A stretch of DNA of 64,000 nt from Aquilaria yunnanensis. Taxonomy: Eukaryota; Streptophyta; Magnoliopsida; Malvales; Thymelaeaceae. A program made the position numbers and the translations under genes. This document shows positions 1 to 64,000 of the stretch, one piece after another. The DNA lies in assembly GCA_039654915.1 (NCBI GenBank), contig CM077594.1:92766893-92830892 (forward strand), read 5' to 3'. The notes beneath the pieces are model-generated. The model did not search any database, was not told where the DNA came from, and saw only the letters and a list, made by a program, of their open reading frames with translations. The stretch's first letter is position 1; each line of letters begins with the position of its first letter.

Positions 1-1105
1 AGTTTTGTTTCATTTAGTGAACATCACATATGCTTTACATCAGTTTAAAAATGATGAGTTGTTAAAACCGACTGTCGAAGCCATGCGGGCTAAGTGGCTT
101 CAATATTTCTCAAACATTCCACCTATCTTTTTAGTTGCTTCTTTACTTGACCCGTATGTAAAATTAACGGGCACAACAGCACTGCTTGAAGGAATTTTTC
201 ATACTTATTTAAAAATGTCTCATATAAATGTTTTGGCTATGTCTGCTTCTACTTCTGAGTACTTGCATTCTTTATACAAGTTATATTGTGAGTGGCTTTC
301 AGATAAGGTAAGATCCGAAGCTCCTCAAACCGAGCCTCCAAGGAGATCAATCTCCTCAAGATTCAACCCGACGCTCCAAATGCTCAAACGACCCCGACCG
401 ATGACATCGGGATTAGTTGAGGTCGATGACTATCTCAACACATCATTCGAGGCAGGCGATCTCGACATCTTGGAGTGGTAGAAACAAAAGAGATCAAGAT
501 TTCCAATCTTGTCGTTAATCGCACAGGAGATTTTTGTCATTCCAGTATTGACCGTCTCATCCGAGGCAGTGTTTCGTGCCGGAAAATGAGTGATAACAGG
601 AAAATGGTCAAGATTGACACCCGACGCGGTAGAAGTATGCGTGTGCAACCGAGATTGGGGCCTCGCAGCACTCCGGCAGCAAAACCAAAAGAGTTCGGAT
701 GAGGAGGTAATATCCGATACCGAGACTTGAATTTTTCTTTTTTTGAATCAAACATGTAGTTTGTATTTGATCTGATTATGCTGTTCGGCACAAATCATAG
801 GTTTCTATTATTTATCATTTCTGAAACGTTTTTGTCATTTCAAAATGTAAGGCACATTCCGATTATTTGGAAGTGCCGTTTGGCTTTTTAACTTAATAAA
901 ACTTACACCGGAGGTGGTGTTTTTTCTTAAAAATATTTATGACTTATATAATTAATAATTATTCTATTTATATATATATAACAAAAAAAAATGAAACCCG
1001 CCCCACCCCGCCGAGGCCCGGGACCGCCCAGCCTACAACCGGGCCGAGCTCGATCCTCAAGACCCAGGCCCAGGACTGGCCGATTCGACTCGGTTCCCAC
1101 CTCTA
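1..1105 (+). mobile_element. hAT transposon, 3' part (5' end outside window)
   Basis: The window opens inside a hAT-superfamily DNA transposon. It holds the C-terminal half of a degraded transposase, then about 370 bp of non-coding 3' sequence, then a GC-rich stretch from about 990 that ends in CCCACCTCTA at 1105. The reverse complement of that end starts TAGAGGTGGGAACC, the usual plant hAT inverted-repeat style, and matches the TAGGGGTGG ends of the two hAT MITEs elsewhere in the window. An 8-bp target duplication would begin at 1106, but its partner is off the left edge. Confidence 0.7.
5..730 (+). pseudogene. hAT transposase C-terminal remnant (RNase-H fold plus dimerisation domain)
   Basis: Reading one frame from position 5 gives the end of a BED/RICESLEEPER-type hAT transposase. 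First comes the DUF4413-like part of the catalytic domain (LLDPYVKL near residue 50). Next is the hAT dimerisation block (DILEW, then RFPILS, then IPVLTVSSEAVF), then a C-terminal segment resembling the TPDAVEVCVCNRDW motif. The frame is broken twice, by TAG at 479-481 where Trp is expected and by TGA at 587-589. Homology resumes in the same frame after each stop and ends at TGA 728-730. This is a dead transposase. The N-terminal zinc finger and first catalytic residues would lie left of the window. Confidence 0.8.
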
Positions 1106-1359
1106 ATGGCTTTGGTCCAGATTTGATTGGACGTGAATTTTTAATTTTTAATTTTTCTGGTTTTGAATTTGTTATTGTTATAAAAAAATATTTTCAGTTA
1201 ATATAATAGGAAATTTTGGGAAATATATTTTTGTAATATTATAAAATATAAATAAGTGGTACTAAAAATATAAAATATGCCCAATTTTAGCAATATTATA
1301 AAAATATAATTTTAGTGAAGCATAAAATATATTTTTATTTTTTTAAACACAAAAAATAA

Positions 1360-1560
1360 TTTCCAACAGTCTGGTTGTAGGAAAATTTCATCGGGTTTAG
1401 CTGTTGGCATATTTCCAACGACTATAGTTGTTTGAAAATCTTTAAACCGTTAGAAAAGTGGCTTCGACATTTGGCCATTGGAGTTTTCTAATGGCTAAGA
1501 TTCCAATGGCCGTCTGTTGGTAATACCAATGGTTGTAGAGTTGGAATTCTTCTTGGTTCA
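1360..1560. repeat. Short imperfect inverted motifs, possible decayed CACTA-like subterminal repeats
   Basis: Several CCAACGG/CCATTGG-type motifs occur in both orientations, resembling the subterminal repeats of the CACTA element at 35295-37855. No CACTA-type terminus is visible, so assignment is weak. Confidence 0.25.
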
Positions 1561-1637
1561 TGTGTATGCTAAGTTAGTCAAAAGAATAAACTTAAATTTA
1601 TGCATAGGAAAATCACGAGGTTCATAGTTCACATAAT
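1560..1637 (-). pseudogene. RPA-like OB-fold gene fragment, downstream part
   Basis: On the minus strand this reads as a short peptide containing NYEPRDFPMHKFKF. It fits the segment that follows the first OB fold in plant replication-protein-A-like (RPA70-type) proteins often linked with Helitrons. It would continue the fragment at 6453-6911 if the Copia element between them (1643-6447) were removed. Short and decayed, so it rests mainly on that continuity. Confidence 0.35.
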
Positions 1638-1642
1638 AGATT

Positions 1643-1838
1643 TGTAAAGTTTTGGGTCTATAAATTCTTGTTTATTCACAGCATCTCTTTGAGAATATAT
1701 ACAGGAATTAGTTGAGTTACAGCAAAAATATGAAACCGTATACAAGATCAACTCTAATCCTAGTAGAACATAATTATCGAATAAGTGGCCTATTCTTGGT
1801 AGGAGTCCTAGGAAGAGTCAGGAGTCATCTCCATAATA
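1643..1838 (-). repeat. Copia 3' LTR (left copy)
   Basis: Starts TGTAAAGTTTTGGG and ends CCATAATA, so the termini are TG...TA rather than the usual TG...CA. Preceded by the target duplication AGATT. Confidence 0.9.
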
Positions 1839-1856
1839 TCCCCTCTCAAGCTGGAG
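1839..1856 (-). other. Copia polypurine tract
   Basis: The plus-strand run TCCCCTCTC next to the left LTR reads as GAGAGGGGA on the element's sense strand, the expected position and composition for the plus-strand primer. Confidence 0.7.
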
Positions 1857-2309
1857 TGTGAAGCTTTGAGACTTCGAGCTTGCTTGCAAGAAGATGAAAC
1901 TGATCAGCTCCCAATGATTTAGTAAAGATGTCCGCCGGTTGTAAGACAGTTTCAAATTGTTTGGATTGAATTTTGTCCTGAACTAAATGGCAATGTATTT
2001 CAATGTGTTTAGTCCTCTCATGACATACTGGATTTGACCCAATGTGCATGGCCGCTTGATTGTCACAAAACAATTGGATTGGTTGTGGATAAGAGACTGC
2101 AAGTCTTCCAGTAGTGCTCATACCCATACAAGTTCACTAGTTGCTGATGCCATCAACCTGTATTTCGCCTCGATAGAAGAGTGTCTCACTGTGGCTTGTT
2201 TCTTTGTTCTCCAAGAAATAGGTGCATTTCCTAGTGAGGTGAAGTATCTGGTAATAAATCTTCTGGTTTGACAACAAGCTCCCCAGTCGGCGTCATAGAA
2301 GCCTTGCAA
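1846..2309 (-). pseudogene. Copia RNase H domain
   Basis: Minus-strand reading shows the Copia RNase H signature: YDADWGAC, then ISWRTKKQATV with SSIEAKYR, then [10 protein letters not shown] and [11 protein letters not shown], then the end motif PADIFTKSL. The domain is split between two frames at about 2120, so it is not translatable as one chain. It directly precedes the polypurine tract, as in intact Copia elements. Confidence 0.85.
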
Positions 2310-2587
2310 CTGAAGATCATTGTCACATGGGAAAAACAGTCATTGACCTGGTGACATCTTTATGTAACGAAGAACTTGAAATGCTGCATTAAGGTGATCA
2401 CTCGTCGGACGTTGCATGTGTTGACTAAGGATGTTGACGGCGTATGTTATGTTTGGACGTGTAACAGACAGATACAAGAGTCAGCCCACGAGATGCCTAT
2501 ATGGGGACGGATTTGGTAGGGGTTCGCTGGTTGATCGATCCAAGTGATGTTATTGCGGCAATGGAACTTTGCTTGGCTTAGCTGCCG

Positions 2588-3698
2588 TCAACCTGTTGTC
2601 TGTGAGAATGTTGAGGGCATACTTGCGTTGGCTAGCAAAAATTCCTTTGGGCCATGAGCGATTTCGATGCCTAGGAAGTATTTGAGACGTCCTAAGTCCT
2701 TAAGATGAAAGTGCGTGTGTAAGAACACTTTCACTTGCTTACATTGGGTTGTTTCATCACCTGTAATCACCATATCATCGACATACACTAGCACGGCGAG
2801 GAAATGTCCATCAACATGTTTAGTAAACAATGAATTATCAGCCTTAGTTTGGGTGAAACCATACTGATTGAGAGCCATGGAAAGCTTGGAGAACCATTTC
2901 CCGTAAAGCCTGTTTGAGCCCATATAGTGACTTCTTCAGCCTACATACTCTTTTATCCCCTGGTAGAAGGTAGCCTGGTGGAGGTGACATGTAGATTTCT
3001 TCATGGAGATCTCCGTGAAGAAAGGCATTGTGCACATCCAACTGATGCAATTCCCCTCGTTTGGCAGTGGCTATGGCGAGTATGCACCTCATGGTTGTTA
3101 ATTTCACAACTGGCGCAAAAGTCTCAGTGTAATCCAAGTCTTCAACTTAAGTGTAGCCCTTGGCCACTGAACGTGATTTATAGTGCTTAATAGATCCATC
3201 AGATCTTCATTTGAATTTGTAAATCTATCTGCATCCAACAGCCTTTTTCCCCTTGGGTAGCATACACAACTCCCATGCTTGGTTTGATTCTAGTGCATCG
3301 ACTTCTGCCTGCATGGCTTGATGCCAACATGATTTTTCCTTGGCCATGGAATAGGACTTGGGCTCAACGTCAATTAATATTGCTGCAAGGAAAACTTGGC
3401 GGCCCTTTGAGAAAGCGGTATTTGTGAGGTATATGGATAAAGGATAAGGCGTACCTGAAGAAATCATATTGGAGTGTTGAGTGGTACTAGGAAGCTCATA
3501 TGCGTAATCCTTCAAATATTCTGGTATTTGTTTCTGCCTGGTGCTCCTTCTTTGAGTGCCCAGGGACTCAACGCCTTGAGCAATTACTTCTTCTTCAGGT
3601 TCGACCATCAATCCTTCTTCATCCTTTTGAATGGTCTCGAGTAATTGTGCGACATCATGTGTGGTCAGCTTAGCGATGGATTCAGTAGAGGATCCCAT
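2588..3698 (-). pseudogene. Copia reverse transcriptase domain
   Basis: The linker and RT domain of a Copia polyprotein. The minus strand shows WHQAMQAEVDALESNQAW near 3320-3270, then [27 protein letters not shown] and SLYGLKQ, then the catalytic YVDDMVITGD with LKYFLGIEI. The catalytic aspartates of the QLDV and YVDD motifs are still present. The chain is interrupted between about 3225 and 3137 and again near 2880-2900, where it shifts frame, so the enzyme is dead. Confidence 0.88.
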
Positions 3699-3700
3699 AG

Positions 3701-4620
3701 CTAGTCTTCACCATTTCGATCATGACAAGAAAGGGCCTTCTGTAACTTATATGGGAACACATTTTCATGGAATGTGACATCCTGTGATACAAATATTTTA
3801 TGTGTCCATGTCATAAACATGGTAGCCCTTCTGATTCTGTGGGTACCCAGTAAAAACGTACGTTTGTACTCAGGGCTGGAACTTATCTTTTGGATGTAAA
3901 GGATTAATAGCGTAACATAGGCATCCAAACGTTCTTCAGTGTTCATATGTCGGGATTTAATTGAACAATGCCTCATGTGGTGTTTTTCCCTTTATGCTGG
4001 TCATAGGCAACCTATTAATGAGATAGGTTGCTGTAAGAATGCACTCACCCCAAAACTTGATTGGTAGATTTGCTGGGAACCTCAAGGCTCTAGCCATGTT
4101 CAAAATATCTCAGTGTTCCCGTGCAAGTGGTCTGGTTGACTATCCATTTTTCTTTATAAAACCTTCGCATGCTTCCTTCAATGAGTTCTGGAGCATTATC
4201 GTTTTTTACTTTTTTAAGCTTAACTCTAAACTGGTTTTCAACTAGAAAGTAGAAACTTTCTATTATATTTACGGTTTCACTCTTATTCTTCATGAGATAA
4301 GTCCAAGTGGACCTGGAAAAATCATCCACAATTGTAAGAAAATAGTGAGCTCTGCTAGTGGATGGTATACGATATGGTCCCCAAACATCTATGTGAATTA
4401 AATCAAAAGGGACTGGAGTCTTCTCATTACTTGAAGGGAAAAGTAAATGAGTTCCTTTTGCAAAGGGACAAATGGTGCATTTCTTACAAGTATCAAGAAA
4501 ATCTATGTGTGCCAAATTCCCAATACCAATAATCCTTTTGTGGGAGGGATGCCCCAATCTTTGATGCCAGAGGTCTGCCATGTCTTTACGGACTCTGATT
4601 GAATTCACCTTATCGTCGTC
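3701..4620 (-). pseudogene. Copia integrase domain
   Basis: Minus-strand translation gives the Copia integrase: a zinc-binding HHCC segment (WHQRLGHPS ... CKKCTICPFAK), then the catalytic core with HIDVWGPY and TIVDDFSR, and a degraded third block NDNAPE where most elements read SDNGTEF. After about 4090 the frame breaks, and the rest of the core and C-terminal part (3976-3701) continues in another frame. Substrate would have been the element's own LTR cDNA ends; this copy is inactive. Confidence 0.85.
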
Positions 4621-4754
4621 TCTGATGAAATAAAGTCCTCATTCCTAGTTACCTACTCCAATTAGCCTCTTTGTGGCACGGTCCTATAAGGTGCAAAAAT
4701 TTGGAAAGAATGTGGCAATGCAGTCATTGTCCTTGGTTAGCTTGCTTATAGAGA

Positions 4755-5260
4755 TCAAATCACAATTGAAGTCGGGTGCATGCAAGGTATTTCTAATAAT
4801 GAGATTATTGGAAAGAAAACATGTACCGGACCTTTCACACTTTTATAGGTTCCGTCAGGAAAACATATGTCTCGGCTAGGTATGGCCTTAAAGTTTTGGA
4901 GTTGGCTCGTGCTAGAGGTGATGTGGTTGGTGGCTCCAATGTCTAAAATCCAAGGTTTATGGTTTAGTTTCTTACCAGTGAAATTGACTGCACCTTGTCC
5001 TTTGTCCTTACCCAAAAGCTTCAGGAGTTCCTCATATTGCTCAACAGTCAAGTTGATGAATGGTGAAGGAGCTGAGTCTTCAAGTATGCATTCTTGCCTT
5101 TCGCCCCCTTCTCCACATGCGTTGGCATTTGCCTTGTTCCTTGTTCCTTTTCCTTTTGGCTCCAAATTCTTTGGGTAGCCTTTTATCTCCCAACAGTCTT
5201 ATTTGATATGTCCCAATTTATTGCAATGTCGGCATCTAGGCACGGGCTGATCATCACGGC
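4755..5260 (-). pseudogene. Copia zinc knuckle and aspartic protease domain
   Basis: A CCHC zinc knuckle begins near 5245-5200 (CRHCNKLGHIK, a stop, then DC). It is followed by a charged linker and the Copia aspartic protease motif WILDIGATNHIT near 4980-4940, whose active-site aspartate is in DIGAT (consensus D-S/T-G-A). The stop inside the knuckle would end gag early. Confidence 0.8.
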
Positions 5261-5333
5261 CTTGTGGCTTACTTTTTGTCTGTGCCACAAAGTTTCTAGG
5301 CGAGTCTAGTTCTGCCTATTGTGTGATGCTAAG

Positions 5334-6017
5334 CTACTTCTCTTCGGCAACCACCATAGTATAGATCCTATTGAGAGGAGGGAGTGGCTCCATTGCTAGT
5401 ATCTGTGATCGAACCGTCTTGAATTTCTGATCCAATCCCATTAGAAACTGATGTGCTTGCTCTTTTTCTTTTTCTACCATCCAATCCTTTGCCGCATCAC
5501 ACTTACAATTGGGCATTATAGAATACATGCCGAGTTCATCCCAAAAACCTTTAAGTTTGGTGTAGTACGCTACTACGCTTGTTGATCCTTGGCTCGCTAA
5601 TGTAATATTCTTCCTCAATTTGTGGGCTCTTGGTTCATTGGAATGTCCAAACCTTTCTTCCAAATCACGTCACAAATCTAATACCAAATCGTGGTATGCT
5701 ATGGAGTCGTGCAAACCAATGCTCACTGAATTCATCAGCCATGCGAGAACCAATCTGTCGTACTTGTTCCACGCCAACAACTCCATCGTGTTCCTTTCAT
5801 GCTTGAGCAAGCTTTCGTCCATAAAGCCCACTTTGTTTTTGCTTTGTAAGACATTGAGGATGGACCTTTTCCACCTTGGGTAGTTGTTTTCGTTGAACAG
5901 AGAAGGAACAAGAGGAGATGTGGTATAATCCACCGATGTGAGGAAAAAAGATGAGCTTGGATCTTGGAAGAAGCTAGCGGTAGAAACCATTGAAGAGAAG
6001 GAAGAACTTGTCGACAT
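5334..6017 (-). pseudogene. Copia gag (UBN2-type) with internal stop
   Basis: Gag polyprotein N-terminus, starting at the Met at 6017. Visible blocks are LFNENNYPRWKRSI (the NYxxW substrate-like motif), LVLAWLMNSVS, LEERFGHSN and GLDQKFKTVRSQIL, all typical of plant Copia gag. One in-frame TGA at 5670-5672 splits the ORF. Homology continues in the same frame down to 5334, so the stop is a single point lesion. It lies about 240 bp inside the 5' LTR. Confidence 0.85.
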
Positions 6018-6237
6018 CTTGCAAATTCGGATCTAATGATCTAATACCATATTAAAGCGTCCAACCTAAAACCAATTGACTATAAGTGGAGAGGCTTCAT
6101 CACTATATAAAGCTTTGACTTATGCCCTTTTCTTGGCCATGTGGAATTTTCCCATTTAACACGCCCCCTCACATGTAGGCTGCTTTAGCTCTATCATGTG
6201 GGTTATTTTTTGCAATGGCTAGAGCAGTTTTTTGAAC

Positions 6238-6251
6238 ATATTCTGATACCA
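6238..6251 (-). other. Copia primer-binding site (initiator Met tRNA)
   Basis: Directly inside the right LTR the minus strand reads TGGTATCAGAAT, matching 10 of 12 positions of the TGGTATCAGAGC site complementary to plant initiator tRNA-Met. This fixes the right LTR as the 5' LTR. Confidence 0.85.
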
Positions 6252-6447
6252 TGTAAAGTTTTGGGTCTGTAAATTCTTGTTTATTCACAACATCTCTTTG
6301 AGAATATATACAATAATTAGTTGAGTTACAGCAAAAATATGAAACCGTATACAAGATCAACTCTAATCCTAGTGGAACATAATTATCAGATAAATGGCCT
6401 AGTCTTGGTAGGAGTCCTGGGAGGAGTCAGAAGTAATCTCCGTAATA
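6252..6447 (-). repeat. Copia 5' LTR (right copy)
   Basis: 196 bp, starts TGTAAAGTTTTGGG and ends CCGTAATA, followed by the target duplication AGATT at 6448-6452. Confidence 0.9.
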
Positions 6448-6452
6448 AGATT

Positions 6453-6911
6453 TGTGTATTATGAGTAAGGTGAATCATAAATTGGTGTGTATTTACGATC
6501 TAGTAAGTCTGTTTTTTTTTAAGAACTGTGAAATTCTTAAAAATATACATATTTCCTCCACTAAGCTTTGCTTTAAACTTATATGCCAAAAATTTTTTTA
6601 CAGACATATGAATTGTCACATCTTGCACATGTAAACCAAAGACATAGTAGTCAATAATAAATATGAACATATATTTATAGTAAGGAGAAAACGATAAGTT
6701 ACAAAATTTAGTAGAATGGAAAGGAAAAGAAAAATAATGCATTCTCATCCACAAGAACAAAATTTGTATTGATAAATTGGTCACATTTTCCAAAATTTGA
6801 AACATTCCATAAATAACACACTCTTACTTGAATAGTCCAGTCAGTCATTTCAAAAGACAATTTCTCCAATTCAACAATTTTGTCGGGAGATTGTCCATTG
6901 TATGAATTCAA
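6453..6911 (-). pseudogene. RPA-like OB-fold gene fragment, upstream part
   Basis: Minus-strand translation gives LEKLSFEMTDWTIQVRV, then NTNFVLVDEN. After an AT-rich intron-like gap comes HMSVKKFLAYKFKAKLSGG with MYIFKNFTV. This is the first OB-fold layout (TDWTIKVRV ... VDE ... IHAxVKK ... Y-I-xNFxV) of plant RPA70-like proteins, many of which travel with Helitrons. The chain runs up to the Copia insertion site and appears to resume beyond it at 1637-1560. There is no intact ORF. Intact members bind single-stranded DNA. I saw no convincing Helitron end. Confidence 0.5.
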
Positions 6912-7094
6912 ATACTATGAAATTAAAAAAAATAAGAAAATCTATCAATCTTTTTAAATAATTACCTTATGTTGGGAAGAATTTAAAAATATTAATTAGT
7001 GAAGAAAATAAGAAAGGTAGCAAGAGATGAGAGGAAGAAATGAAGTGAATGAATGATAATATTGAATGTGTGTAGCGAGCAAGTGTCAAAAAAG

Positions 7095-7096
<2 letters not shown>

Positions 7097-7159
<63 letters not shown>
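7097..7159. repeat. (AT)n microsatellite
   Basis: Uninterrupted AT dinucleotide run of about 63 bp. Confidence 0.98.
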
Positions 7160-7161
<2 letters not shown>

Positions 7162-7189
7162 AGTTGATTGGACAATACCATTGAAACTA

Positions 7190-7840
7190 AATAAATTTTT
7201 AATGAAAGCATTCGAATGGACCTAAGTATTAATTATTACAAATAAATTCTGAAATTAATGTTATAAATATACTATAAAGTTAATGTTAAAGGAAATAGTC
7301 TTAAGGAAATTGGATAAATAATATTAATACTATTGAAATCAAATAAAATTGTAGTCATAACATTTTAATGGAAATTAAAGCTACTAAATCATAACAAAGT
7401 GATGGAATCTATTTAAAATAATTGATTAAGGGTCAATATTATTAATGAGCCATTCAAAAAGGAACAAAAAGTAGTGGTGTTTTATTATACTAAGAAGATA
7501 GAAATTTAAATTCAATTACTAAAATATATAAAAAGTTGAAGTTTAAAGGCTCTCTACTGTGACACAAAGAGCTTACTAAAAATTATATTTCAAAATCTAA
7601 AATTTAAAGTTATGACTATATGAGGACTTAAATTATTAAACAATACAAATACACTATGGAATTAATAATAAAAGAAGTAGCCTTAGGGAAATTAGTGAAT
7701 TTTAGAGTGAATGTTATATAAGTACCCAGGTATTAATTATTGTAAATAAATTCTGAAATTAATGCTACAAATTTACTATAAAGTTAATAGTAAAGGAAGC
7801 AGTATTGAGAAGTAGGTAAATTTCCCCTATATATATATTG
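7190..7840. repeat. Diverged internal direct repeats, AT-rich
   Basis: A segment near 7215-7325 (core AAATAAATTCTGAAATTAAT then ACTATAAAGTTAA) recurs near 7730-7830, with a third weaker copy near 7640-7695. No coding potential. Probably the remains of an old duplicated or terminal-repeat element. Confidence 0.5.
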
Positions 7841-8479
7841 AAGTGTATTTTTTTAACGTGCGCTTACTCAAGAGTCAAGTGTCAAGACTCAGGTAATTAG
7901 TTTGGGAATGGTGGTTTTAGCTTAATTTTGGAGGCCCAAATGTTAGTCCAGACCAATCTTAGGGCTTTGGCCCAAAGGCTGAGGATGTCTCTCGTCAACT
8001 TGAGCCCATATTCCTAGCTCTAGTCTGGTGACACGACTTACTTCGTTGAATCCTAAACATGTTCAACTTCTAAGTTCTTCTGTCAAGACCGTCCCGACAC
8101 TGCCACTGAATCTATCCAAGAGATATTACTTGAGCTACTGATTTTTTGTTTTCTAGATAAAGAATCAAACATGATTTCCCCCCACATTGCTAAAAAATCT
8201 CAGGTGAAGGTTTCCAAGTGGTTCGGTAAGCATTTCACTGCCCCTACCTATGTTCCGATTTTCAAACCTAGGATAATAGTTTGGGCATGATTTGGCAGGG
8301 CGATTTTTCTATGATGAGAAAAGTTAATGAGTCTGATCAATCTTTAAATTGAGGAGAACTTAAGGCATTTTTTTGGGAAAAGACCCTTAATGTGTTTAGT
8401 TCTAGAAAATTTTCTAATTTTTCTAGAAAGTTTTTTGAAAATTAGAAAATGAAAAAAAAAACATGTTTAGTTAAATATT
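7841..8479. other. Non-coding stretch, no gene recognised
   Basis: Mixed-composition DNA without a supported ORF, RNA gene or repeat end. A poly-A-rich stretch lies just before the MITE that begins at 8480. Confidence 0.5.
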
Positions 8480-8996
8480 GGCCTAAAGCCCCTTTTTGTT
8501 CCCTGAACTTTTTCAACTTATACCTTTTGTCCTGTGAACTTTGACTCGGTTCGACTTGCCCCTCAAATCTTGCAAACTGAGATCTTGTATTCCCTTGGCC
8601 CAATTAAATGAACAATGAGTACTAAAATGAAAATAAAAGAAAAATTGAAGGGCTAACTAAATCATTTGTCCAATTGTTGACTCTTGTAAGGAAACAATAA
8701 AAAGCTTTAATACAAATTTATAGGTGAAAACAAGGGAAAAATGAGTAATCTTAAATGTAAAACTGAAACCTTTGTGCTTATTATTTGCTTATAAGGGTCA
8801 ACCAATGGATAAATGATTTAGTTAACTATTCAATTTTATTTTTATTTTTATTTTAGTATACGTTCTCTATTTAACCCGATTAAGAGGTAAAAGATCCCAA
8901 TTTATAAAATTTAAGGGATCAGTCGAATTGAGTCAAAGCCCAAAAAATAAAAGGTTCGAGGTGGAAAAGTCTAAAAGCCAAAATGAGCTTTAGGCC
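8480..8996. mobile_element. Mutator-type MITE with 10-bp target duplication
   Basis: A 517-bp non-coding inverted-repeat element. It starts GGCCTAAAGCCCC and ends GAGCTTTAGGCC, flanked by the perfect 10-bp duplication GTTAAATATT (8470-8479 and 8997-9006). The length of the duplication points to the Mutator superfamily. It sits just upstream of the GC-rich probable 5' leader of NRPB7. Confidence 0.8.
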
Positions 8997-9039
8997 GTTA
9001 AATATTTTTCTTTTTTTGGTTTTTTGGATAACTATTTTT

Positions 9040-9390
9040 CAAGTTAGCAAAACTAGGATTTAGTGGTTTTCCAATTTTCCCGAAAACAAAAACGCACCGG
9101 GCGCTCTCCCGATCGCGAGTCGCAATTCCTTCGAGGAGCGCCGTCGACCTTCTCCTCTCCGCACCAGACGTCGGCACCTTCAACATTCTTCCCCTTCGTA
9201 CCACGTACAATCCCTCTTTGTCTCTCTCTTTCACTCCGCCCTGCCTCCTCTCGATTGTAACTCTCTTTGAATTTTCGTTCTCAATGTGATTGGATTTGCT
9301 CTAAGATAAGGTCAGAGACGAAGCTCGACGCCGCATCTTGTTTAATCCAGTCTCTCCAAGGTGATTGGATTTTCATTTTCAAGGTATTGG
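9040..9390 (+). promoter_or_regulatory. Probable NRPB7 transcription start and 5' untranslated exon
   Basis: This is an island of higher GC and CT-rich sequence (TCTCTCTCTTTC near 9220) in AT-rich DNA, typical of a plant 5' leader. Candidate splice donors follow (AAGGTGATTGG near 9358, AAGGTATTGG near 9382). The next coding sequence on this strand is the NRPB7 start at 13135, so it most simply represents a leader exon joined across a long 5'UTR intron. That link is inference; an independent transcript is the alternative. Confidence 0.45.
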
Positions 9391-9654
9391 GTTTCTACGT
9401 TTTTCCCCATTTTTTATTGTTCATATGGGAGTCGGTCTTTGTTTATGTGGAATTGTTGGATTTGGGTTGTAGTTTATCACTGGTTTATAGAGTTGCCATT
9501 CTAGTTTTGCTCTGGTTTTTGGGGTCTAACTATTGAATTGCCGGCTGGAAACAAATAATTGGTGTAGGTTTTCATCAGAATGGTGTTGATCTTTTGTGGT
9601 GATTTGGGAGTGTCTCTTGTGTTTCTTGCTTTGGTGTTTGTGTCTGTGGCGATT

Positions 9655-9960
9655 TTATTTGGTATTCTGCATTTTGTCGATCATGTTGCTAGCAATGTTG
9701 AAAGTATCAGCACTTGCCATACTTGCAGGAAATAAGTATCTGGATTGTACTTTTGCACTAGGGGATAAATTTAGCAGAGATACCAGTATCTTGAACCCAA
9801 GCTTTTGGTAATCAAGAGGATAGCCATAAGTTTCAAGGAACAATTTTCCGAAGAACCGTATACTATACCCTTTTGGGTGTTGCTTTAATACACGTCTCAC
9901 AAGCTTTTGGCAATCAGATAATATCTCACTGCTGGATCGACATGAGGAGTTATTTTTTGA
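9655..9960 (-). pseudogene. OST-HTH/LOTUS-domain gene fragment
   Basis: The minus strand encodes a peptide with RRVLKQHPKGYSIRFFGKLF, then ETYGYPLDYQKLGFK, then SLLN and SAKVQSRYLFPAS. The pattern of a basic helix, PKGY, a Y/F-G-xPLDY turn and KLGFK-x-LxSLL matches the OST-HTH/LOTUS winged-helix domain, which in plants occurs with NYN RNase domains. No start codon, partner domains or introns are present, and upstream residues are in another frame, so it is a stray fragment. Members bind RNA or G-quadruplexes. It lies antisense inside the probable NRPB7 leader intron. Confidence 0.5.
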
Positions 9961-10138
9961 AACTCTAGCAGGAACACCAGAATGAGGAACAACATGAAAC
10001 TTTTCTCTCCCATATGTTCCTTCCGCAAATTACCCTTTGATTGAGACTCCAAAAATATAGGTCTGAGGGCATTGGTAGTAGAACTACCTGTACTGTAACT
10101 CTTCTGCATTCTGTTGATCATGTTGCTAGCAATGTTGA
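9665..10138. repeat. 37-bp direct repeat bracketing the LOTUS fragment
   Basis: A 37-bp sequence (core GATCATGTTGCTAGCAATGT) occurs at 9665-9701 and 10102-10138 with 35 of 37 identical positions, 437 bp apart, on both sides of the LOTUS-like fragment. Confidence 0.85.
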
Positions 10139-10139
10139 T

Positions 10140-11850
10140 AGGCCAGATTGGCTTGCTTGAGTTCTATGCGTATTTTGAATTGGTTATGTCATTTTTGGGG
10201 AGAAAGTACTGTTTTTTGTTTGATGAGCAGGCTAAATAATGATGGATTAGTGGTTAGACGGAGCTTAGACTAGTGTTTATTGATTGAATATGGACTGTAT
10301 AGCCTTGTATGCGTGTTTGTAAATTGTTATTGTTAGTAAAAGAATATATTAGCTCTAGGGAAATGGCAAACTCAGCACATGATTTGTGGCCGGATTTCTG
10401 AGTTGTCTATTGTTAGTTATGCTTAGAGTTCACATTAGGAACCTGCTACAAATGATAGGTTAATAAATTGAGCAGGAATATGACTACAAGTTCTAGCTAG
10501 ATAGTGTTTGTGCCTATACTTGTGTGTTTTTCCTTGTATTTTAATTAGTGCTTAATTTATTTCTATTTCCTTGAAACTGAAACTCAAGGAAACTGAGTAG
10601 AAACTGGTTATAAAGTTCTACTAATGGATTTGCTTTTATAATTAAGCTATATGGATTTTGTATAGGAAGCACGCTAGTTGCTTGTTGCTAAATCTGTAAT
10701 GTTATGTGATTTCACAATATTTGTTTGCTCTAACCAAACTGTTGTAGAAAAGAAATGAAGATGTGAAAACAGGTTTATGTACTCTTATTGCACCACCTTC
10801 CAAACAGGTTTATGATTCTAAACACTTGTTTGAAGCTTCTGGTTTTATTGTTGGGCTTTGTTTGAAGCTTGGAGCTGTTCAATTATGAATATCTGAGGAT
10901 TTGATAGATCCTGTTCAAATGTTTTGGGTGATTAAACAGGATATGCTTTTAGAAGGGCATACTATTCTTAGTTAAGTTGAGTGACTTACTGGTTGATCCA
11001 TTTTGATAGTTTCATCAGGTAGCCCAAGGACAACTTGTCTTGTCTATTTGTAGTGTTTAGAATTTTTTATTCGTCCATGTTAAAATCCCATAGCAATGTG
11101 TAATTTATAAGATAGCCAAATGGCTAATGTGAGAGATGAGATAGCCACCTGTATGTAGAACGATTACCAACGGCGCAGAGTTCGCTCCCATAGGCATTGA
11201 CTTTAGTGTATTTAGTCATATTTGCTATTATACTATTCTTGTTGGAACTGTATTATACGTTGAAAAATATTGTGACTAAGATAGCTTTGTTTATCAGATG
11301 AACATGTTTTTTTTTTCTTTTATACGAGCATTGCATTTGAATGTTTTACCAATGTAAAAATATAGAATTTTGTTGTGAAGAAAATTTTCTCAACTAAATA
11401 TGTTTTTCAATTTTTCATTTCCAAAAAATTGTTTTCTTGTAGAAATAACTAAACATGCTTTCTGAAAAGCATTTTAGGAAACTGTACATGGAAAATGAAA
11501 ACTCAAAACAGAAAATGAAAATGAAAACTGTTTTTCACTTCCAAACACCACCTTACCATTCCTTAGTGGATGATAAAAAATGCGCAATAGTTTCACTTTC
11601 ACTTACCGATGGCGCTTCGCTTGATACTATTCCTATGATCACTTTATTCTGATTCATTGGCTGGTTAGTGTCTCTGTGTGGTTCTGCTTAATGATTCTGT
11701 GTTGAAAAAACAATGCTTGGGAAAAGGTTCCTCTTACAGTAATAAAATATGCTTGTGTTAATTAATATTTAGTTGGTTTACTGTTGAAAGAGGGATTTTA
11801 TTCTCTGGCTGATGAGGTTTTAGTTGTCGTACTGCCTAATATTGGTCAGC
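10140..11850. other. Probable NRPB7 5'UTR intron sequence
   Basis: AT-rich DNA without supported ORFs. The stretch around 11340-11545 is rich in GAAAATGAAAA/TTTTCATTTTC motifs and resembles an old inverted-repeat element, but no ends could be fixed. Confidence 0.4.
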
Positions 11851-11852
11851 AT

Positions 11853-12534
11853 TAGGGGTGGAAACGAGATAAGCCGAGCCCGAACACCCCTAGGCTCGAA
11901 GCTTGGCTCGTTTAGAATTTGCTCGGCTTGAAGCTCAGCTCGAGTTCGACGAGCTCGAAAAAATGGGTTTGAAGCTCGGCTCAAAAAAGTTTGAATTTGG
12001 CTCGATAAGCTTGAAGCTTGAATCGAGCTCAATTTGAGAAACATGTTAAAGCTCAACCATCGGTGTTTATGAATGTGGCTGCCGGCTGGTGGGAGCTACG
12101 GTGTCTGGCAAGTGGGCGTGCGAGGTGTGACGATGGGCTGGGGCTGGCCGGTGGGATAAGGGTTCACCGGAATGTTGGGCTCAGGACTCGGGAAGCGAAG
12201 GGCACAAAAGCAGCTGAAGCCTGAAGAGATAGTATTTGGTTTGGTCTGGTGGCGACTGGCGTGTGTGCTCCGTGTAGGACTTTTAGGAATTAGATAATAG
12301 GATTAGGAATTTAGGGGTAAGTAAATTATATTATATTATTTTTTTTACTAGGCTCGTTAGGCTCGATAAGTATTCAAGCCTAACACTGTCCGGCTCGAAG
12401 CTCGGCTCGTTAAATATTCGAGCTTATCTAACAGCTCGAAGCTCAGTTCGAGGCTCGTTAAGCTCGGCTCAAAAAGAAAAAAATCGAGCTCAAGCCCAAA
12501 CCATTTGATAAGCGGCTTGGCTCGTCCACCCCTA
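11853..12534. mobile_element. hAT-type MITE with 8-bp target duplication
   Basis: A 682-bp non-coding element starting TAGGGGTGGAAACG and ending CGTCCACCCCTA. Target duplications are GTCAGCAT (11845-11852) and GTCGGCAT (12535-12542), 7 of 8 identical. Both arms are packed with GCTCGGCTCGAAGCTC-like subterminal repeats in opposite orientation. The small ORF at 12018-12224 lies wholly inside and is not a gene. Confidence 0.85.
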
Positions 12535-12609
12535 GTCGGCATTAATGTTGGTAAAATTTCTGCTTTTTGTTTTTCAATATTGAATTAGTAACAAAACCTC
12601 AACAACCAC

Positions 12610-12839
12610 AATTGTAGATTCTAGGTTGAAATGCAAGTGTTTTCCTTGACAACACTCGGGAGCTATTGACGCAAGGTTTGGTTACTGTTAAGTTTGCCTA
12701 ATTAATGGAAAGTTGTGACAAAGTAATTGTAGATTCTGGGTTGAAATGCAAGTGTTTTCCTTGACAACACTCGGGAGCTATTGACACAAGGTTTGGTTAC
12801 TTTTAAGTTTGCCTGATTCATGGAAACTTGTGACAAAGT
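12610..12839. repeat. Two tandem 115-bp copies
   Basis: Unit 12610-12724 is repeated at 12725-12839 with few mismatches; both contain TTCCTTGACAACACTCGGGA. Located about 300 bp before the NRPB7 start codon, in the probable leader intron. Confidence 0.9.
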
Positions 12840-13134
12840 AATATTCCTGGGGTTTACTTTATCCCTGTATGCACTGATTATTGGCTCTAAACTCTGCTAC
12901 TTATGATCAGACCTATTTAATTGTATGGTTATGATTATCATTTGACATGCTTTTTCCAGAATTCTAACATAGAGTGCGGGTTACAAAAGATTTATGACCC
13001 TATTATTTTCAAATAGTTCATTCGAGTGTGATTTCTGTTCTTGGGTGGTTGGAACCTGTTAAAAGCTTGAAAGGTGACATTCACGGGGACAAAACTGCAA
13101 GTATTTTCTATTCACCTGAGGGAGAGAGGGAAAG

Positions 13135-15098
13135 ATGTTTTTCCACATAGTACTGGAGAGGAACATGCAGTTGCATCCTCGGCACTTTGGTCGGACTCTT
13201 CATGACAACCTTGTCTCCAAGCTTATGAAAGACGTTGAGGGCACTTGCAGGTACTTTCCTCCTATATCAAATTACCCTAGAATGAACAGTTCTTCATTTT
13301 GGTCTTGCATGAGCCAGTTTCTGGATGATAACAATAAAATCTATGATGCCAAACTGAAATGTGTTTTTTTTTTCACTTTTGGAGCGGTCGACATGGATTT
13401 GTGGTGGCAATTACTGGAATTGAGAACATTGGGAAGGGGCTAATTCGTGATGGGACTGGCTTTGTGACCTTTCCTGTTAAGTATCAATGTGTTGTGTTTA
13501 GGCCTTTTAGAGGGGAGATTTTGGAAGCTGTTGTTACAATGGTGAACAAGGTATTTGCTTTTAAGTTTTGCCTATTTACCAATTTGGTAACTTGTTCCAT
13601 TTACCGTTTGATGTTCACTATGGAGGTCTGACTCCTTTGCAATTGGATTTGACAGATGGGATTTTTTGCAGAAGCTGGGCCTGTTCAAATTTTTGTCTCA
13701 AACCATGTAGGTCTTTACCCCTCATTCCATTTTGATTCCTGCAAGAAATTTTGTTACTTTTATTGCATTATTGAGTAATTTTCTTTTTGAATTTTTGCAT
13801 GTGTCCGAGTGAAGGCAACCATTAGTCAGGAATTCGGGACTCAGAATTTTCAGCTCTACTCATTTGAATGTGGTGAAACAGATTTTCTTTATCAGTCATA
13901 AAAGGAACTGTCATGTGAATGGAAACAAGGTCGTATATGCAAGGCTTTAGCAACTTTTAGCTGTTTTGTTGTGAGCATTTTGTGATGTGAATAGTGTATT
14001 GGTGGTGGGCCAATAGGGATTCTGTATTATCCATGGTCTTGAGTAACTTATTCATAAGATGGAAAAGCCTTTTGCAAGCTAACACCAAATTCGTTTTAAC
14101 TTAAGTCAACTTAATTTAAAATAACTTATTTTTATGTTTACATCCTTTTTACTTGAAACTAATTTTATTTGAAAGTTTGTAAAATTTTTATAATACTATT
14201 AATTTTTTAAACATTAAAAAAGAAAATTTCATAGAAATTTAATAACATGATAAAAATTTTGTTTCAAATGGATTATTACACCTATATAATATTGGTTTTT
14301 AAATGAAATTGGTTTTACGTGAAAAAGATTTAAAACCATTTTGGATTAAGTTAATTTAAGTTAAAACGAATTGGGTGTAAGTTTTATACCCATAGGTAGC
14401 GCAGGTTGCAACCTGCAGTGATAATACCAACTCTAGGTACAGCTAAATGCATGAAGTCTGATAACAACAGTTTATGAGCAAAATCAGGGCACTGCCAGCA
14501 ACCAAGAGTGCCCTCAAGTTCTAAACTTACCCTTTTTCTGCAAACTGCTGCCACTATGTTTCTCTTTTCATGTTTTACTGCTCTACTTAGCTATATCCTT
14601 AAGTTTTTAACACAGCATGCTTCTTACATGCTTCTTACATGTTCTGACTTCATGTTGATGGGGCTGTTTATGTTTTTCAGTTGATACCTGATGACATGGA
14701 ATTTCAGTCTGGAGACGTGCCAAACTATACAACATCAGATGGATCGGTATGTTTTTTTCTGTTGGTTCGTTTTCATGCAATTTAGATTGTATACCGTATA
14801 AACTCTGTCTAGGATTATTCTTTTCACTTTATTTCTAGGTCAAAATTCAAAAGGATAGTGAAGTGCGCTTGAAGATCATTGGAACACGAGTAGATGCAAC
14901 AGAAATTGTATGTTTATTTATTTATTTAATTTTGTTTCTTTTTGTTATTTGTTGGGCAATGATATTCTTCTGTCATGAATATTTGTTAAGATAGATTGTT
15001 CCTGTATCATAAGTAATTTTTCTCATTTTTTGCAGTTTTGCATTGGTACCATAAAGGATGATTTCCTGGGGGTGATAAATGACCCGGCAGCAGTTTAG
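13135..15098 (+). CDS. NRPB7: DNA-directed RNA polymerase II subunit 7 (RPB7)
   Basis: Six exons join to 531 nt (176 aa plus stop), the expected RPB7 length: 13135-13250, 13385-13550, 13656-13706, 14681-14746, 14839-14907 and 15036-15098. All internal junctions are GT-AG. The protein starts [19 protein letters not shown]. It has the N-terminal tip domain (about residues 1-80) and a C-terminal S1/OB fold (about 81-165, with [10 protein letters not shown] and [12 protein letters not shown]), and ends GVINDPAAV. With RPB4 it forms the stalk of nuclear RNA polymerase II, touching nascent RNA and acting in initiation and mRNA decay. Residues such as [20 protein letters not shown] are typical of the Pol II rather than the Pol IV/V paralogues. 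No stop or frameshift seen, so the gene looks functional. Intron 3 carries a MITE. Confidence 0.96.
14082..14378. mobile_element. MITE in NRPB7 intron 3
   Basis: A 297-bp element with near-perfect inverted ends: ACACCAAATTCGTTTTAACT at the left against the reverse complement of the right end, ACACCCAATTCGTTTTAACT. Interior AT-rich and non-coding. The exact target duplication is unclear. Related ends occur at 16121-16685 and near 36070-36165. Confidence 0.75.
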
Positions 15099-15254
15099 TC
15101 TAATATCTTTGGCATATTTTCTTGGTCTGTTGGTGCTGAGCTGGTAACTCATCAGTCTTGCGTCATTCCAATGACGCTATTTTTGATAATCAATACCATC
15201 GAATTTTATGCTTGTAATATTTTATGGTTTAGAGTTGTCAACAAAACCCTTAGA

Positions 15255-15910
15255 TAGAATTGTAAATGAATCGAATGAATACGAATAAGTCATGTTCGTA
15301 TTTGTTTGTTTAAGTTTTAACGAATGCAAATAATAAACAATGTAACTTCTTTATTCGTGTTCGTTAGTTTATTAAAAAACGAACATGAACACGAACAATT
15401 AAAGCTAGTTGCTATTATTAATTTAAATTGGAGTGAATATGGTAATAATTTACCAAGCAATAGGCAATAGTAAGAGAGATTATAGGTTATGACCATTAGG
15501 TTTGGTTTTGTGGTGTAACAGATTTACGTTGTAAAGGAAATGACTAATTATGTTTAAGGAAATAAAGGTAATAGATTAATTTGAGAGAGGTTGAGGTTGG
15601 TTATAATCATGTGTGTGTATAAAGTAGGTAGACACTAATAAAAATATATTATATATACAATATTTATAATAATAAATACATAATTAATATATAAATAAAC
15701 AAATAAATAGACATAAATGAACAAATAAATAAATAAACAATAACTGAATGGTTCGTGAATATAAATGAATAAATGAGACCTTGTTTGTATTTGTTTGTTT
15801 AACTAATTGAACAAAAAATTTTGTTTATATTCATTCATTTAATTAAATAAAACAATATAAATAAACTCTTGCCAAACTGTTCACCGAACGCTCTATTCAT
15901 TTACATTTCT
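15255..15910. repeat. Inverted-repeat element rich in GTTCGTxTTTG motifs
   Basis: Left end AGAATTGTAAATGAATCGA matches the inverted right end AGAAATGTAAATGAATAGA. The interior carries CGAACA/TGTTCG and AAATAAACAA motifs. It lies just past the NRPB7 stop. No target duplication was found. Confidence 0.55.
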
Positions 15911-15955
15911 TCTCTTTGGTTGAAGGTGGTCCCAGCTTTTCCTTGGGTTTTATAG

Positions 15956-16015
15956 GGAAAAGCAGAGGGTGAACAGTGGATTGTTGCTGTAGATCCTGCG
16001 TGGGACTTGCAACAC
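15956..16015 (+). other. Possible NRPB7 3' untranslated exon
   Basis: A 60-bp stretch of higher GC preceded by TTTTATAG (acceptor) and followed by GTAAGTTTG (strong donor). With the donor-like CTGGTAACTC at about 15140 it could be a spliced 3'UTR exon. Speculative; transcript data would decide. Confidence 0.25.
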
Positions 16016-16120
16016 GTAAGTTTGTTATGCTGTCACCTAAATAGAGTCCGGCTTTATGTATTCCATGGCTTTCTCAAATTTGAGTCTAAGGAAGGCAATA
16101 TTGATTGCTCAAGGTATTAG

Positions 16121-16685
16121 GGCTAGTTCGTTTTACTTTAAATTAGGTTAATGTAAAATGTTTTTACAGTTTAATCAATATCATGTGAAAGTTAATACTC
16201 TTTTTGTCCCATCAATCTTGCTCTAATCGTTTTAAGTTTTCTTAAATTTTTGTAATATTTTCATATTTAATAACTTATTTCATCATAATATTTTTTAAAT
16301 TATTATTTTAATTTCAATTTTTTTTAATTTTGTTATTTACATACAAAAAGTTAAGTGAAAGTGAAATAATATGCAAAAATTTTTCACTTAATTTTTGTGC
16401 CATACGAAATAAAGTATGATTGATGGGATGGAGTATTATATAGATATAACAATATTGTTTTACAGTTGACTAAGTAAAAATTCATAAAAATTAAAGAAAA
16501 ATATTATTCAATGGATAATATATTTATATAATATTAATTTTTAAATGACATTAATTTTAAATAAAAAATCATAAAAATAAAAATAAGATTAATGTAATTT
16601 AATTTAAAATGAATTAATTAAAAATAAAAATAAGGATATTTTAGATTAACATAATTTAAGTAAAAAACAAATTAACACTTAGTGT
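16121..16685. mobile_element. AT-rich MITE, split by a Stowaway MITE
   Basis: Left end GTTCGTTTTACTTTAAATTA and inverted right end (about TTTGTTTTTTACTTAAATTA) belong to the family seen at 14082-14378. The Stowaway element at 16198-16433 is inserted within it. Confidence 0.5.
16198..16433. mobile_element. Stowaway-type MITE (Tc1/mariner)
   Basis: A 236-bp element bounded by TA dinucleotides (16196-16197 and 16434-16435). Ends are CTCTTTTTGTCCCATCAATC and the inverted CTCCATCCCATCAATC, the usual CTCCxTCCGTCCC-like Stowaway terminus. Confidence 0.75.
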
Positions 16686-17659
16686 AAGCAACTCAATTTG
16701 CTCTGGATGTCTGTTTGTTGGCATTTGTAAGGGAGGGTTAAGGGAAGGGAATCGCCAAGTGTTACAGCAACTTGGAAGAATAAGGGGAGATGTTAAAAGA
16801 GAGTGAGATTTGACTATATCCACTAGATGTATGTACAGCACTTAATAGATGTTTATACATCCTGTTAGTCTTTTCGGTTGAGTTTGAACCAAAGGAGGGA
16901 ACTAAAAAAGGCTAGCCAAAGGATGGAGATATAGAAGATCCGTAATTTCCTACATATCTTTCCCCATAAAATCTCTCCCACGCTTCAAACCTAATAAAGG
17001 AACTAGAAATTATTTGTATGAAGTTGGAAAATATTTGTGTGGAACTGAGTAATTTTTTTTTTTTTAACATAGTGTGCAATACAACAATTAAATGTGAGGA
17101 CACACTTAACATTTCAATCAATGGGAAACTGAGTCTAAACATAATTTATAGTTGCAACTAAGTTCCTTTGTACGAAATTGATACATTATGTATGTGTGGC
17201 AACGTCGGGTTTTCTGGAGTCGCCACCAATCTGTTTCACCTAGGTCGATTGGACACCTTAAAATTGGTCTGCGAGAGTTCGGGGATCGGGAGTACGGTTA
17301 CGCTAAAACAACTTTGTTATAGCGCCCAAAATTGGCACCTTAGTTGATTTCAATTTTGTTTTGCTTTGCTTAAAAAAAAATATTCAGTTAATTTTCAAAC
17401 TAGAAATTTTAACTGAATTAATCGGATGTGGATTTTTAAATTAATTTATATAAAATTTGATACTTCCGAACCATGGACTCTGCCGAGTCATTTGGACACG
17501 GAAGATTTGATTCCGAATCATGGACTCTGCCGAGTCATTTGGACACGGAATTTGGTGAAATTTTAAACAATTTTATCCATATTGTGAATATGGATTTTTA
17601 TCTTTATATTTATTTAATTTATTTAGTTAAAAAAAGTTGATATTTTTCAAACCGTAGAT

Positions 17660-18055
17660 CCTGATGGATCATCCGGATATGGAATTTAATATCCAAGCCA
17701 TGGATTCTAACCGAATCATTTAGACATGGATATGATCCGTCTTAGGATCTCGTTATTTAATTTTATTTTTAATAATTAATATTTTTAGCTAATATCCAAG
17801 CCATGGATTCTAACCGAATCATTTGGACATGGATATGATCCGTCTTAGGATTTCGTTATTTAATTTTATTTTATTTTTAATAATCTTAGCTAATATCCAA
17901 GCCATGGATTCTAACCGAATCATTTGGACATGGATATAGACGTCCTTAAAATTTCGTTATTTAATTTTATTTTATTTTTAATAATCTTAGTTAATATCCA
18001 AGCCATGGATTCTAACCGAATCATCTGGACATGGATATGATCCGTCTTAGGACAG
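17660..18055. repeat. About four tandem ~100-bp units inside the solo LTR
   Basis: The core AAGCCATGGATTCTAACCGA recurs near 17696, 17799, 17897 and 18000, each followed by a CATTTGGACATGGATAT-like block and mostly by GATCCGTCTTAGGA. Earlier shorter blocks (CATGGACTCTGCCGAGTCA) near 17473 and 17520 are shared with the big element's LTRs. Confidence 0.85.
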
Positions 18056-19901
18056 ATTTCTAATAATTTGATACACATTTAATGTATTACAAGAATTACA
18101 ATTAAGCTATTCTAAAAATAAAGATAAATAAATAAGAAAATAAATATCCTAAATTACATCCTTAAGTGAATTTGATGGTTAAATCTAATACATGGCTCTA
18201 AAATAAACAAATGAATAAATAAGTAAATGAATTTATTGTCACCGACTGATCTGCAACAAAAAGAGAGGTTAGTAGCTCATAGGAACAAAATAGAAAGTTG
18301 GAGGACTGAGTTAAAATTATACCCAAAAGAAGTTAACTGGGTCGGACACGGGTTGCATTGATTCCGATGACAGCAATGGAGCGAACGAGGGGCGGAAGCG
18401 TTCGTGACAGAGGAGTTATGGCCTTCCATGTAGAAATAAGCAGCTCTTCTTAATCAATTAGGCCCTCAATGGGGAAAGAATACACTAGAAGCTTTACAGC
18501 TCAACAAAAAAATGACGAGTCTTTACTGCAATGAAAGCTAAGTTAGGGAATTTCCCATAAAATGACAGAACAAGGGAGCATTTTGTCACAAAATACTATG
18601 CCAATTAATATCAATGCAGAGGGATGGAAGAATATGCATATAGAACATAGGCTTCATACCATCAGTTATATTTAGATAAAGCTGATATATCAAAGAAAAC
18701 CTACTCTGCTTTATGAGTCAACAAATAAGATGAACACTTGTTCCAAGGTACAAAAATGCAAATGATCCAATACAACCTAACATCTCTAAATTTCAAGGCA
18801 TTCAATCATATTGGTCAATTCAAATTTGTAACCAGACGTCTTATGATAACAACAAATAAAATAAAATAAAATGCGCAAAGCACACTAATGGCTCCACTTG
18901 AAGGTATATAATAACACGAAGAGGGAAAAACTAACAATAGATAATGATGCAGAAAAACAAAAAAAAAATGGATATTTCAATCTTTCATGATCATTCATTT
19001 TCTATAATGACCGAGGATGTTGATCTTCTAGTAGATATGTAGTGTTCTCATGCTGCGTATAAAAAAATCCTTTAATAAAAACTTGTTACATAATTCGTAA
19101 TACATACAAGTTGCAATTGATACAGAATGAAAAGATATGAAATGATTTCACATACTGGCTCTTCTATTATAGGTTCATAAGGCGGCAAAATTCAGAAAAT
19201 TTCACCCAAAATCATATCATCTTCGCAAAAAAAAAGTAAACTAAAAAAATGAAGATGAAAGCAAGCAGGAATTAACATATAACCAAAAGGAAACCAAACC
19301 AACAAAATCAATCCACCCCCAGGAGAAATACTTACCTACAGATAATTCAGAAAAAAAAAAAAAACATGAAAACAGGAACATAGAAGTCTAATACTCTCAG
19401 AGCTAAAGAAGAAAACATAAAACCAGAAACATGAGTTCACAAACATCACATACAAAAGTATTAACACTTTTTAATTCAATGAAAGCTTTAGAGACATCCA
19501 TGAATGATGAGAGTATAAAAAAAATGCCATGAATAAAAGGATCAAGAAGAAACAGAGTACTATATGCAGCAAGAAAATACGTATCAAGTTGTACGCCGGG
19601 GATGCAAGTGAGGTGAAGGAAAGATGAGGGGGGGAGGCAAAAATGACAGGGAGGCTTCTCTTGGCTCAACGCGAAACGGCAACCATGGGAGGTGGACGGC
19701 AGGACGATGGCGCAGGGGCTCGGACGGAGAGGAGTTGGGCGCGACGGCGCGGGACGCGATACAGCAGGGAGGAGGCTATAGCGAGCTAGCTGGTGAGCGA
19801 CGCGGCTGAGGGGCGCTGTTGGCTTGCGCGACGGAGGTTGAAAGGCGAGCAGGGAAGGAGACAGGCATGACGGACTCGGCTGAGGAGGAGCTGGAGCGGG
19901 G

Positions 19902-20057
19902 TCAGCGGTGCGGTAGACGGTAAAGGGGAACGGCGAAGAGGACGGCCTTCTTGCCGTCGACAATGAAGTGAACGGAGATTTCCTTCAGTTGATCAGACTC
20001 GTCGAAGTAGGCGAGGGTTCCATCGGGAAGAAAGTCATCAACAGCTATTGGAGCCAT
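19902..20057 (-). pseudogene. Captured 5' fragment of a type II peroxiredoxin (PRXIIB-like) gene
   Basis: A 51-codon ORF begins at ATG 20057-20055. Its first ~44 residues match the start of plant cytosolic type II peroxiredoxins ([20 protein letters not shown], then [17 protein letters not shown]). The alignment stops just before the segment that should hold the catalytic PGAFTPTC site, and the frame ends at a TGA. The intact enzyme reduces peroxides with thioredoxin or glutaredoxin. Here only the N-terminal piece is present, with a CT-rich leader upstream (20060-20345) that may have come from the same gene. It lies inside an LTR in the element's sense direction, so it was captured by a retrotransposon. 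It cannot be catalytic. Confidence 0.75.
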
Positions 20058-20718
20058 GGACGATTGGGTAAAAACGAGGATCGGGAAATCTGATCCGAAG
20101 AGTTGAATTCACCCTCAGAGGGAGAGGGCTACAGAGAGCTTTTGAAGAACGAGGAGAGAGCCCGAGCTCGGCCGAGAGAGAGAGAGGGAGAGCGTGAATG
20201 AGGAAAATGACGCCGGCAGGGGCAGGAGGGAGGCGACGCAGAGAGAGAAGGAGGGAGGCGACGCCGGCAGAGGCAGGAGGGAAGAGAGCAGAGAAATGAA
20301 AGAGAGAAGCGGGGAGAGAGAGGGAGGAGAAGAGAGAGATCCCAAGAGCGTGAGAGAGAAACAGAGAGGGAGCCCGAGCTTAATAGAAAAGAAAAGAAGA
20401 ACGGAGAAGGCTCCAGAGAGCCTCGAAGCCTCTGGAGATGAGATTATCTATTATTATTATTACTATTTTTTTTAATTAATTATTAAATTTTAATTTTAAT
20501 TTAACACACACAAACAGATATATTATTATATTTTATTCATTTTTTATTTTTATTTTTTTTTTTTTTTTTAACTTATAAAAATAAGAATGCCCCCTCCTAA
20601 ACTAACTGTTATCAATATATAATATTATTTTTTTAATTTAATTGATTAATTTTTTTTAATTAATTAATATTATATTTTTTTTAATGACAGTCGGACGAAA
20701 TTGGGTGTCAACAGTATG

Positions 20719-21215
20719 CAATTAAGTTCCCATTGAAACTTGTAACTTATTGTATGAAACTAAGTTCATATTGTATACATGCGGAAATTAATATTTTGAT
20801 GTATGAGACTAGATTTCATGTTATATTAAATTGAAATATTGATGTACAAAACCATATATCTATTAAATAAAATGGTTTCCTATTAAATGAATTTGAGTTC
20901 ATATTATACAAAAATGAATTTCTATTATATGAAATTGAATTTTCTCCATAAAGTCTAAGGAAAACTCTTCAAATATGAAATTAAAATTTTAATGTATTAA
21001 ACTAGTAACCAATTGTATAAAACTGATATCCAAATTTATGAAACTGTTGGAACATAATTCCTTATATGAAAAAAATGAATGAATAAACTCATTTTTAAAT
21101 AATTGTCATATTTATCATATTATCTTTTTTTTTTTTTGTTTCTTAGAATTATCTATTCAAATGAATTCAAATTCAAACTCCTCCAATTAAAATATTATCT
21201 TTGATAGTTTCCTTA
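20719..21215. repeat. Degenerate TGTATGAAACTAAGTT-like repeats
   Basis: Short diverged direct repeats of AAACTAAGTTC/AATTGAAT character continue from the left flank of the solo LTR (17100-17190), showing that the LTR inserted into this array. No gene seen. Confidence 0.45.
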
Positions 21216-22260
21216 TTAAATTCCTTTAATATAAGTGTGATAAGAGTATTGTTTACCTATTTCAAAATGGAACTTCCATTTAAAAATGGTAACACAACAT
21301 TCATGACTTCCTCCCCTATAGTGCCATAAAATCTTTTGAAAAGAACTGGCTGGAATCCATTTAGCCCTAAAGGTTTGAAGTTTCCTTGATAAAAAATGGT
21401 CTTCCAAAATTCCTCCTTCGTGAATGGGGTCCTGAGCATGTTGTACTGTTGACCAAATAGTGTCCTTATAATATCAAATAACTGATCTTGACAAGAGCTA
21501 TGATCCTCAAGAGTGGGATTCTATCGGTTGAAAAACTATACAAACATGAGCCTGAATATCATCCTCCTTATAAAGCCATTGACCATCTTCGGTTTGAAGG
21601 GCAGAAATATGTGACCTCATATGCTTATTCTTTGTAGCTTGGTAAAAGAATAGACAATTAGAGTCTTTCTAGGAAAGCCACTTTATTTTGCATTTTTAGG
21701 CCCACAAGCTTTCTTTGGTAGCCAACAACTTAATGTATTTTTCATCAGCCCCTAAATCAAATTTTGGAGATCAATAGGGTTTGAGAACTGTTAAGCTTCT
21801 TAAAGCCTTTACTCAATAATGTGAAGCTGATAGGAAATATTACGAATAAATGACTTTCTCCACCGATGAAAGGCTGGGATAACAACATTACACTTGGTAA
21901 TAACCTGGAACATAAAAGAGCCTTGAACCTTAGCACTCTAAGTAGCTTTAATCACATTCTCACATTGAGCATGATGAAGCTGGAAAGCTTCAAACCAACA
22001 AGGCCGGTGGAAGAAAGAGCAACTTGGGTTAGAGTCCAATAATAGTGGGGCATGATCTAACCGTTGGATACCCAAGTTAAGAAGAGTTACATCTGTAATC
22101 AACTCCAACTATTTAGAGTTAGCATAGGCCTTATCCAACACTTCTAAGACTAATCCTCACCCTACTGGAAATCTAACCATGTGAATCGAGGACCTTCATA
22201 AAGAAGTTGGGAGAGAGCCAAAGTGTCTGAGAAGGCTTGAATCACATCTCAGAATTGAGT
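21216..22260 (-). pseudogene. LINE (L1-type) fragment, endonuclease-to-RT linker and start of RT
   Basis: Minus-strand translation shows, in broken frames, the linker between endonuclease and reverse transcriptase (near 21900-21500). Then come LRTPFTKEEFWKTIF and LGLNGFQPVLFKRFYGTIGE, the first RT block of plant L1 LINEs (PFTxEEV..A.....APGPDGF). Several stops and frameshifts are present. The rest of RT is missing downstream, so the copy is 3'-truncated or interrupted. Confidence 0.7.
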
Positions 22261-22379
22261 GACTTAAAAGCCTGGCTAGATTCGTGTAGAAGCATTGGAA
22301 ATGTGTTAATGTTACATAGCTTAAGTTGATGTTTTTTTGGTCCTTATTATTTATGTAAAATCTTTAGCTAGGCATATAG

Positions 22380-23009
22380 TGTTAAATACAGCGGTATAAC
22401 GTGCGGCATACCAATTACTGCAGGTATGTGATATGCGGTACAAACGTTTTCATGTTTTGTTATTTTATCACACGTATGCTGTATACCGCTCATTTTTTGT
22501 ATGCATTTTGTCAAAAAAAACTGCGGTATACCGCAAATACCGTGTGAAATGTACTACGCACGACTATTTTTTTTATCATTTTACATAAAAAAAATATCAT
22601 AAATATATAAAACATTAAAATATAAAAAATACATATATCGTAAAATAAACATTTACTTTTATTTTTTTGTTATTTTTATTAATTAATATAAAATTTTAAT
22701 AGATGGTAATAGTTTGAACGTCTCTGTGGTGTTGAATAATATCTCCCAATTAAATTTCTGATGCATGCTACCCCAACTGAATATCTTCTATCATATATAT
22801 TTTATTTATATTTGAAAAATTATGATGAAAAAAATCAGAATACATATAAAATGTGTAAAAAGAAATTATTAAACAAATTATATCATCTTAAAATAATATT
22901 CTAACATTTTTTTTTTTACAAAAATGGTAATGATATGCAGCGTGATATACCATACGGTATACCTTAAAAATTATGGGTGCGGTATACCTGGTGGTAACGG
23001 TATTTAAAA
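22380..23009. mobile_element. Long inverted-repeat MITE (GGTATACC-rich), copy 1
   Basis: About 630 bp, starts GTTAAATACAGCGGTATAAC and ends with GTGGTAACGGTATTTAAAA, giving rough inverted ends rich in GCGGTATACCGC motifs. The interior is AT-rich with no ORF. The same sequence in opposite orientation occurs at 38744-39228 plus 56009-56158, where the Gypsy element splits it. The superfamily is undetermined. Confidence 0.6.
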
Positions 23010-23331
23010 TCTCGGCTAGGTCTAATGATTCCAATAATTATTCTATGTTTCCAGTTAAGGTCACCAACTATCTAGTAAAGTTGTTAAAGGAACATGGTGG
23101 AGATTTGGAGCTCAACTATGGCCCCGCCAACTTCTTACATAATGTTACTAATATTGCAACATTTTTAAGTTTTATGTATAATTTGTAAGTTTCACACAAA
23201 TGGAAAATGTATTTTAATTATTTTAATTTAAATAATTTCATAAATTAATTAAAATTTAAAGAGTTGTGACTCTTCTAGCTATTGTGTTTTTTGTAATGGA
23301 CATATTTTTTCATGAATAATTATGTCTATTC

Positions 23332-24312
23332 TAAGGGTGGAAATGGTTTGAGCCGAACATGAACTGAGCCCAAGCTGAGCTGAGTTAAGTACCCTAGACT
23401 CAAAGCTCGGCTCGTTAAGAATTAGCTCAGCTTGGGCTCAAGCTCGAGATGCTTGGAAAAGGGGGCTAAAATCTCGGCTCCAAAAAGTTCAAGCTCGGCT
23501 TGGTGACTAAGCATATCAATTCGAGGTTTGAGGCTGACTCAAGCTCGATTCAATTTCAATTCGAGGTTCAAGCTCAAATTGAGGAATATAAATGAGAATT
23601 TTAGGATTTAGGCATATTAAAAAATAAAATTAATATGATTTTTTATATTAAAAAATTGGGAAAGTTACAAAAACCCCCCTGTGGTTTGGTCAAACCTATA
23701 GTTTGCCCCCTCTATTTTGAGAAACCTACACTTTGCCCCCTATTTTTTTATACTGCCTGACAATAACTTCTGAAACTGTATTTAAACTATACGATAATCA
23801 TCTTCCAATAATTTCAATCTGTCCAATATTTTTTTTTATAGTTAATAGACATTTTAAACTATCAGTTTTTCCTTTCTGTAAATGTACTTTCCCACCTATA
23901 ATTATATATCAGTATTTTTTAAAGATCGGTTGACTGTGAAAAAAATATCAAAAATCTTGAAATTACTAGAGCATTATTACCATATAGTTTAAATACAGTT
24001 TCAGAAATTGTTATCAGGCGGTATAAAAAATATAGGGGGCAAAGTGTAGGTTTCTCAAAATAGAGGGGGCAAACTGTAGGTTTGCCCAAACCATAGGGGG
24101 GTTTTTGTAACTTTCCCTAAAAAATTTTAGGCTTCTTAGACTCGATAAAAGTTTAGGCCAAATAGTATCAGGTTTGAAACTCGCTTGTTAGGAGTTCAAA
24201 CTTAAAATGGAACCTGAAGCTCGCTTGAGGCTAATTAACTCGGCACTATAACAAAAAAATCAAATTCAAACTCGAACTACTTGATAAGATGTTTGATTTG
24301 TTTCTACTTGTA
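23332..24312. mobile_element. hAT-type MITE with perfect 8-bp target duplication
   Basis: Starts TAAGGGTGGAAATGG and ends CTACTTGTA, flanked by the perfect duplication GTCTATTC (23324-23331 and 24313-24320). Both arms carry AGCTCGGCT-type subterminal repeats like those of the 11853-12534 element. A younger Mutator-type MITE (23658-24117) is inserted inside. Confidence 0.85.
23658..24117. mobile_element. Mutator-type MITE, long inverted repeats, nested in a hAT MITE
   Basis: A 460-bp element starting GGGAAAGTTACAAAAACCCC and ending in its inverse, with the perfect 9-bp duplication TAAAAAATT (23649-23657 and 24118-24126). The two arms pair over most of their length (TTTGCCCCCTCTATTTTGAG on one side, its complement on the other), so RNA from it would fold into a long hairpin. 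Other members: 29145-29605, 29661-30114, 56216-56661 and a partial one near 36375. Confidence 0.9.
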
Positions 24313-24320
24313 GTCTATTC

Positions 24321-25190
24321 CAAAAGATACATATTTATAAATGACTGTATTTATTAGGGGAAGAGTTGTGTTTTTTCATTTTGTACATAAAATGAGTTAT
24401 TTTACAAATTTAATAGAGATCTTTCACAGAGTTTTGTTATATCCTGAAGGCTGGTACTTTATAATGGGATTGTCTTTAGGAAAGTAAAACCATTTAACAC
24501 TTCAAAATCTTTCTTTGCCTTCTTTCTTCCTTATTTATCTAACTAATAGTGACATTCGGTGCCCTCTAGGTCAAAAAAAACAGGTATTCTCCTTTCCTCT
24601 ATATTATAAGTACCTCATTACTCTATAAAACTTGTAAAAGATGTTTGTGTAAAAATAAAAAAATGTTTCCAGTTAAAGAGAAAAAACTGATTTACAACCG
24701 TATCTAAATGATTTCACAACAAATACAGTTGTTAACCATAATTTTAATTCTTTGCATTATTTATTTAACTCCCTATATAGTTATATATATTTACGTTAAA
24801 TATTTACTACATCTTAATTTTAATTCGCGCGGCCACTAATACAATAATCCTAGCTTGGACCTGGTTCACATGCGCTTAGTTCATTCATAGATGGCTGTGT
24901 TAGGCGGACAATAGGGATATTTGCTTGGACTGATTGCAGAGATGCCCCGCCTGCGCACTTCAATCCAGCCACCAAACAACATTTTCCAGCAATTAATTCT
25001 TAATGTTATCCCCCAGCAGTAGCTTACTTAGTTATATGTTTTGCAGATTAGTTAGAACTGTTTCTAAATTCTAATAGAAACAAATTTATGCATATACGAT
25101 AGATGCAAATATATATATATATACACTTCTTTCTTTTTTTTTCAAGTTATTCTGTTGTGGATCACAGTAATGGAAATACATATTGAATTA
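24321..25190. other. Non-coding stretch, no gene recognised
   Basis: AT-rich DNA without a convincing ORF, RNA gene or element end. A less AT-rich patch at 24830-25010 may belong to the LINE that follows. Confidence 0.4.
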
Positions 25191-25199
25191 GAATAATAT

Positions 25200-28100
25200 T
25201 TTCATTCTAGGTTTATTAAAAGGAGGCAAATTCTTGGAGTTTTGGTTGCTAATGAGCTGGTGGATTTGGCAAGAAGAAAGGGGCCAAAGATCAAACTCCC
25301 TCCGGCCCATTTCAAATGAAGTATTTGGATTTGAAAAAAAGATTAATAAAAAAGAAAAATTTTATATGTTGTTTCCACTTTTTATCTTTCATATTTTACA
25401 TGTAAATTAAGAAAATTAGAAAAAGTAGATATTGAAATGATTGTTGTAAGCACAAGAGTTTTAAATTTATAATTCCTAGTCACCCGCAAGTGCACGGTGT
25501 GTTATATGCAAATGGTGAGCGAGGGTATCATTCCAAGAGATAGTGCAATTCCACAATGAACAACAAATTCTAGCTACTCAATCACTAAATGAAGATAAAA
25601 GTAAATGTTGAATGTTGGGTTTGAATAAAGAAGAAATAAAGATGCAAAAATGAAATGCTATGTGAAAATGAATGCTCACTACTCTAGCTTAAAGTAACTT
25701 TAGTTTGACTAACTTAATAACTAAGTCACTCCCTAGGATAAACCCACCTAACCTTGCTACCAAGCTAAATTTAGGAACTATGGTTGTTGCTACTTAGTGT
25801 GATGTAAGGAATCTAACATCAATACCTTTCTTTTTCAAGACAAAGACATGCTCACTTATATTCTAATTGTGAGTCTTTCTCAAGCTCATAAGTTAACTTA
25901 AGGTGGATTAAGGCCTAACCCTTCAATTACACCTAATGAGTGGCTTGATTGTCTCTAATCTAACTCACCCACCATGTTTTTCTCTATTTCCACCACTTCT
26001 TTCCTTTTCTCAAGTCAAAGAAATGATTGAGATACATATATGAGGTGATCAATCACATACAAGAGAAACTCAAAAGATAAGGAACACATGGCAATCTCCA
26101 TGAAATACCTCAAGATAACAAAAAGTAACAAGAGTTAAGGTTACATCCTAGAGATTTCAAGAACACTACACCATAATAATTCCAAGAGAATCCATAGAAA
26201 TGCAATACATAGAACTCATGGAAAAAATAAAGGCCAAGAAAAAAAGGTACCAAAACCCTTTTAAAGCCCTAGTTTTCTAGCTCCTTAAGAATGTCTCAAG
26301 CTCCTTCAAGATGTTCCAATGGTGGCTTTAAGAAAAACCAAGAAGAATAGTATAAAACCGTACCACTTGTTCTCCAATTCTAACTACAGAGAATGGCCTC
26401 CAATCTACCAAAAATCTTGTCTTTGTCCCACCTAACCTCTTGGATAAAATCTCTCCACCAATAGCAAGCTAGAATTCAAATGGAAAAGTTGGGTACCATT
26501 CTTTTAGTGTGCAGCAGTGCCAAAATAAGGGAGAAAATGGCACTGCAGTGCCAACTAATTGAAGGGTTAACGCTGTTGCTGGCACTACAGCATTGTTACA
26601 GCAAATTTGGATAATGAGTTTTCTTCTTTGGCACTAGGCGCCACAATGTATTTCCACTTTAACTTTTTCACGTCCAAATTTTTCTCTACTTGGCCTAGTT
26701 TTGTTCTAACATTTTCATGATGCTCTCCAACCTACAAAAAGATAGAACAAAACAAGAAACACTAAAAAATGTGGTCAGAGTTAGTAAAAATTAAAGGTCA
26801 AAGTTCACAAAAAGTCAACTAGTTTGACCAACAAAAACTGCACTTAACAATGATAATTTGAAGAATAATATGGTAAAGTAATTTACTAAATATGAAAATG
26901 TTGCAGAGCTTTGGGAAGACCCAAAATAGAATATATTGCTTCATTTCTTGACATAGAGTATTATTCAAGGTTGACTTTTGGCCAAGCATATGACAGTTTA
27001 AACTAGAAACTTTTTGACTTGATCATGGAGCAAATGGGTTTTGATAAAAAAATGGAGAGGTTAGATTTGCACTTGTTTGGAATCATTGTGAGTTTCAATT
27101 TTTGTCAATGACAGTCCCACCCAAAAATTCAAAATGGAGAAAGGTGCGAGACAAGATGATTCATTATCACCATTCTTAGTCTTAGTAATAGTAAGGCCTT
27201 TAAATGTCACATTGGCAAAGGCTGTTGAAAAGAATTTATTTTTTAGTGTTAAGGTAGGAAGTTATAATTTAATTTTGTCACATCTACATGATGTTGATGC
27301 TACCTTATTTGTGAGGAAGTAGTTATGTGGAAATGTCTAAAATTTGATGGGATTACTAAAATGTTTTCCGGTGCCCTTTAGCCTAAAAATGGGCCTAAAG
27401 AATAGTAAAATTTTTGGAGTTGAGGTGGAACAAATAGAAGTTATCGAGATTGCAAAAGAAATGAATTGTTGTGTTGATAAATTTCCTTTCATTTATTTAG
27501 GTTTCCCAATGGGTTTAAACATGAGAATGTGGAGTGATGAAGGCTGGTGGTGGACAAAATTTAAAAGAAACTGGACAATTTGGTAATGGAAGAATTTATC
27601 AAATGAAAGCTATTTGACTCTCACCAAATCAGTGTTGGGGAATGTACCATGTTTTTCTTCTCTATATTTCAGGTACCATATAGTATCATTGAACAAATTG
27701 AGAGTTTGAGATATGTTTTCTTTTTTACGGGCCTTGGAAAGGGTAGGAATATAACTTGGGTTGCTTGAAAATAAAAATCTTATGTCTAAAGGATGTTGGG
27801 GATTTGAGTATAAGTAGTTTGAAAGAAAAATACTTAGCTTCATCAAAAAAAGTGTTCAAAAAATGAAAAGGGTCTTTTATAGTCGTGGGTTATTTGGAGT
27901 ATTTAAGGGGAGAACAGTGATATAGGTGAGGATAGGAGGGAGATACATTTAGTAAAGTATAGGAAAATACATTGAAGGTATAGGAAATTGATGCGATTAG
28001 AATTCCATTTTCAAAATCTTTTAAAAGAAAGATTGGTAATGGAAGAAGGGTTCAATTTTGGAAGAATGTACGAGTGGGTGATATGAAGTTGTCACATGGC

Positions 28101-28870
28101 AATTAAAGTTTCAACAATTTAAGGTCAAGCACCAGCTTGGCCACTTGGCAAGTTGTCATATGGATAAATAAGGTCCTCACCCACACACCTCTTCTCCGTA
28201 AATTAAGTCAAACTTTATAGGCATAAATAAATTGGGCTCACACTTCCCTTTTCCAATCCCACAAAAACACATTAACATGCATTAATTAAATTAGAACAAA
28301 CTGAATGTGTACTAGGTTATTTAATTTAGAAATGTCTAAAGATTGTGTTGTAAAGGAAAGAAGGGTGTGGTCACATGGTGGTTGTTGGAACTAGGGTTGG
28401 AGGCGAGATGTTAGGGATTGGGCTAGGAATTTGCTGAGTATGAGTTTTTGTTACAAGTTTTAAATGATGTACAACTTAATGAAGAGTACAATGATAGTTG
28501 AAGATAGTTGATGGACTCTAAAGGCTACTTTTTAGTCAAGACCTTAACAAATCTAATTGATGATGTTCTGCTTGCTATGTATGTGATAAAGGTGAACTTT
28601 TTCATGTGGAAGGCATTAAAGATGAGGTTGCAAGCAAACTCAGTGGCAAAAAGAGTGAAGCTGGATAACATTCTGTCCTATTTGTAATGATGGAACAAAC
28701 ACTATTGAAACACTAGACTATTTAGGGATTTACAATAGCTGCAATGTGGGAGATGGGTTTTAGATGGCACCAAACAAATTACTTGGTCCGCTAAGTTTGT
28801 CAGAGTGATATCCAAAAAGCACAAGGCATATTGAAAAGTAAAGAGCAGGCCAAGATATTAGCTTGGGCTA
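25200..28870 (+). pseudogene. LINE reverse transcriptase remnant, interrupted by a solo LTR
   Basis: Plus-strand translation gives pieces of one L1-type RT in order. RRQILGVLVANELVDLARRK lies at about 25210-25290. After a 1.6-kb interruption come QAYDSLN and LIMEQMGFDKKME (26970-27060), then a degraded core with SHLHDVDATLFV (27285, where LQFADDTLIF is usual), FPFIYLGFPMG (27485) and LTKSVLGN (27620). A zinc-finger-like VNFFMWKALKMRLQAN appears near 28590. Frames change repeatedly and stops are frequent. The catalytic ADD is altered. A Stowaway-like end (CTCCCTCCGGCCCATTTCAA at 25299) may mark another insertion before the LTR. Confidence 0.65.
25442..26849. mobile_element. Solo LTR inserted in the LINE
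   Basis: A 1408-bp sequence starting TGTTGTAAGCACAAGAG and ending CTGCACTTAACA (TG...CA with short inverted ends), flanked by the perfect duplication ATGAT (25437-25441 and 26850-26854). No second LTR or internal domain. The segment TCACCCGCAAGTGCACGGTG (near 25480) is common in plant Gypsy LTRs. Orientation not determined. Confidence 0.8.
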
Positions 28871-29144
28871 TTTTTTTTTTTTTTTCACAAAAAATGAATT
28901 CAGTTGTTTTTAATGAAGGTAGGTGTTATAAATTGGAAACATTGGGTAAATTTTAGGTGCTATCATTTTTGTGGATTAAAAATTGGTGTCTAAGTTAAAA
29001 CTTAAGTGGGTTGAATGAGTGCTTAATCTTATCAAAGCGATTAAGAATTGGTTATGAGTTTAGGTTAGGTTCTTTCGTGGATGGTGTGATTGTAAATTCG
29101 AGGTCTAGCTTCTTGCTACAGCCTTGTTTAGTTCATTATAAACA
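28871..29144. other. Non-coding flank of the LINE remnant
   Basis: AT-rich sequence with no recognised gene; it may hold the decayed LINE 3' end. Confidence 0.4.
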
Positions 29145-29605
29145 GGAAAAATTACATAAACCCTCTTACGCTTTGGCATAACCTACAATTTGCTCCATCT
29201 AGTTTAAAAATTCTACACTTAATCCCTATTATTTTTAGATTATCTGGCTATAACTTTTGAAACTCTAATTTAAACTATTTGATAACTATGTTATCATAAT
29301 TTCAAATTTTTTGATATTTCTTCACAGTTAACTGACATTTAAAACATAATAATTTGCATTTACAGAGAAAAAAAAATTATTTACAAACAAGACAAATAGA
29401 TAATTTAAAATATCAATTAATCATCAACAAAACATTGGAGAAATTAAAACATTAGAATATGTCTATCATATAGTTTATATTAGAATTTTAAAATTTATTA
29501 TCTGACAATGTAAAAAAATAAACAAAAATACAAAATGTAAATTTTTTAAAATAAAAAGGCAAAGTGAAACCAAAGTTTTGTCGTAAATACTATACGTTTC
29601 CTTGG
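29145..29605. mobile_element. Diverged Mutator-type MITE (same family as 23658-24117)
   Basis: Begins GGAAAAATTACATAAACCCT and ends in a decayed inverse near 29600. The interior follows the same order (TTGCTCCATCTAG ... TATCTGGCTATAACTTTTGAAA). No clear target duplication remains. Confidence 0.6.
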
Positions 29606-29660
29606 CTGTTTAAAAAAGAAAAAAAGGAAAACCACCTAGAGTCCTAGACAAATTAGTCAA

Positions 29661-30114
29661 GGGAAAATTACAAAAAGCCCCCCTATGACTTGATCTAATC
29701 TACGGTTTGCCCCTCTATTTTGAGAAACCTACACTTTGCCCCTTATATTTTTTACACTGCCTGATAACAACTTCAGAAATGTATTTAAAATGTATGATAA
29801 TAATGTTCTAGTAATTTCAATATTTTTGATATTTTTTTCACAGCCAACTGACCTTTAAAAAATACTGATATATAATACAAGTGGGAAAATATATTTACAG
29901 AAAGAAAAAACTGATAGTTTAAAATGTCTATTAACTATAAAAAAACACTGGACAGATTGAAATTACTGAAAGATAATTATCATATCGTTTAAATATAATT
30001 TCAAAAGTTGTTATCTATCAATGTTAAAAATAGAGATAAAGTGTAGGTTTTTCAAAATAAAAGGGAAAAAACTGTAGATTAGAACAAACCACATTGGGCT
30101 TTTGCAACTTTCCC
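29661..30114. mobile_element. Mutator-type MITE with perfect 9-bp duplication
   Basis: A 454-bp element starting GGGAAAATTACAAAAAGCCC and ending GCTTTTGCAACTTTCCC, flanked by ATTAGTCAA at 29652-29660 and 30115-30123. Arms are inverted copies of each other. Confidence 0.9.
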
Positions 30115-30123
30115 ATTAGTCAA

Positions 30124-31270
<1,147 letters not shown>

Positions 31271-31750
31271 ACAAAAACTTTAACAAATGATATATCCAAA
31301 GTAGTATAAAAAAATTTGAACGCGTTGATTGATATTGCAATGTAGATTGAAAAGATATTGGGATATCAAAATGAATAGATAACCTTGCTATTCCATTTTT
31401 TTATTAAAAAAAAGATAACAGAATTAAGGTACTTATAATTTATTGGCATGCATTTGTTAATGTCTTGTTATATAACTATAGTTATGGAGTAGTTAGGAAA
31501 TTAAAAAAATTAAATAAAATTAAACTTAGGAATGTCTTAAGTTATATAATTCTTCTCTTTTAGGTCGAGTTCCCGCTTTCAAATTGTCGCTCCCTCTCTT
31601 ATTTTTATACTATTTTTACTTACTTAAATTTTGGTAAGTGACACTTTCTCACTCTCACTCCCACTTTTCAAACATTTTGTGTAAACTTGACTCTTCCCAA
31701 GTGCAAATGGTTGTCCAAATAAAGGATAGCACGACATGTTCATTTTTGGG

Positions 31751-32938
31751 CATGGGCGGTTCCACAATGGGGGCAACAAGGGCAATTACCCCCCACTAAA
31801 CTCTTAAAAATCTTAAATTATATATATTCATAGCTAGTAAATATAGATTTTTAGTTATGATTTGCCCCTTCAAATTTTTTAGACTTCTTGGAAGCATATG
31901 ATACTCACACAAATATACACTAAATTTGAGTCCTTAACATATATTTAGTCCTTCTATAATTGACTAATATATAGCAAATTGAAGACACCACTTATAATTA
32001 GACTATAAATATTGCATTGCTGCCGAACAAATTCATTATTGCTTTGCATAAATTCATTTGCTTTATGTCTTCTTACCTTGTTTCTCCTCACAATAGTTCT
32101 TTATTTTTTTTATTTAGAGCGAATAGTTGTATCATTTGTTATCTATTTTTATATGCTATAATTTTATTTTGTATATAATTTTTATCTGATAATGGATCTT
32201 TTAAATGTGACTTCTTCAACTCATTTATATATTTTCATAACTCAAAATTATATTATAAGAGATAGTTACAAGAAAATCATATTGTAAGTCTATCATATAT
32301 CTCACTTCATCCTATCTAAGTTAATCCTTTTAACTGTACAAAGAATAATCCTTTTGTACTTAATATATGTAAATCTTAAATATATTTGCTCTTTTTTTGT
32401 TAATTTTGTAATTATTATTTAAAAGAAGACATGGTTTTCTTGTAGAACTCCAATCATTAAAATATCCTACATTACTCTCATAATTATCAGATCGCAAGTC
32501 ATATAATTATTTTTTTTTTTAGGTTATGAATATATAATTCTCTATTTCTTTTACTTCTTAAAAAATAAAAGGAATACCAATGCTTTTATCTCATATTGCA
32601 ATATGTCAACAATTCATAGATATCTCAAAAAATACAACATTTTCGAATGCATATCAAATGCAAAAGGAATAACTCCAACGGTATTGAAAAAAAAACTCAA
32701 AAAAACAAATGAGCCTATTGTTTATAATTCAATATATTTTAACACAAAAAAAAACTATGCTATCAAAAATATATAGTTTGTATTTATGCATATAATTAGT
32801 GTGTTTATATGTCATATAGATACGAATTAAAACACAAATCAACCTCAATACAAAATTGTGCTAAAAATATGAAAAAATTTTAAATAAATAAAATATGAAA
32901 TTTACCCCTGCATGATATAATTTATGAAGCCGGCACTG
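31751..32938. mobile_element. Probable non-autonomous hAT-like element
   Basis: The left end CATGGGCGGTTCCACAA and the inverted right end CAGTGCCGGCTTCATAA are similar. The left arm continues with GGGCAATTACCCCCC, a motif common next to plant hAT-like ends. The interior is AT-rich without an ORF. Flanks (TTTTTGGG and TTTGTTGG) are only a rough 8-bp match. Confidence 0.4.
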
Positions 32939-33546
32939 TTTGTTGGGGTTGGGGTGTTTTGTGGGGACGCGTTGGCATTATATAGCCTTAATGGTGTGTT
33001 AGTGGATGTAGCTTTCATTAGCACCAATGGTTCTTTTTGTTAATCATATCTCAATTCCAGTAATTGCCGATTGGCTTTTCATATTTGAACGGCTTTTGAA
33101 TTTAGTTCATACAATAAAATCCACACACGCTGGCCATTAGATTTCTTTTTTTTCTTAATTCTATCGATCGAACGAACAAAATATCTACAAGAGTAGTCCG
33201 AGTTCATGATTACAGCTCTCTATATATATATATCAATGCATGAATATTATCATGATTTTAACTTTAGCATTGGATTGGCTAAACATATGCATTTTGTGAT
33301 TAAAATATTACTGGTTGGTAAGAGACTACCATCAAGTTGATTTTTAGTTCTGCATCTCATTCTTTTTAAATTATTGCGGCATTTTTAGCCGTACAATTTT
33401 GAAAAAAGATACATTTTTTAGTATACGAAAGAAAGGGATGAATAATGGATCAAAGTTTTGGCAATTTAATAACAGCCACAAATTTTATCCACTAAAATTT
33501 ACACCCTGATAATTTCTTTCAGGTTTACGCGTTCACCAAATTAAAT
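32939..33546. other. Non-coding stretch, no gene recognised
   Basis: No supported ORF, repeat end or RNA gene between the hAT-like element and the palindrome. Confidence 0.4.
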
Positions 33547-33658
33547 TATCTCCCTCGACCACACCGAACTTACTGGTTAATAAGGTTATTGATAAGAATA
33601 TATATATATATATTCTTATCAATAACCTTATTAACCAGTAAGTTCGGTGTGGTCGAGG

Positions 33659-33664
<6 letters not shown>
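33547..33664. repeat. Perfect 118-bp palindrome
   Basis: Two 59-bp arms are exact reverse complements with no spacer; the centre (33605/33606) lies in an AT run. The non-AT part of each arm includes CCCTCGACCACACCGAACTT. It is followed directly by an (AT)n run to about 33708. Transcribed, it would form a perfect hairpin. Confidence 0.97.
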
Positions 33665-33708
<44 letters not shown>

Positions 33709-33712
<4 letters not shown>

Positions 33713-35291
33713 GAAATAAAAGCTGTATTTGAGCTTTATTCATACATCTAAAAAAGCCAAACGTATTTGTTCGAGATAACTTGTCAGGCTAAATAAAGAA
33801 ATATAAGGCACTGCAAGTTGCTCACAAACAACGCGCGTGTACAGCTTGAATTCAGCACGAATGTCGGCCATTGAAGAGCTTGTTTCGTTTTTAAACGGCT
33901 AATTAACATTTTTTTGATGAAAATTATTTTTCATTAACGGTAGGTTACATGACATATATCAATAAAATATAAATAACTCTATAGAGACAATAGACTCTTT
34001 TTTAGCTTACTAACTATAGCTCTTTTTTAGCTTACTCAATTAAGAGTTTAATCAATCTAATAGTGTTCATGGACACTACATTCACATATATAGCCTCTAT
34101 GTTATAGAACAAAAACATGCCTTTCTTCTCGGTGTTTGTGATAAGAATTTTCTTATCTCATAATTGTAAATTGCAATGTAATAATTGTACGTGTAAAAAT
34201 GGTGATTTTAACGTATGAAGTAAATCAAATGCAAGCAGTGTGGACAAGAGGGAAAGAAACATAATATATATAAAATTCAAGTAACAAAGTTATAAGAGAC
34301 TTCATCCTTAATTTTGTTATCAGAAATTCTTAGAATAACCGAGTTTATTCTACTCAAATTAAGGAGTTGGGGATTGAGAACTCCCAACCCTAGTCACCAG
34401 CCACCCTTCTCCCCCTCTTTCAAAAAGACTCTACAACAACCAGCTGAAGACCCAATTTTTTTCTCCCTAACAGAAAGATGAAGGAGTTGTAGGCTGAAGA
34501 AGTAGTAGCAGAGAGTTCCACTCAATAAAATCCGCCGATCTACTCTCTCATAGTAGATCAAGAGTTAATGTTTGTTAATTTAAGCATTATGCTAGGTTTG
34601 TGTCCCTTAGTTTTGAGGATTTTTCTGTCAATTTATAAGTTTGAAAATCAGTTATACTCGTATATTCTCTACAGTTTTTTTGTGTAATACAATATTACAG
34701 AGACATTATAAACAGCATAAGTTGAGTCTAATGTCTCTATGAAGTTTAGTGTTTATATCTTATTAGTAGATGTCGTATGACTTATAGTTAATGGAAAAAA
34801 GAACTTTCCTAAAAAAAATGAGTTTACATACATACATACGTACGTATTTACACATAAATATATAGTTCTCACTAGTCGATAATCTATCAAAGAAATCAAT
34901 CATTTAAGGTGTTATCGAATTCTTGAAGTTTGATACTGTTCAATAGCGTTAATTATTCTCAATCTCAAAAACAAGGATAAAAATGAAACTAATAATTCAT
35001 TGACATATTTGTTTCTTTACGTAATTTAAGCTTTAAAGTTTTCTTTTTCAATGGAACACATTGTTTTTAATTTCAAATTTATGCATAAAATACTTTATTT
35101 ATATCACTCCTGGTATTTTTATTCAACTTCTTCAGGTCAAAAATAAATAAATATTCTTTAATAAAATGTTGCAATATTTTGATATATACTTCCATAAAAT
35201 AAAACGTGTGGAAATGAATCCAGAAGTGGGTGGAGTATTTCATAAGGGAAAATGTTTCCCTTAATAAGTTACCTTTATTTTTTAGAGCAAC
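33709..35291. other. AT-rich non-coding stretch
   Basis: No gene recognised. The one 80-aa minus-strand ORF at 35079-35321 runs into the CACTA end and shows no known motif. Confidence 0.4.
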
Positions 35292-35294
35292 AAT

Positions 35295-37855
35295 CACTAC
35301 TAAAATATAGGACTTTACCAACTGTCATTTACCAACGTGCAGCAGTTGGTATTCGATACGTTGGAAATTTTTTTACCAACGCGCAACTAATAACACGTTG
35401 GTAAATTCCAACGTGTAGACGTTGGTAAAATACACGTTGGTAATTACCAACGGTCATAAAAAGGACTTGGTTTCCATCGCGTAGTTGTAGTTACCAACTG
35501 TCAGCCGTTGGTAACTATAACTGCTACCAACTGCCAGCAGTTGGTAACTAACCAACTGTCAGCCGTTGGTAACTTACCAACTGCTGGCTGTTGGTAACTT
35601 ACCAACTGCCAGCCGTTGGTAACTTACCAACTGCCAGCCGTTGGTAAGTTACCAACTGTTGGTAAACTGCCGGAAGTTGGTAAGGTAGTTGTTATGAGGC
35701 CGTTGGTAATTAACAACACACGCAAGTTGGTAAGTTCCTCATTTCCGCGTTGGTAATGTATATTAAACGTTCCATGGCTCGGTTGTTTCATATTTTTCCC
35801 CGTTTCAATCCACATTCAAAATTAAAATACCAATTCAAAAGTACGCCCGGCTTTACTCAGCAATAAACATTACACAGCTATGCCAACGTTGTTAAAATAA
35901 AATATTCTCAAATACAGCATAATCTATTTAAAAGTAAATTTTTATGATATTGTTAAATATTTATAATTTTTTCTTTTTTAATTCCTTAAATTTAAAAAAG
36001 TTCATAAAAATTTAGTAAGATTACAAAAATTATATCTTCAATAGATTATTTCAACTATATAATATGGACTTTTAATTAAAATTAATTTTGAGTAAAAAAA
36101 TATAAAAATAAAAATACATCATTTTAAAGTTAATTAATTTAAATTAAAAAGAATTGGATGTAAGTACATAAACCCCCTTGCAATTTTATGGCGAAATAGG
36201 TTGAACACCCTAACCTTACTGCCGTCGGGTTTGCTAATATTCTCTTCCTTTCCTTTCTTAGTCTGCCTCTGCCCTGTGGGAATTGCCAAAGTCAGACATT
36301 TTAACGAGGGCATGAAAAGAACAAGAGAGTTATTCATAGGTTGCTATACCCACTTGCATTTTTGCAAACAATCTAAGGGAAAGTTGCAAAAATCACATTA
36401 TGTTTAACCTAATCTACACTTACTCCTCTATTTTAGAAATCTACACTTTGCCCCTAGAGTAGACACATCATTCCAGTTCAATACTATGTAAGTGGGCCAA
36501 ATGTCATGATTACACAATAAGATCTGTAAATTGTGTAAATCACCAACAATATTTATTTCATACCACATCCAATCCATTTTCTCTAAATATATAATATATT
36601 TCTAATAAATTTTATATTTCTAAATAATTTATATCTTTGTCAATTTACTAATAATTTCTATATCTATAATGGATTTTTATATTTATAAACCAATAGTTAA
36701 TGCTTGTGATTAATATTAATATTTACTTGTTTAACATTTTATTCATTTTTCAATTAGTTCAAATAGAGAAGTATCATTTTTTTAAAAAATATTTTAGCTA
36801 ATCTCATTTTATTTTAAAAATTATTTTTCACCATATGAAAAAAATATACATATTCTACAATATTTTGTCATTGCAAAATGTAAATACACTACCTAAACAA
36901 ATAACTTAAAACTAATAATTTCATAATTTCTAATTAATCCTGAAAATAAACAAAAAATTGTAAGAAAATGCACATAAATTTGCAATTGTAATGGGTAACC
37001 TAAAAACTAAATCTCCAACCAAATACAACACAAAATAACAACTATTACACATATTTCAAACCAAATTAACACTATATAATCCGAAAATGCGTATTTATTG
37101 GGGAAAAAATTGAAAAAATTTGAAATAAACGCGGTTACCTCAAATCAAAATGTTAACTTCCTTCAAACACCTCCAAATAACTTCAATCCTACAATAAAAA
37201 CCAAAATCTTCAACCCATTATCAACCAAGAAGCTCAAATAGGGAGAAATACCTAAAAAAAAATTGAAAAATTCTCGGAAAAAAAGTTAACTAACCTTCAG
37301 ATCGTGGTAAACGACAGCAGATCCACGCATTTCCTACCTCGAAGAAGCTATTTCGGGCCCCAATCGATGGCGCCACGTGAATGTGTGTGCTGTGCGAAGA
37401 GGTCGTTTGCAGGGGAGAGAGAGACGCGAATTTATTGCGACGAGGAAGACGACCTGCGTTGGGGGGGGGGAATTTAAAAATATATTTTCCAACGGCCTTA
37501 GCCGTTGGAAACCTAAGGCCAGAACGCACCATTTCATTAATCAGCTTCCAACGGTTGAAGCCGTTGGTAAATGTACAAGACCTTTTTTTTTCCAACGGCT
37601 TAAGCTGTTGGAAAGATTACACATGCATTTTCCTAATTATTGTATACATTTTCCAACGCGTGACAATAGGAACCCAATTCCAACGGTCACAACCGTTGCT
37701 AACTACCAACGGCTTAGCCATTGGTAACAAAAAAAAAAAAAGCACCAACGCGTGCACGTTGGAAGATTTTTACCAACGGTTCTACACGTTAGTAATTACC
37801 AATGGCTTGACCATTGGTAATAAAACAGTTGGAAAAGATGAATTTTTTAGTAGTG
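35295..37855. mobile_element. Non-autonomous CACTA (En/Spm) transposon
   Basis: Ends are CACTACTAAAA at 35295 and its inverse TTTTTAGTAGTG finishing at 37855, with the 3-bp duplication AAT (35292-35294 and 37856-37858). Both 350-450-bp subterminal regions are packed with imperfect palindromes of the form TACCAACTGCCAGCCGTTGG (left) and TTCCAACGGCTTAGCCGTTG (right), the expected TNPA-type binding array. The 2561-bp interior encodes no transposase. It holds a GC-rich patch at 37290-37470 and the end of another MITE near 36070-36165, plus a partial Mutator-type MITE (from GGGAAAGTTGCAAAAATC, about 36376). Movement would need a CACTA transposase from elsewhere. Confidence 0.93.
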
Positions 37856-37858
37856 AAT

Positions 37859-38743
37859 TTTAAATTGTCAAGATGATATTTTAAACTTATGTATAACTCG
37901 AATACATCATATTATATAATATATAATGACAAGCCATAGTAGCATGGATTTTTCATTGATGAAACTTTTTTACTCAATTAGATCCATTGATTGTGTTATG
38001 AGAAGTGCAATAACTGTTATTGTGACGGTCGAATTCAGGCCATCCAACTTATTACTATTTAATAATTCAAATTGAACAGTCACAATGATCGATAATGGAT
38101 ACCAAAATGAGTACTATATTTACCATATTTGAAATTTATGTATAAAAAAGTGAAGAGTAACTATAGGGTAGATTCAGTGCAACTCACTACTCTCAATTTT
38201 TACATTATTTACAAAAACATCACAAAGTCCTGAACAACATATCTTATGAAATAAACAACACATTTTATAGAATGATCAAGCCATGGAGGTTTTGGAAATG
38301 AGAGTGGCAGTGAACCCCTGGAGTTCTTTGCCTATTCCAACACCGTTTTGACTGCTTCTTCAAGCTTGTTCCTGATTTCTCTATTGAAAGCTGTCAAATT
38401 GTTGTTAACGAAGAGACAATGGCCGAGGGGAGTGAATCACGGCAAAGAGTTGCCGGAATCCAGATAGAAGTTATAGGTCTAGTTTTCCATGTTGAAGGAA
38501 GACCTTGAGGTTTTGGAGATGATGAAGGAGAAGGAAGGAGAAGGAGTGCATGGAAAACAAAATGATGAAGCTGGGAAGAGGTGGGAGACAGGGCAAATGG
38601 TAGAATTGTAAATATGTTAAAAGTGAGGGAGTAGTGTATGAGATAAAAGTATTTTATCTCATCAAAAGGGAAAAAAGTATAAGGTGCTAAAGCAGATCTC
38701 CATAAAAGACTGGCAACAAGAAAGTGCTACATAAAACCAAGAT
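37859..38743. other. Region without a recognised gene
   Basis: Between 38280 and 38560 the minus strand shows a stop-broken peptide-like run (pieces such as NNNLTAFNREIRNKLEEAVK) that looks like old coding sequence, but I could not assign a family. The remainder is AT-rich. Confidence 0.3.
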
Positions 38744-39228
38744 GTTAAACATTATTACCACTAGGTACACTGCACCCTGAATTTTTAAGGTATACCCCAT
38801 AGTATACCGTGCCGCATATTGTTACCGTTTTCATAAAAAAATAAATGTTAAAATATTATTTTAAGATGACATAATTTGTTTAATAATTTATTTTTACACA
38901 TTTTATATGTATTTTAATTTTTATCATTATAATTTATCAAATATAAATAAAATATATATGATAAAGATATTCAATTGGGGTAGCATCCACTAGAAATCCA
39001 ATAGGGGATATTGTTCAAAACCATAGAGACTTTTAAGCTACTACCATACATTAAATGTTTATATTAATTAAGAAAAGTAACAAAAAAATAAAAGTAAATG
39101 TTCATTTTATGATATGTGTATTATTTATATTTTAATATTTTATATATTTATGATATTTTTTATGTAAAATGAAAAAAATAGCTTTAAAAAATAAAATATT
39201 ACAGTACATGCCACACGACATTTGTGGT
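38744..39228. mobile_element. GGTATACC-rich MITE, copy 2, left part (split by Gypsy insertion)
   Basis: Inverted relative to copy 1 at 22380-23009 and clearly similar along its length (for example TTAAGATGACATAATTTG and GTGGGGTAGCAT-like segments). It stops at the GTGGT duplication of the Gypsy element and resumes at 56009-56158. Confidence 0.7.
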
Positions 39229-41922
39229 TGTGGCAACGTGCGGGTTTTCTGGAGTCGCCACCAATCTGTTTCACCTAGGTCGATTGGTCACCTTAAAATT
39301 GGTCTGCGAGAATTCGGGGATTCGGGAGTACGGTTACGTTAAAACAACTTTGTTAAAACGCCCAAAAATTGGTACCTTAGTTGATTTCAATTTTGTTTTG
39401 CTTTGTTTTAAAAAATATTCAGTTAATTTTCAAACTAAAAATTTTAACTGAATTAATCGGATGTGGATTTTTAAATTAATACCGGTTTAAAAATCTTTAG
39501 TAATTAATTTGTATAAAAATTTGATATTTTCGAACCATGGACTCTGCCGAGTCACCCGGACACGGAAGTTTTAATTCCGAACCATGGACTCTGCCGAGTT
39601 ACCCGGACACGGAATTTGATGAAATTTTAAATAATTTAATCCATATCGTAAAATATGAATTTTTATCTTTATATTTATTTTTATTCAATTTAAAAAAAAT
39701 TGATATTTTTCCAAACCGTGGATCCTGCGAGATCATCCGGATATAGAAATTAAATTTTTAATTAATTGTTTATTTAATGAATTTTAGTCATAATTTTTAT
39801 TGGATTTTATTATTATTTTATTATTTTTCTTGAATTTTTAATTATTATTACTTTAAAAATATATTTAAAAAAACAGAATTGATTTTTTGTTGTATCTTTA
39901 GAATTATTCAATTATGATTTTTTAATAATTTTAATAAAAGGTTAATTTTTTTAAAGAAATAAAAATTGATGTTTCAAAATAATGAAGATTTGAAATAATG
40001 AAGGATGGGGATTTTTGTTTGAAAAAGATTTTTTTGATAGCCTTAAAAATGAAGAAAGTTAATTATTCACATAAAAACTTCTTTTTTTTTCATTTATAAT
40101 TAGTTATTATTTACTTATTTATTTTATTTATTATTAAATAAGTGAAATAAATTTTATCATGAAGTAAAATTTTGGCATAAAGGAAAATTAAATAAAGTAA
40201 AGTAAAGGGGAGGTTTTTTTTTAGTTTAGACATAAAAAAAATGCATAAAATAACACATGTAAACATATAAATGAATATTAAAAGATAATAAATAAATAAA
40301 TAAAGTGGGGCTTTTTGACCATCCACTTAAAAAATAAATAAATATGAGGTATAACCTTCCATGAATTATAAAAGTTAGCAAGAGTTAGTAAAGTTAGATG
40401 TTAATATTAATGACAATAATAATAAAAGTTAGTAATGTTAGTTGAGTTAATTGTTAACAATAATAACAACAATAATAATAAAAGTTAGTAAAGTTAGTAA
40501 GTTAGTAAGTTAATAATGATAATAACAATAATAAAAGGTTAGTAAAGTTAGTAAGTTAGTAACAATAATAATAATAAAAGGTTAGTAAAGTTAGTAAGTT
40601 AATAACAATAATAACAATAAAAAAAAGGTTAGTAAGGTTAGTAAGTTAGTGAGTTAATAACAATTATAACAATAATAAAAGTTTAGTAAGGTTAGTAATT
40701 TAGTAAGTTAATAACAACAGTAATAAAAGTTAATAATGATAATAATAATAAACAAGTAAAATATAAAAGGAAAGTTAGTAATTAATTCTCTGCAAGAATA
40801 AAATAAAAGGTTAGTGACTCAACAGAAATAAATTGAAAAGATGAAGGGCGAAAGCTGAATTTTACCTAGGAACTAAAATTTCTAATTCTCCAGGAAACGC
40901 GGACGCGACGGACGCGCGCGAGGGAGGAGGCGGCTGGCAGCCAGGCAAGCGGCGGCGAGGGCGCGGAGGGGCAACGGCTGCACGCGACGGCAGGGGCGAC
41001 GGCGGCGCGGGACGGCAGGGGCGGCGAGATCAACGGCGGCGGCAAAGGCAGGAAACGCGGAGCGGACGTGAGAGCGACGGCGACGGCGGGGGAAGCGACG
41101 GCGACGGCGACGGCGTGGGGGCGACGGCGACGGCGCGGGGGGGGGGGGGGGGGGGGGGGCGAGCAACGGAGATGAAGGGACGGCGGGATAACGGCGAGAA
41201 ACGGCGGCAATAAACAAAAAAACGGAATCGAAAGGGGGGTGAAAACAAGCAGAGAAAAAAAACTTTTGGTTTTTCTGGAAAGAAAAAGAAGAGGCTGAGG
41301 GGCTAAGCTTTAATTTTTTCTTTTTTTAAAACGGAGCTCTAAGCTTGATTTATTTTTTTTCTATATTTTTTTCCTGTGTTAACACACAGATTTGGACCCC
41401 TATTTATAGGGAAGGGGTGCTGGACTGTTCATAATTAAAAATTAATTAAATTCAAACTTATCTTTTAATTTGCTAAATTGACAGTTTCAGTCCTTTACGT
41501 CTCTCAGACTCTGGATAAGTTCCTGAAGCTTCCGATTTTGACAATTTTGTCGTTTTCTGTTAATTGGGGCCAGAACAGTTATGCTGGCCCCAAATTGATG
41601 TGACAAACTACCAAATGCTCCTGGAACTTTCAAATTTTGTCAATTCTTCCCGAAACTTCTCAATTTTGTCATTTTTACCTCAAACTTTTTAATTTTGTCA
41701 TTTTTATGGAGTTTTCTTTTTTCTTTCAAACATACACATATACACACATATATCAAATCTTCACAAAACAAAACAAAAAAAATGTATTTTAAACTAATTA
41801 AAAAATTTTAGTAATAATAATAATAATAGTAATAATAATAATTTTTTTTTAATTAATTTTTTAATTAATTTAATTTTTTTTTTAAATTTTTTTTAATGGC
41901 CGGACGAAATTGGGTGTCAACA
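39229..41922 (-). repeat. Gypsy 3' LTR (left copy)
   Basis: 2694 bp, TGTGGCAACGTGCGG ... GGGTGTCAACA. It includes an AT-rich block, a long run of AGTTAGTAA/AATAATAA repeats (40370-40790), a GC-rich patch with a G-homopolymer (40890-41250) and a TATA box. Differences from the right copy cluster in the first ~550 bp and in repeat-length changes. Confidence 0.95.
41401..41408 (-). promoter_or_regulatory. LTR TATA box (3' LTR copy)
   Basis: The minus strand reads TATAAATA inside CCTATAAATAGGGG, about 515 bp from the LTR's upstream edge. Transcription would start about 30 bp further along, giving a short U3 and a very long (about 2.1 kb) R-U5. The counterpart is at 55483-55490. Confidence 0.6.
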
Positions 41923-41940
41923 GCTGCCCCCCTTTGCATG
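41923..41940 (-). other. Gypsy polypurine tract
   Basis: Next to the 3' LTR the sense strand reads GCAAAGGGGGGCAGC, the expected plus-strand primer. Confidence 0.8.
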
Positions 41941-41989
41941 CTTCATGGGACATGATGCAAGCAAAGTCGTTACCAAATTTCGTCCGACT

Positions 41990-43400
41990 TAGCTAGGCAT
42001 TGAGAACCTTCTCACCGCCTAAATCATGAGGTTAAGGAATCTTCCTTGGAACCTCTACGATAAAAACTTTCTTATTGTTGAAGAAAAACTGATGATTGAT
42101 TGTTTGAAGTTTAAGGAACTCTCCTTAGAACCTCGACGATAGGAACTCTCCTATCGTTGAAAGTTTGAGGTTAAGGGCCCTACCTTAGAACCTCTGCGAT
42201 AAGAACTCTCTTATCGTTTAAGAAAAATTGATGATTGATTGTTTGAGGTTTAAGGAACTCTCCTTAGAACCTCGACGATAGGAACTCTTCTATCATTGAA
42301 AGTTTGAGGTTAAGGGCCCTACCTTAGAACCTCTGCGATAAGAACTCTCTTATCGTTTAAAGAAAAATTGATGATTGATTGTTTGAGGTTTAAGGAACTC
42401 TTCTTAGAACCTCGACGATAGGAACTCTCCTATCATTGAAAGTTTGAGGTTAAGGGCCCTACCTTAGAACCTCTGCGATAAGAACTCTCTTATCGTCTAA
42501 GAAAAAATGATGATTGATTGTTTGAGGTTTAAGGAACTCTCCTTAGAACCTCGACGATAGGAACTCTTCTATCGTTGAAAGTTTGAGGTTAAGGGCCCTA
42601 CCTTAAAACCTCTGCGATAAGAACTCTCTTATCGTTTAAACAAAAATTGATGATTGATTGTTTTAGGTTTAAGGAACTCTCCTTAGAACCTTGACGATAA
42701 GAACTCTTCTATCGTTGAAAGTTTGAGGTTAAGGGCCCTACCTTAGAACCTCTGCGATAAGAACTCTCTTATCGTTTAAGAAAAATTGATGATTGATTGT
42801 TTGAGGTTTAAGGAACTCTCCTTAGAACCTCGACGATAGGAACTCTTCTATCGTTGAAAGTTTGAGGTTAAGGGCCCTACTTTAGAACCTCTGCGATAAG
42901 AACTCTCTTATCGTTTAAAGAAAAATTGATGATTGATTGTTTGAGGTTTAAGGAACTCTCCTTAGAACCTCGACGATAGGAACTCTCCTATCATTGAAAG
43001 TTTGAGGTTAAGGGCCCTACCTTAGAACCTCTGCGATAAGAACTCTCTTATCGTTTAAGAAAAATTGATGATTGATTGTTTGAGGTTTAAGGAACTCTCC
43101 TTAGAACCTCGACGATAGGAACTCTGCTATCGTTGAAAGTTTGAGGTTAAGGGCTCTACCTTAGAACCTCTGCGATAAGAACTCTCTTATCGTTTAAAGA
43201 AAAATTGATGATTGATTGTTTGAGGTTTAAGGAACTCTCCTTAGAACCTCGACGATAGGAACTCTCCTATCATTGAAAGTTTGAGGTTAAGGGCCCTACC
43301 TTAGAACCTCTGCGATAAGAACTTTCTTATCGTTTAAGAAAAATTGATGATTTTCGAGGCAAAAGTTCCATCCTTAAAACCCCGATGATGAAAATTGATT
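41990..43400. repeat. Tandem array, ~140-bp unit with dimeric order, hairpin-rich
   Basis: The marker GATGATTGAT recurs at 42091, 42230, 42370, 42509, 42649, 42788, 42928, 43067, 43207 and 43346. Spacing alternates 139, 140, 139, 140, so the true unit is a 279-bp dimer. Each monomer contains four short palindromes: AAGGAACTCTCCTT, GATAGGAACTCTCCTATC, TTAAGGGCCCTACCTTA and GATAAGAACTCTCTTATC. Decayed edges extend to about 41990 and 43400. It sits in the 3' untranslated region of the Gypsy element, where Tat/Ogre elements are known to carry variable tandem repeats. Confidence 0.95.
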
Positions 43401-43944
43401 TTGAGGCTAAGGAGCTTTCCTTAGGACCTCGAGCGAAATTTATATGAAAGCAATTGAAATTGGAATAATTTTCTTCGAAAGTGTGAATTTTCATAATAGG
43501 CGAGTGCAAAGAATTAGGCTTCGATAAAACGAGTGAATCTTGATGATGACAATAACACTGACAAATTATGTAAAGGGAATGGATGTTTGGAATCAATATC
43601 CAAGGTTCATTTAATATTTCCTTCAGTAAATATAGATTCGCTTGAGAGATATGTCATCCAAATAAGGTTGAAGTTTAACTACCCCAAAATGTTATGCCTA
43701 GTAGACCTAATAGGATGCGTCTCAAGAGTAATAAAAATTACTCTTTACTCAGCCATTCCAACCTAAAGGCATTGTCCCATGGTTTTAATATCAGTATGAA
43801 CGAAATTATCTTATAAGATAAAGAAATTTCCTGAAAAAAAAACTGAAACACGAAAGAAAATGCTGATAATAAAACTAAAGGACAAGAAAAACGATCGGAT
43901 CGCTTCTTCTTCCACAATACTTCAACAGGGTGAGTAGAGGACAA

Positions 43945-44574
43945 TTATGGGATCAAACTGGTCGGGAAAGATTGTCGTGTCCAGTCTACCTGAATCATTG
44001 CTGGATCTGGTTCAGGAACAAAAGCTTGCAATTTATCTAGCAATTCTTCAGCAGTTGTTGCGGATATTATGATTTATCGTGCTACTCTTGATATGAAATT
44101 CTTCTGCATAGCATAATCCACAAAAGCTATCAGACCTGTAAAGAAATTGTTAACATTCAACAGCCCAATGGGTTTCTTATGCAAATTAAGTTGGGCCATG
44201 GAAGCAATTTGAAAGACTTCTCCCAATGTGCCAAAACCACCTGGTAGAGCGATAAAAGCATCAGCATTTAAAAGCATTTGTAACACACACTCTTGCAAAT
44301 TTTTAACCACTAATTCTTTTCCAATCGTGCCCCCAGAAACAAATTTCAAAGGTCCAGGGATGATGCCCAAAACTTGACTTCCTCCTAAAGATGCTGCTGA
44401 TGCTACACCTCCCATTAATCCAACACTACCTCCTCCATAAACTAAATGTATTTTTCGCTCAGCTAATACTCTACCCAAATGGTTGGCTGCCTTTAAATAT
44501 TCTTCATCTTTTCCAAGAAAAGCCCCAGAAAATACACAAATACTTCGGGATTTACGAGTTGGGGTTTTCTCCAT
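43945..44574 (-). pseudogene. Captured LOG-like gene (cytokinin riboside 5'-monophosphate phosphoribohydrolase family)
   Basis: Starting at Met 44574 (an upstream in-frame Met at 44649 lacks homology), the minus strand encodes a LOG-type Rossmann protein: SICVFSGAFLGKD, VYGGGSVGLMGG, ADAFIALPGGFGTLGEVFQI and PIGLLNVNNFF. The family motif PGGxGTxxE is intact. The preceding segment, where LOG enzymes have the conserved M-H-x-R, reads NLQECVLQM, so the catalytic Arg seems lost. A TAA at 44074-44076 stops the ORF after 166 residues from Met 44574. Homology continues in the same frame (ISATTAEELLDKLQ ... VPEPDP) to a natural stop at 43945-43947. Plant LOG genes have several introns; this copy has none, which suggests capture from spliced RNA. 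LOG enzymes release active cytokinin from nucleotides. Probably inactive here, though a truncated product is possible. Confidence 0.85.
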
Positions 44575-44689
44575 TCCTATCCTCACCCTTGTGAGAGAAG
44601 GAGAAAAGAGGATATATTTATAGAGATGAAGAGATAATTTTATTTTCAAGAATGGATATATTATTGTCGGAAAAGGATAAAATTTTCAA

Positions 44690-45150
44690 AAGTGACAGTT
44701 ATACATATTAATCGTGACTATGACTCATGTCAGGAATGGGTACATTATCGTCAAAAGAGGAGAAAAATTTTAAAAGCAACTAGCATACACAGTAGTCACT
44801 ACTGTAACTTACGTCGGGAGTAGGCACGTGATTGTCGGATGAGAAGGAAAATTTCAAAAGTGGCAACTATATGCAGTAGTCATAACTGTACCTCATGTCA
44901 GGAGTGGGTACATTATTGGGAGGATAATTTCAAAAGAGACAACTAGCATGTACAGTAATCGTGACTTTGCTCCACGTCAGGAATAGGTACATTATTCTTG
45001 GAATAGAAGGAAAATTTTCAAAAACGACAACTAGCCTGTACAGTAGTCGTGACTGTGGATCACGTCAGGAGCAGGTACATCATTTGTCAGAAGAGAAGGA
45101 AAAATTTTGAAAAGTGACAACTAGCCTGTACAGTAGTCATGACCGTAGTT
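44690..45150. repeat. About six tandem ~85-bp units between LOG and zinc-finger ORFs
   Basis: Diverged copies of a unit with GTACAGTAGTCGTGAC, CACGTCAGGAGTGGGTACAT and GAGAAGGAAAATTTC-like blocks. Units begin near 44700, 44790, 44865, 44940, 45025 and 45110. Non-coding. Confidence 0.8.
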
Positions 45151-45195
45151 CACGTTTTCTACTGGTTTTACGTCCAGGGACGGCTTCAATGCCTT

Positions 45196-45744
45196 TTACG
45201 AATCGGGGATTTGCTTCCCATCCAGTTTTCTCACAAACTGGCAAACAGGGTCATTAAAAGTCAGATTTCCAAGACTGTAACGATCCTGTTCTTTACGGAA
45301 AGTCCACCATAAATCCATAATTTTCCATTGCACTATTTCACAAGAATGTGTTTCAAAAGTTAATAGGATATCATCCAAAGATTCCTTACGTAGGCCATTC
45401 TTGATGAATTTTCTTTTATCTTCACGATTTCTGGTGATCATCCCTAAAGAACGACATTTAGTATCGCAATTCCATCGTCCACATTTATGACAGACACCTA
45501 GCCTCTTTGCTCTTCGCTTTTTAGAATAACGGCTTTTACCTAAACCGGGCATGCGGGGCATAAATGCATCTGGAACTTCACCCGCCAAACAGACCTTAGC
45601 TTCAATTATCCACTGCACATTATCGGGAATGCCTTTGCGTGTAAAAACTCTGATTCTTTCACATCTAGCAAGGTAAATCTTTTTAAGGACTTTTATTGGA
45701 AGGGAAGGAAAGTATTTTCGCAGTGCAGAAAGAGTAGAATCGAT
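45196..45744 (-). pseudogene. Virus-like Cys-rich nucleic-acid-binding ORF, copy B (start codon lost)
   Basis: 183 codons, open from 45744 to the stop at 45196-45198. The first codon is ATC where copy A has ATG; the next Met is at 45618. The middle holds GKSRYSKKRRAKRLG, then CHKCGRWNCDTKC, then FIKNGL. This order (Gly-Ser-Tyr plus basic run, a C-x2-C-x4-C-x3-C cluster, then FI-x2-G) resembles the small zinc-finger proteins of carlaviruses, which bind nucleic acid and affect symptoms and silencing. Residues after the finger are charged with no known domain. It lies in sense orientation inside the Gypsy element, 838 bp downstream of copy A. The viral link is motif resemblance only; an unrelated plant zinc-finger protein is possible. 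Confidence 0.5.
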
Positions 45745-46033
45745 TGATGAGAGAAGAATTTGAGAGGAGAGGGAAATGAATCAGTTATTGTAGGAGACTG
45801 GAATAACCGACTTTAGAAGTCACGGGGTATCTTATCCGCTGCTTAATCAGAAGGAAGAACACGCATTTATAGTGATGAAAAGGGATAACGTGTCGATTAC
45901 ACTTAGGGGAGCATGAACATCTGTCAAAAGAAAATGCAAACTTTTCCAAATATAACAAACTGTATATACAGTAATTGTGATTGTGGCTCACATCTTCCAC
46001 TGGCTTTACGTCTAGTAACGGCATTAACGGCTT

Positions 46034-46582
46034 CTATGAGTCGAGGATTTGCTTCCCATCCAGTTTTCTTACAAGCTGGCAAACAGGATCGATTACAGTC
46101 AGATTCCCGGGACTGTAACGGTCTCGTTCTTTATGGTAAGTCAACCATAAGTCGATAATTTCACCTTGCACTCCTCCACAAGAATGCGTTTCAAGAGTCT
46201 CTCGGATATCCTCCAGAGATTCTTTACGCAAGCCATTCTTAATGAATCGTATTTTATCTTCTCGATTATCAGAGATCATCCCTAAAGAACGACATTTAGT
46301 ATTACAAGTCCACCGTCCACATTTATGGCAGACTTGTAACCTTTTCGCTTTTCACTTTTTGGCATAAGAGCTTTTGCCTATACCAGACATGTGGGACACA
46401 AATGCCTCTGGGATTTCACCTGCCAGACGAACCTTGGCTTCGATTAACCACTGCACATCTTCAGGGATTCCTTTATGTATCAGAACTCTTAATCGTTCAC
46501 AGCGAACTTGGTAGATCTTTTTGAGAATGTTCATTGGGAGAGAAGGAAAATATTTTTGTAAGACAGAAAGAGTAGGATCCAT
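46034..46582 (-). pseudogene. Virus-like Cys-rich nucleic-acid-binding ORF, copy A (one in-frame stop)
   Basis: Exactly 183 codons, as in copy B, with ATG at 46582-46580. One TGA at codon 77 (46352-46354) replaces an Arg codon in the basic run just before the zinc cluster. The reading frame then continues through CHKCGRWTCNTKC and FIKNGLRKESL to the stop at 46034-46036. The N-terminal ~70 residues (LQKYFPSLPMNILKKIY and so on) look helical. The copies share flanks as well (AATCAGTTATT ... CTTATCCGC-like leader), so the whole ~838-bp block was duplicated in tandem. With the stop, only a 76-residue peptide lacking the zinc cluster is predicted, unless readthrough occurs. Confidence 0.5.
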
Positions 46583-46599
46583 TTTCTAGAGGGAAGTAA

Positions 46600-49490
46600 A
46601 AGAAAGAAGATAGGAAAGAATCAGTTATTATGGGCAATTGAGAGAACCGACTTGAGAGTCACGGAGTACCGTATCCGCCGCTTAACCGGAAAAGTGGATC
46701 CTACTTTATTTTGATGTGATAGATATTTTTTTATCTTGGATATTCCATCGAGCTGACGTCGATCCAGTCCTCCATTATTGAATCCATTGTCCGCTTTTGA
46801 CAAATTTTCAACGACAATATTTCTTGATGTCTGCCTTATCTTTGACCACAGCTATCTCTTATCTTGAATGCTGCTAAGCTGGCATCAATCCTGTCCTTCC
46901 AGGTGTAGCCTCGATTATTGAATCAATTGCCAAGCTTTTGACAATATTGTCTACTTTATCTTTGAATTGCTGATGAGGCTGGGTACAGTATATCAGCTGT
47001 GCATCTAGTGATAGATTGGTAAGAGCTGATGTTATTGAGATCTCAGCTTATACTGCTGTAACGGTGCGGTGGATGTGTTTCCCATTTGATTCCTATCATG
47101 TAAAAGTCATGCATGCATGATGTGAAATGCATGAATGCAAAACATGTGTAATTGATGGTTCTTTTTTATTTTAATTTTTATTTTTATTTTATTTTTTTAT
47201 TTTTTTTTGGATTGATCTAGTTCTTCATATCTTTGCTTTACTGGATCCTCTTTATAATTGCCTTCTTGGACTATCATTGAATCTCTTTATGCTTTTCAGC
47301 TTTTGTTCACTGCCTCAAAAGCCCAACTCTTTTCAAAATCCCCTTTCTTTGACTTGTTCTTAAATTTTGGCCTCAATTTCTTTAAAGTTGGCCCGCCTCA
47401 TAATTTATATCTCTTTCGGGTACTCATCCATTGTCATGGATTTGATACCATCAAAGGCTTTACTTTCAATGTCTGCTTTGCCCCTTTTCTTGTGACCGTG
47501 CCGACACTTACTTATCCCCATGTTATAATCTGAATGATTGCTCTTCCTTGAACTCATGTTTTGATCCATAAGACTTGCCCCCTTATCTATTGAACTTCTT
47601 TGTTGGCAGTACTCCTCTTACGCTTCGTAGAGACTACTTTGCCCCCCTGAATATGGTATTTATGTGGATAAAAGATATCATCTCGCCTTTGATTTAACAG
47701 AAGGTCGCTAGACCTTTGTGATGGCACTTGATCGTAAATTTCTCTTACAAAAACCACATCTTATTAAAGAAAGACTCAAGCTATCTCCTCACTTTTAAGT
47801 CTACATACATTAATGAATAATGGTTTGGCCTTAAAGAAAAACTTTCATCAATTTGCAAAGCTTGACAAAGTAATTTACGGTCTTTTTTTTTAATTAAAAT
47901 ATCCTGCCATTCTTCCCTTTCCAACTCGAAGACATAAACTGTGCAAGGCAATAAGGTAGAAACATGATTCACAATAATAGCCTTTTAACTGAATGAGGAT
48001 GATATCGAGAGGTAAATGTTAGGTGTGAGGAAAGTTAAGTTTGAATGTTTTTTTTTTGTTGCAGTCTTTTAGCTGAATGAGAATGATATTAAGAGGTAAA
48101 TATTAGGTCTGAGTAAAGTTAAGTTTGAGTGGTGTGAAAGAAGGGTCTTTTAATACTACTCGTGAGCAGTATTAAATAAGGTAGAAACATGATTCACAAT
48201 GATAGTCTTTTAACTGAATGAGGATGTTTGGTCTAAGGAAAGTTAAGTTTAAGTGGTGTGGAAGAAGGGTCTTTTAATACTACTCGTGAGCAAATTTGAT
48301 TATGGTGAAAAATTCAATAGTGATGACCTCAAACTTGCCACTATTTCCAGGAATTTAGACCTCAACTGTTGCCCCCCAACTATCGTGGTCTTTGTGTACG
48401 CTTGGTTTGAGGGTCGCTCTTGTCTTCTAAACCGCCTTTGCAGGTTTTCAGTCTAGAATCCATAGCTCACTTTTTCTTTGTTTTCTTTCTTTTGCTCTAA
48501 CTTGAGGCCTTTTTTTTTTGTTTTTTTTTATTTCCCTTTTTTTTTTTTGTGTGAGCTATGGTGATAACATACTTGATAACTCTCTTGAAGTGAGATGACT
48601 CAAGTGGCCTTACTTGCTCGTGCTTGTTCTCAGTCCTTTTTGGTTTTGAATTTTCCCTTGTTGCCTTTTGATGGAAGGGATGAACTTCTCTTTCTTTTTG
48701 GAGTTTGTGTTGCAGAGAACCAAGATTATAGCCCTCTTGAAGTGAGATGACTCAAGTGGCTTTACTTGCTCGTGCTTGCTCTCAGTCTCTTTTTGTTTTG
48801 GATTTTGAATTTTCCCTTGTTGTCTTTTGATAGAAGGGAGGAACTTCTTTCCTTTTTTTTTTTTGAGAATTTGTGTTGCGTTAAACTGAGAACTTTTTTT
48901 TTTTTTAGCATTTGTGAGAATTGGGAGGCCACTGAAATCATTTAATATAAGAGCTACCTTCTTTGGAAGCTAACCCAAGACTTCTTGCAAGGATGTTGAT
49001 AACCACTGTGAATTCTTTTTTTTTAGTTGAGGTGCAACATTTGAAATCATTCTCTTGAAGATCACTACTATCAAATATTTCTTAACTTTCATTTTCACCC
49101 ACGAGTAGTATTGTTTACAAAGTAAAGTGTGATGGTAATAATGGATAGTGTAATGGCAATGAATGAGAGATAGATGTGAGAAAATGAAATTTTTGGTAGA
49201 AAGTGGTAGAATATGTGGATGTAAAAATGGAATTTTTGGTAAAAAGTGGTAGAATGCACACATTACATCTTTTTGTTGTACCAGAAAAAGAATACCAGGT
49301 GTCCATCTAACAAAGACTACACCCTAGATTCTGGACTAAATCTAAGAGATTTTTACTATTACTTTGGCAAGCTATCAAAGATGCAAGTTTAGTAAAAGGA
49401 TTCCCTGTCATTCAAAAGTGTGTGCGAACTGTTAGGTCAGATCTGACTTGGAGTCATTCCAAAATCAATGTAATTCTAGCTCGAAATCTT
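46600..49490. other. Gypsy internal non-coding region where pol would be expected
   Basis: About 2.9 kb without RT, RNase H or integrase motifs on either strand. It contains diverged tandem copies of a ~130-180-bp segment (core GATAGTCTTTTAACTGAATG) at about 47945-48300. A ~150-bp block (CTTGAAGTGAGATGACTCAA ... TCTCAGTC) is duplicated at about 48584 and 48735, with several poly-T runs. The 63-aa ORF at 47781-47972 (-) matches no family I know. Confidence 0.6.
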
Positions 49491-49640
49491 CACTTCCAAT
49501 TAGCAATCACATTTTGGCCTAGGAACTTGGACTCGATCAACTGCTGGACCTTGAGTTTCAATGCCACACAATTTTCAGTTAGATCCGCGATTGACCCTTT
49601 TTTGGTAATCACATTTGGCATTTGGGTCACACCAACTTGG
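49490..49640 (-). pseudogene. Stray gag zinc-finger fragment downstream of protease
   Basis: Just after the protease ORF the minus strand again encodes a piece like WCDPNAKCDY ... ENCVALKLKVQQLIESKF in broken frames. This matches the gag C-terminal finger (WYDPNITCPYHDGAVGHG ... VQQLIESKWL near 51100-51000). It is a second, partial copy placed where pol should begin. Confidence 0.7.
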
Positions 49641-49649
49641 AAGAGAAGG

Positions 49650-50915
49650 TCAGTTGGTCTTTGCTATCGTTGATATGGATGATAGCAGAATGTCTTTTTC
49701 AGCAAAGACTGTGATTAACTTTCCTTCAAAAATGAATTTCATTTTTTGGTGTAATGGGGAGGGAATTGCTCCAGCCATATGAATCCATGGTCTGCCCAAC
49801 AGACAAGTATAAGAAGGATTAATGTCCATAACTTGGAATGTGATATGGAAGACACAAGGGCCGATCCCTATTGGCAGCTCTATTTCTCCAACAACATTTC
49901 TATTCATCCCGTCAAATACTTGAATAGTGATATGACTGTTGTTGAGGTATGATGAGTCTATACCAAACTTGTGTAAGGTTTCAAGTGGCATTATGTTTAG
50001 AGCTGACCCATTATCAACAAGAACTCTAGCCATAATTCGATCTTTGTATTTAACCGAAATATGTAGAGCCTTAGAGTGGCCCCTTCCTTCTGCTGGTATC
50101 TCATCGTCAGTCAATATGATGAGATTCTGTGCGGTGATGTTGTTGACGAGGTGATCAAAACTATTCACTGAAATATCTGGCTCAACATAGGCCTTATTCA
50201 AGACTTTGAGGAGGGCTTCTCGATGAGCATCAGAGCTTATGAGTAGTGAAAGTATAGAGATCTTTGTTGGCAGGCGGTTCAACTGCTCAACGATGTTGTA
50301 TTCACTTTGCTTTATGAGTTTGAGAAACTCAGTAGCTTGCTCATCTGTTACTGCTCGAGGCATCTCTTGCTCTTTGGATGTATTTGTATCAAGAGGTCCA
50401 CTTGTTAGGTCTGTAACGTTCTTATCTTGTTGGAGCTTGTTCATTTGCTCCGGAGAATAACACCGACCACTTCTAGTTATACTCCCAACTTCTAACGGAG
50501 TTGATGTGATGTTAGAAATGTAATCATAGCTCCATGAAACAGTTTTGTCTGATTTGTATGGGAATGACCTTGGGACTTGAATTCTTAAAGGCTTAAGAAC
50601 AGGTTTTGAAATTGGTATGACTAGTGGTCTTGGGATAGCCTTGACTTCTTATTCTTTAATGATCACCTTCACATTATCATCTTTATCTGACATAAAAATG
50701 ATGAGTTCGGAGGAGTCTATGAGTCTTTGTAGACTTTCACGGAATTCTAGGCATTCTTGGATAGAATGACTCTTACTGTCATGAAAGTTGCACCACTCCT
50801 CGTCTTCAACTTCTTCGTTTCCAAAAGAAGACTTTCCCATGATAATCCCTTCTTTTACAAGGCATGAATATACATGCTTGAGAGGGGTTATGATATCATT
50901 GACTGACTTCTTCAT
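49650..50915 (-). pseudogene. Gypsy gag C-terminus and aspartic protease (Tat/Ogre type)
   Basis: Continues gag in a different frame from 50915. A finger-like CNFHDSKSHSIQEC sits near 50800, and one in-frame TAA lies at about 50649-50651. Then comes a 264-aa run from Met 50444 to 49650. It holds the retroviral-type protease: KALHISVKYKDRIMARVLVD, NGSALNIMPL (active-site Asp in the VDNGS form) and TCLLGRPWIHMAGA, the latter being the characteristic ILGRPW block. The protease matures gag and cuts it from pol. The frameshift at the gag junction and the stop make normal expression doubtful. Confidence 0.85.
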
Positions 50916-52353
50916 CGGCCAGTGCTCTTTCTATCATATTGACTGGTTTTGCTTGATGAGGCGGCAATGGATTGTGAGTGACGTTTGGTTCATCGGAAAA
51001 GTCCAACCACTTAGACTCGATTAATTGTTGGACTATACGCTTCAATGCTATGCAATTTTCCAATCCGTGGCCCACGGCACCATCATGATATGGGCAAGTT
51101 ATGTTGGGGTCATACCACCTTGGATATGGGGGTTTAAATGGATTTGTAGGAATTGGATGGATAAGTTGACTTTCAATGAGTTTTGGATATAACTCAGTGT
51201 AAGTCATAGGAATTGGCGCAAAAACTTCTCTCGGCCTTTGTGGAGAAGTCGGAACAGGTGGCCGTAACTGATTAGGCCTGTTGAGAGGATAATTGTTGGG
51301 CTTATTGGTAGAATAATCATTGGGCCTATTGGTAGAGTAGGATCGGCGAGGCCCGGTAGCAACAGTACCCACGAGGGGAATCCCTCTTCCTCGTCCTATT
51401 TGTTGTATTTCTTCATCTTTTCTTCTGGATGGTCCTCCTCTTTTCATTGGATCACTAAAGGACTCAGTAATCTTCCCGATCCTAATCCCATACTCGATCC
51501 TTTCTCCAGACATGACTACGTCAGTGAAATTGGTTGTCGAATTGCCAATGAGTTTGTCATAATATGGGTACTTCAACGTCTGAACAAATAAAGTGACCAT
51601 TTCTCTTTCTGTCATAGGTGGCTGAACTTGTGCAGCTGAATCCTTCCACCGTTGGGCATATTCCTTGAAAGTTTCTTGCTTTTTCTTCTCCATGTTTTGG
51701 AGAGTTTGACGATCCGGAGCCAAGTCCATAACATGTTTATAATTGCCGATGAAGGCCTGAGCAAGGTCATTCCAAGTTTTGATGTTTCTTGGACCTTGAC
51801 TTAGATACCACTGGAATGCTGATTTTGTGAGGCTTTCCTGAAAAAGTGCAATCCACACCTTTTCATCTTTTGTGAGTGGTTGTAGTCTTCTTAGAAACAA
51901 TGTGATGTGAGTGATAGGATCACTCGTTCCATCGTATTTCATGAAATCTGGCACCTTAAAGTCTAAAGGAATTATGACATCTGGTACCAAGCATAGGTCA
52001 TCCACTGAGAGAGATCCAAATATAGTGCCTCCTTCAATGGCTCGCAGTCTCTTCTCTATTGTTTCGAGCTTTTGAGATTCTGCTTCTTCTTTTAGTAATA
52101 TATTCTTCTCTTCATGTACAGTGTCTTGTTTCAGATGAACGTTAGCGGACGGTCCTGATTCTTGAACCAGGTTTTCTTGAACTGAAACTCGTTGTGGGGT
52201 GAATCCCGGAGGATAAGTGGGATCTTGTGCTTCTTTGATGGGAACTTGAGTTGCTTTCCCTTTGATTATTTCCATCAATTGTCTCATTTGTTCTGCCATA
52301 CTTTCAATTTTGGACTCCATCTCCATGAGACGTCCTTCGGCTTGTTCTGCCAT
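50896..52353 (-). CDS. Gypsy gag polyprotein (Tat/Ogre type)
   Basis: A 485-aa open frame from Met 52353. The N-terminus is a coiled-coil-like stretch (MAEQAEGRLMEMESKIESMA). From about residue 120 comes the retrotransposon gag domain: VPDVIIPLDFKVPDFMKYDG, then FQESLTKSAFQWYL, then PDRQTLQNMEKKKQETFKEY and AAQVQPPMTEREMV. A Pro/Asn-rich linker follows, then a CPYH ... GHGLENC finger near residue 440. This layout is typical of the Tat/Ogre lineage. Gag forms the particle that packages element RNA. It is the only long intact frame in the element, so this copy may still make gag for trans-mobilisation. It ends 20 nt after the next frame opens. Confidence 0.93.
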   Translation of the reverse strand: MAEQAEGRLMEMESKIESMAEQMRQLMEIIKGKATQVPIKEAQDPTYPPGFTPQRVSVQENLVQESGPSANVHLKQDTVHEEKNILLKEEAESQKLETIEKRLRAIEGGTIFGSLSVDDLCLVPDVIIPLDFKVPDFMKYDGTSDPITHITLFLRRLQPLTKDEKVWIALFQESLTKSAFQWYLSQGPRNIKTWNDLAQAFIGNYKHVMDLAPDRQTLQNMEKKKQETFKEYAQRWKDSAAQVQPPMTEREMVTLFVQTLKYPYYDKLIGNSTTNFTDVVMSGERIEYGIRIGKITESFSDPMKRGGPSRRKDEEIQQIGRGRGIPLVGTVATGPRRSYSTNRPNDYSTNKPNNYPLNRPNQLRPPVPTSPQRPREVFAPIPMTYTELYPKLIESQLIHPIPTNPFKPPYPRWYDPNITCPYHDGAVGHGLENCIALKRIVQQLIESKWLDFSDEPNVTHNPLPPHQAKPVNMIERALADEEVSQ

Positions 52354-53300
52354 TAATCTTGTTTGGAGCCGAGTTGGATATCGGCGTTGAGGTCCAATTT
52401 TATCCCTTTTTAAAGTAAGATTTATTAGACTCTACATGTATGTGATTGATGCAATGAATGCATGCATGCAATGTGAGATTATGTTTTTATCAGACTTTGT
52501 ATGCACGTGATTGATGTAATGGATGTATGCAATGAGATTATGTTTTTATCAGACTTTATATGCACGTGATTAATGTAATGCATGCATGTGATGAGTGAGT
52601 TTGCTTATCCATTATCGTGGAACTTCAAAACTTTTAGTTGTTATTAGAAAGACCAAAAAATTAGCATAGTTTGATGCGTGGTTTTGATGCATGAAGAATA
52701 ATTGCACAAGAAAGATAAGGTTATTAATAAGTTAAATAGCAATTAACAACTCATGAAGTATTATGGATAAACAAGTTAAAACCATACGAAGAAAAGTGTA
52801 GAGTAAAAACACAGCATAACAAGGATATGCTTATGGCGTTGGTAAAATGGTAGAAATTCTATGGTCAGTTCTATGGTTAAGTGGGGAGTTTTATATGCAT
52901 AGGGTGGTCTATCAAAAGGCCGAAGGATAGTTCCCGAATCCCATCACTAAATTATAGTGACAGCCCAATTCCTTACCTTCTAGGGTTTATGTAAGGAAAG
53001 GATTAATTCGAGTCGTAGCTTTTCGTGGGCCCATGCAGAGACTAACCGTCTCAGGAGGCAATACACTACTTTGCTACTTTGAAACCGGTGAAGGCTTGGA
53101 GACCATGGCCTCTCAAGGACATCAACACCAATTCCGCTTAGAAAGAACGTGTTCGCTTTGAAGAAGCTCGGGTATAGAGCTTCATATTGTGAATGCATTA
53201 TGCATGTTTATCTAAGTAAATATAATATATAAATCCACATATAATAAGCAAAGTAAATCAAAATAAATCAACTTCTAGGCTCGACTCACTAACGTCACTT
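52354..53300 (-). other. Gypsy 5' leader
   Basis: About 950 bp between primer-binding site and gag start. It contains diverged repeats of TGCACGTGATTGATGTAATG near 52440-52590 and no coding region. Confidence 0.6.
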
Positions 53301-53317
53301 CCCCAGTGGAGTCGCCA
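53301..53317 (-). other. Gypsy primer-binding site
   Basis: Three bases inside the 5' LTR the sense strand reads TGGCGACTCCACTGGGG, beginning with the TGG that pairs with a tRNA CCA end. Ogre-type elements commonly use a tRNA-Arg site; I did not verify the tRNA. Confidence 0.75.
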
Positions 53318-53320
53318 AGC

Positions 53321-56003
53321 TGTGGCAACGTGCGGGTTTTCTGGAGTTGCCACCAATCTGTTTCACCTAGGTCGATTGGTCACCTTAAAATTGGTCTGCG
53401 AGAGTTCGGGGATTCGGGAGTACAGTTACGTTAAAACAACTTTGTTAAAACGCCCAAAAATTGGTACCTTAGTTGATTTCAATTTTGTTTTGCTTTGCTT
53501 TAAAAAATATTCAGTTAATTTTCAAACTAGAAATTTTAACTGAATTAATCGGATGTGGATTTTTAAATTAATACCAGTTTAAAAATCTTTAGTAATTAAT
53601 TTGTATAAAAATTTGATATTTCCGAACCATGGACTCTGCCGAGTCACCCGGACACGAAAGTTTTAATTCCGAACCATGGACTCTGCCGAGTCACCCGGAC
53701 ACGGAATTTGATGAAATTTTAAATAATTTAATCCATATCGTAAAATATGAATTTTTATCTTTATATTTATTTTTATTCAATTTAAAAAAAATTGATATTT
53801 TTCCAAACCGTGGATCCTGCCGGATCATCCGGATATGGAAATTAAATTTTTAATTAATTGTTTATTTAATGAATTTTAGTCATAATTTTTATTGGATATT
53901 ATTATTATTTTATTATTTTTCTTGAATTTTTAATTATTATTACTTTAAAAATATATTTAAAAAAACAGAATTGATTTTTTGTTGTATCTTTAGAATTATT
54001 CAATTATGATTTTTTAATAATTTTAATAAAAGGTTAATTTTTTTAAAGAAATAAAAATTGATGTTTCAAAATAATGAAGATTTGAAATAATGAAGGATGG
54101 GGATTTTTGTTTGAAAAAGATTTTTTTGATAGCCTTAAAAATGAAGAAAGTTAATTATTCACATAAAAACTTCTTTTTTTTTCATTTATAATTAGTTATT
54201 ATTTACTTATTTATTTTATTTATTATTAAATAAGTGAAATAAATTTTATCATGAAGTAAAATTTTGGCATAAAGGAAAATTAAATAAAGTAAAGTAAAGG
54301 GGAGGTTTTTTTTTATTTTAGACATAAAAAAAATGCATAAAATAACACATGTAAACATATAAATGAATATTAAAAGATAATAAATAAATAAATAAAGTGG
54401 GGCTTTTTGACCATCCACTTAAAAAATAAATAAATATGAGGTATAACCTTCCATGAATTATAAAAGTTAGCAAAAGTTAGTAAAGTTAGATGTTAATATT
54501 AATGACAATAATAATAAAAGTTAGTAATGTTAGTTGAGTTAATTGTTAACAATAATAACAACAATAATAATAAAAGTTAGTAAAGTTAGTAAGTTAATAA
54601 TGATAATAACAATAATAAAAGGTTAGTAAAGTTAGTAAGTTAGTAACAATAATAATAATAAAAGGTTAGTAAAGTTAGTAAGTTAATAACAATAATAACA
54701 ATAAAAAAAAGGTTAGTAAGGTTAGTAAGTTAGTGAGTTAATAACAATTATAACAATAATAAAAGGTTAGTAAGGTTAGTAAGTTAGTAAGTTAATAACA
54801 ACAGTAATAAAAGTTAATAATGATAATAATAATAAACAAGTAAAATATAAAAGGAAAGTTAGTAATTAATTCTCTGCAAGAATAAAATAAAAGGTTAGTG
54901 ACTCAATAGAAATAAATTGAAAAGATGAAGGGAGAAAGCTGAATTTTACCTAGGAACTAAAATTTCTAATTCTCCAGGAAACGCGGACGCGACGGACGCG
55001 CGCGAGGGAAGAGGCGGCTGGCGGCCAAGCGAGCAGCGGCGAGGGCGCGGAGGGGCGACGGCTGCATGCGACGGCAGGGGCGACGGCGGCGCGGGACGGC
55101 AGGGGCGGTGAGATCAACGGCAGCGGCAAAGGCAGGAAACGCGGAGCGGACGTGAGAGCGACGGCGACGGCGACGGCGACGGCGGGGGAAGCGACGGCGA
55201 CGGCGTGGGGGCGATAGCGACGGCGGGGGGGGGGGGGGGGGGGAGCAACGGAGACGAAGGGACGGCGGGATAACGGCGAGAAACGGCGGCAATAAACAAA
55301 AAAACGGAATCGAAAGGGGGGTGAAAACAAGCAGAGAAAAAAAACTTTTGGTTTTTCTGGAAAGAAAAAGAAGAGGCTGAGGGGCTAAGCTTTAATTTTT
55401 TCTTTTTTTAAAACGGAGCTCTAAGCTTGATTTATTTTTTTTCTATATTTTTTTCCTGTGTTAACACACAGATTTGGACCCCTATTTATAGGGGAAGGGG
55501 TGCTGGACTATTCATAATTAAAAATTAATTAAATTCAAACTTATCTTTTAATTTGGTAAAATGACAGTTTCAGTCCTTTACGTCTCTCAGACTCTGGATA
55601 AGTTCCTGAAGCTTCCAATTTTGACAATTTTGTCGTTTTCTGTTAATTGGGGCCAGAACGGTTATGCTGGCCCCAAATTGATGTGACAAACTATCAAATG
55701 CTCCTGGAACTTTCAGATTTTGTCAATTCTTCCCGAAACTTCTCAATTTTGTCATTTTTACCTCAAACTTTTTAATTTTGTCATTTTTATGGAGTTTTCT
55801 TTTTTCTTTCAAACATACACATATACACACATATATCAAATCTTCACAAAACAAAACAAAAAAAATGTATTTTAAACTAATTAAAAAATTTTAGTAATAA
55901 TAATAATAATAGTAATAATAATAATTTTTTTTTAATTAATTTTTTAATTAATTTAATTTTTTTTTTAATTTTTTTAATGGCCGGACGAAATTGGGTGTCA
56001 ACA
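53321..56003 (-). repeat. Gypsy 5' LTR (right copy)
   Basis: 2683 bp, TGTGGCAACGTGCGG ... GGGTGTCAACA, with TATAAATA on the minus strand at 55483-55490. The GC-rich ORFs at 54950-55330 (-) arise from GGCGAC-type repeats and a G-homopolymer and are not genes. Confidence 0.95.
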
Positions 56004-56008
56004 GTGGT

Positions 56009-56158
56009 ATATCACTATTTTTTAACAAATGCATGCAAAAAATAAGTGGTATATGGTATACCACAAAATACCATGGTATACTGTACAATAAAATGACAAA
56101 ATATGAAAACATTTATACTGCGTACCTTCAATAAACTGTATACTACGTTATTTAACAC
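56009..56158. mobile_element. GGTATACC-rich MITE, copy 2, right part
   Basis: Continuation of 38744-39228 beyond the Gypsy insertion: GGTATATGGTATACCACAAA ... TACTACGTTATTTAACAC. Together the halves make about 635 bp, the size of copy 1. Confidence 0.7.
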
Positions 56159-56215
56159 TATATATAAAACAAACAATAGTTCGGTTTGCATACAATCAAG
56201 GGGAAATATCATTTT

Positions 56216-56661
56216 GGGATAATTACAATTTACCCTTGAGATTTAGGTGAAATTATACTTTGCCACCTCCTATTTCAGAAATCTACATTTTGACCTTATT
56301 TTTTTAATACAGTCCAACAACAAATTCTAAAATCTTAATTTAGACATTACGGTAGCCATCTTCCAGTAATTTTAGTTAGAATGGTAATTTTTTAATAGTT
56401 AATAGACATTTTAAATTATCAATTTTTTCTTTCTGTATTTCTTTCAATTTTTAAAACAATATTTTTGAAATGTCAATTAATTGAAAAAAAGTACTGTACA
56501 GATTGAAATTTATTGAAGATAATAACCGTATAGTCTAAATTAAGATTTTGGAAGTTGCTGTTGGACTGTATTAAAAATATTGGGGGTAAATTATATTTTT
56601 GAAATATAAGGGGCAAAGTGTAATTTTACCTAAATCTCAGGGGGAAAATTGGAATTAACCC
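56216..56661. mobile_element. Mutator-type MITE, diverged member
   Basis: Starts GGGATAATTACAATTTACCC and ends AATTGGAATTAACCC. Flanks are TATCATTTT (56207-56215) and CATCATTTT (56662-56670), 8 of 9 matching. Confidence 0.75.
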
Positions 56662-56675
56662 CATCATTTTTAATC

Positions 56676-57055
56676 CTAAAACTTGTCTTACTTTGTTGTT
56701 TGAGTTTTAAAATGTTTGAATTTTTTAGATCAATCTTAAAACTTTACTAAAGTATTAACAATTAATCCTATACATATTGAAGGAAAGTTACTGGAAAAGA
56801 ATATGATTTATTGAGAGAATAAACTAATATTTTAACTGGTCCATGAACCGTCAAAAAATTATTACACAATTTTAATTTATTGAAATATGATTACCGAAGA
56901 ATTTAAAAATTTTAGTTTAAAAAAGAAATATAAATTTTAGGACTAACTATTTACACAGTCTTTAGAAACATGAGAAATTTCAGGACTAATTGTTTATAAA
57001 ATTGTAAAATTTTAAAACTTATTTAATAAAGTAAGAAATTTTAGAACTTTAGAAA
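56676..57055. repeat. Inverted-repeat MITE-like element
   Basis: Left AAAACTTGTCTTACTTTGTT matches the inverse of the right end (AAAATTTCTTACTTTATTAA), with AT-rich non-coding interior. Target duplication unclear. Confidence 0.45.
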
Positions 57056-58245
57056 ATATTGAGTAAAATTTCAGGAAAAAATACGATCTTTTCCCTAAAA
57101 TGCAATGCCATGGACTCCCTGAAATATAACCTTTTGTTGCAAAGTGCTCTCACTATTAAAAGACACTGAAAATTGGTTCTTAAACTATCAATCGGTTACA
57201 CAAGTGGTTCCTTTATCACATTCTAAAATTATTTTAAAAGTTTATATTTGATATTTCATAAATATTGTTTGAACCATATTAAATGAACATAAATTTTATT
57301 AAAATCATTTTATATAACAAATTGTTGTTCTGTTATGAAATACTGATAAAATGAATAATAGCGCAACAATAAACAAATTTTAAAAATTTAAAAAGTAAAT
57401 TACTTCTGTGAAAAATTTTACATTCATCTAATTTATTCTTTTATGTTTTCTTACAGACATGTAATCTATTTTACTGTTTATATTTGCTTCCGTTAAGGTA
57501 ACAGGGGGAAGGATATGAAAGGACCATTCTGTAACATTTCTTAATGTATGACATCTTTCTAATAGGGATATAGTTTAGCAACCGATGGCAGAATTTAGCC
57601 AGCAATACCATAATACATGTCTAGTAACATCATACTTAGGAAACACCTAAATGTTTAGACAGAACATGTAAAATATTTCAATATAATAAGATGAAAGAGA
57701 TACTCTCTTTAATCATTTTGATGGAAGTAGTTTTCTAGAAAGCCAATTATCTTTTGTTGTAGTTTTTGAGCTTTTGTTAATTTGGTTGCATGCATTAATT
57801 CCTATGTGGGGCAAATTCAACGGAAAAAGAGCTGAATTTGCAAATCGAGTTGGAGATGCAAATTTAGCTTAAAATTAGTTGAACGAAAATAGTTAAAACT
57901 AGTACTTCTTATTTGTTTTTAAAAGTATAAATGTTATATTACATAACTATATTATAAAAAAGTTAATGAAAAATAGTCAAGAAGTGAAATCAGGGTTTTC
58001 ATGCAACAACTTGAGATAATTTCATTGAGAAACAAATTGAGTTGACGCAGTCGAGGAGTGGGTTAAGGCTCTGGGAGGAAGACTAGCGGAGAGGAGGCAC
58101 CCGCACCCGCACCCGCAAACACAAATAGTAAACGAAAACAAGTTTAGTACGAGTAATGTTGTTGGGGGTAGTTCCGGAAGCCTCAAAGAAACCGAAGTCC
58201 TTGTCCAGCTCACACTCCCAACACAAGCCCCTCTGTCTCGCCCTT
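57056..58245. other. Upstream region of the CIPK gene
   Basis: AT-rich intergenic DNA, GC rising after 58030. No gene recognised. The 245-aa minus-strand ORF from 58759 is a shadow of the kinase. Confidence 0.5.
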
Positions 58246-58248
58246 CAC

Positions 58249-58256
58249 TATTTAAA
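58249..58256 (+). promoter_or_regulatory. Probable TATA box of the CIPK gene
   Basis: TATTTAAA lies 70 bp before the start codon, leaving a leader of roughly 40 nt. Confidence 0.5.
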
Positions 58257-58318
58257 CGCTTCCTCACCAACTGAGCCGCGGCGTGTGACCAATTCTCTTC
58301 TCGCATATTCCCCAGGCC

Positions 58319-59584
58319 ATGCAGCCCCCGCCGCCTCCTCCACCTCCTTCTAGCCCCGCCGCCCTCCTCGGTAAGTACCAGCTTGGCCGACTCCTCGGCA
58401 GGGGAAGCTTTGCCAAGGTTCATCAGGCCAAGTCTCTCATCGATGGCTCCACCGTCGCGATTAAAATCATTGACAAGGCCAAGATGGATCCGGAGATGGA
58501 GCCAAGGATTATCCGGGAGGTCGCCGCCATGCGCCGTCTGCAATACCACCCGAATGTTCTCAAAATCCACGAAGTTTTGGCGTCCAAGACCAAGATCTAT
58601 CTCGTCATGGAGCTTGCCGCCGGCGGTGAGCTCTTTGGCAAGGTTCTCCGCCACGGGCGTCTCACCGAGCCCGCCGCCCGCCGCTACTTCTCCCAGCTCG
58701 TTTACGCCCTCCGATTCTGCCACCAAAACGGCGTCGCCCATCGGGATGTCAAACCCCAAAACCTCCTGCTCGATCAGAACGGTAACCTCAAGGTTTCCGA
58801 TTTTGGCCTCTCCGCCCTACCGGAACAGCTTAAGAATGGGCTTCTTCACACGGCCTGCGGTACGCCGGCGTATGCCGCGCCAGAGGTTGCCAGGCGTAAA
58901 GGCTACGATGGAGCCAAAGCCGACGCCTGGTCTTGCGGCGTCATATTATTTGTGCTGCTTGCTGGTTACTTACCTTTTGAGGATAGCAATCTAGTCACCA
59001 TGTACAAGAAAATCCATCGACGAGATTACCAATTCCCTTCATGGGTCTCGAAACACGCCAAATCGGTCATATACCAACTCCTCGACCCGAACCCGGAAAC
59101 GAGATCGAGCATCGAAAGATTAATGGAGACGTCGTGGTTCAAGAGATCGTTACCCGTTAAGATGAAGCAGCAAGAAAGCGTAGCCTTTGATTTGATACTG
59201 AAGCAGGAAATTGGATGTTGCAGCGGGGTAAATGCCTTCGACATAATCTCTTTTTCATCAGGGCTGAATTTGTCGGGACTTTTTGAAGGCGGGAGGAAGG
59301 AGAAGAGGTACACTTCAATGGCGCCGTTTGAAGGGGTGTTGGAGAAAGTGAAGGAGGTGGGGGAGAGGTTGGGGTACAGAGTGGAGAGAGGGAAGGCTGG
59401 AATAGTGGGCTTGGGGAAAGGGAGAGTAGTGGTGATGGTGGAGGTGGTGGAGATCGCGGCTGCGTTCTTGCTGGTGCAGGTGAAAGTGGTCCAGGGGGAG
59501 GCGGAGTTTGAGGAGGGACATTGGAGGGATTTGGAGGCAGGCCTCGGCGATGTCGTCGTAACATTGCAGAATGGCGGCGATTGA
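58319..59584 (+). CDS. CIPK7: CBL-interacting protein kinase (SnRK3), CIPK7/CIPK4-like
   Basis: An intronless 421-aa Ser/Thr kinase. A Pro-rich N-terminus precedes the kinase domain (about residues 19-275): glycine loop GRGSFAKV, Lys49 in [12 protein letters not shown] with Asp143, DFG at 161-163, then the SnRK3 activation loop through [10 protein letters not shown]. The regulatory half has the NAF motif at 304-324 ([19 protein letters not shown]), which binds CBL calcium sensors and relieves autoinhibition, then a PP2C-interacting segment. CIPKs pass calcium signals to ion transporters under nutrient, salt and cold stress. Intronless organisation and loop sequence point to the CIPK4/CIPK7 branch; choosing between them needs a tree. 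All catalytic residues are present. The 5' half is GC-rich relative to its flanks, common in intronless plant genes. Confidence 0.95.
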
Positions 59585-60080
59585 GTCTCCACTCCAGACA
59601 CTCCTGGGCTGATCATATGATGAAACTTGTACAGAAAATTATAGAGTACTAATTTTTTCAATTTTTTTCCTCTATGCTAGAACGAACTTAGAAGGGCTAG
59701 ATGGCTGCAATCTTACTTTTCATTTTTTACTTTCTTCTTGTTAATCATATAATATTGTAAAAGATGGAAGTTCTTGGTGGTACCCAGAGAGAAGTTGATG
59801 AATTACATGATTCTGTTCTGTTCTGTTCATCTAGTTTGTTGGTGGTTCGCATGTTTTGTCTGCTGGTGAATTTCATAACTTCTCCGAAAATGGAATAGCT
59901 CCAGGCTTTTGCCGGATTCAGAAAACCAAGGGTATATTCTACATACAGAATCTTTATTCGCACTGAAGAGGTAGAAAAATATCAGCTGGTGGCTGTAAAA
60001 CAGGATGATTGGTTTAGTTTAGGTGTTTTGTCAACTTCAACCAGCAACCTACGGTCGAAAGCTAAAGTTTAATAATAATA
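59585..60080 (+). other. CIPK 3' untranslated and intergenic region
   Basis: T-rich sequence after the stop; AATAATAATA near 60070 precedes a MITE. No other gene seen. Confidence 0.4.
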
Positions 60081-60248
60081 CTCCCTTGTCCCACAAAACT
60101 ATTTTGTTTATTATTTACAGTAATTAATCTATAATTTTATTTTTTTAAAAAATTATAATAAAAATGTAAATTTTTTATATGAAAATAAAATTTTAAAAAA
60201 AATTAGTAAAAAAATATAAAATGGCCAACTATTACAAAACAGAGGAAG
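60081..60248. mobile_element. Stowaway-type MITE
   Basis: 168 bp between TA dinucleotides (60079-60080 and 60249-60250). Ends are CTCCCTTGTCCCACAAAACT and the inverted CTTCCTCTGTTTTGTAATAG. Confidence 0.7.
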
Positions 60249-60250
60249 TA

Positions 60251-61153
60251 GTATATTATAAGCTCACTTACTTGACATACGTTTTCTCGCTTTGATATGG
60301 CCATTGATCGGGAAATAGCAACTTCTTATCAAGAATAGTAAGTGTCAAATATAAATGTATGTATGTATGTATATGCGCAAATAAATTGCTATTTGGGCGC
60401 AGCAAAGCTATTGAGAAAACCAAGCCAAGCCAAGCTAACAACCTGGCAGTGGCACTGCAATTGAGAAAGCAAGTTGGCCTCGCCGATACAAGAAACGCGT
60501 CGGCAACAGGGGAAGCTCCTTCTCAGGTTCATTATTTTGGGTCTCACAGCTAATCAACTACAGCTGATTATTTTCCACCAACACAGAAACTTGAAATGGT
60601 TCCTTCAACAATAAAAATTCATCTCCGTACGTTTGAAAAATTGAGAATTGGGTAGGCTTTGCTTCATCTAGTTGGTAACAAGTTTGCAAGTTGCTTCTCT
60701 GGTTGCCGACTTTGACCCTTAGGGTCATTTTCATCAATAGATCTAGCGGGTACACATCCTCACTTGCGTCATAATGATCTTTGTTCCTTGTACATAAACA
60801 AGTTCACAAAATGATTAACCAGTGGCATTACGAGGATAGCATTGGAATACGGACGCAATTATCAGATACTGAATATTTACTTGCCTCTTCTAACTTTACA
60901 AATTGTTCAACTGTTACAAACAAACAAGGATTAGCTATGTGATTGTGAAGAGAAACTCTTGGTAGAATTAGCCAGGTTCTACTCAAACTGCTTGGCCTTT
61001 AAATCAGTATACAGCGAGCTACAGTTTACTAGAGTGGAACTGGAAGTGCAAGAGTCGTATTGGGCTCTGATTTTGCTGCCCAACCCTTGTTATATTACAA
61101 CACTTTCAATTGAAACTAGCTGTTGCAGTGATCGCTGATCCATACGTCAAAAG
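60251..61153. other. Intergenic region between CIPK and PPR genes
   Basis: Probably includes the 3' untranslated region of the minus-strand PPR gene. A 65-codon minus-strand ORF (60558-60755) has protein-like composition but matches no family I recognise. Confidence 0.4.
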
Positions 61154-63769
61154 CTAACCATGATTTGAACATTCTAAGAAGCCTTCATCATTGTCTGGCA
61201 AAACCACTGACTTAAGGGCCAACATCCAACCTTCCACACCACTTTTTACATCCTTCCTTCTTGCCACTTGTAGTTTGTCTATAGCCATCTTTGGAACACC
61301 GCATTTCATGAGAATAGATCCAAGACATTTGAATGTAAAATCATCAGGTTGAATAGCCGTACCTATCATTTCCTTAAAGGCCACAACTGCCTCCCAGAAC
61401 CTCCCATCCATAGCATACAAACCTAGGATACTATTGTAACTCAACAAGTCTGTCACAAGTCCCAGTTCTTTCATTTGTTTTGCAATGTGATAGGCTTCTT
61501 CGAACTGCCCATTCCTTTTGTACATGCACAACATCATTGCATATGTAAACTCATTTGCATCACCATTTCTTTTCAAGTTCTGGAAAACCTCTTCTGCTTG
61601 ACTAACCATAGATCTTTCAGAGTAGAGATCGATCATACAATTCGAAGAGTATACATCAGGATGGCTGTGCAAAAGTTGGAGGCATTTGTAGGTTTCTTGT
61701 GCTTCTTTCAAGTATCCAACCTTTGTATAAAGCTTAATCAAAGAGTTGTATATGACAGGATTTCCTGGGAGCCCAGCACTTCTCATTGCATTGACATACC
61801 TCGTGGCCTCTCGAACATTTCCAAGATCGGCACAAGCATTTATTAGTATGCCATAGACGAGAACATCAGGTTCTATGTTCCATTGAATCATCTCCCTGTA
61901 CAGTACTTCGGCCATATCCAGCTGCCCCAGTTTCACAAAACTTGATATAACAGCACAATAAGGTACACAGTCGTGAACAAGTCCTGCTTCCCTCATCTCC
62001 TTCAGGTAGCACTGTGCTGCATGTGGCAAATCTGCACTTGCAAGAATCTGTACGAGCGAATTGTAGCTGCATTTGTCTGGAACCAGACCAAGAGTCTCCC
62101 AGCTATCAAACAACTGGCAAGCTTTGTCGTAACTCTTTCCTATCCCATAAGCTTTAATCATAACATTGAACACCAGAACAGTGAGCTTCCTTCTCTCTTG
62201 GCAGCATGTGAAAACTTCCTCAGCTTCCAAAACGAAGCCCCTCTCCCCAAATGCATCAATGTTTGCAGAATAGCCCTCTGAACTCATATGACCCAGGTGG
62301 TGGAACCTGTGGAACCACAACAATGACTTCTCAAGCAGACCAGCTTCAATGTACATCCTAGTCAGAGCTGATTGTGTGTACTCGTCAATCTCTAGGCCCC
62401 TATCATCAATCTCCTCCACAAGCTTTTCAGCATCAGTAATCATGTGCCTTATAGAGTATGCATAGAGAAGTGTGCGATAACTCACCACATCTGGTTCAAG
62501 GAAGGCCTCCTTCATCTCTGTAAAGTAGCTCGTTGCCATGTTTATATCATTATGCTTGGCATGAACAGAAATAAGAATGTTATATGTCCGTGTGTCGGGT
62601 GGGCATTGTAACTGCTTCATTTTATTAATCACTGAAGCCACTTCTTGTAGACAGCCATGGTTTCCATAAATGTGAATCATTGTGTTGAAAGTGACAGTAG
62701 TTGGAACGATCCCTTCTGAAAGCATTTGTGCGAATGTGTTGGATGCTTCTTTCAGCTGCCCTGCTTTGCCATATGTATCAATCAATGTATTATACGTATA
62801 TGAGCTCAAAGAAACATGAGCTTGCTGATCATCATTCCTCATACTAACATTAGCATTCTCATCATGCCTCAAGGATCCCGTCAATGACCACCTCTTAAAG
62901 AACTCCTCAGCTTTCCGAAACTCTCCAGCCTTCTTATATAGTTGCACAACAATGCCCATTGTCACTTCATCAGGCTCCATCCCCTTCTTGTTCATAATCC
63001 CAAGCCAACAAAGCGCCTCTTGCTTCAGGCCACCTTTGCTGTAAACATCAATCAAGGTACCATAAGTCGAATTAATCGGGGCGATGCCTTGACCATTCAT
63101 TTCAACCCACAAGAACAAAACATGGTTCCATTTACAAGCTTTTCCAAGAATCCTTAGCATGATATTGTAATGTATCACATTCAGTTCATAAGACCCTTTT
63201 CTCTTAAGCCACTCAAATATGTCTAAAGCCCTTTCCCAGCTGGACTGCTCCTTCAAGATTATAGTCCTTTCCTTGTTACTCAGCCGGTCTGCCCACGGCC
63301 TCAAGGCCTTATCCAAATCCTCGACCGTTTCCAAAGCCTCCAGAATTGCTGGAATACAGCCACCGTAAGAGGCCCATTTTGTCGAACACTTGGTGTGCAC
63401 TTCATCTGCCGACAGCTGGCGAGCCTCCCTAGAGTATTTCGCATTCCTTTGAACGGTTCTAACGCTAGCTGCTGTGCTTTTGCATCGTTCACTATCTGGG
63501 TTGCTCAGCCCATTTGATCCTTGTTTATGAACAACAACACTAGTTCCACCGACGCTCGGTTTTGGAACACCTATATTTGGGCTTTCGAGAATTCTATATT
63601 GCCTTTTCCTGTGGATGTTTTCAAGGGGAGAAATTGAAACCGAAGCTCCAACGAAGTTGGCTGGTGACAATTTTGCGGAGCAGAAGACATGGAAAGAACT
63701 AGTTTCCGGCTGGAGCTTCACCAACATTTCTGTCTCCGAACGGATGCAATAGCGATAAAAGAGGAACAA
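61154..63769 (-). CDS. P-class pentatricopeptide repeat protein
   Basis: An intronless 871-aa ORF. After a basic N-terminus (about 1-130, Ser/Thr/Arg-rich, fitting an organelle transit peptide) it is built almost wholly of 35-residue PPR motifs. Examples are VIHYNIMLRILGKACKWNHV, YTYNTLIDTYGKAGQLKEA, VTFNTMIHIYGNHGCLQEV, VIYNSLIKLYTKVGYLKEA and LSYNSILGLYAMDGRFWEA, roughly 15 in all. No E, DYW or SMR domain follows, so it is P-class. Such proteins bind organelle RNA sequence-specifically and act in its stability, splicing or translation. Overall layout resembles Arabidopsis At3g23020, from memory. Met 15 (63727) is an alternative start that begins a more typical transit peptide. No lesions seen. 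Confidence 0.95.
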   Translation of the reverse strand: MFLFYRYCIRSETEMLVKLQPETSSFHVFCSAKLSPANFVGASVSISPLENIHRKRQYRILESPNIGVPKPSVGGTSVVVHKQGSNGLSNPDSERCKSTAASVRTVQRNAKYSREARQLSADEVHTKCSTKWASYGGCIPAILEALETVEDLDKALRPWADRLSNKERTIILKEQSSWERALDIFEWLKRKGSYELNVIHYNIMLRILGKACKWNHVLFLWVEMNGQGIAPINSTYGTLIDVYSKGGLKQEALCWLGIMNKKGMEPDEVTMGIVVQLYKKAGEFRKAEEFFKRWSLTGSLRHDENANVSMRNDDQQAHVSLSSYTYNTLIDTYGKAGQLKEASNTFAQMLSEGIVPTTVTFNTMIHIYGNHGCLQEVASVINKMKQLQCPPDTRTYNILISVHAKHNDINMATSYFTEMKEAFLEPDVVSYRTLLYAYSIRHMITDAEKLVEEIDDRGLEIDEYTQSALTRMYIEAGLLEKSLLWFHRFHHLGHMSSEGYSANIDAFGERGFVLEAEEVFTCCQERRKLTVLVFNVMIKAYGIGKSYDKACQLFDSWETLGLVPDKCSYNSLVQILASADLPHAAQCYLKEMREAGLVHDCVPYCAVISSFVKLGQLDMAEVLYREMIQWNIEPDVLVYGILINACADLGNVREATRYVNAMRSAGLPGNPVIYNSLIKLYTKVGYLKEAQETYKCLQLLHSHPDVYSSNCMIDLYSERSMVSQAEEVFQNLKRNGDANEFTYAMMLCMYKRNGQFEEAYHIAKQMKELGLVTDLLSYNSILGLYAMDGRFWEAVVAFKEMIGTAIQPDDFTFKCLGSILMKCGVPKMAIDKLQVARRKDVKSGVEGWMLALKSVVLPDNDEGFLECSNHG

Positions 63770-63899
63770 AGAATAAGGATTCCTCTATGACATGCGGGAA
63801 GATTTGATGCATCAAGCGAGGTGTTCAGCGCTCACTTACTAGTGTTGGCTCGCAATCTTGGTCTGTCCGACGAGCGCGGATTTTTACTTTTCTTTTTTC

Positions 63900-64000
63900 C
63901 AGTTTTATTTTTCGGTTAAAAAGACTTTTCACCCCCCAATTTTACCAACTCATACATTTTACCTTAAGTTTTGACACGCGTTCATACGCTTCTCCAATTT
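63900..64000. repeat. Possible left end of a MITE, cut by the window edge
   Basis: AAAGACTTTTCACCCCCCAA ... TTTTACCTTAAGTTTTGACA resembles the start of Mutator-type MITEs seen elsewhere in the window (compare 8480). The other end is outside. Confidence 0.3.

Follow-up and report, generated by a model that had tools for sequence, protein, structure and literature searches.

The systems closest to the one analysed here are plant retrotransposons carrying genes other than gag and pol. A YgdH/LOG domain has been reported in gypsy elements of Citrus, and in those of Populus when the copy filter is off (main text of PMC9289625, citing Steinbauerova 2011). An env-like gene occupies an accessory position behind pol in Athila/Calypso (passages of PMC1142308), and accessory ORFs lie between pol and the 3' LTR in Retand and other Tat elements (PMC11963269, PMC7264820). 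As regards the proteins, K100 and E125 are described as prenyl-pocket residues of LOG in sections of PMC4979012, and the p12 protein of chrysanthemum virus B is described in parts of PMC7588395 as a transcriptional activator and silencing suppressor. A literature search of main texts found no report of an NABP gene, or of an NABP-LOG pair, in such elements.

Structure of the element

In the window, i.e., the whole 64,000-nucleotide stretch of Aquilaria yunnanensis DNA that was analysed, the element at 39229-56003 carries gag, protease, a pair of NABP-like ORFs and one LOG-like ORF, all on the minus strand and in sense with gag (Table 1). As is expected of an LTR retrotransposon, it has paired LTRs with TG...CA termini, a 5-bp target duplication, a primer-binding-site-like stretch, which we take to be complementary to tRNA-Arg, and a polypurine tract, confirming the intact structural ends described in the first-pass annotation. 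The LTR pair is 97.4% identical by blastn, with 45 substitutions in 2671 columns (K2P 0.017).

Table 1. Coordinates of the features of the element and its borders in the window
Feature	Position	Strand	Evidence or remark
Target site duplication GTGGT, low-coordinate side	39224..39228	.	
3' LTR, 2694 bp	39229..41922	minus	blastn, LTR pair alignment
Polypurine tract, adjoining 3' LTR	41923..41935	minus	sequence inspection
Tandem array (139/279 bp) separating LOG from 3' LTR	42027..43352	minus	
LOG-like gene, intronless; early stop codon (44076-44074), Cys in place of the catalytic Arg	43972..44574	minus	PF03641 3.6e-24
TATA-like site, 48 bp upstream of LOG start codon	44615..44622	minus	putative promoter activity
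Tandem repeats of 88 bp, separating NABP copy 2 from LOG	44841..45155	minus	
Conserved noncoding trailer of copy 2	45135..45196	minus	73% to L026
NABP-like copy 2; frame open, lacking the start codon of the family	45196..45744	minus	Carla_C4 1.5e-6, Viral_NABP 2.5e-6
Conserved noncoding leader of copy 2	45781..45850	minus	75% to L026
TATA-like site, farther up from copy 2 leader	45871		
Conserved noncoding trailer of copy 1	45973..46034	minus	87% to L026
NABP-like copy 1, start present, nonsense at codon 77	46034..46582	minus	no Pfam NABP match for its two stop-free pieces
Conserved noncoding leader of copy 1	46619..46688	minus	81% to L026
Region without pol domains, common to other host copies	46600..49650	minus	profile search of pieces, blastn
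Aspartic protease-like region, VDNGSA motif	49653..50648	minus	PF13650 0.0053, under its cut-off
gag C-terminal region, other frame, then stop	50652..50930	minus	gag relatives
gag ORF, 485 aa	50896..52353	minus	PF03732 2.5e-10
PBS-like stretch, starts TGG, three bases past 5' LTR	53300..53317	minus	
5' LTR, 2683 bp	53321..56003	minus	blastn against other LTR
TATA-like site in 5' LTR	55490		sequence inspection
Target site duplication GTGGT, high-coordinate side	56004..56008	.	

For gag, 204 relatives were obtained at E <= 0.001 among 7992 scored. Among the best 120 of the 204, 17 reach the C-terminal piece and 15 match the protease-like region, the relatives running on into pieces that are out of frame or past a stop in the window copy, where the gag-protease reading frame is shifted. 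The gag-protease relatives of the element are plant gypsy elements, with the protease motif being VDNGSA, unlike the LDLGAS found in a relative of Athila; the lineage is possibly Tat/Ogre. In the interval from protease to NABP, none of the 13 stop-free pieces of at least 50 aa (8 + 5 pieces) gave a pol domain, and the RT, RNase H and integrase of an autonomous gypsy element were not found in the window element, in agreement with the first-pass annotation. Its claim that the frames are intact does not hold for this copy: with the gag-protease frameshift, the nonsense codon in NABP copy 1, the absent start of copy 2 and the premature stop in LOG, the window element is one broken copy.

The Carla_C4 and Viral_NABP matches of NABP copy 2, both over the Pfam cut-offs, come from its 140-aa part, and no in-frame ATG precedes residue 62; relatives of it also score over the cut-offs. 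Over 181 aa, copy 1 shares 67% identity with the protein of another locus, L026, which scores just under the Carla_C4 cut-off and over that of Viral_NABP. The LOG-like gene matches PF03641. The NABP genes lie between the LTRs in the window and behind an integrase in L026 and L060-L063, and not in a betaflexivirus genome. Of 203 candidates 201 are NABP relatives; among the best 120 of these, the named ones are all from plants and 48 have 182 aa (83 of the 120 were used in the NABP tree). The viral contig collection gave no NABP relative and LOG relatives at 23-39% identity only; a pattern search of it located the leader at one place (L027) and the trailer at zero, and tblastn with NABP gave no match in phage records. 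RNA structure in the leaders and trailers was unsupported (folding z from -1.24 to 0.52), and an Rfam search gave no match.

Cassette copies across the host genome

In the 842 Mb host assembly, 40 of 5094 candidates were scored; with 84 matches between them, they put the cassette at no fewer than 40 places. Among 12 loci that were read, eight have the order NABP-NABP-LOG, three have three NABP genes followed by LOG, and one has three NABP genes without LOG in the stretch examined; since the loci were picked by cassette match, elements that lost the cassette are uncounted in these figures. The expectation that this cargo recurs in further copies of the host genome is thus borne out, and further insertions of the same structure are present in the genome, as in a non-autonomous element family. 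The frames are open in 7/12 (NABP copy 1), 10/12 (copy 2) and 6/11 (LOG) cases, and disrupted or startless in 5/12, 2/12 and 5/11. The stretches upstream of the host cassettes were searched for integrase, gag and protease. Because an integrase match was absent from all 20 of 20, the family of the window element can be taken as pol-less; all 20 contain blastn matches to the 46600..49650 region, and in nine of them gag is lost or a remnant while the cassette is found.

The linkage of NABP and LOG, which host DNA shows directly, was first suggested by records of equal size in the NABP and LOG lists: four at 2000-13000 bases against 0.14 expected, and, among shorter ones, five against about 2.2 expected, with two of the five being too short for both genes.

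The cassette on a second backbone

At L026 an integrase is followed by NABP, and a search of the host genome with this integrase gave 91 scored matches. At the best four of these 91 loci (L060-L063), NABP always stands behind the integrase, with the leader at 80-88% and the trailer at 88-92%, and at one of the four, L062, the integrase-NABP arrangement continues into LOG, which matches there as two separate pieces. Upstream of the L062 integrase the gag is a different one and the protease carries LDLGAS (L064), a motif that passages of PMC1142308 report for Diaspora, an Athila relative; the window gag and protease have no match upstream of that integrase. Leader, NABP, LOG and post-LOG sequence follow in the same order on both backbones at 77-95% DNA identity. 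This is one cassette on two backbones with unrelated gag and protease. That the cargo goes back to a single capture, as had been considered, is not upheld, with both genes belonging to wide plant families and occurring also in an integrase-bearing family of the same genome.

dN/dS of the cassette genes

Pooled over pairs, dN/dS is 0.202 for NABP copy 1 (n=12), 0.366 for copy 2 (n=12) and 0.281 for LOG (n=11), and 0.532 for protease and 0.269 for the 3' part of gag (n=4 each). Pairs with dN/dS below 1, which are not independent of one another, amount to 65/66 for each NABP copy and 55/55 for LOG, the one exceptional pair in each NABP set having 1.14 and 1.08. Judged from these alignments, the cassette proteins appear to change slowly, as if under selection. 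Thus, of the earlier prediction that the ORFs stay open with dN/dS below 1 across copies, the latter part stands, and the former stands for many copies and fails for those disrupted as counted above. Note also that the cargo does not stand out in its constraint because the value for gag is close to that for LOG; the protease alone, in four copies, is under looser constraint.

The LOG-like gene

The LOG-like frame in the window ends after 166 residues, with homology running on in frame to about 43972. This copy keeps the PGGxGTxxE motif and has Cys in place of the catalytic Arg. K100 and E125 are replaced in 117 of the 120 listed LOG relatives, and likewise in the window copy; P0122, P0175 and P0230 had been taken out ahead of that count because they keep K100. 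In the 117 proteins the catalytic residues are mostly present (R99 in 102/117, E122 in 111/117). In a tree of 101 of the 120 listed proteins (those below 190 aa and P0122 being dropped), 100 rows including that of the window are split from AtLOG3, AtLOG8, P0230 and P0175 (98/93), which places the window LOG in a clade where the two prenyl-pocket residues were lost. The predicted model of P0135 matches AtLOG3 at 7.4e-23. Of 90 full-length retro-type LOGs, 79 have a C-terminal LxLxL tail (against a mean of 1.3 in shuffles); this tail may be inherited, because it is also present in the host-like P0175. The plain cytokinin release suggested in the first-pass annotation is unsupported, because 117 of the 120 listed relatives lack the two prenyl-pocket residues.

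Discussion

Based on these results we consider it likely that the window element belongs to a pol-less LTR family whose NABP-LOG cassette recurs in the host and is found, too, behind an integrase in an unrelated family there, and that the cassette is kept because its proteins would help the elements to escape host control. In this model, the cassette would have moved between backbones by template switching, and RT and integrase would come in trans from a pol-bearing element. The NABP protein may bind nucleic acid and dampen silencing or alter transcription, by analogy with p12 of chrysanthemum virus B, and the LOG-like enzyme may still cleave a nucleotide via its changed base pocket, the substrate not necessarily being a classical cytokinin. 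A more far-reaching version, which we offer tentatively, is that of an anti-defence cassette of two genes that is transferable along with flanking signals of its own. It would combine a zinc-finger silencing suppressor, shared with betaflexiviruses through an ancient exchange, with a LOG-derived hydrolase whose N6 pocket would be rebuilt for another modified nucleotide, and would jump between unrelated backbones and let even pol-less, gag-less elements prosper.

It could be argued, by contrast, that the cassette has merely hitch-hiked on successful elements, with the constraint being left over from a pol-bearing master and having no function for the pol-less family, as the presence of the cassette in the integrase-bearing family and the many disrupted pol-less copies (NABP copy 1 and LOG) would allow. 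We regard this as improbable: among pol-less copies the medians of dN/dS are 0.18-0.36 at median dS of 0.13-0.23, and therefore the constraint acted within the pol-less family; moreover, a third NABP gene is present at 4 of the 12 loci read, and the cassette is found where gag is lost or a remnant. 

Much less probable still is an origin of the NABP genes as endogenous viral elements, i.e., as integrated betaflexivirus pieces that retrotransposons recently took up. The Carla_C4 and Viral_NABP matches are in line with such an origin, as is a viral fold search with the NABP model, in which 14 of the top 16 rows are named and 13 of those 14 are called silencing suppressors or nucleic-acid/RNA-binding proteins, although the model is poor (pLDDT 64) and the best E of 0.087 is not significant; all 14 are presumably from plant flexiviruses. 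However, the plant family is longer and widespread, and leader and trailer are common to the two backbones. The least probable reading, in which elements took NABP and LOG from among the ordinary genes of the host in repeated, independent captures, can appeal to P0122, P0175 and P0230, which keep the LOG pocket residues and resemble host LOGs, but the common order from leader to post-LOG sequence and its DNA identity on both backbones point to one cassette passed on.

If our model is true, two unrelated plant retrotransposon backbones keep, under selection, a gene of a plant RNA-virus silencing-suppressor family beside a modified hormone enzyme. The role of accessory ORFs in plant LTR elements, long open, thereby becomes testable by standard assays on two small proteins.

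Comparison with known systems

With pol-less gag-bearing non-autonomous LTR elements, for which we take TR-GAG to be the name, the family shares LTRs, PBS, PPT, gag and the lack of pol; it differs in the loss or remnant state of gag in part of the stretches and in the three- or four-gene cargo downstream in the loci read. With the Citrus and Populus YgdH elements it shares the LOG-family domain, but those elements are RT-bearing, and the main text names for them no NABP, pair, tandem NABP genes or pol-less carrier. The integrase-bearing backbone resembles Athila/Calypso, as far as the passages cited go, in having a gene directly behind the integrase and an LDLGAS-type protease upstream; there the gene is env-like, while here it is NABP, followed at one locus by LOG. 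Retand and other Tat elements also have tandem repeats between pol and the 3' LTR; the Retand ORFs are antisense with TRP28, whereas here NABP and LOG are in sense. The betaflexivirus NABPs (Carla_C4, Viral_NABP, chrysanthemum virus B p12) have the same basic stretch, Cys-rich finger and Pfam match over cut-off, while the proteins here are element-encoded, typically of 182 aa, and have long conserved N- and C-terminal regions. Finally, the LONELY GUY phosphoribohydrolases (AtLOG3, 2a33) share the fold, PGGxGTxxE and, in most element-family members, the catalytic Arg and Glu, but differ in K100 and E125, with the window copy being in addition truncated and changed from Arg to Cys.

The cassette in the host genome

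The first-pass annotation predicted that further copies in the host (Aquilaria yunnanensis) carry the same cargo, i.e., genes for a carlavirus-like nucleic-acid-binding protein (NABP) and for a homologue of the cytokinin-activating enzyme LOG. This is borne out by the search of 842 Mb of the host genome, where the NABP-NABP-LOG cassette gave 84 matches, grouped into at least 40 places (a lower bound, with 40 candidates scored of 5094). Twelve loci were read, namely the eight best full-length matches (window included) and four others, with NABP-NABP-LOG in 8, three NABP genes and LOG in 3, and three NABP genes in 1, where no LOG was found within the 4451 bases examined. At the loci L056-L059 three NABP genes stand in tandem per cassette, the gene multiplying inside the element. 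With a frame taken as open when it has a start, no stop and no indel across the aligned codons, the expectation that the cargo frames are open across copies holds for NABP copy 1 in 7/12, copy 2 in 10/12 and LOG in 6/11, but not for the remaining copies.

Over all pairs of the loci read, the pooled Nei-Gojobori dN/dS is 0.202 for NABP copy 1 and 0.366 for copy 2 (below 1 in 65/66 pairs each) and 0.281 for LOG (55/55 pairs), as expected from the purifying selection predicted for the cargo. For the element's own genes, with four copies each, it is 0.269 for the 3' part of gag (6/6 pairs below 1) and 0.532 for the protease (4/6). From the pooled values, therefore, the constraint on the cargo is about equal to that on gag and stronger than that on the protease. 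Note also that dN/dS among copy 1, copy 2 and the NABP of contig L026 (see below) is 0.234, 0.215 and 0.207, the bootstrap ranges all lying between 0.12 and 0.36.

The window copy and its family

Features in the window and their counterparts in contig L026
Feature	Position	Strand	Remarks
LTR retrotransposon	39229-56003	minus	16,775 bp; paired LTRs, duplication, PBS-like stretch, purine tract
Likely solo LTR of related family	17195-20713	minus	GTATG flanks both sides
Host gene, protein kinase with NAF domain (CIPK-like)	58319-59584	plus	beside element
Host gene, pentatricopeptide-repeat protein	61154-63769	minus	beside element
NABP copy 1 leader	46619-46688		noncoding; L026 counterpart 1671-1740
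NABP copy 1 trailer	45973-46034		noncoding; L026 counterpart 2345-2410

The structural ends claimed for the element are all present, with GTGGT at both ends, the PBS-like stretch, the purine tract and LTRs of 97.4% identity. The 45 differing columns of 2671 in the LTR pair (K2P 0.017, with one end of the compared slices misplaced by a few bases) correspond to roughly 0.7-1.2 million years at the substitution rates that we assume. From 5' to 3' the gene order is gag (matching PF03732), a C-terminal piece of gag in a frame different from the main gag ORF, a weak protease-like region (PF13650 0.0053, under its cut-off), about 3 kb free of pol, NABP copy 1, NABP copy 2, 88-bp repeats, LOG and a 139/279-bp array. 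The lack of pol is confirmed in that none of the 13/13 pieces searched in the approximately 3 kb between protease and NABP has a pol domain. A Cys/His-type stretch of gag is duplicated at 49520-49618 (minus strand), behind the protease region, with 51% over 35 amino acids.

By contrast, the gag frame is not the long intact one that was claimed, as gag relatives run on into the out-of-frame piece (17/120) and the protease piece (15/120). Nor are the cargo frames open in this copy: NABP copy 1 is interrupted by a nonsense codon (codon 77), the frame of copy 2 is open but lacks a start at the family position, and LOG ends after 166 residues, with the homology going on to about 43972. The window copy is dead. 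Elsewhere in the window, about 530 bp at the 3' end of the likely solo LTR align with the 5' LTR of the element at 86% identity, and several ORFs at 2588-6017 (minus strand) look like copia-type retrotransposon pieces, the translations being judged by eye.

Twenty stretches of 10 kb upstream of host cassette copies were searched with the L026 integrase and the parts of the window element. The integrase had no match in 20/20 stretches and the pol-free middle region was matched in 20/20; gag was full-length by tblastn in 3, internally deleted in 7, diverged in 1 and missing or a remnant in 9. Judged by the integrase absence, the element family is pol-less. Comparing loci L036, L039 and L053 with L037, L038 and L043, gag goes from full length via internal deletion to absent in this one family, and in the internally deleted form gag-protease is one open frame of 714-729 codons.

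The cassette on a second backbone

The contig L026 (DAIEQH010000041.1; 3330 bp) is deposited as part of a Nomurabacteria MAG; it is probably plant DNA that contaminates that assembly. It encodes a plant-type gypsy integrase (rve 2.3e-16), with the NABP ORF beginning 204 bp past the integrase stop codon. This integrase has 91 scored matches in the host, and NABP lies behind it in all of the best 4 of the 91 (L060-L063), which are identical to L026 by 80-88% in the leader, 88-92% in the trailer and about 76% in the NABP DNA. Compared with the window, NABP at these loci is 81-83% identical, and LOG, which follows NABP in L062, is 83% identical. The sequence after LOG is also common to the window and the integrase family (short stretches at 77-95% and, in the locus L065, 141 bp at 79%). 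Upstream of the L062 integrase, in L064, the gag frames are different and the protease has LDLGAS, which the available text of PMC1142308 gives as the protease motif of Diaspora, an Athila relative; the gag and protease of the window have no match in L064. The shared NABP, LOG and post-LOG sequence, together with the differing gag and protease, argues at the sequence level that a single cassette occurs on two element backbones, between which it would have passed by template switching.

The NABP flank blocks are common to both backbones and in most comparisons more alike than the gene. Between copy 1 and L026 the leader, trailer and CDS are 81%, 87% and 74% identical; between copy 2 and L026 they are 75%, 73% and 71%, the flanks being only slightly higher; between copies 1 and 2 they are 79%, 71% and 79%, where the flanks do not exceed the CDS. 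Outside leader and trailer the identity drops to 32-58%, and no RNA fold is supported for these blocks. TATA-like sites, one 48 bp 5' of the LOG start and one before NABP copy 2, make separate promoters of LOG and of NABP copy 2 possible.

Relatives and proposed roles of the cargo

Of 203 candidates, 201 are NABP relatives at E <= 0.001, and those named among the best 120 of the 201 come from Rhamnella, Populus, Xanthoceras, Orobanche and Parasponia. Each of the four finger cysteines is retained in most of the 114 aligned rows (109, 113, 113 and 110), and in the tree the C-terminal piece of copy 1 groups with the relative P0001 (94/68) and copy 2 with P0002 (100/98). The viral fold search with the NABP model, which is weak, gave no E-value below 0.001; among the top 16 rows, 14 carry a name, in every case that of a plant flexivirus protein. 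The chrysanthemum virus B protein p12 (CVB p12) is described in the available text of PMC7588395 as a silencing suppressor and transcriptional activator. From this role and the viral fold rows, we infer that the element NABP would act suppressor-like, as CVB p12.

For LOG, 7943 of the 8000 candidates scored lie below E 0.001, and many of the best 120 come from Reevesia (locus tags with 18 different chromosome numbers), Paulownia and Populus. In the tree of 104 rows (midpoint root, bootstrap not fully settled), 100, the window's included, split from the reference enzymes AtLOG3 and AtLOG8 and the host-like P0230 and P0175 (98/93), and the model of the element-type P0135 (pLDDT 85.6) matches AtLOG3 at 7.4e-23. 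A sequence LxLxL near the C-terminus, which we take to resemble the plant EAR motif, is present in 79/90 full-length element-type LOGs of the protein family P0121-P0240 and in the host-like P0175 too. Among the best 120 relatives, in CgLOG numbering (from the available text of PMC4979012), K100 and E125 are absent in 117/120, and of 117 proteins 102 retain R99, 111 E122, 117 T119 and 113 W129; in the window LOG, R99 is replaced by Cys, E121 by Gly and W129 by Met. The element-type LOG may have an altered specificity.

Comparison with known elements

In the literature searched, including the available text of PMC7264820, PMC11963269, PMC1142308, PMC11728184, PMC2714080 and PMC11593424, no NABP in a retrotransposon was found. 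The LOG half is already partly known, with YgdH/LOG domains given in the available text of PMC9289625 for gypsy consensus sequences of Citrus and, when the copy filter is off, of Populus. The finding of an element with NABP-LOG cargo holds at the family level, and it is wider than first noted.
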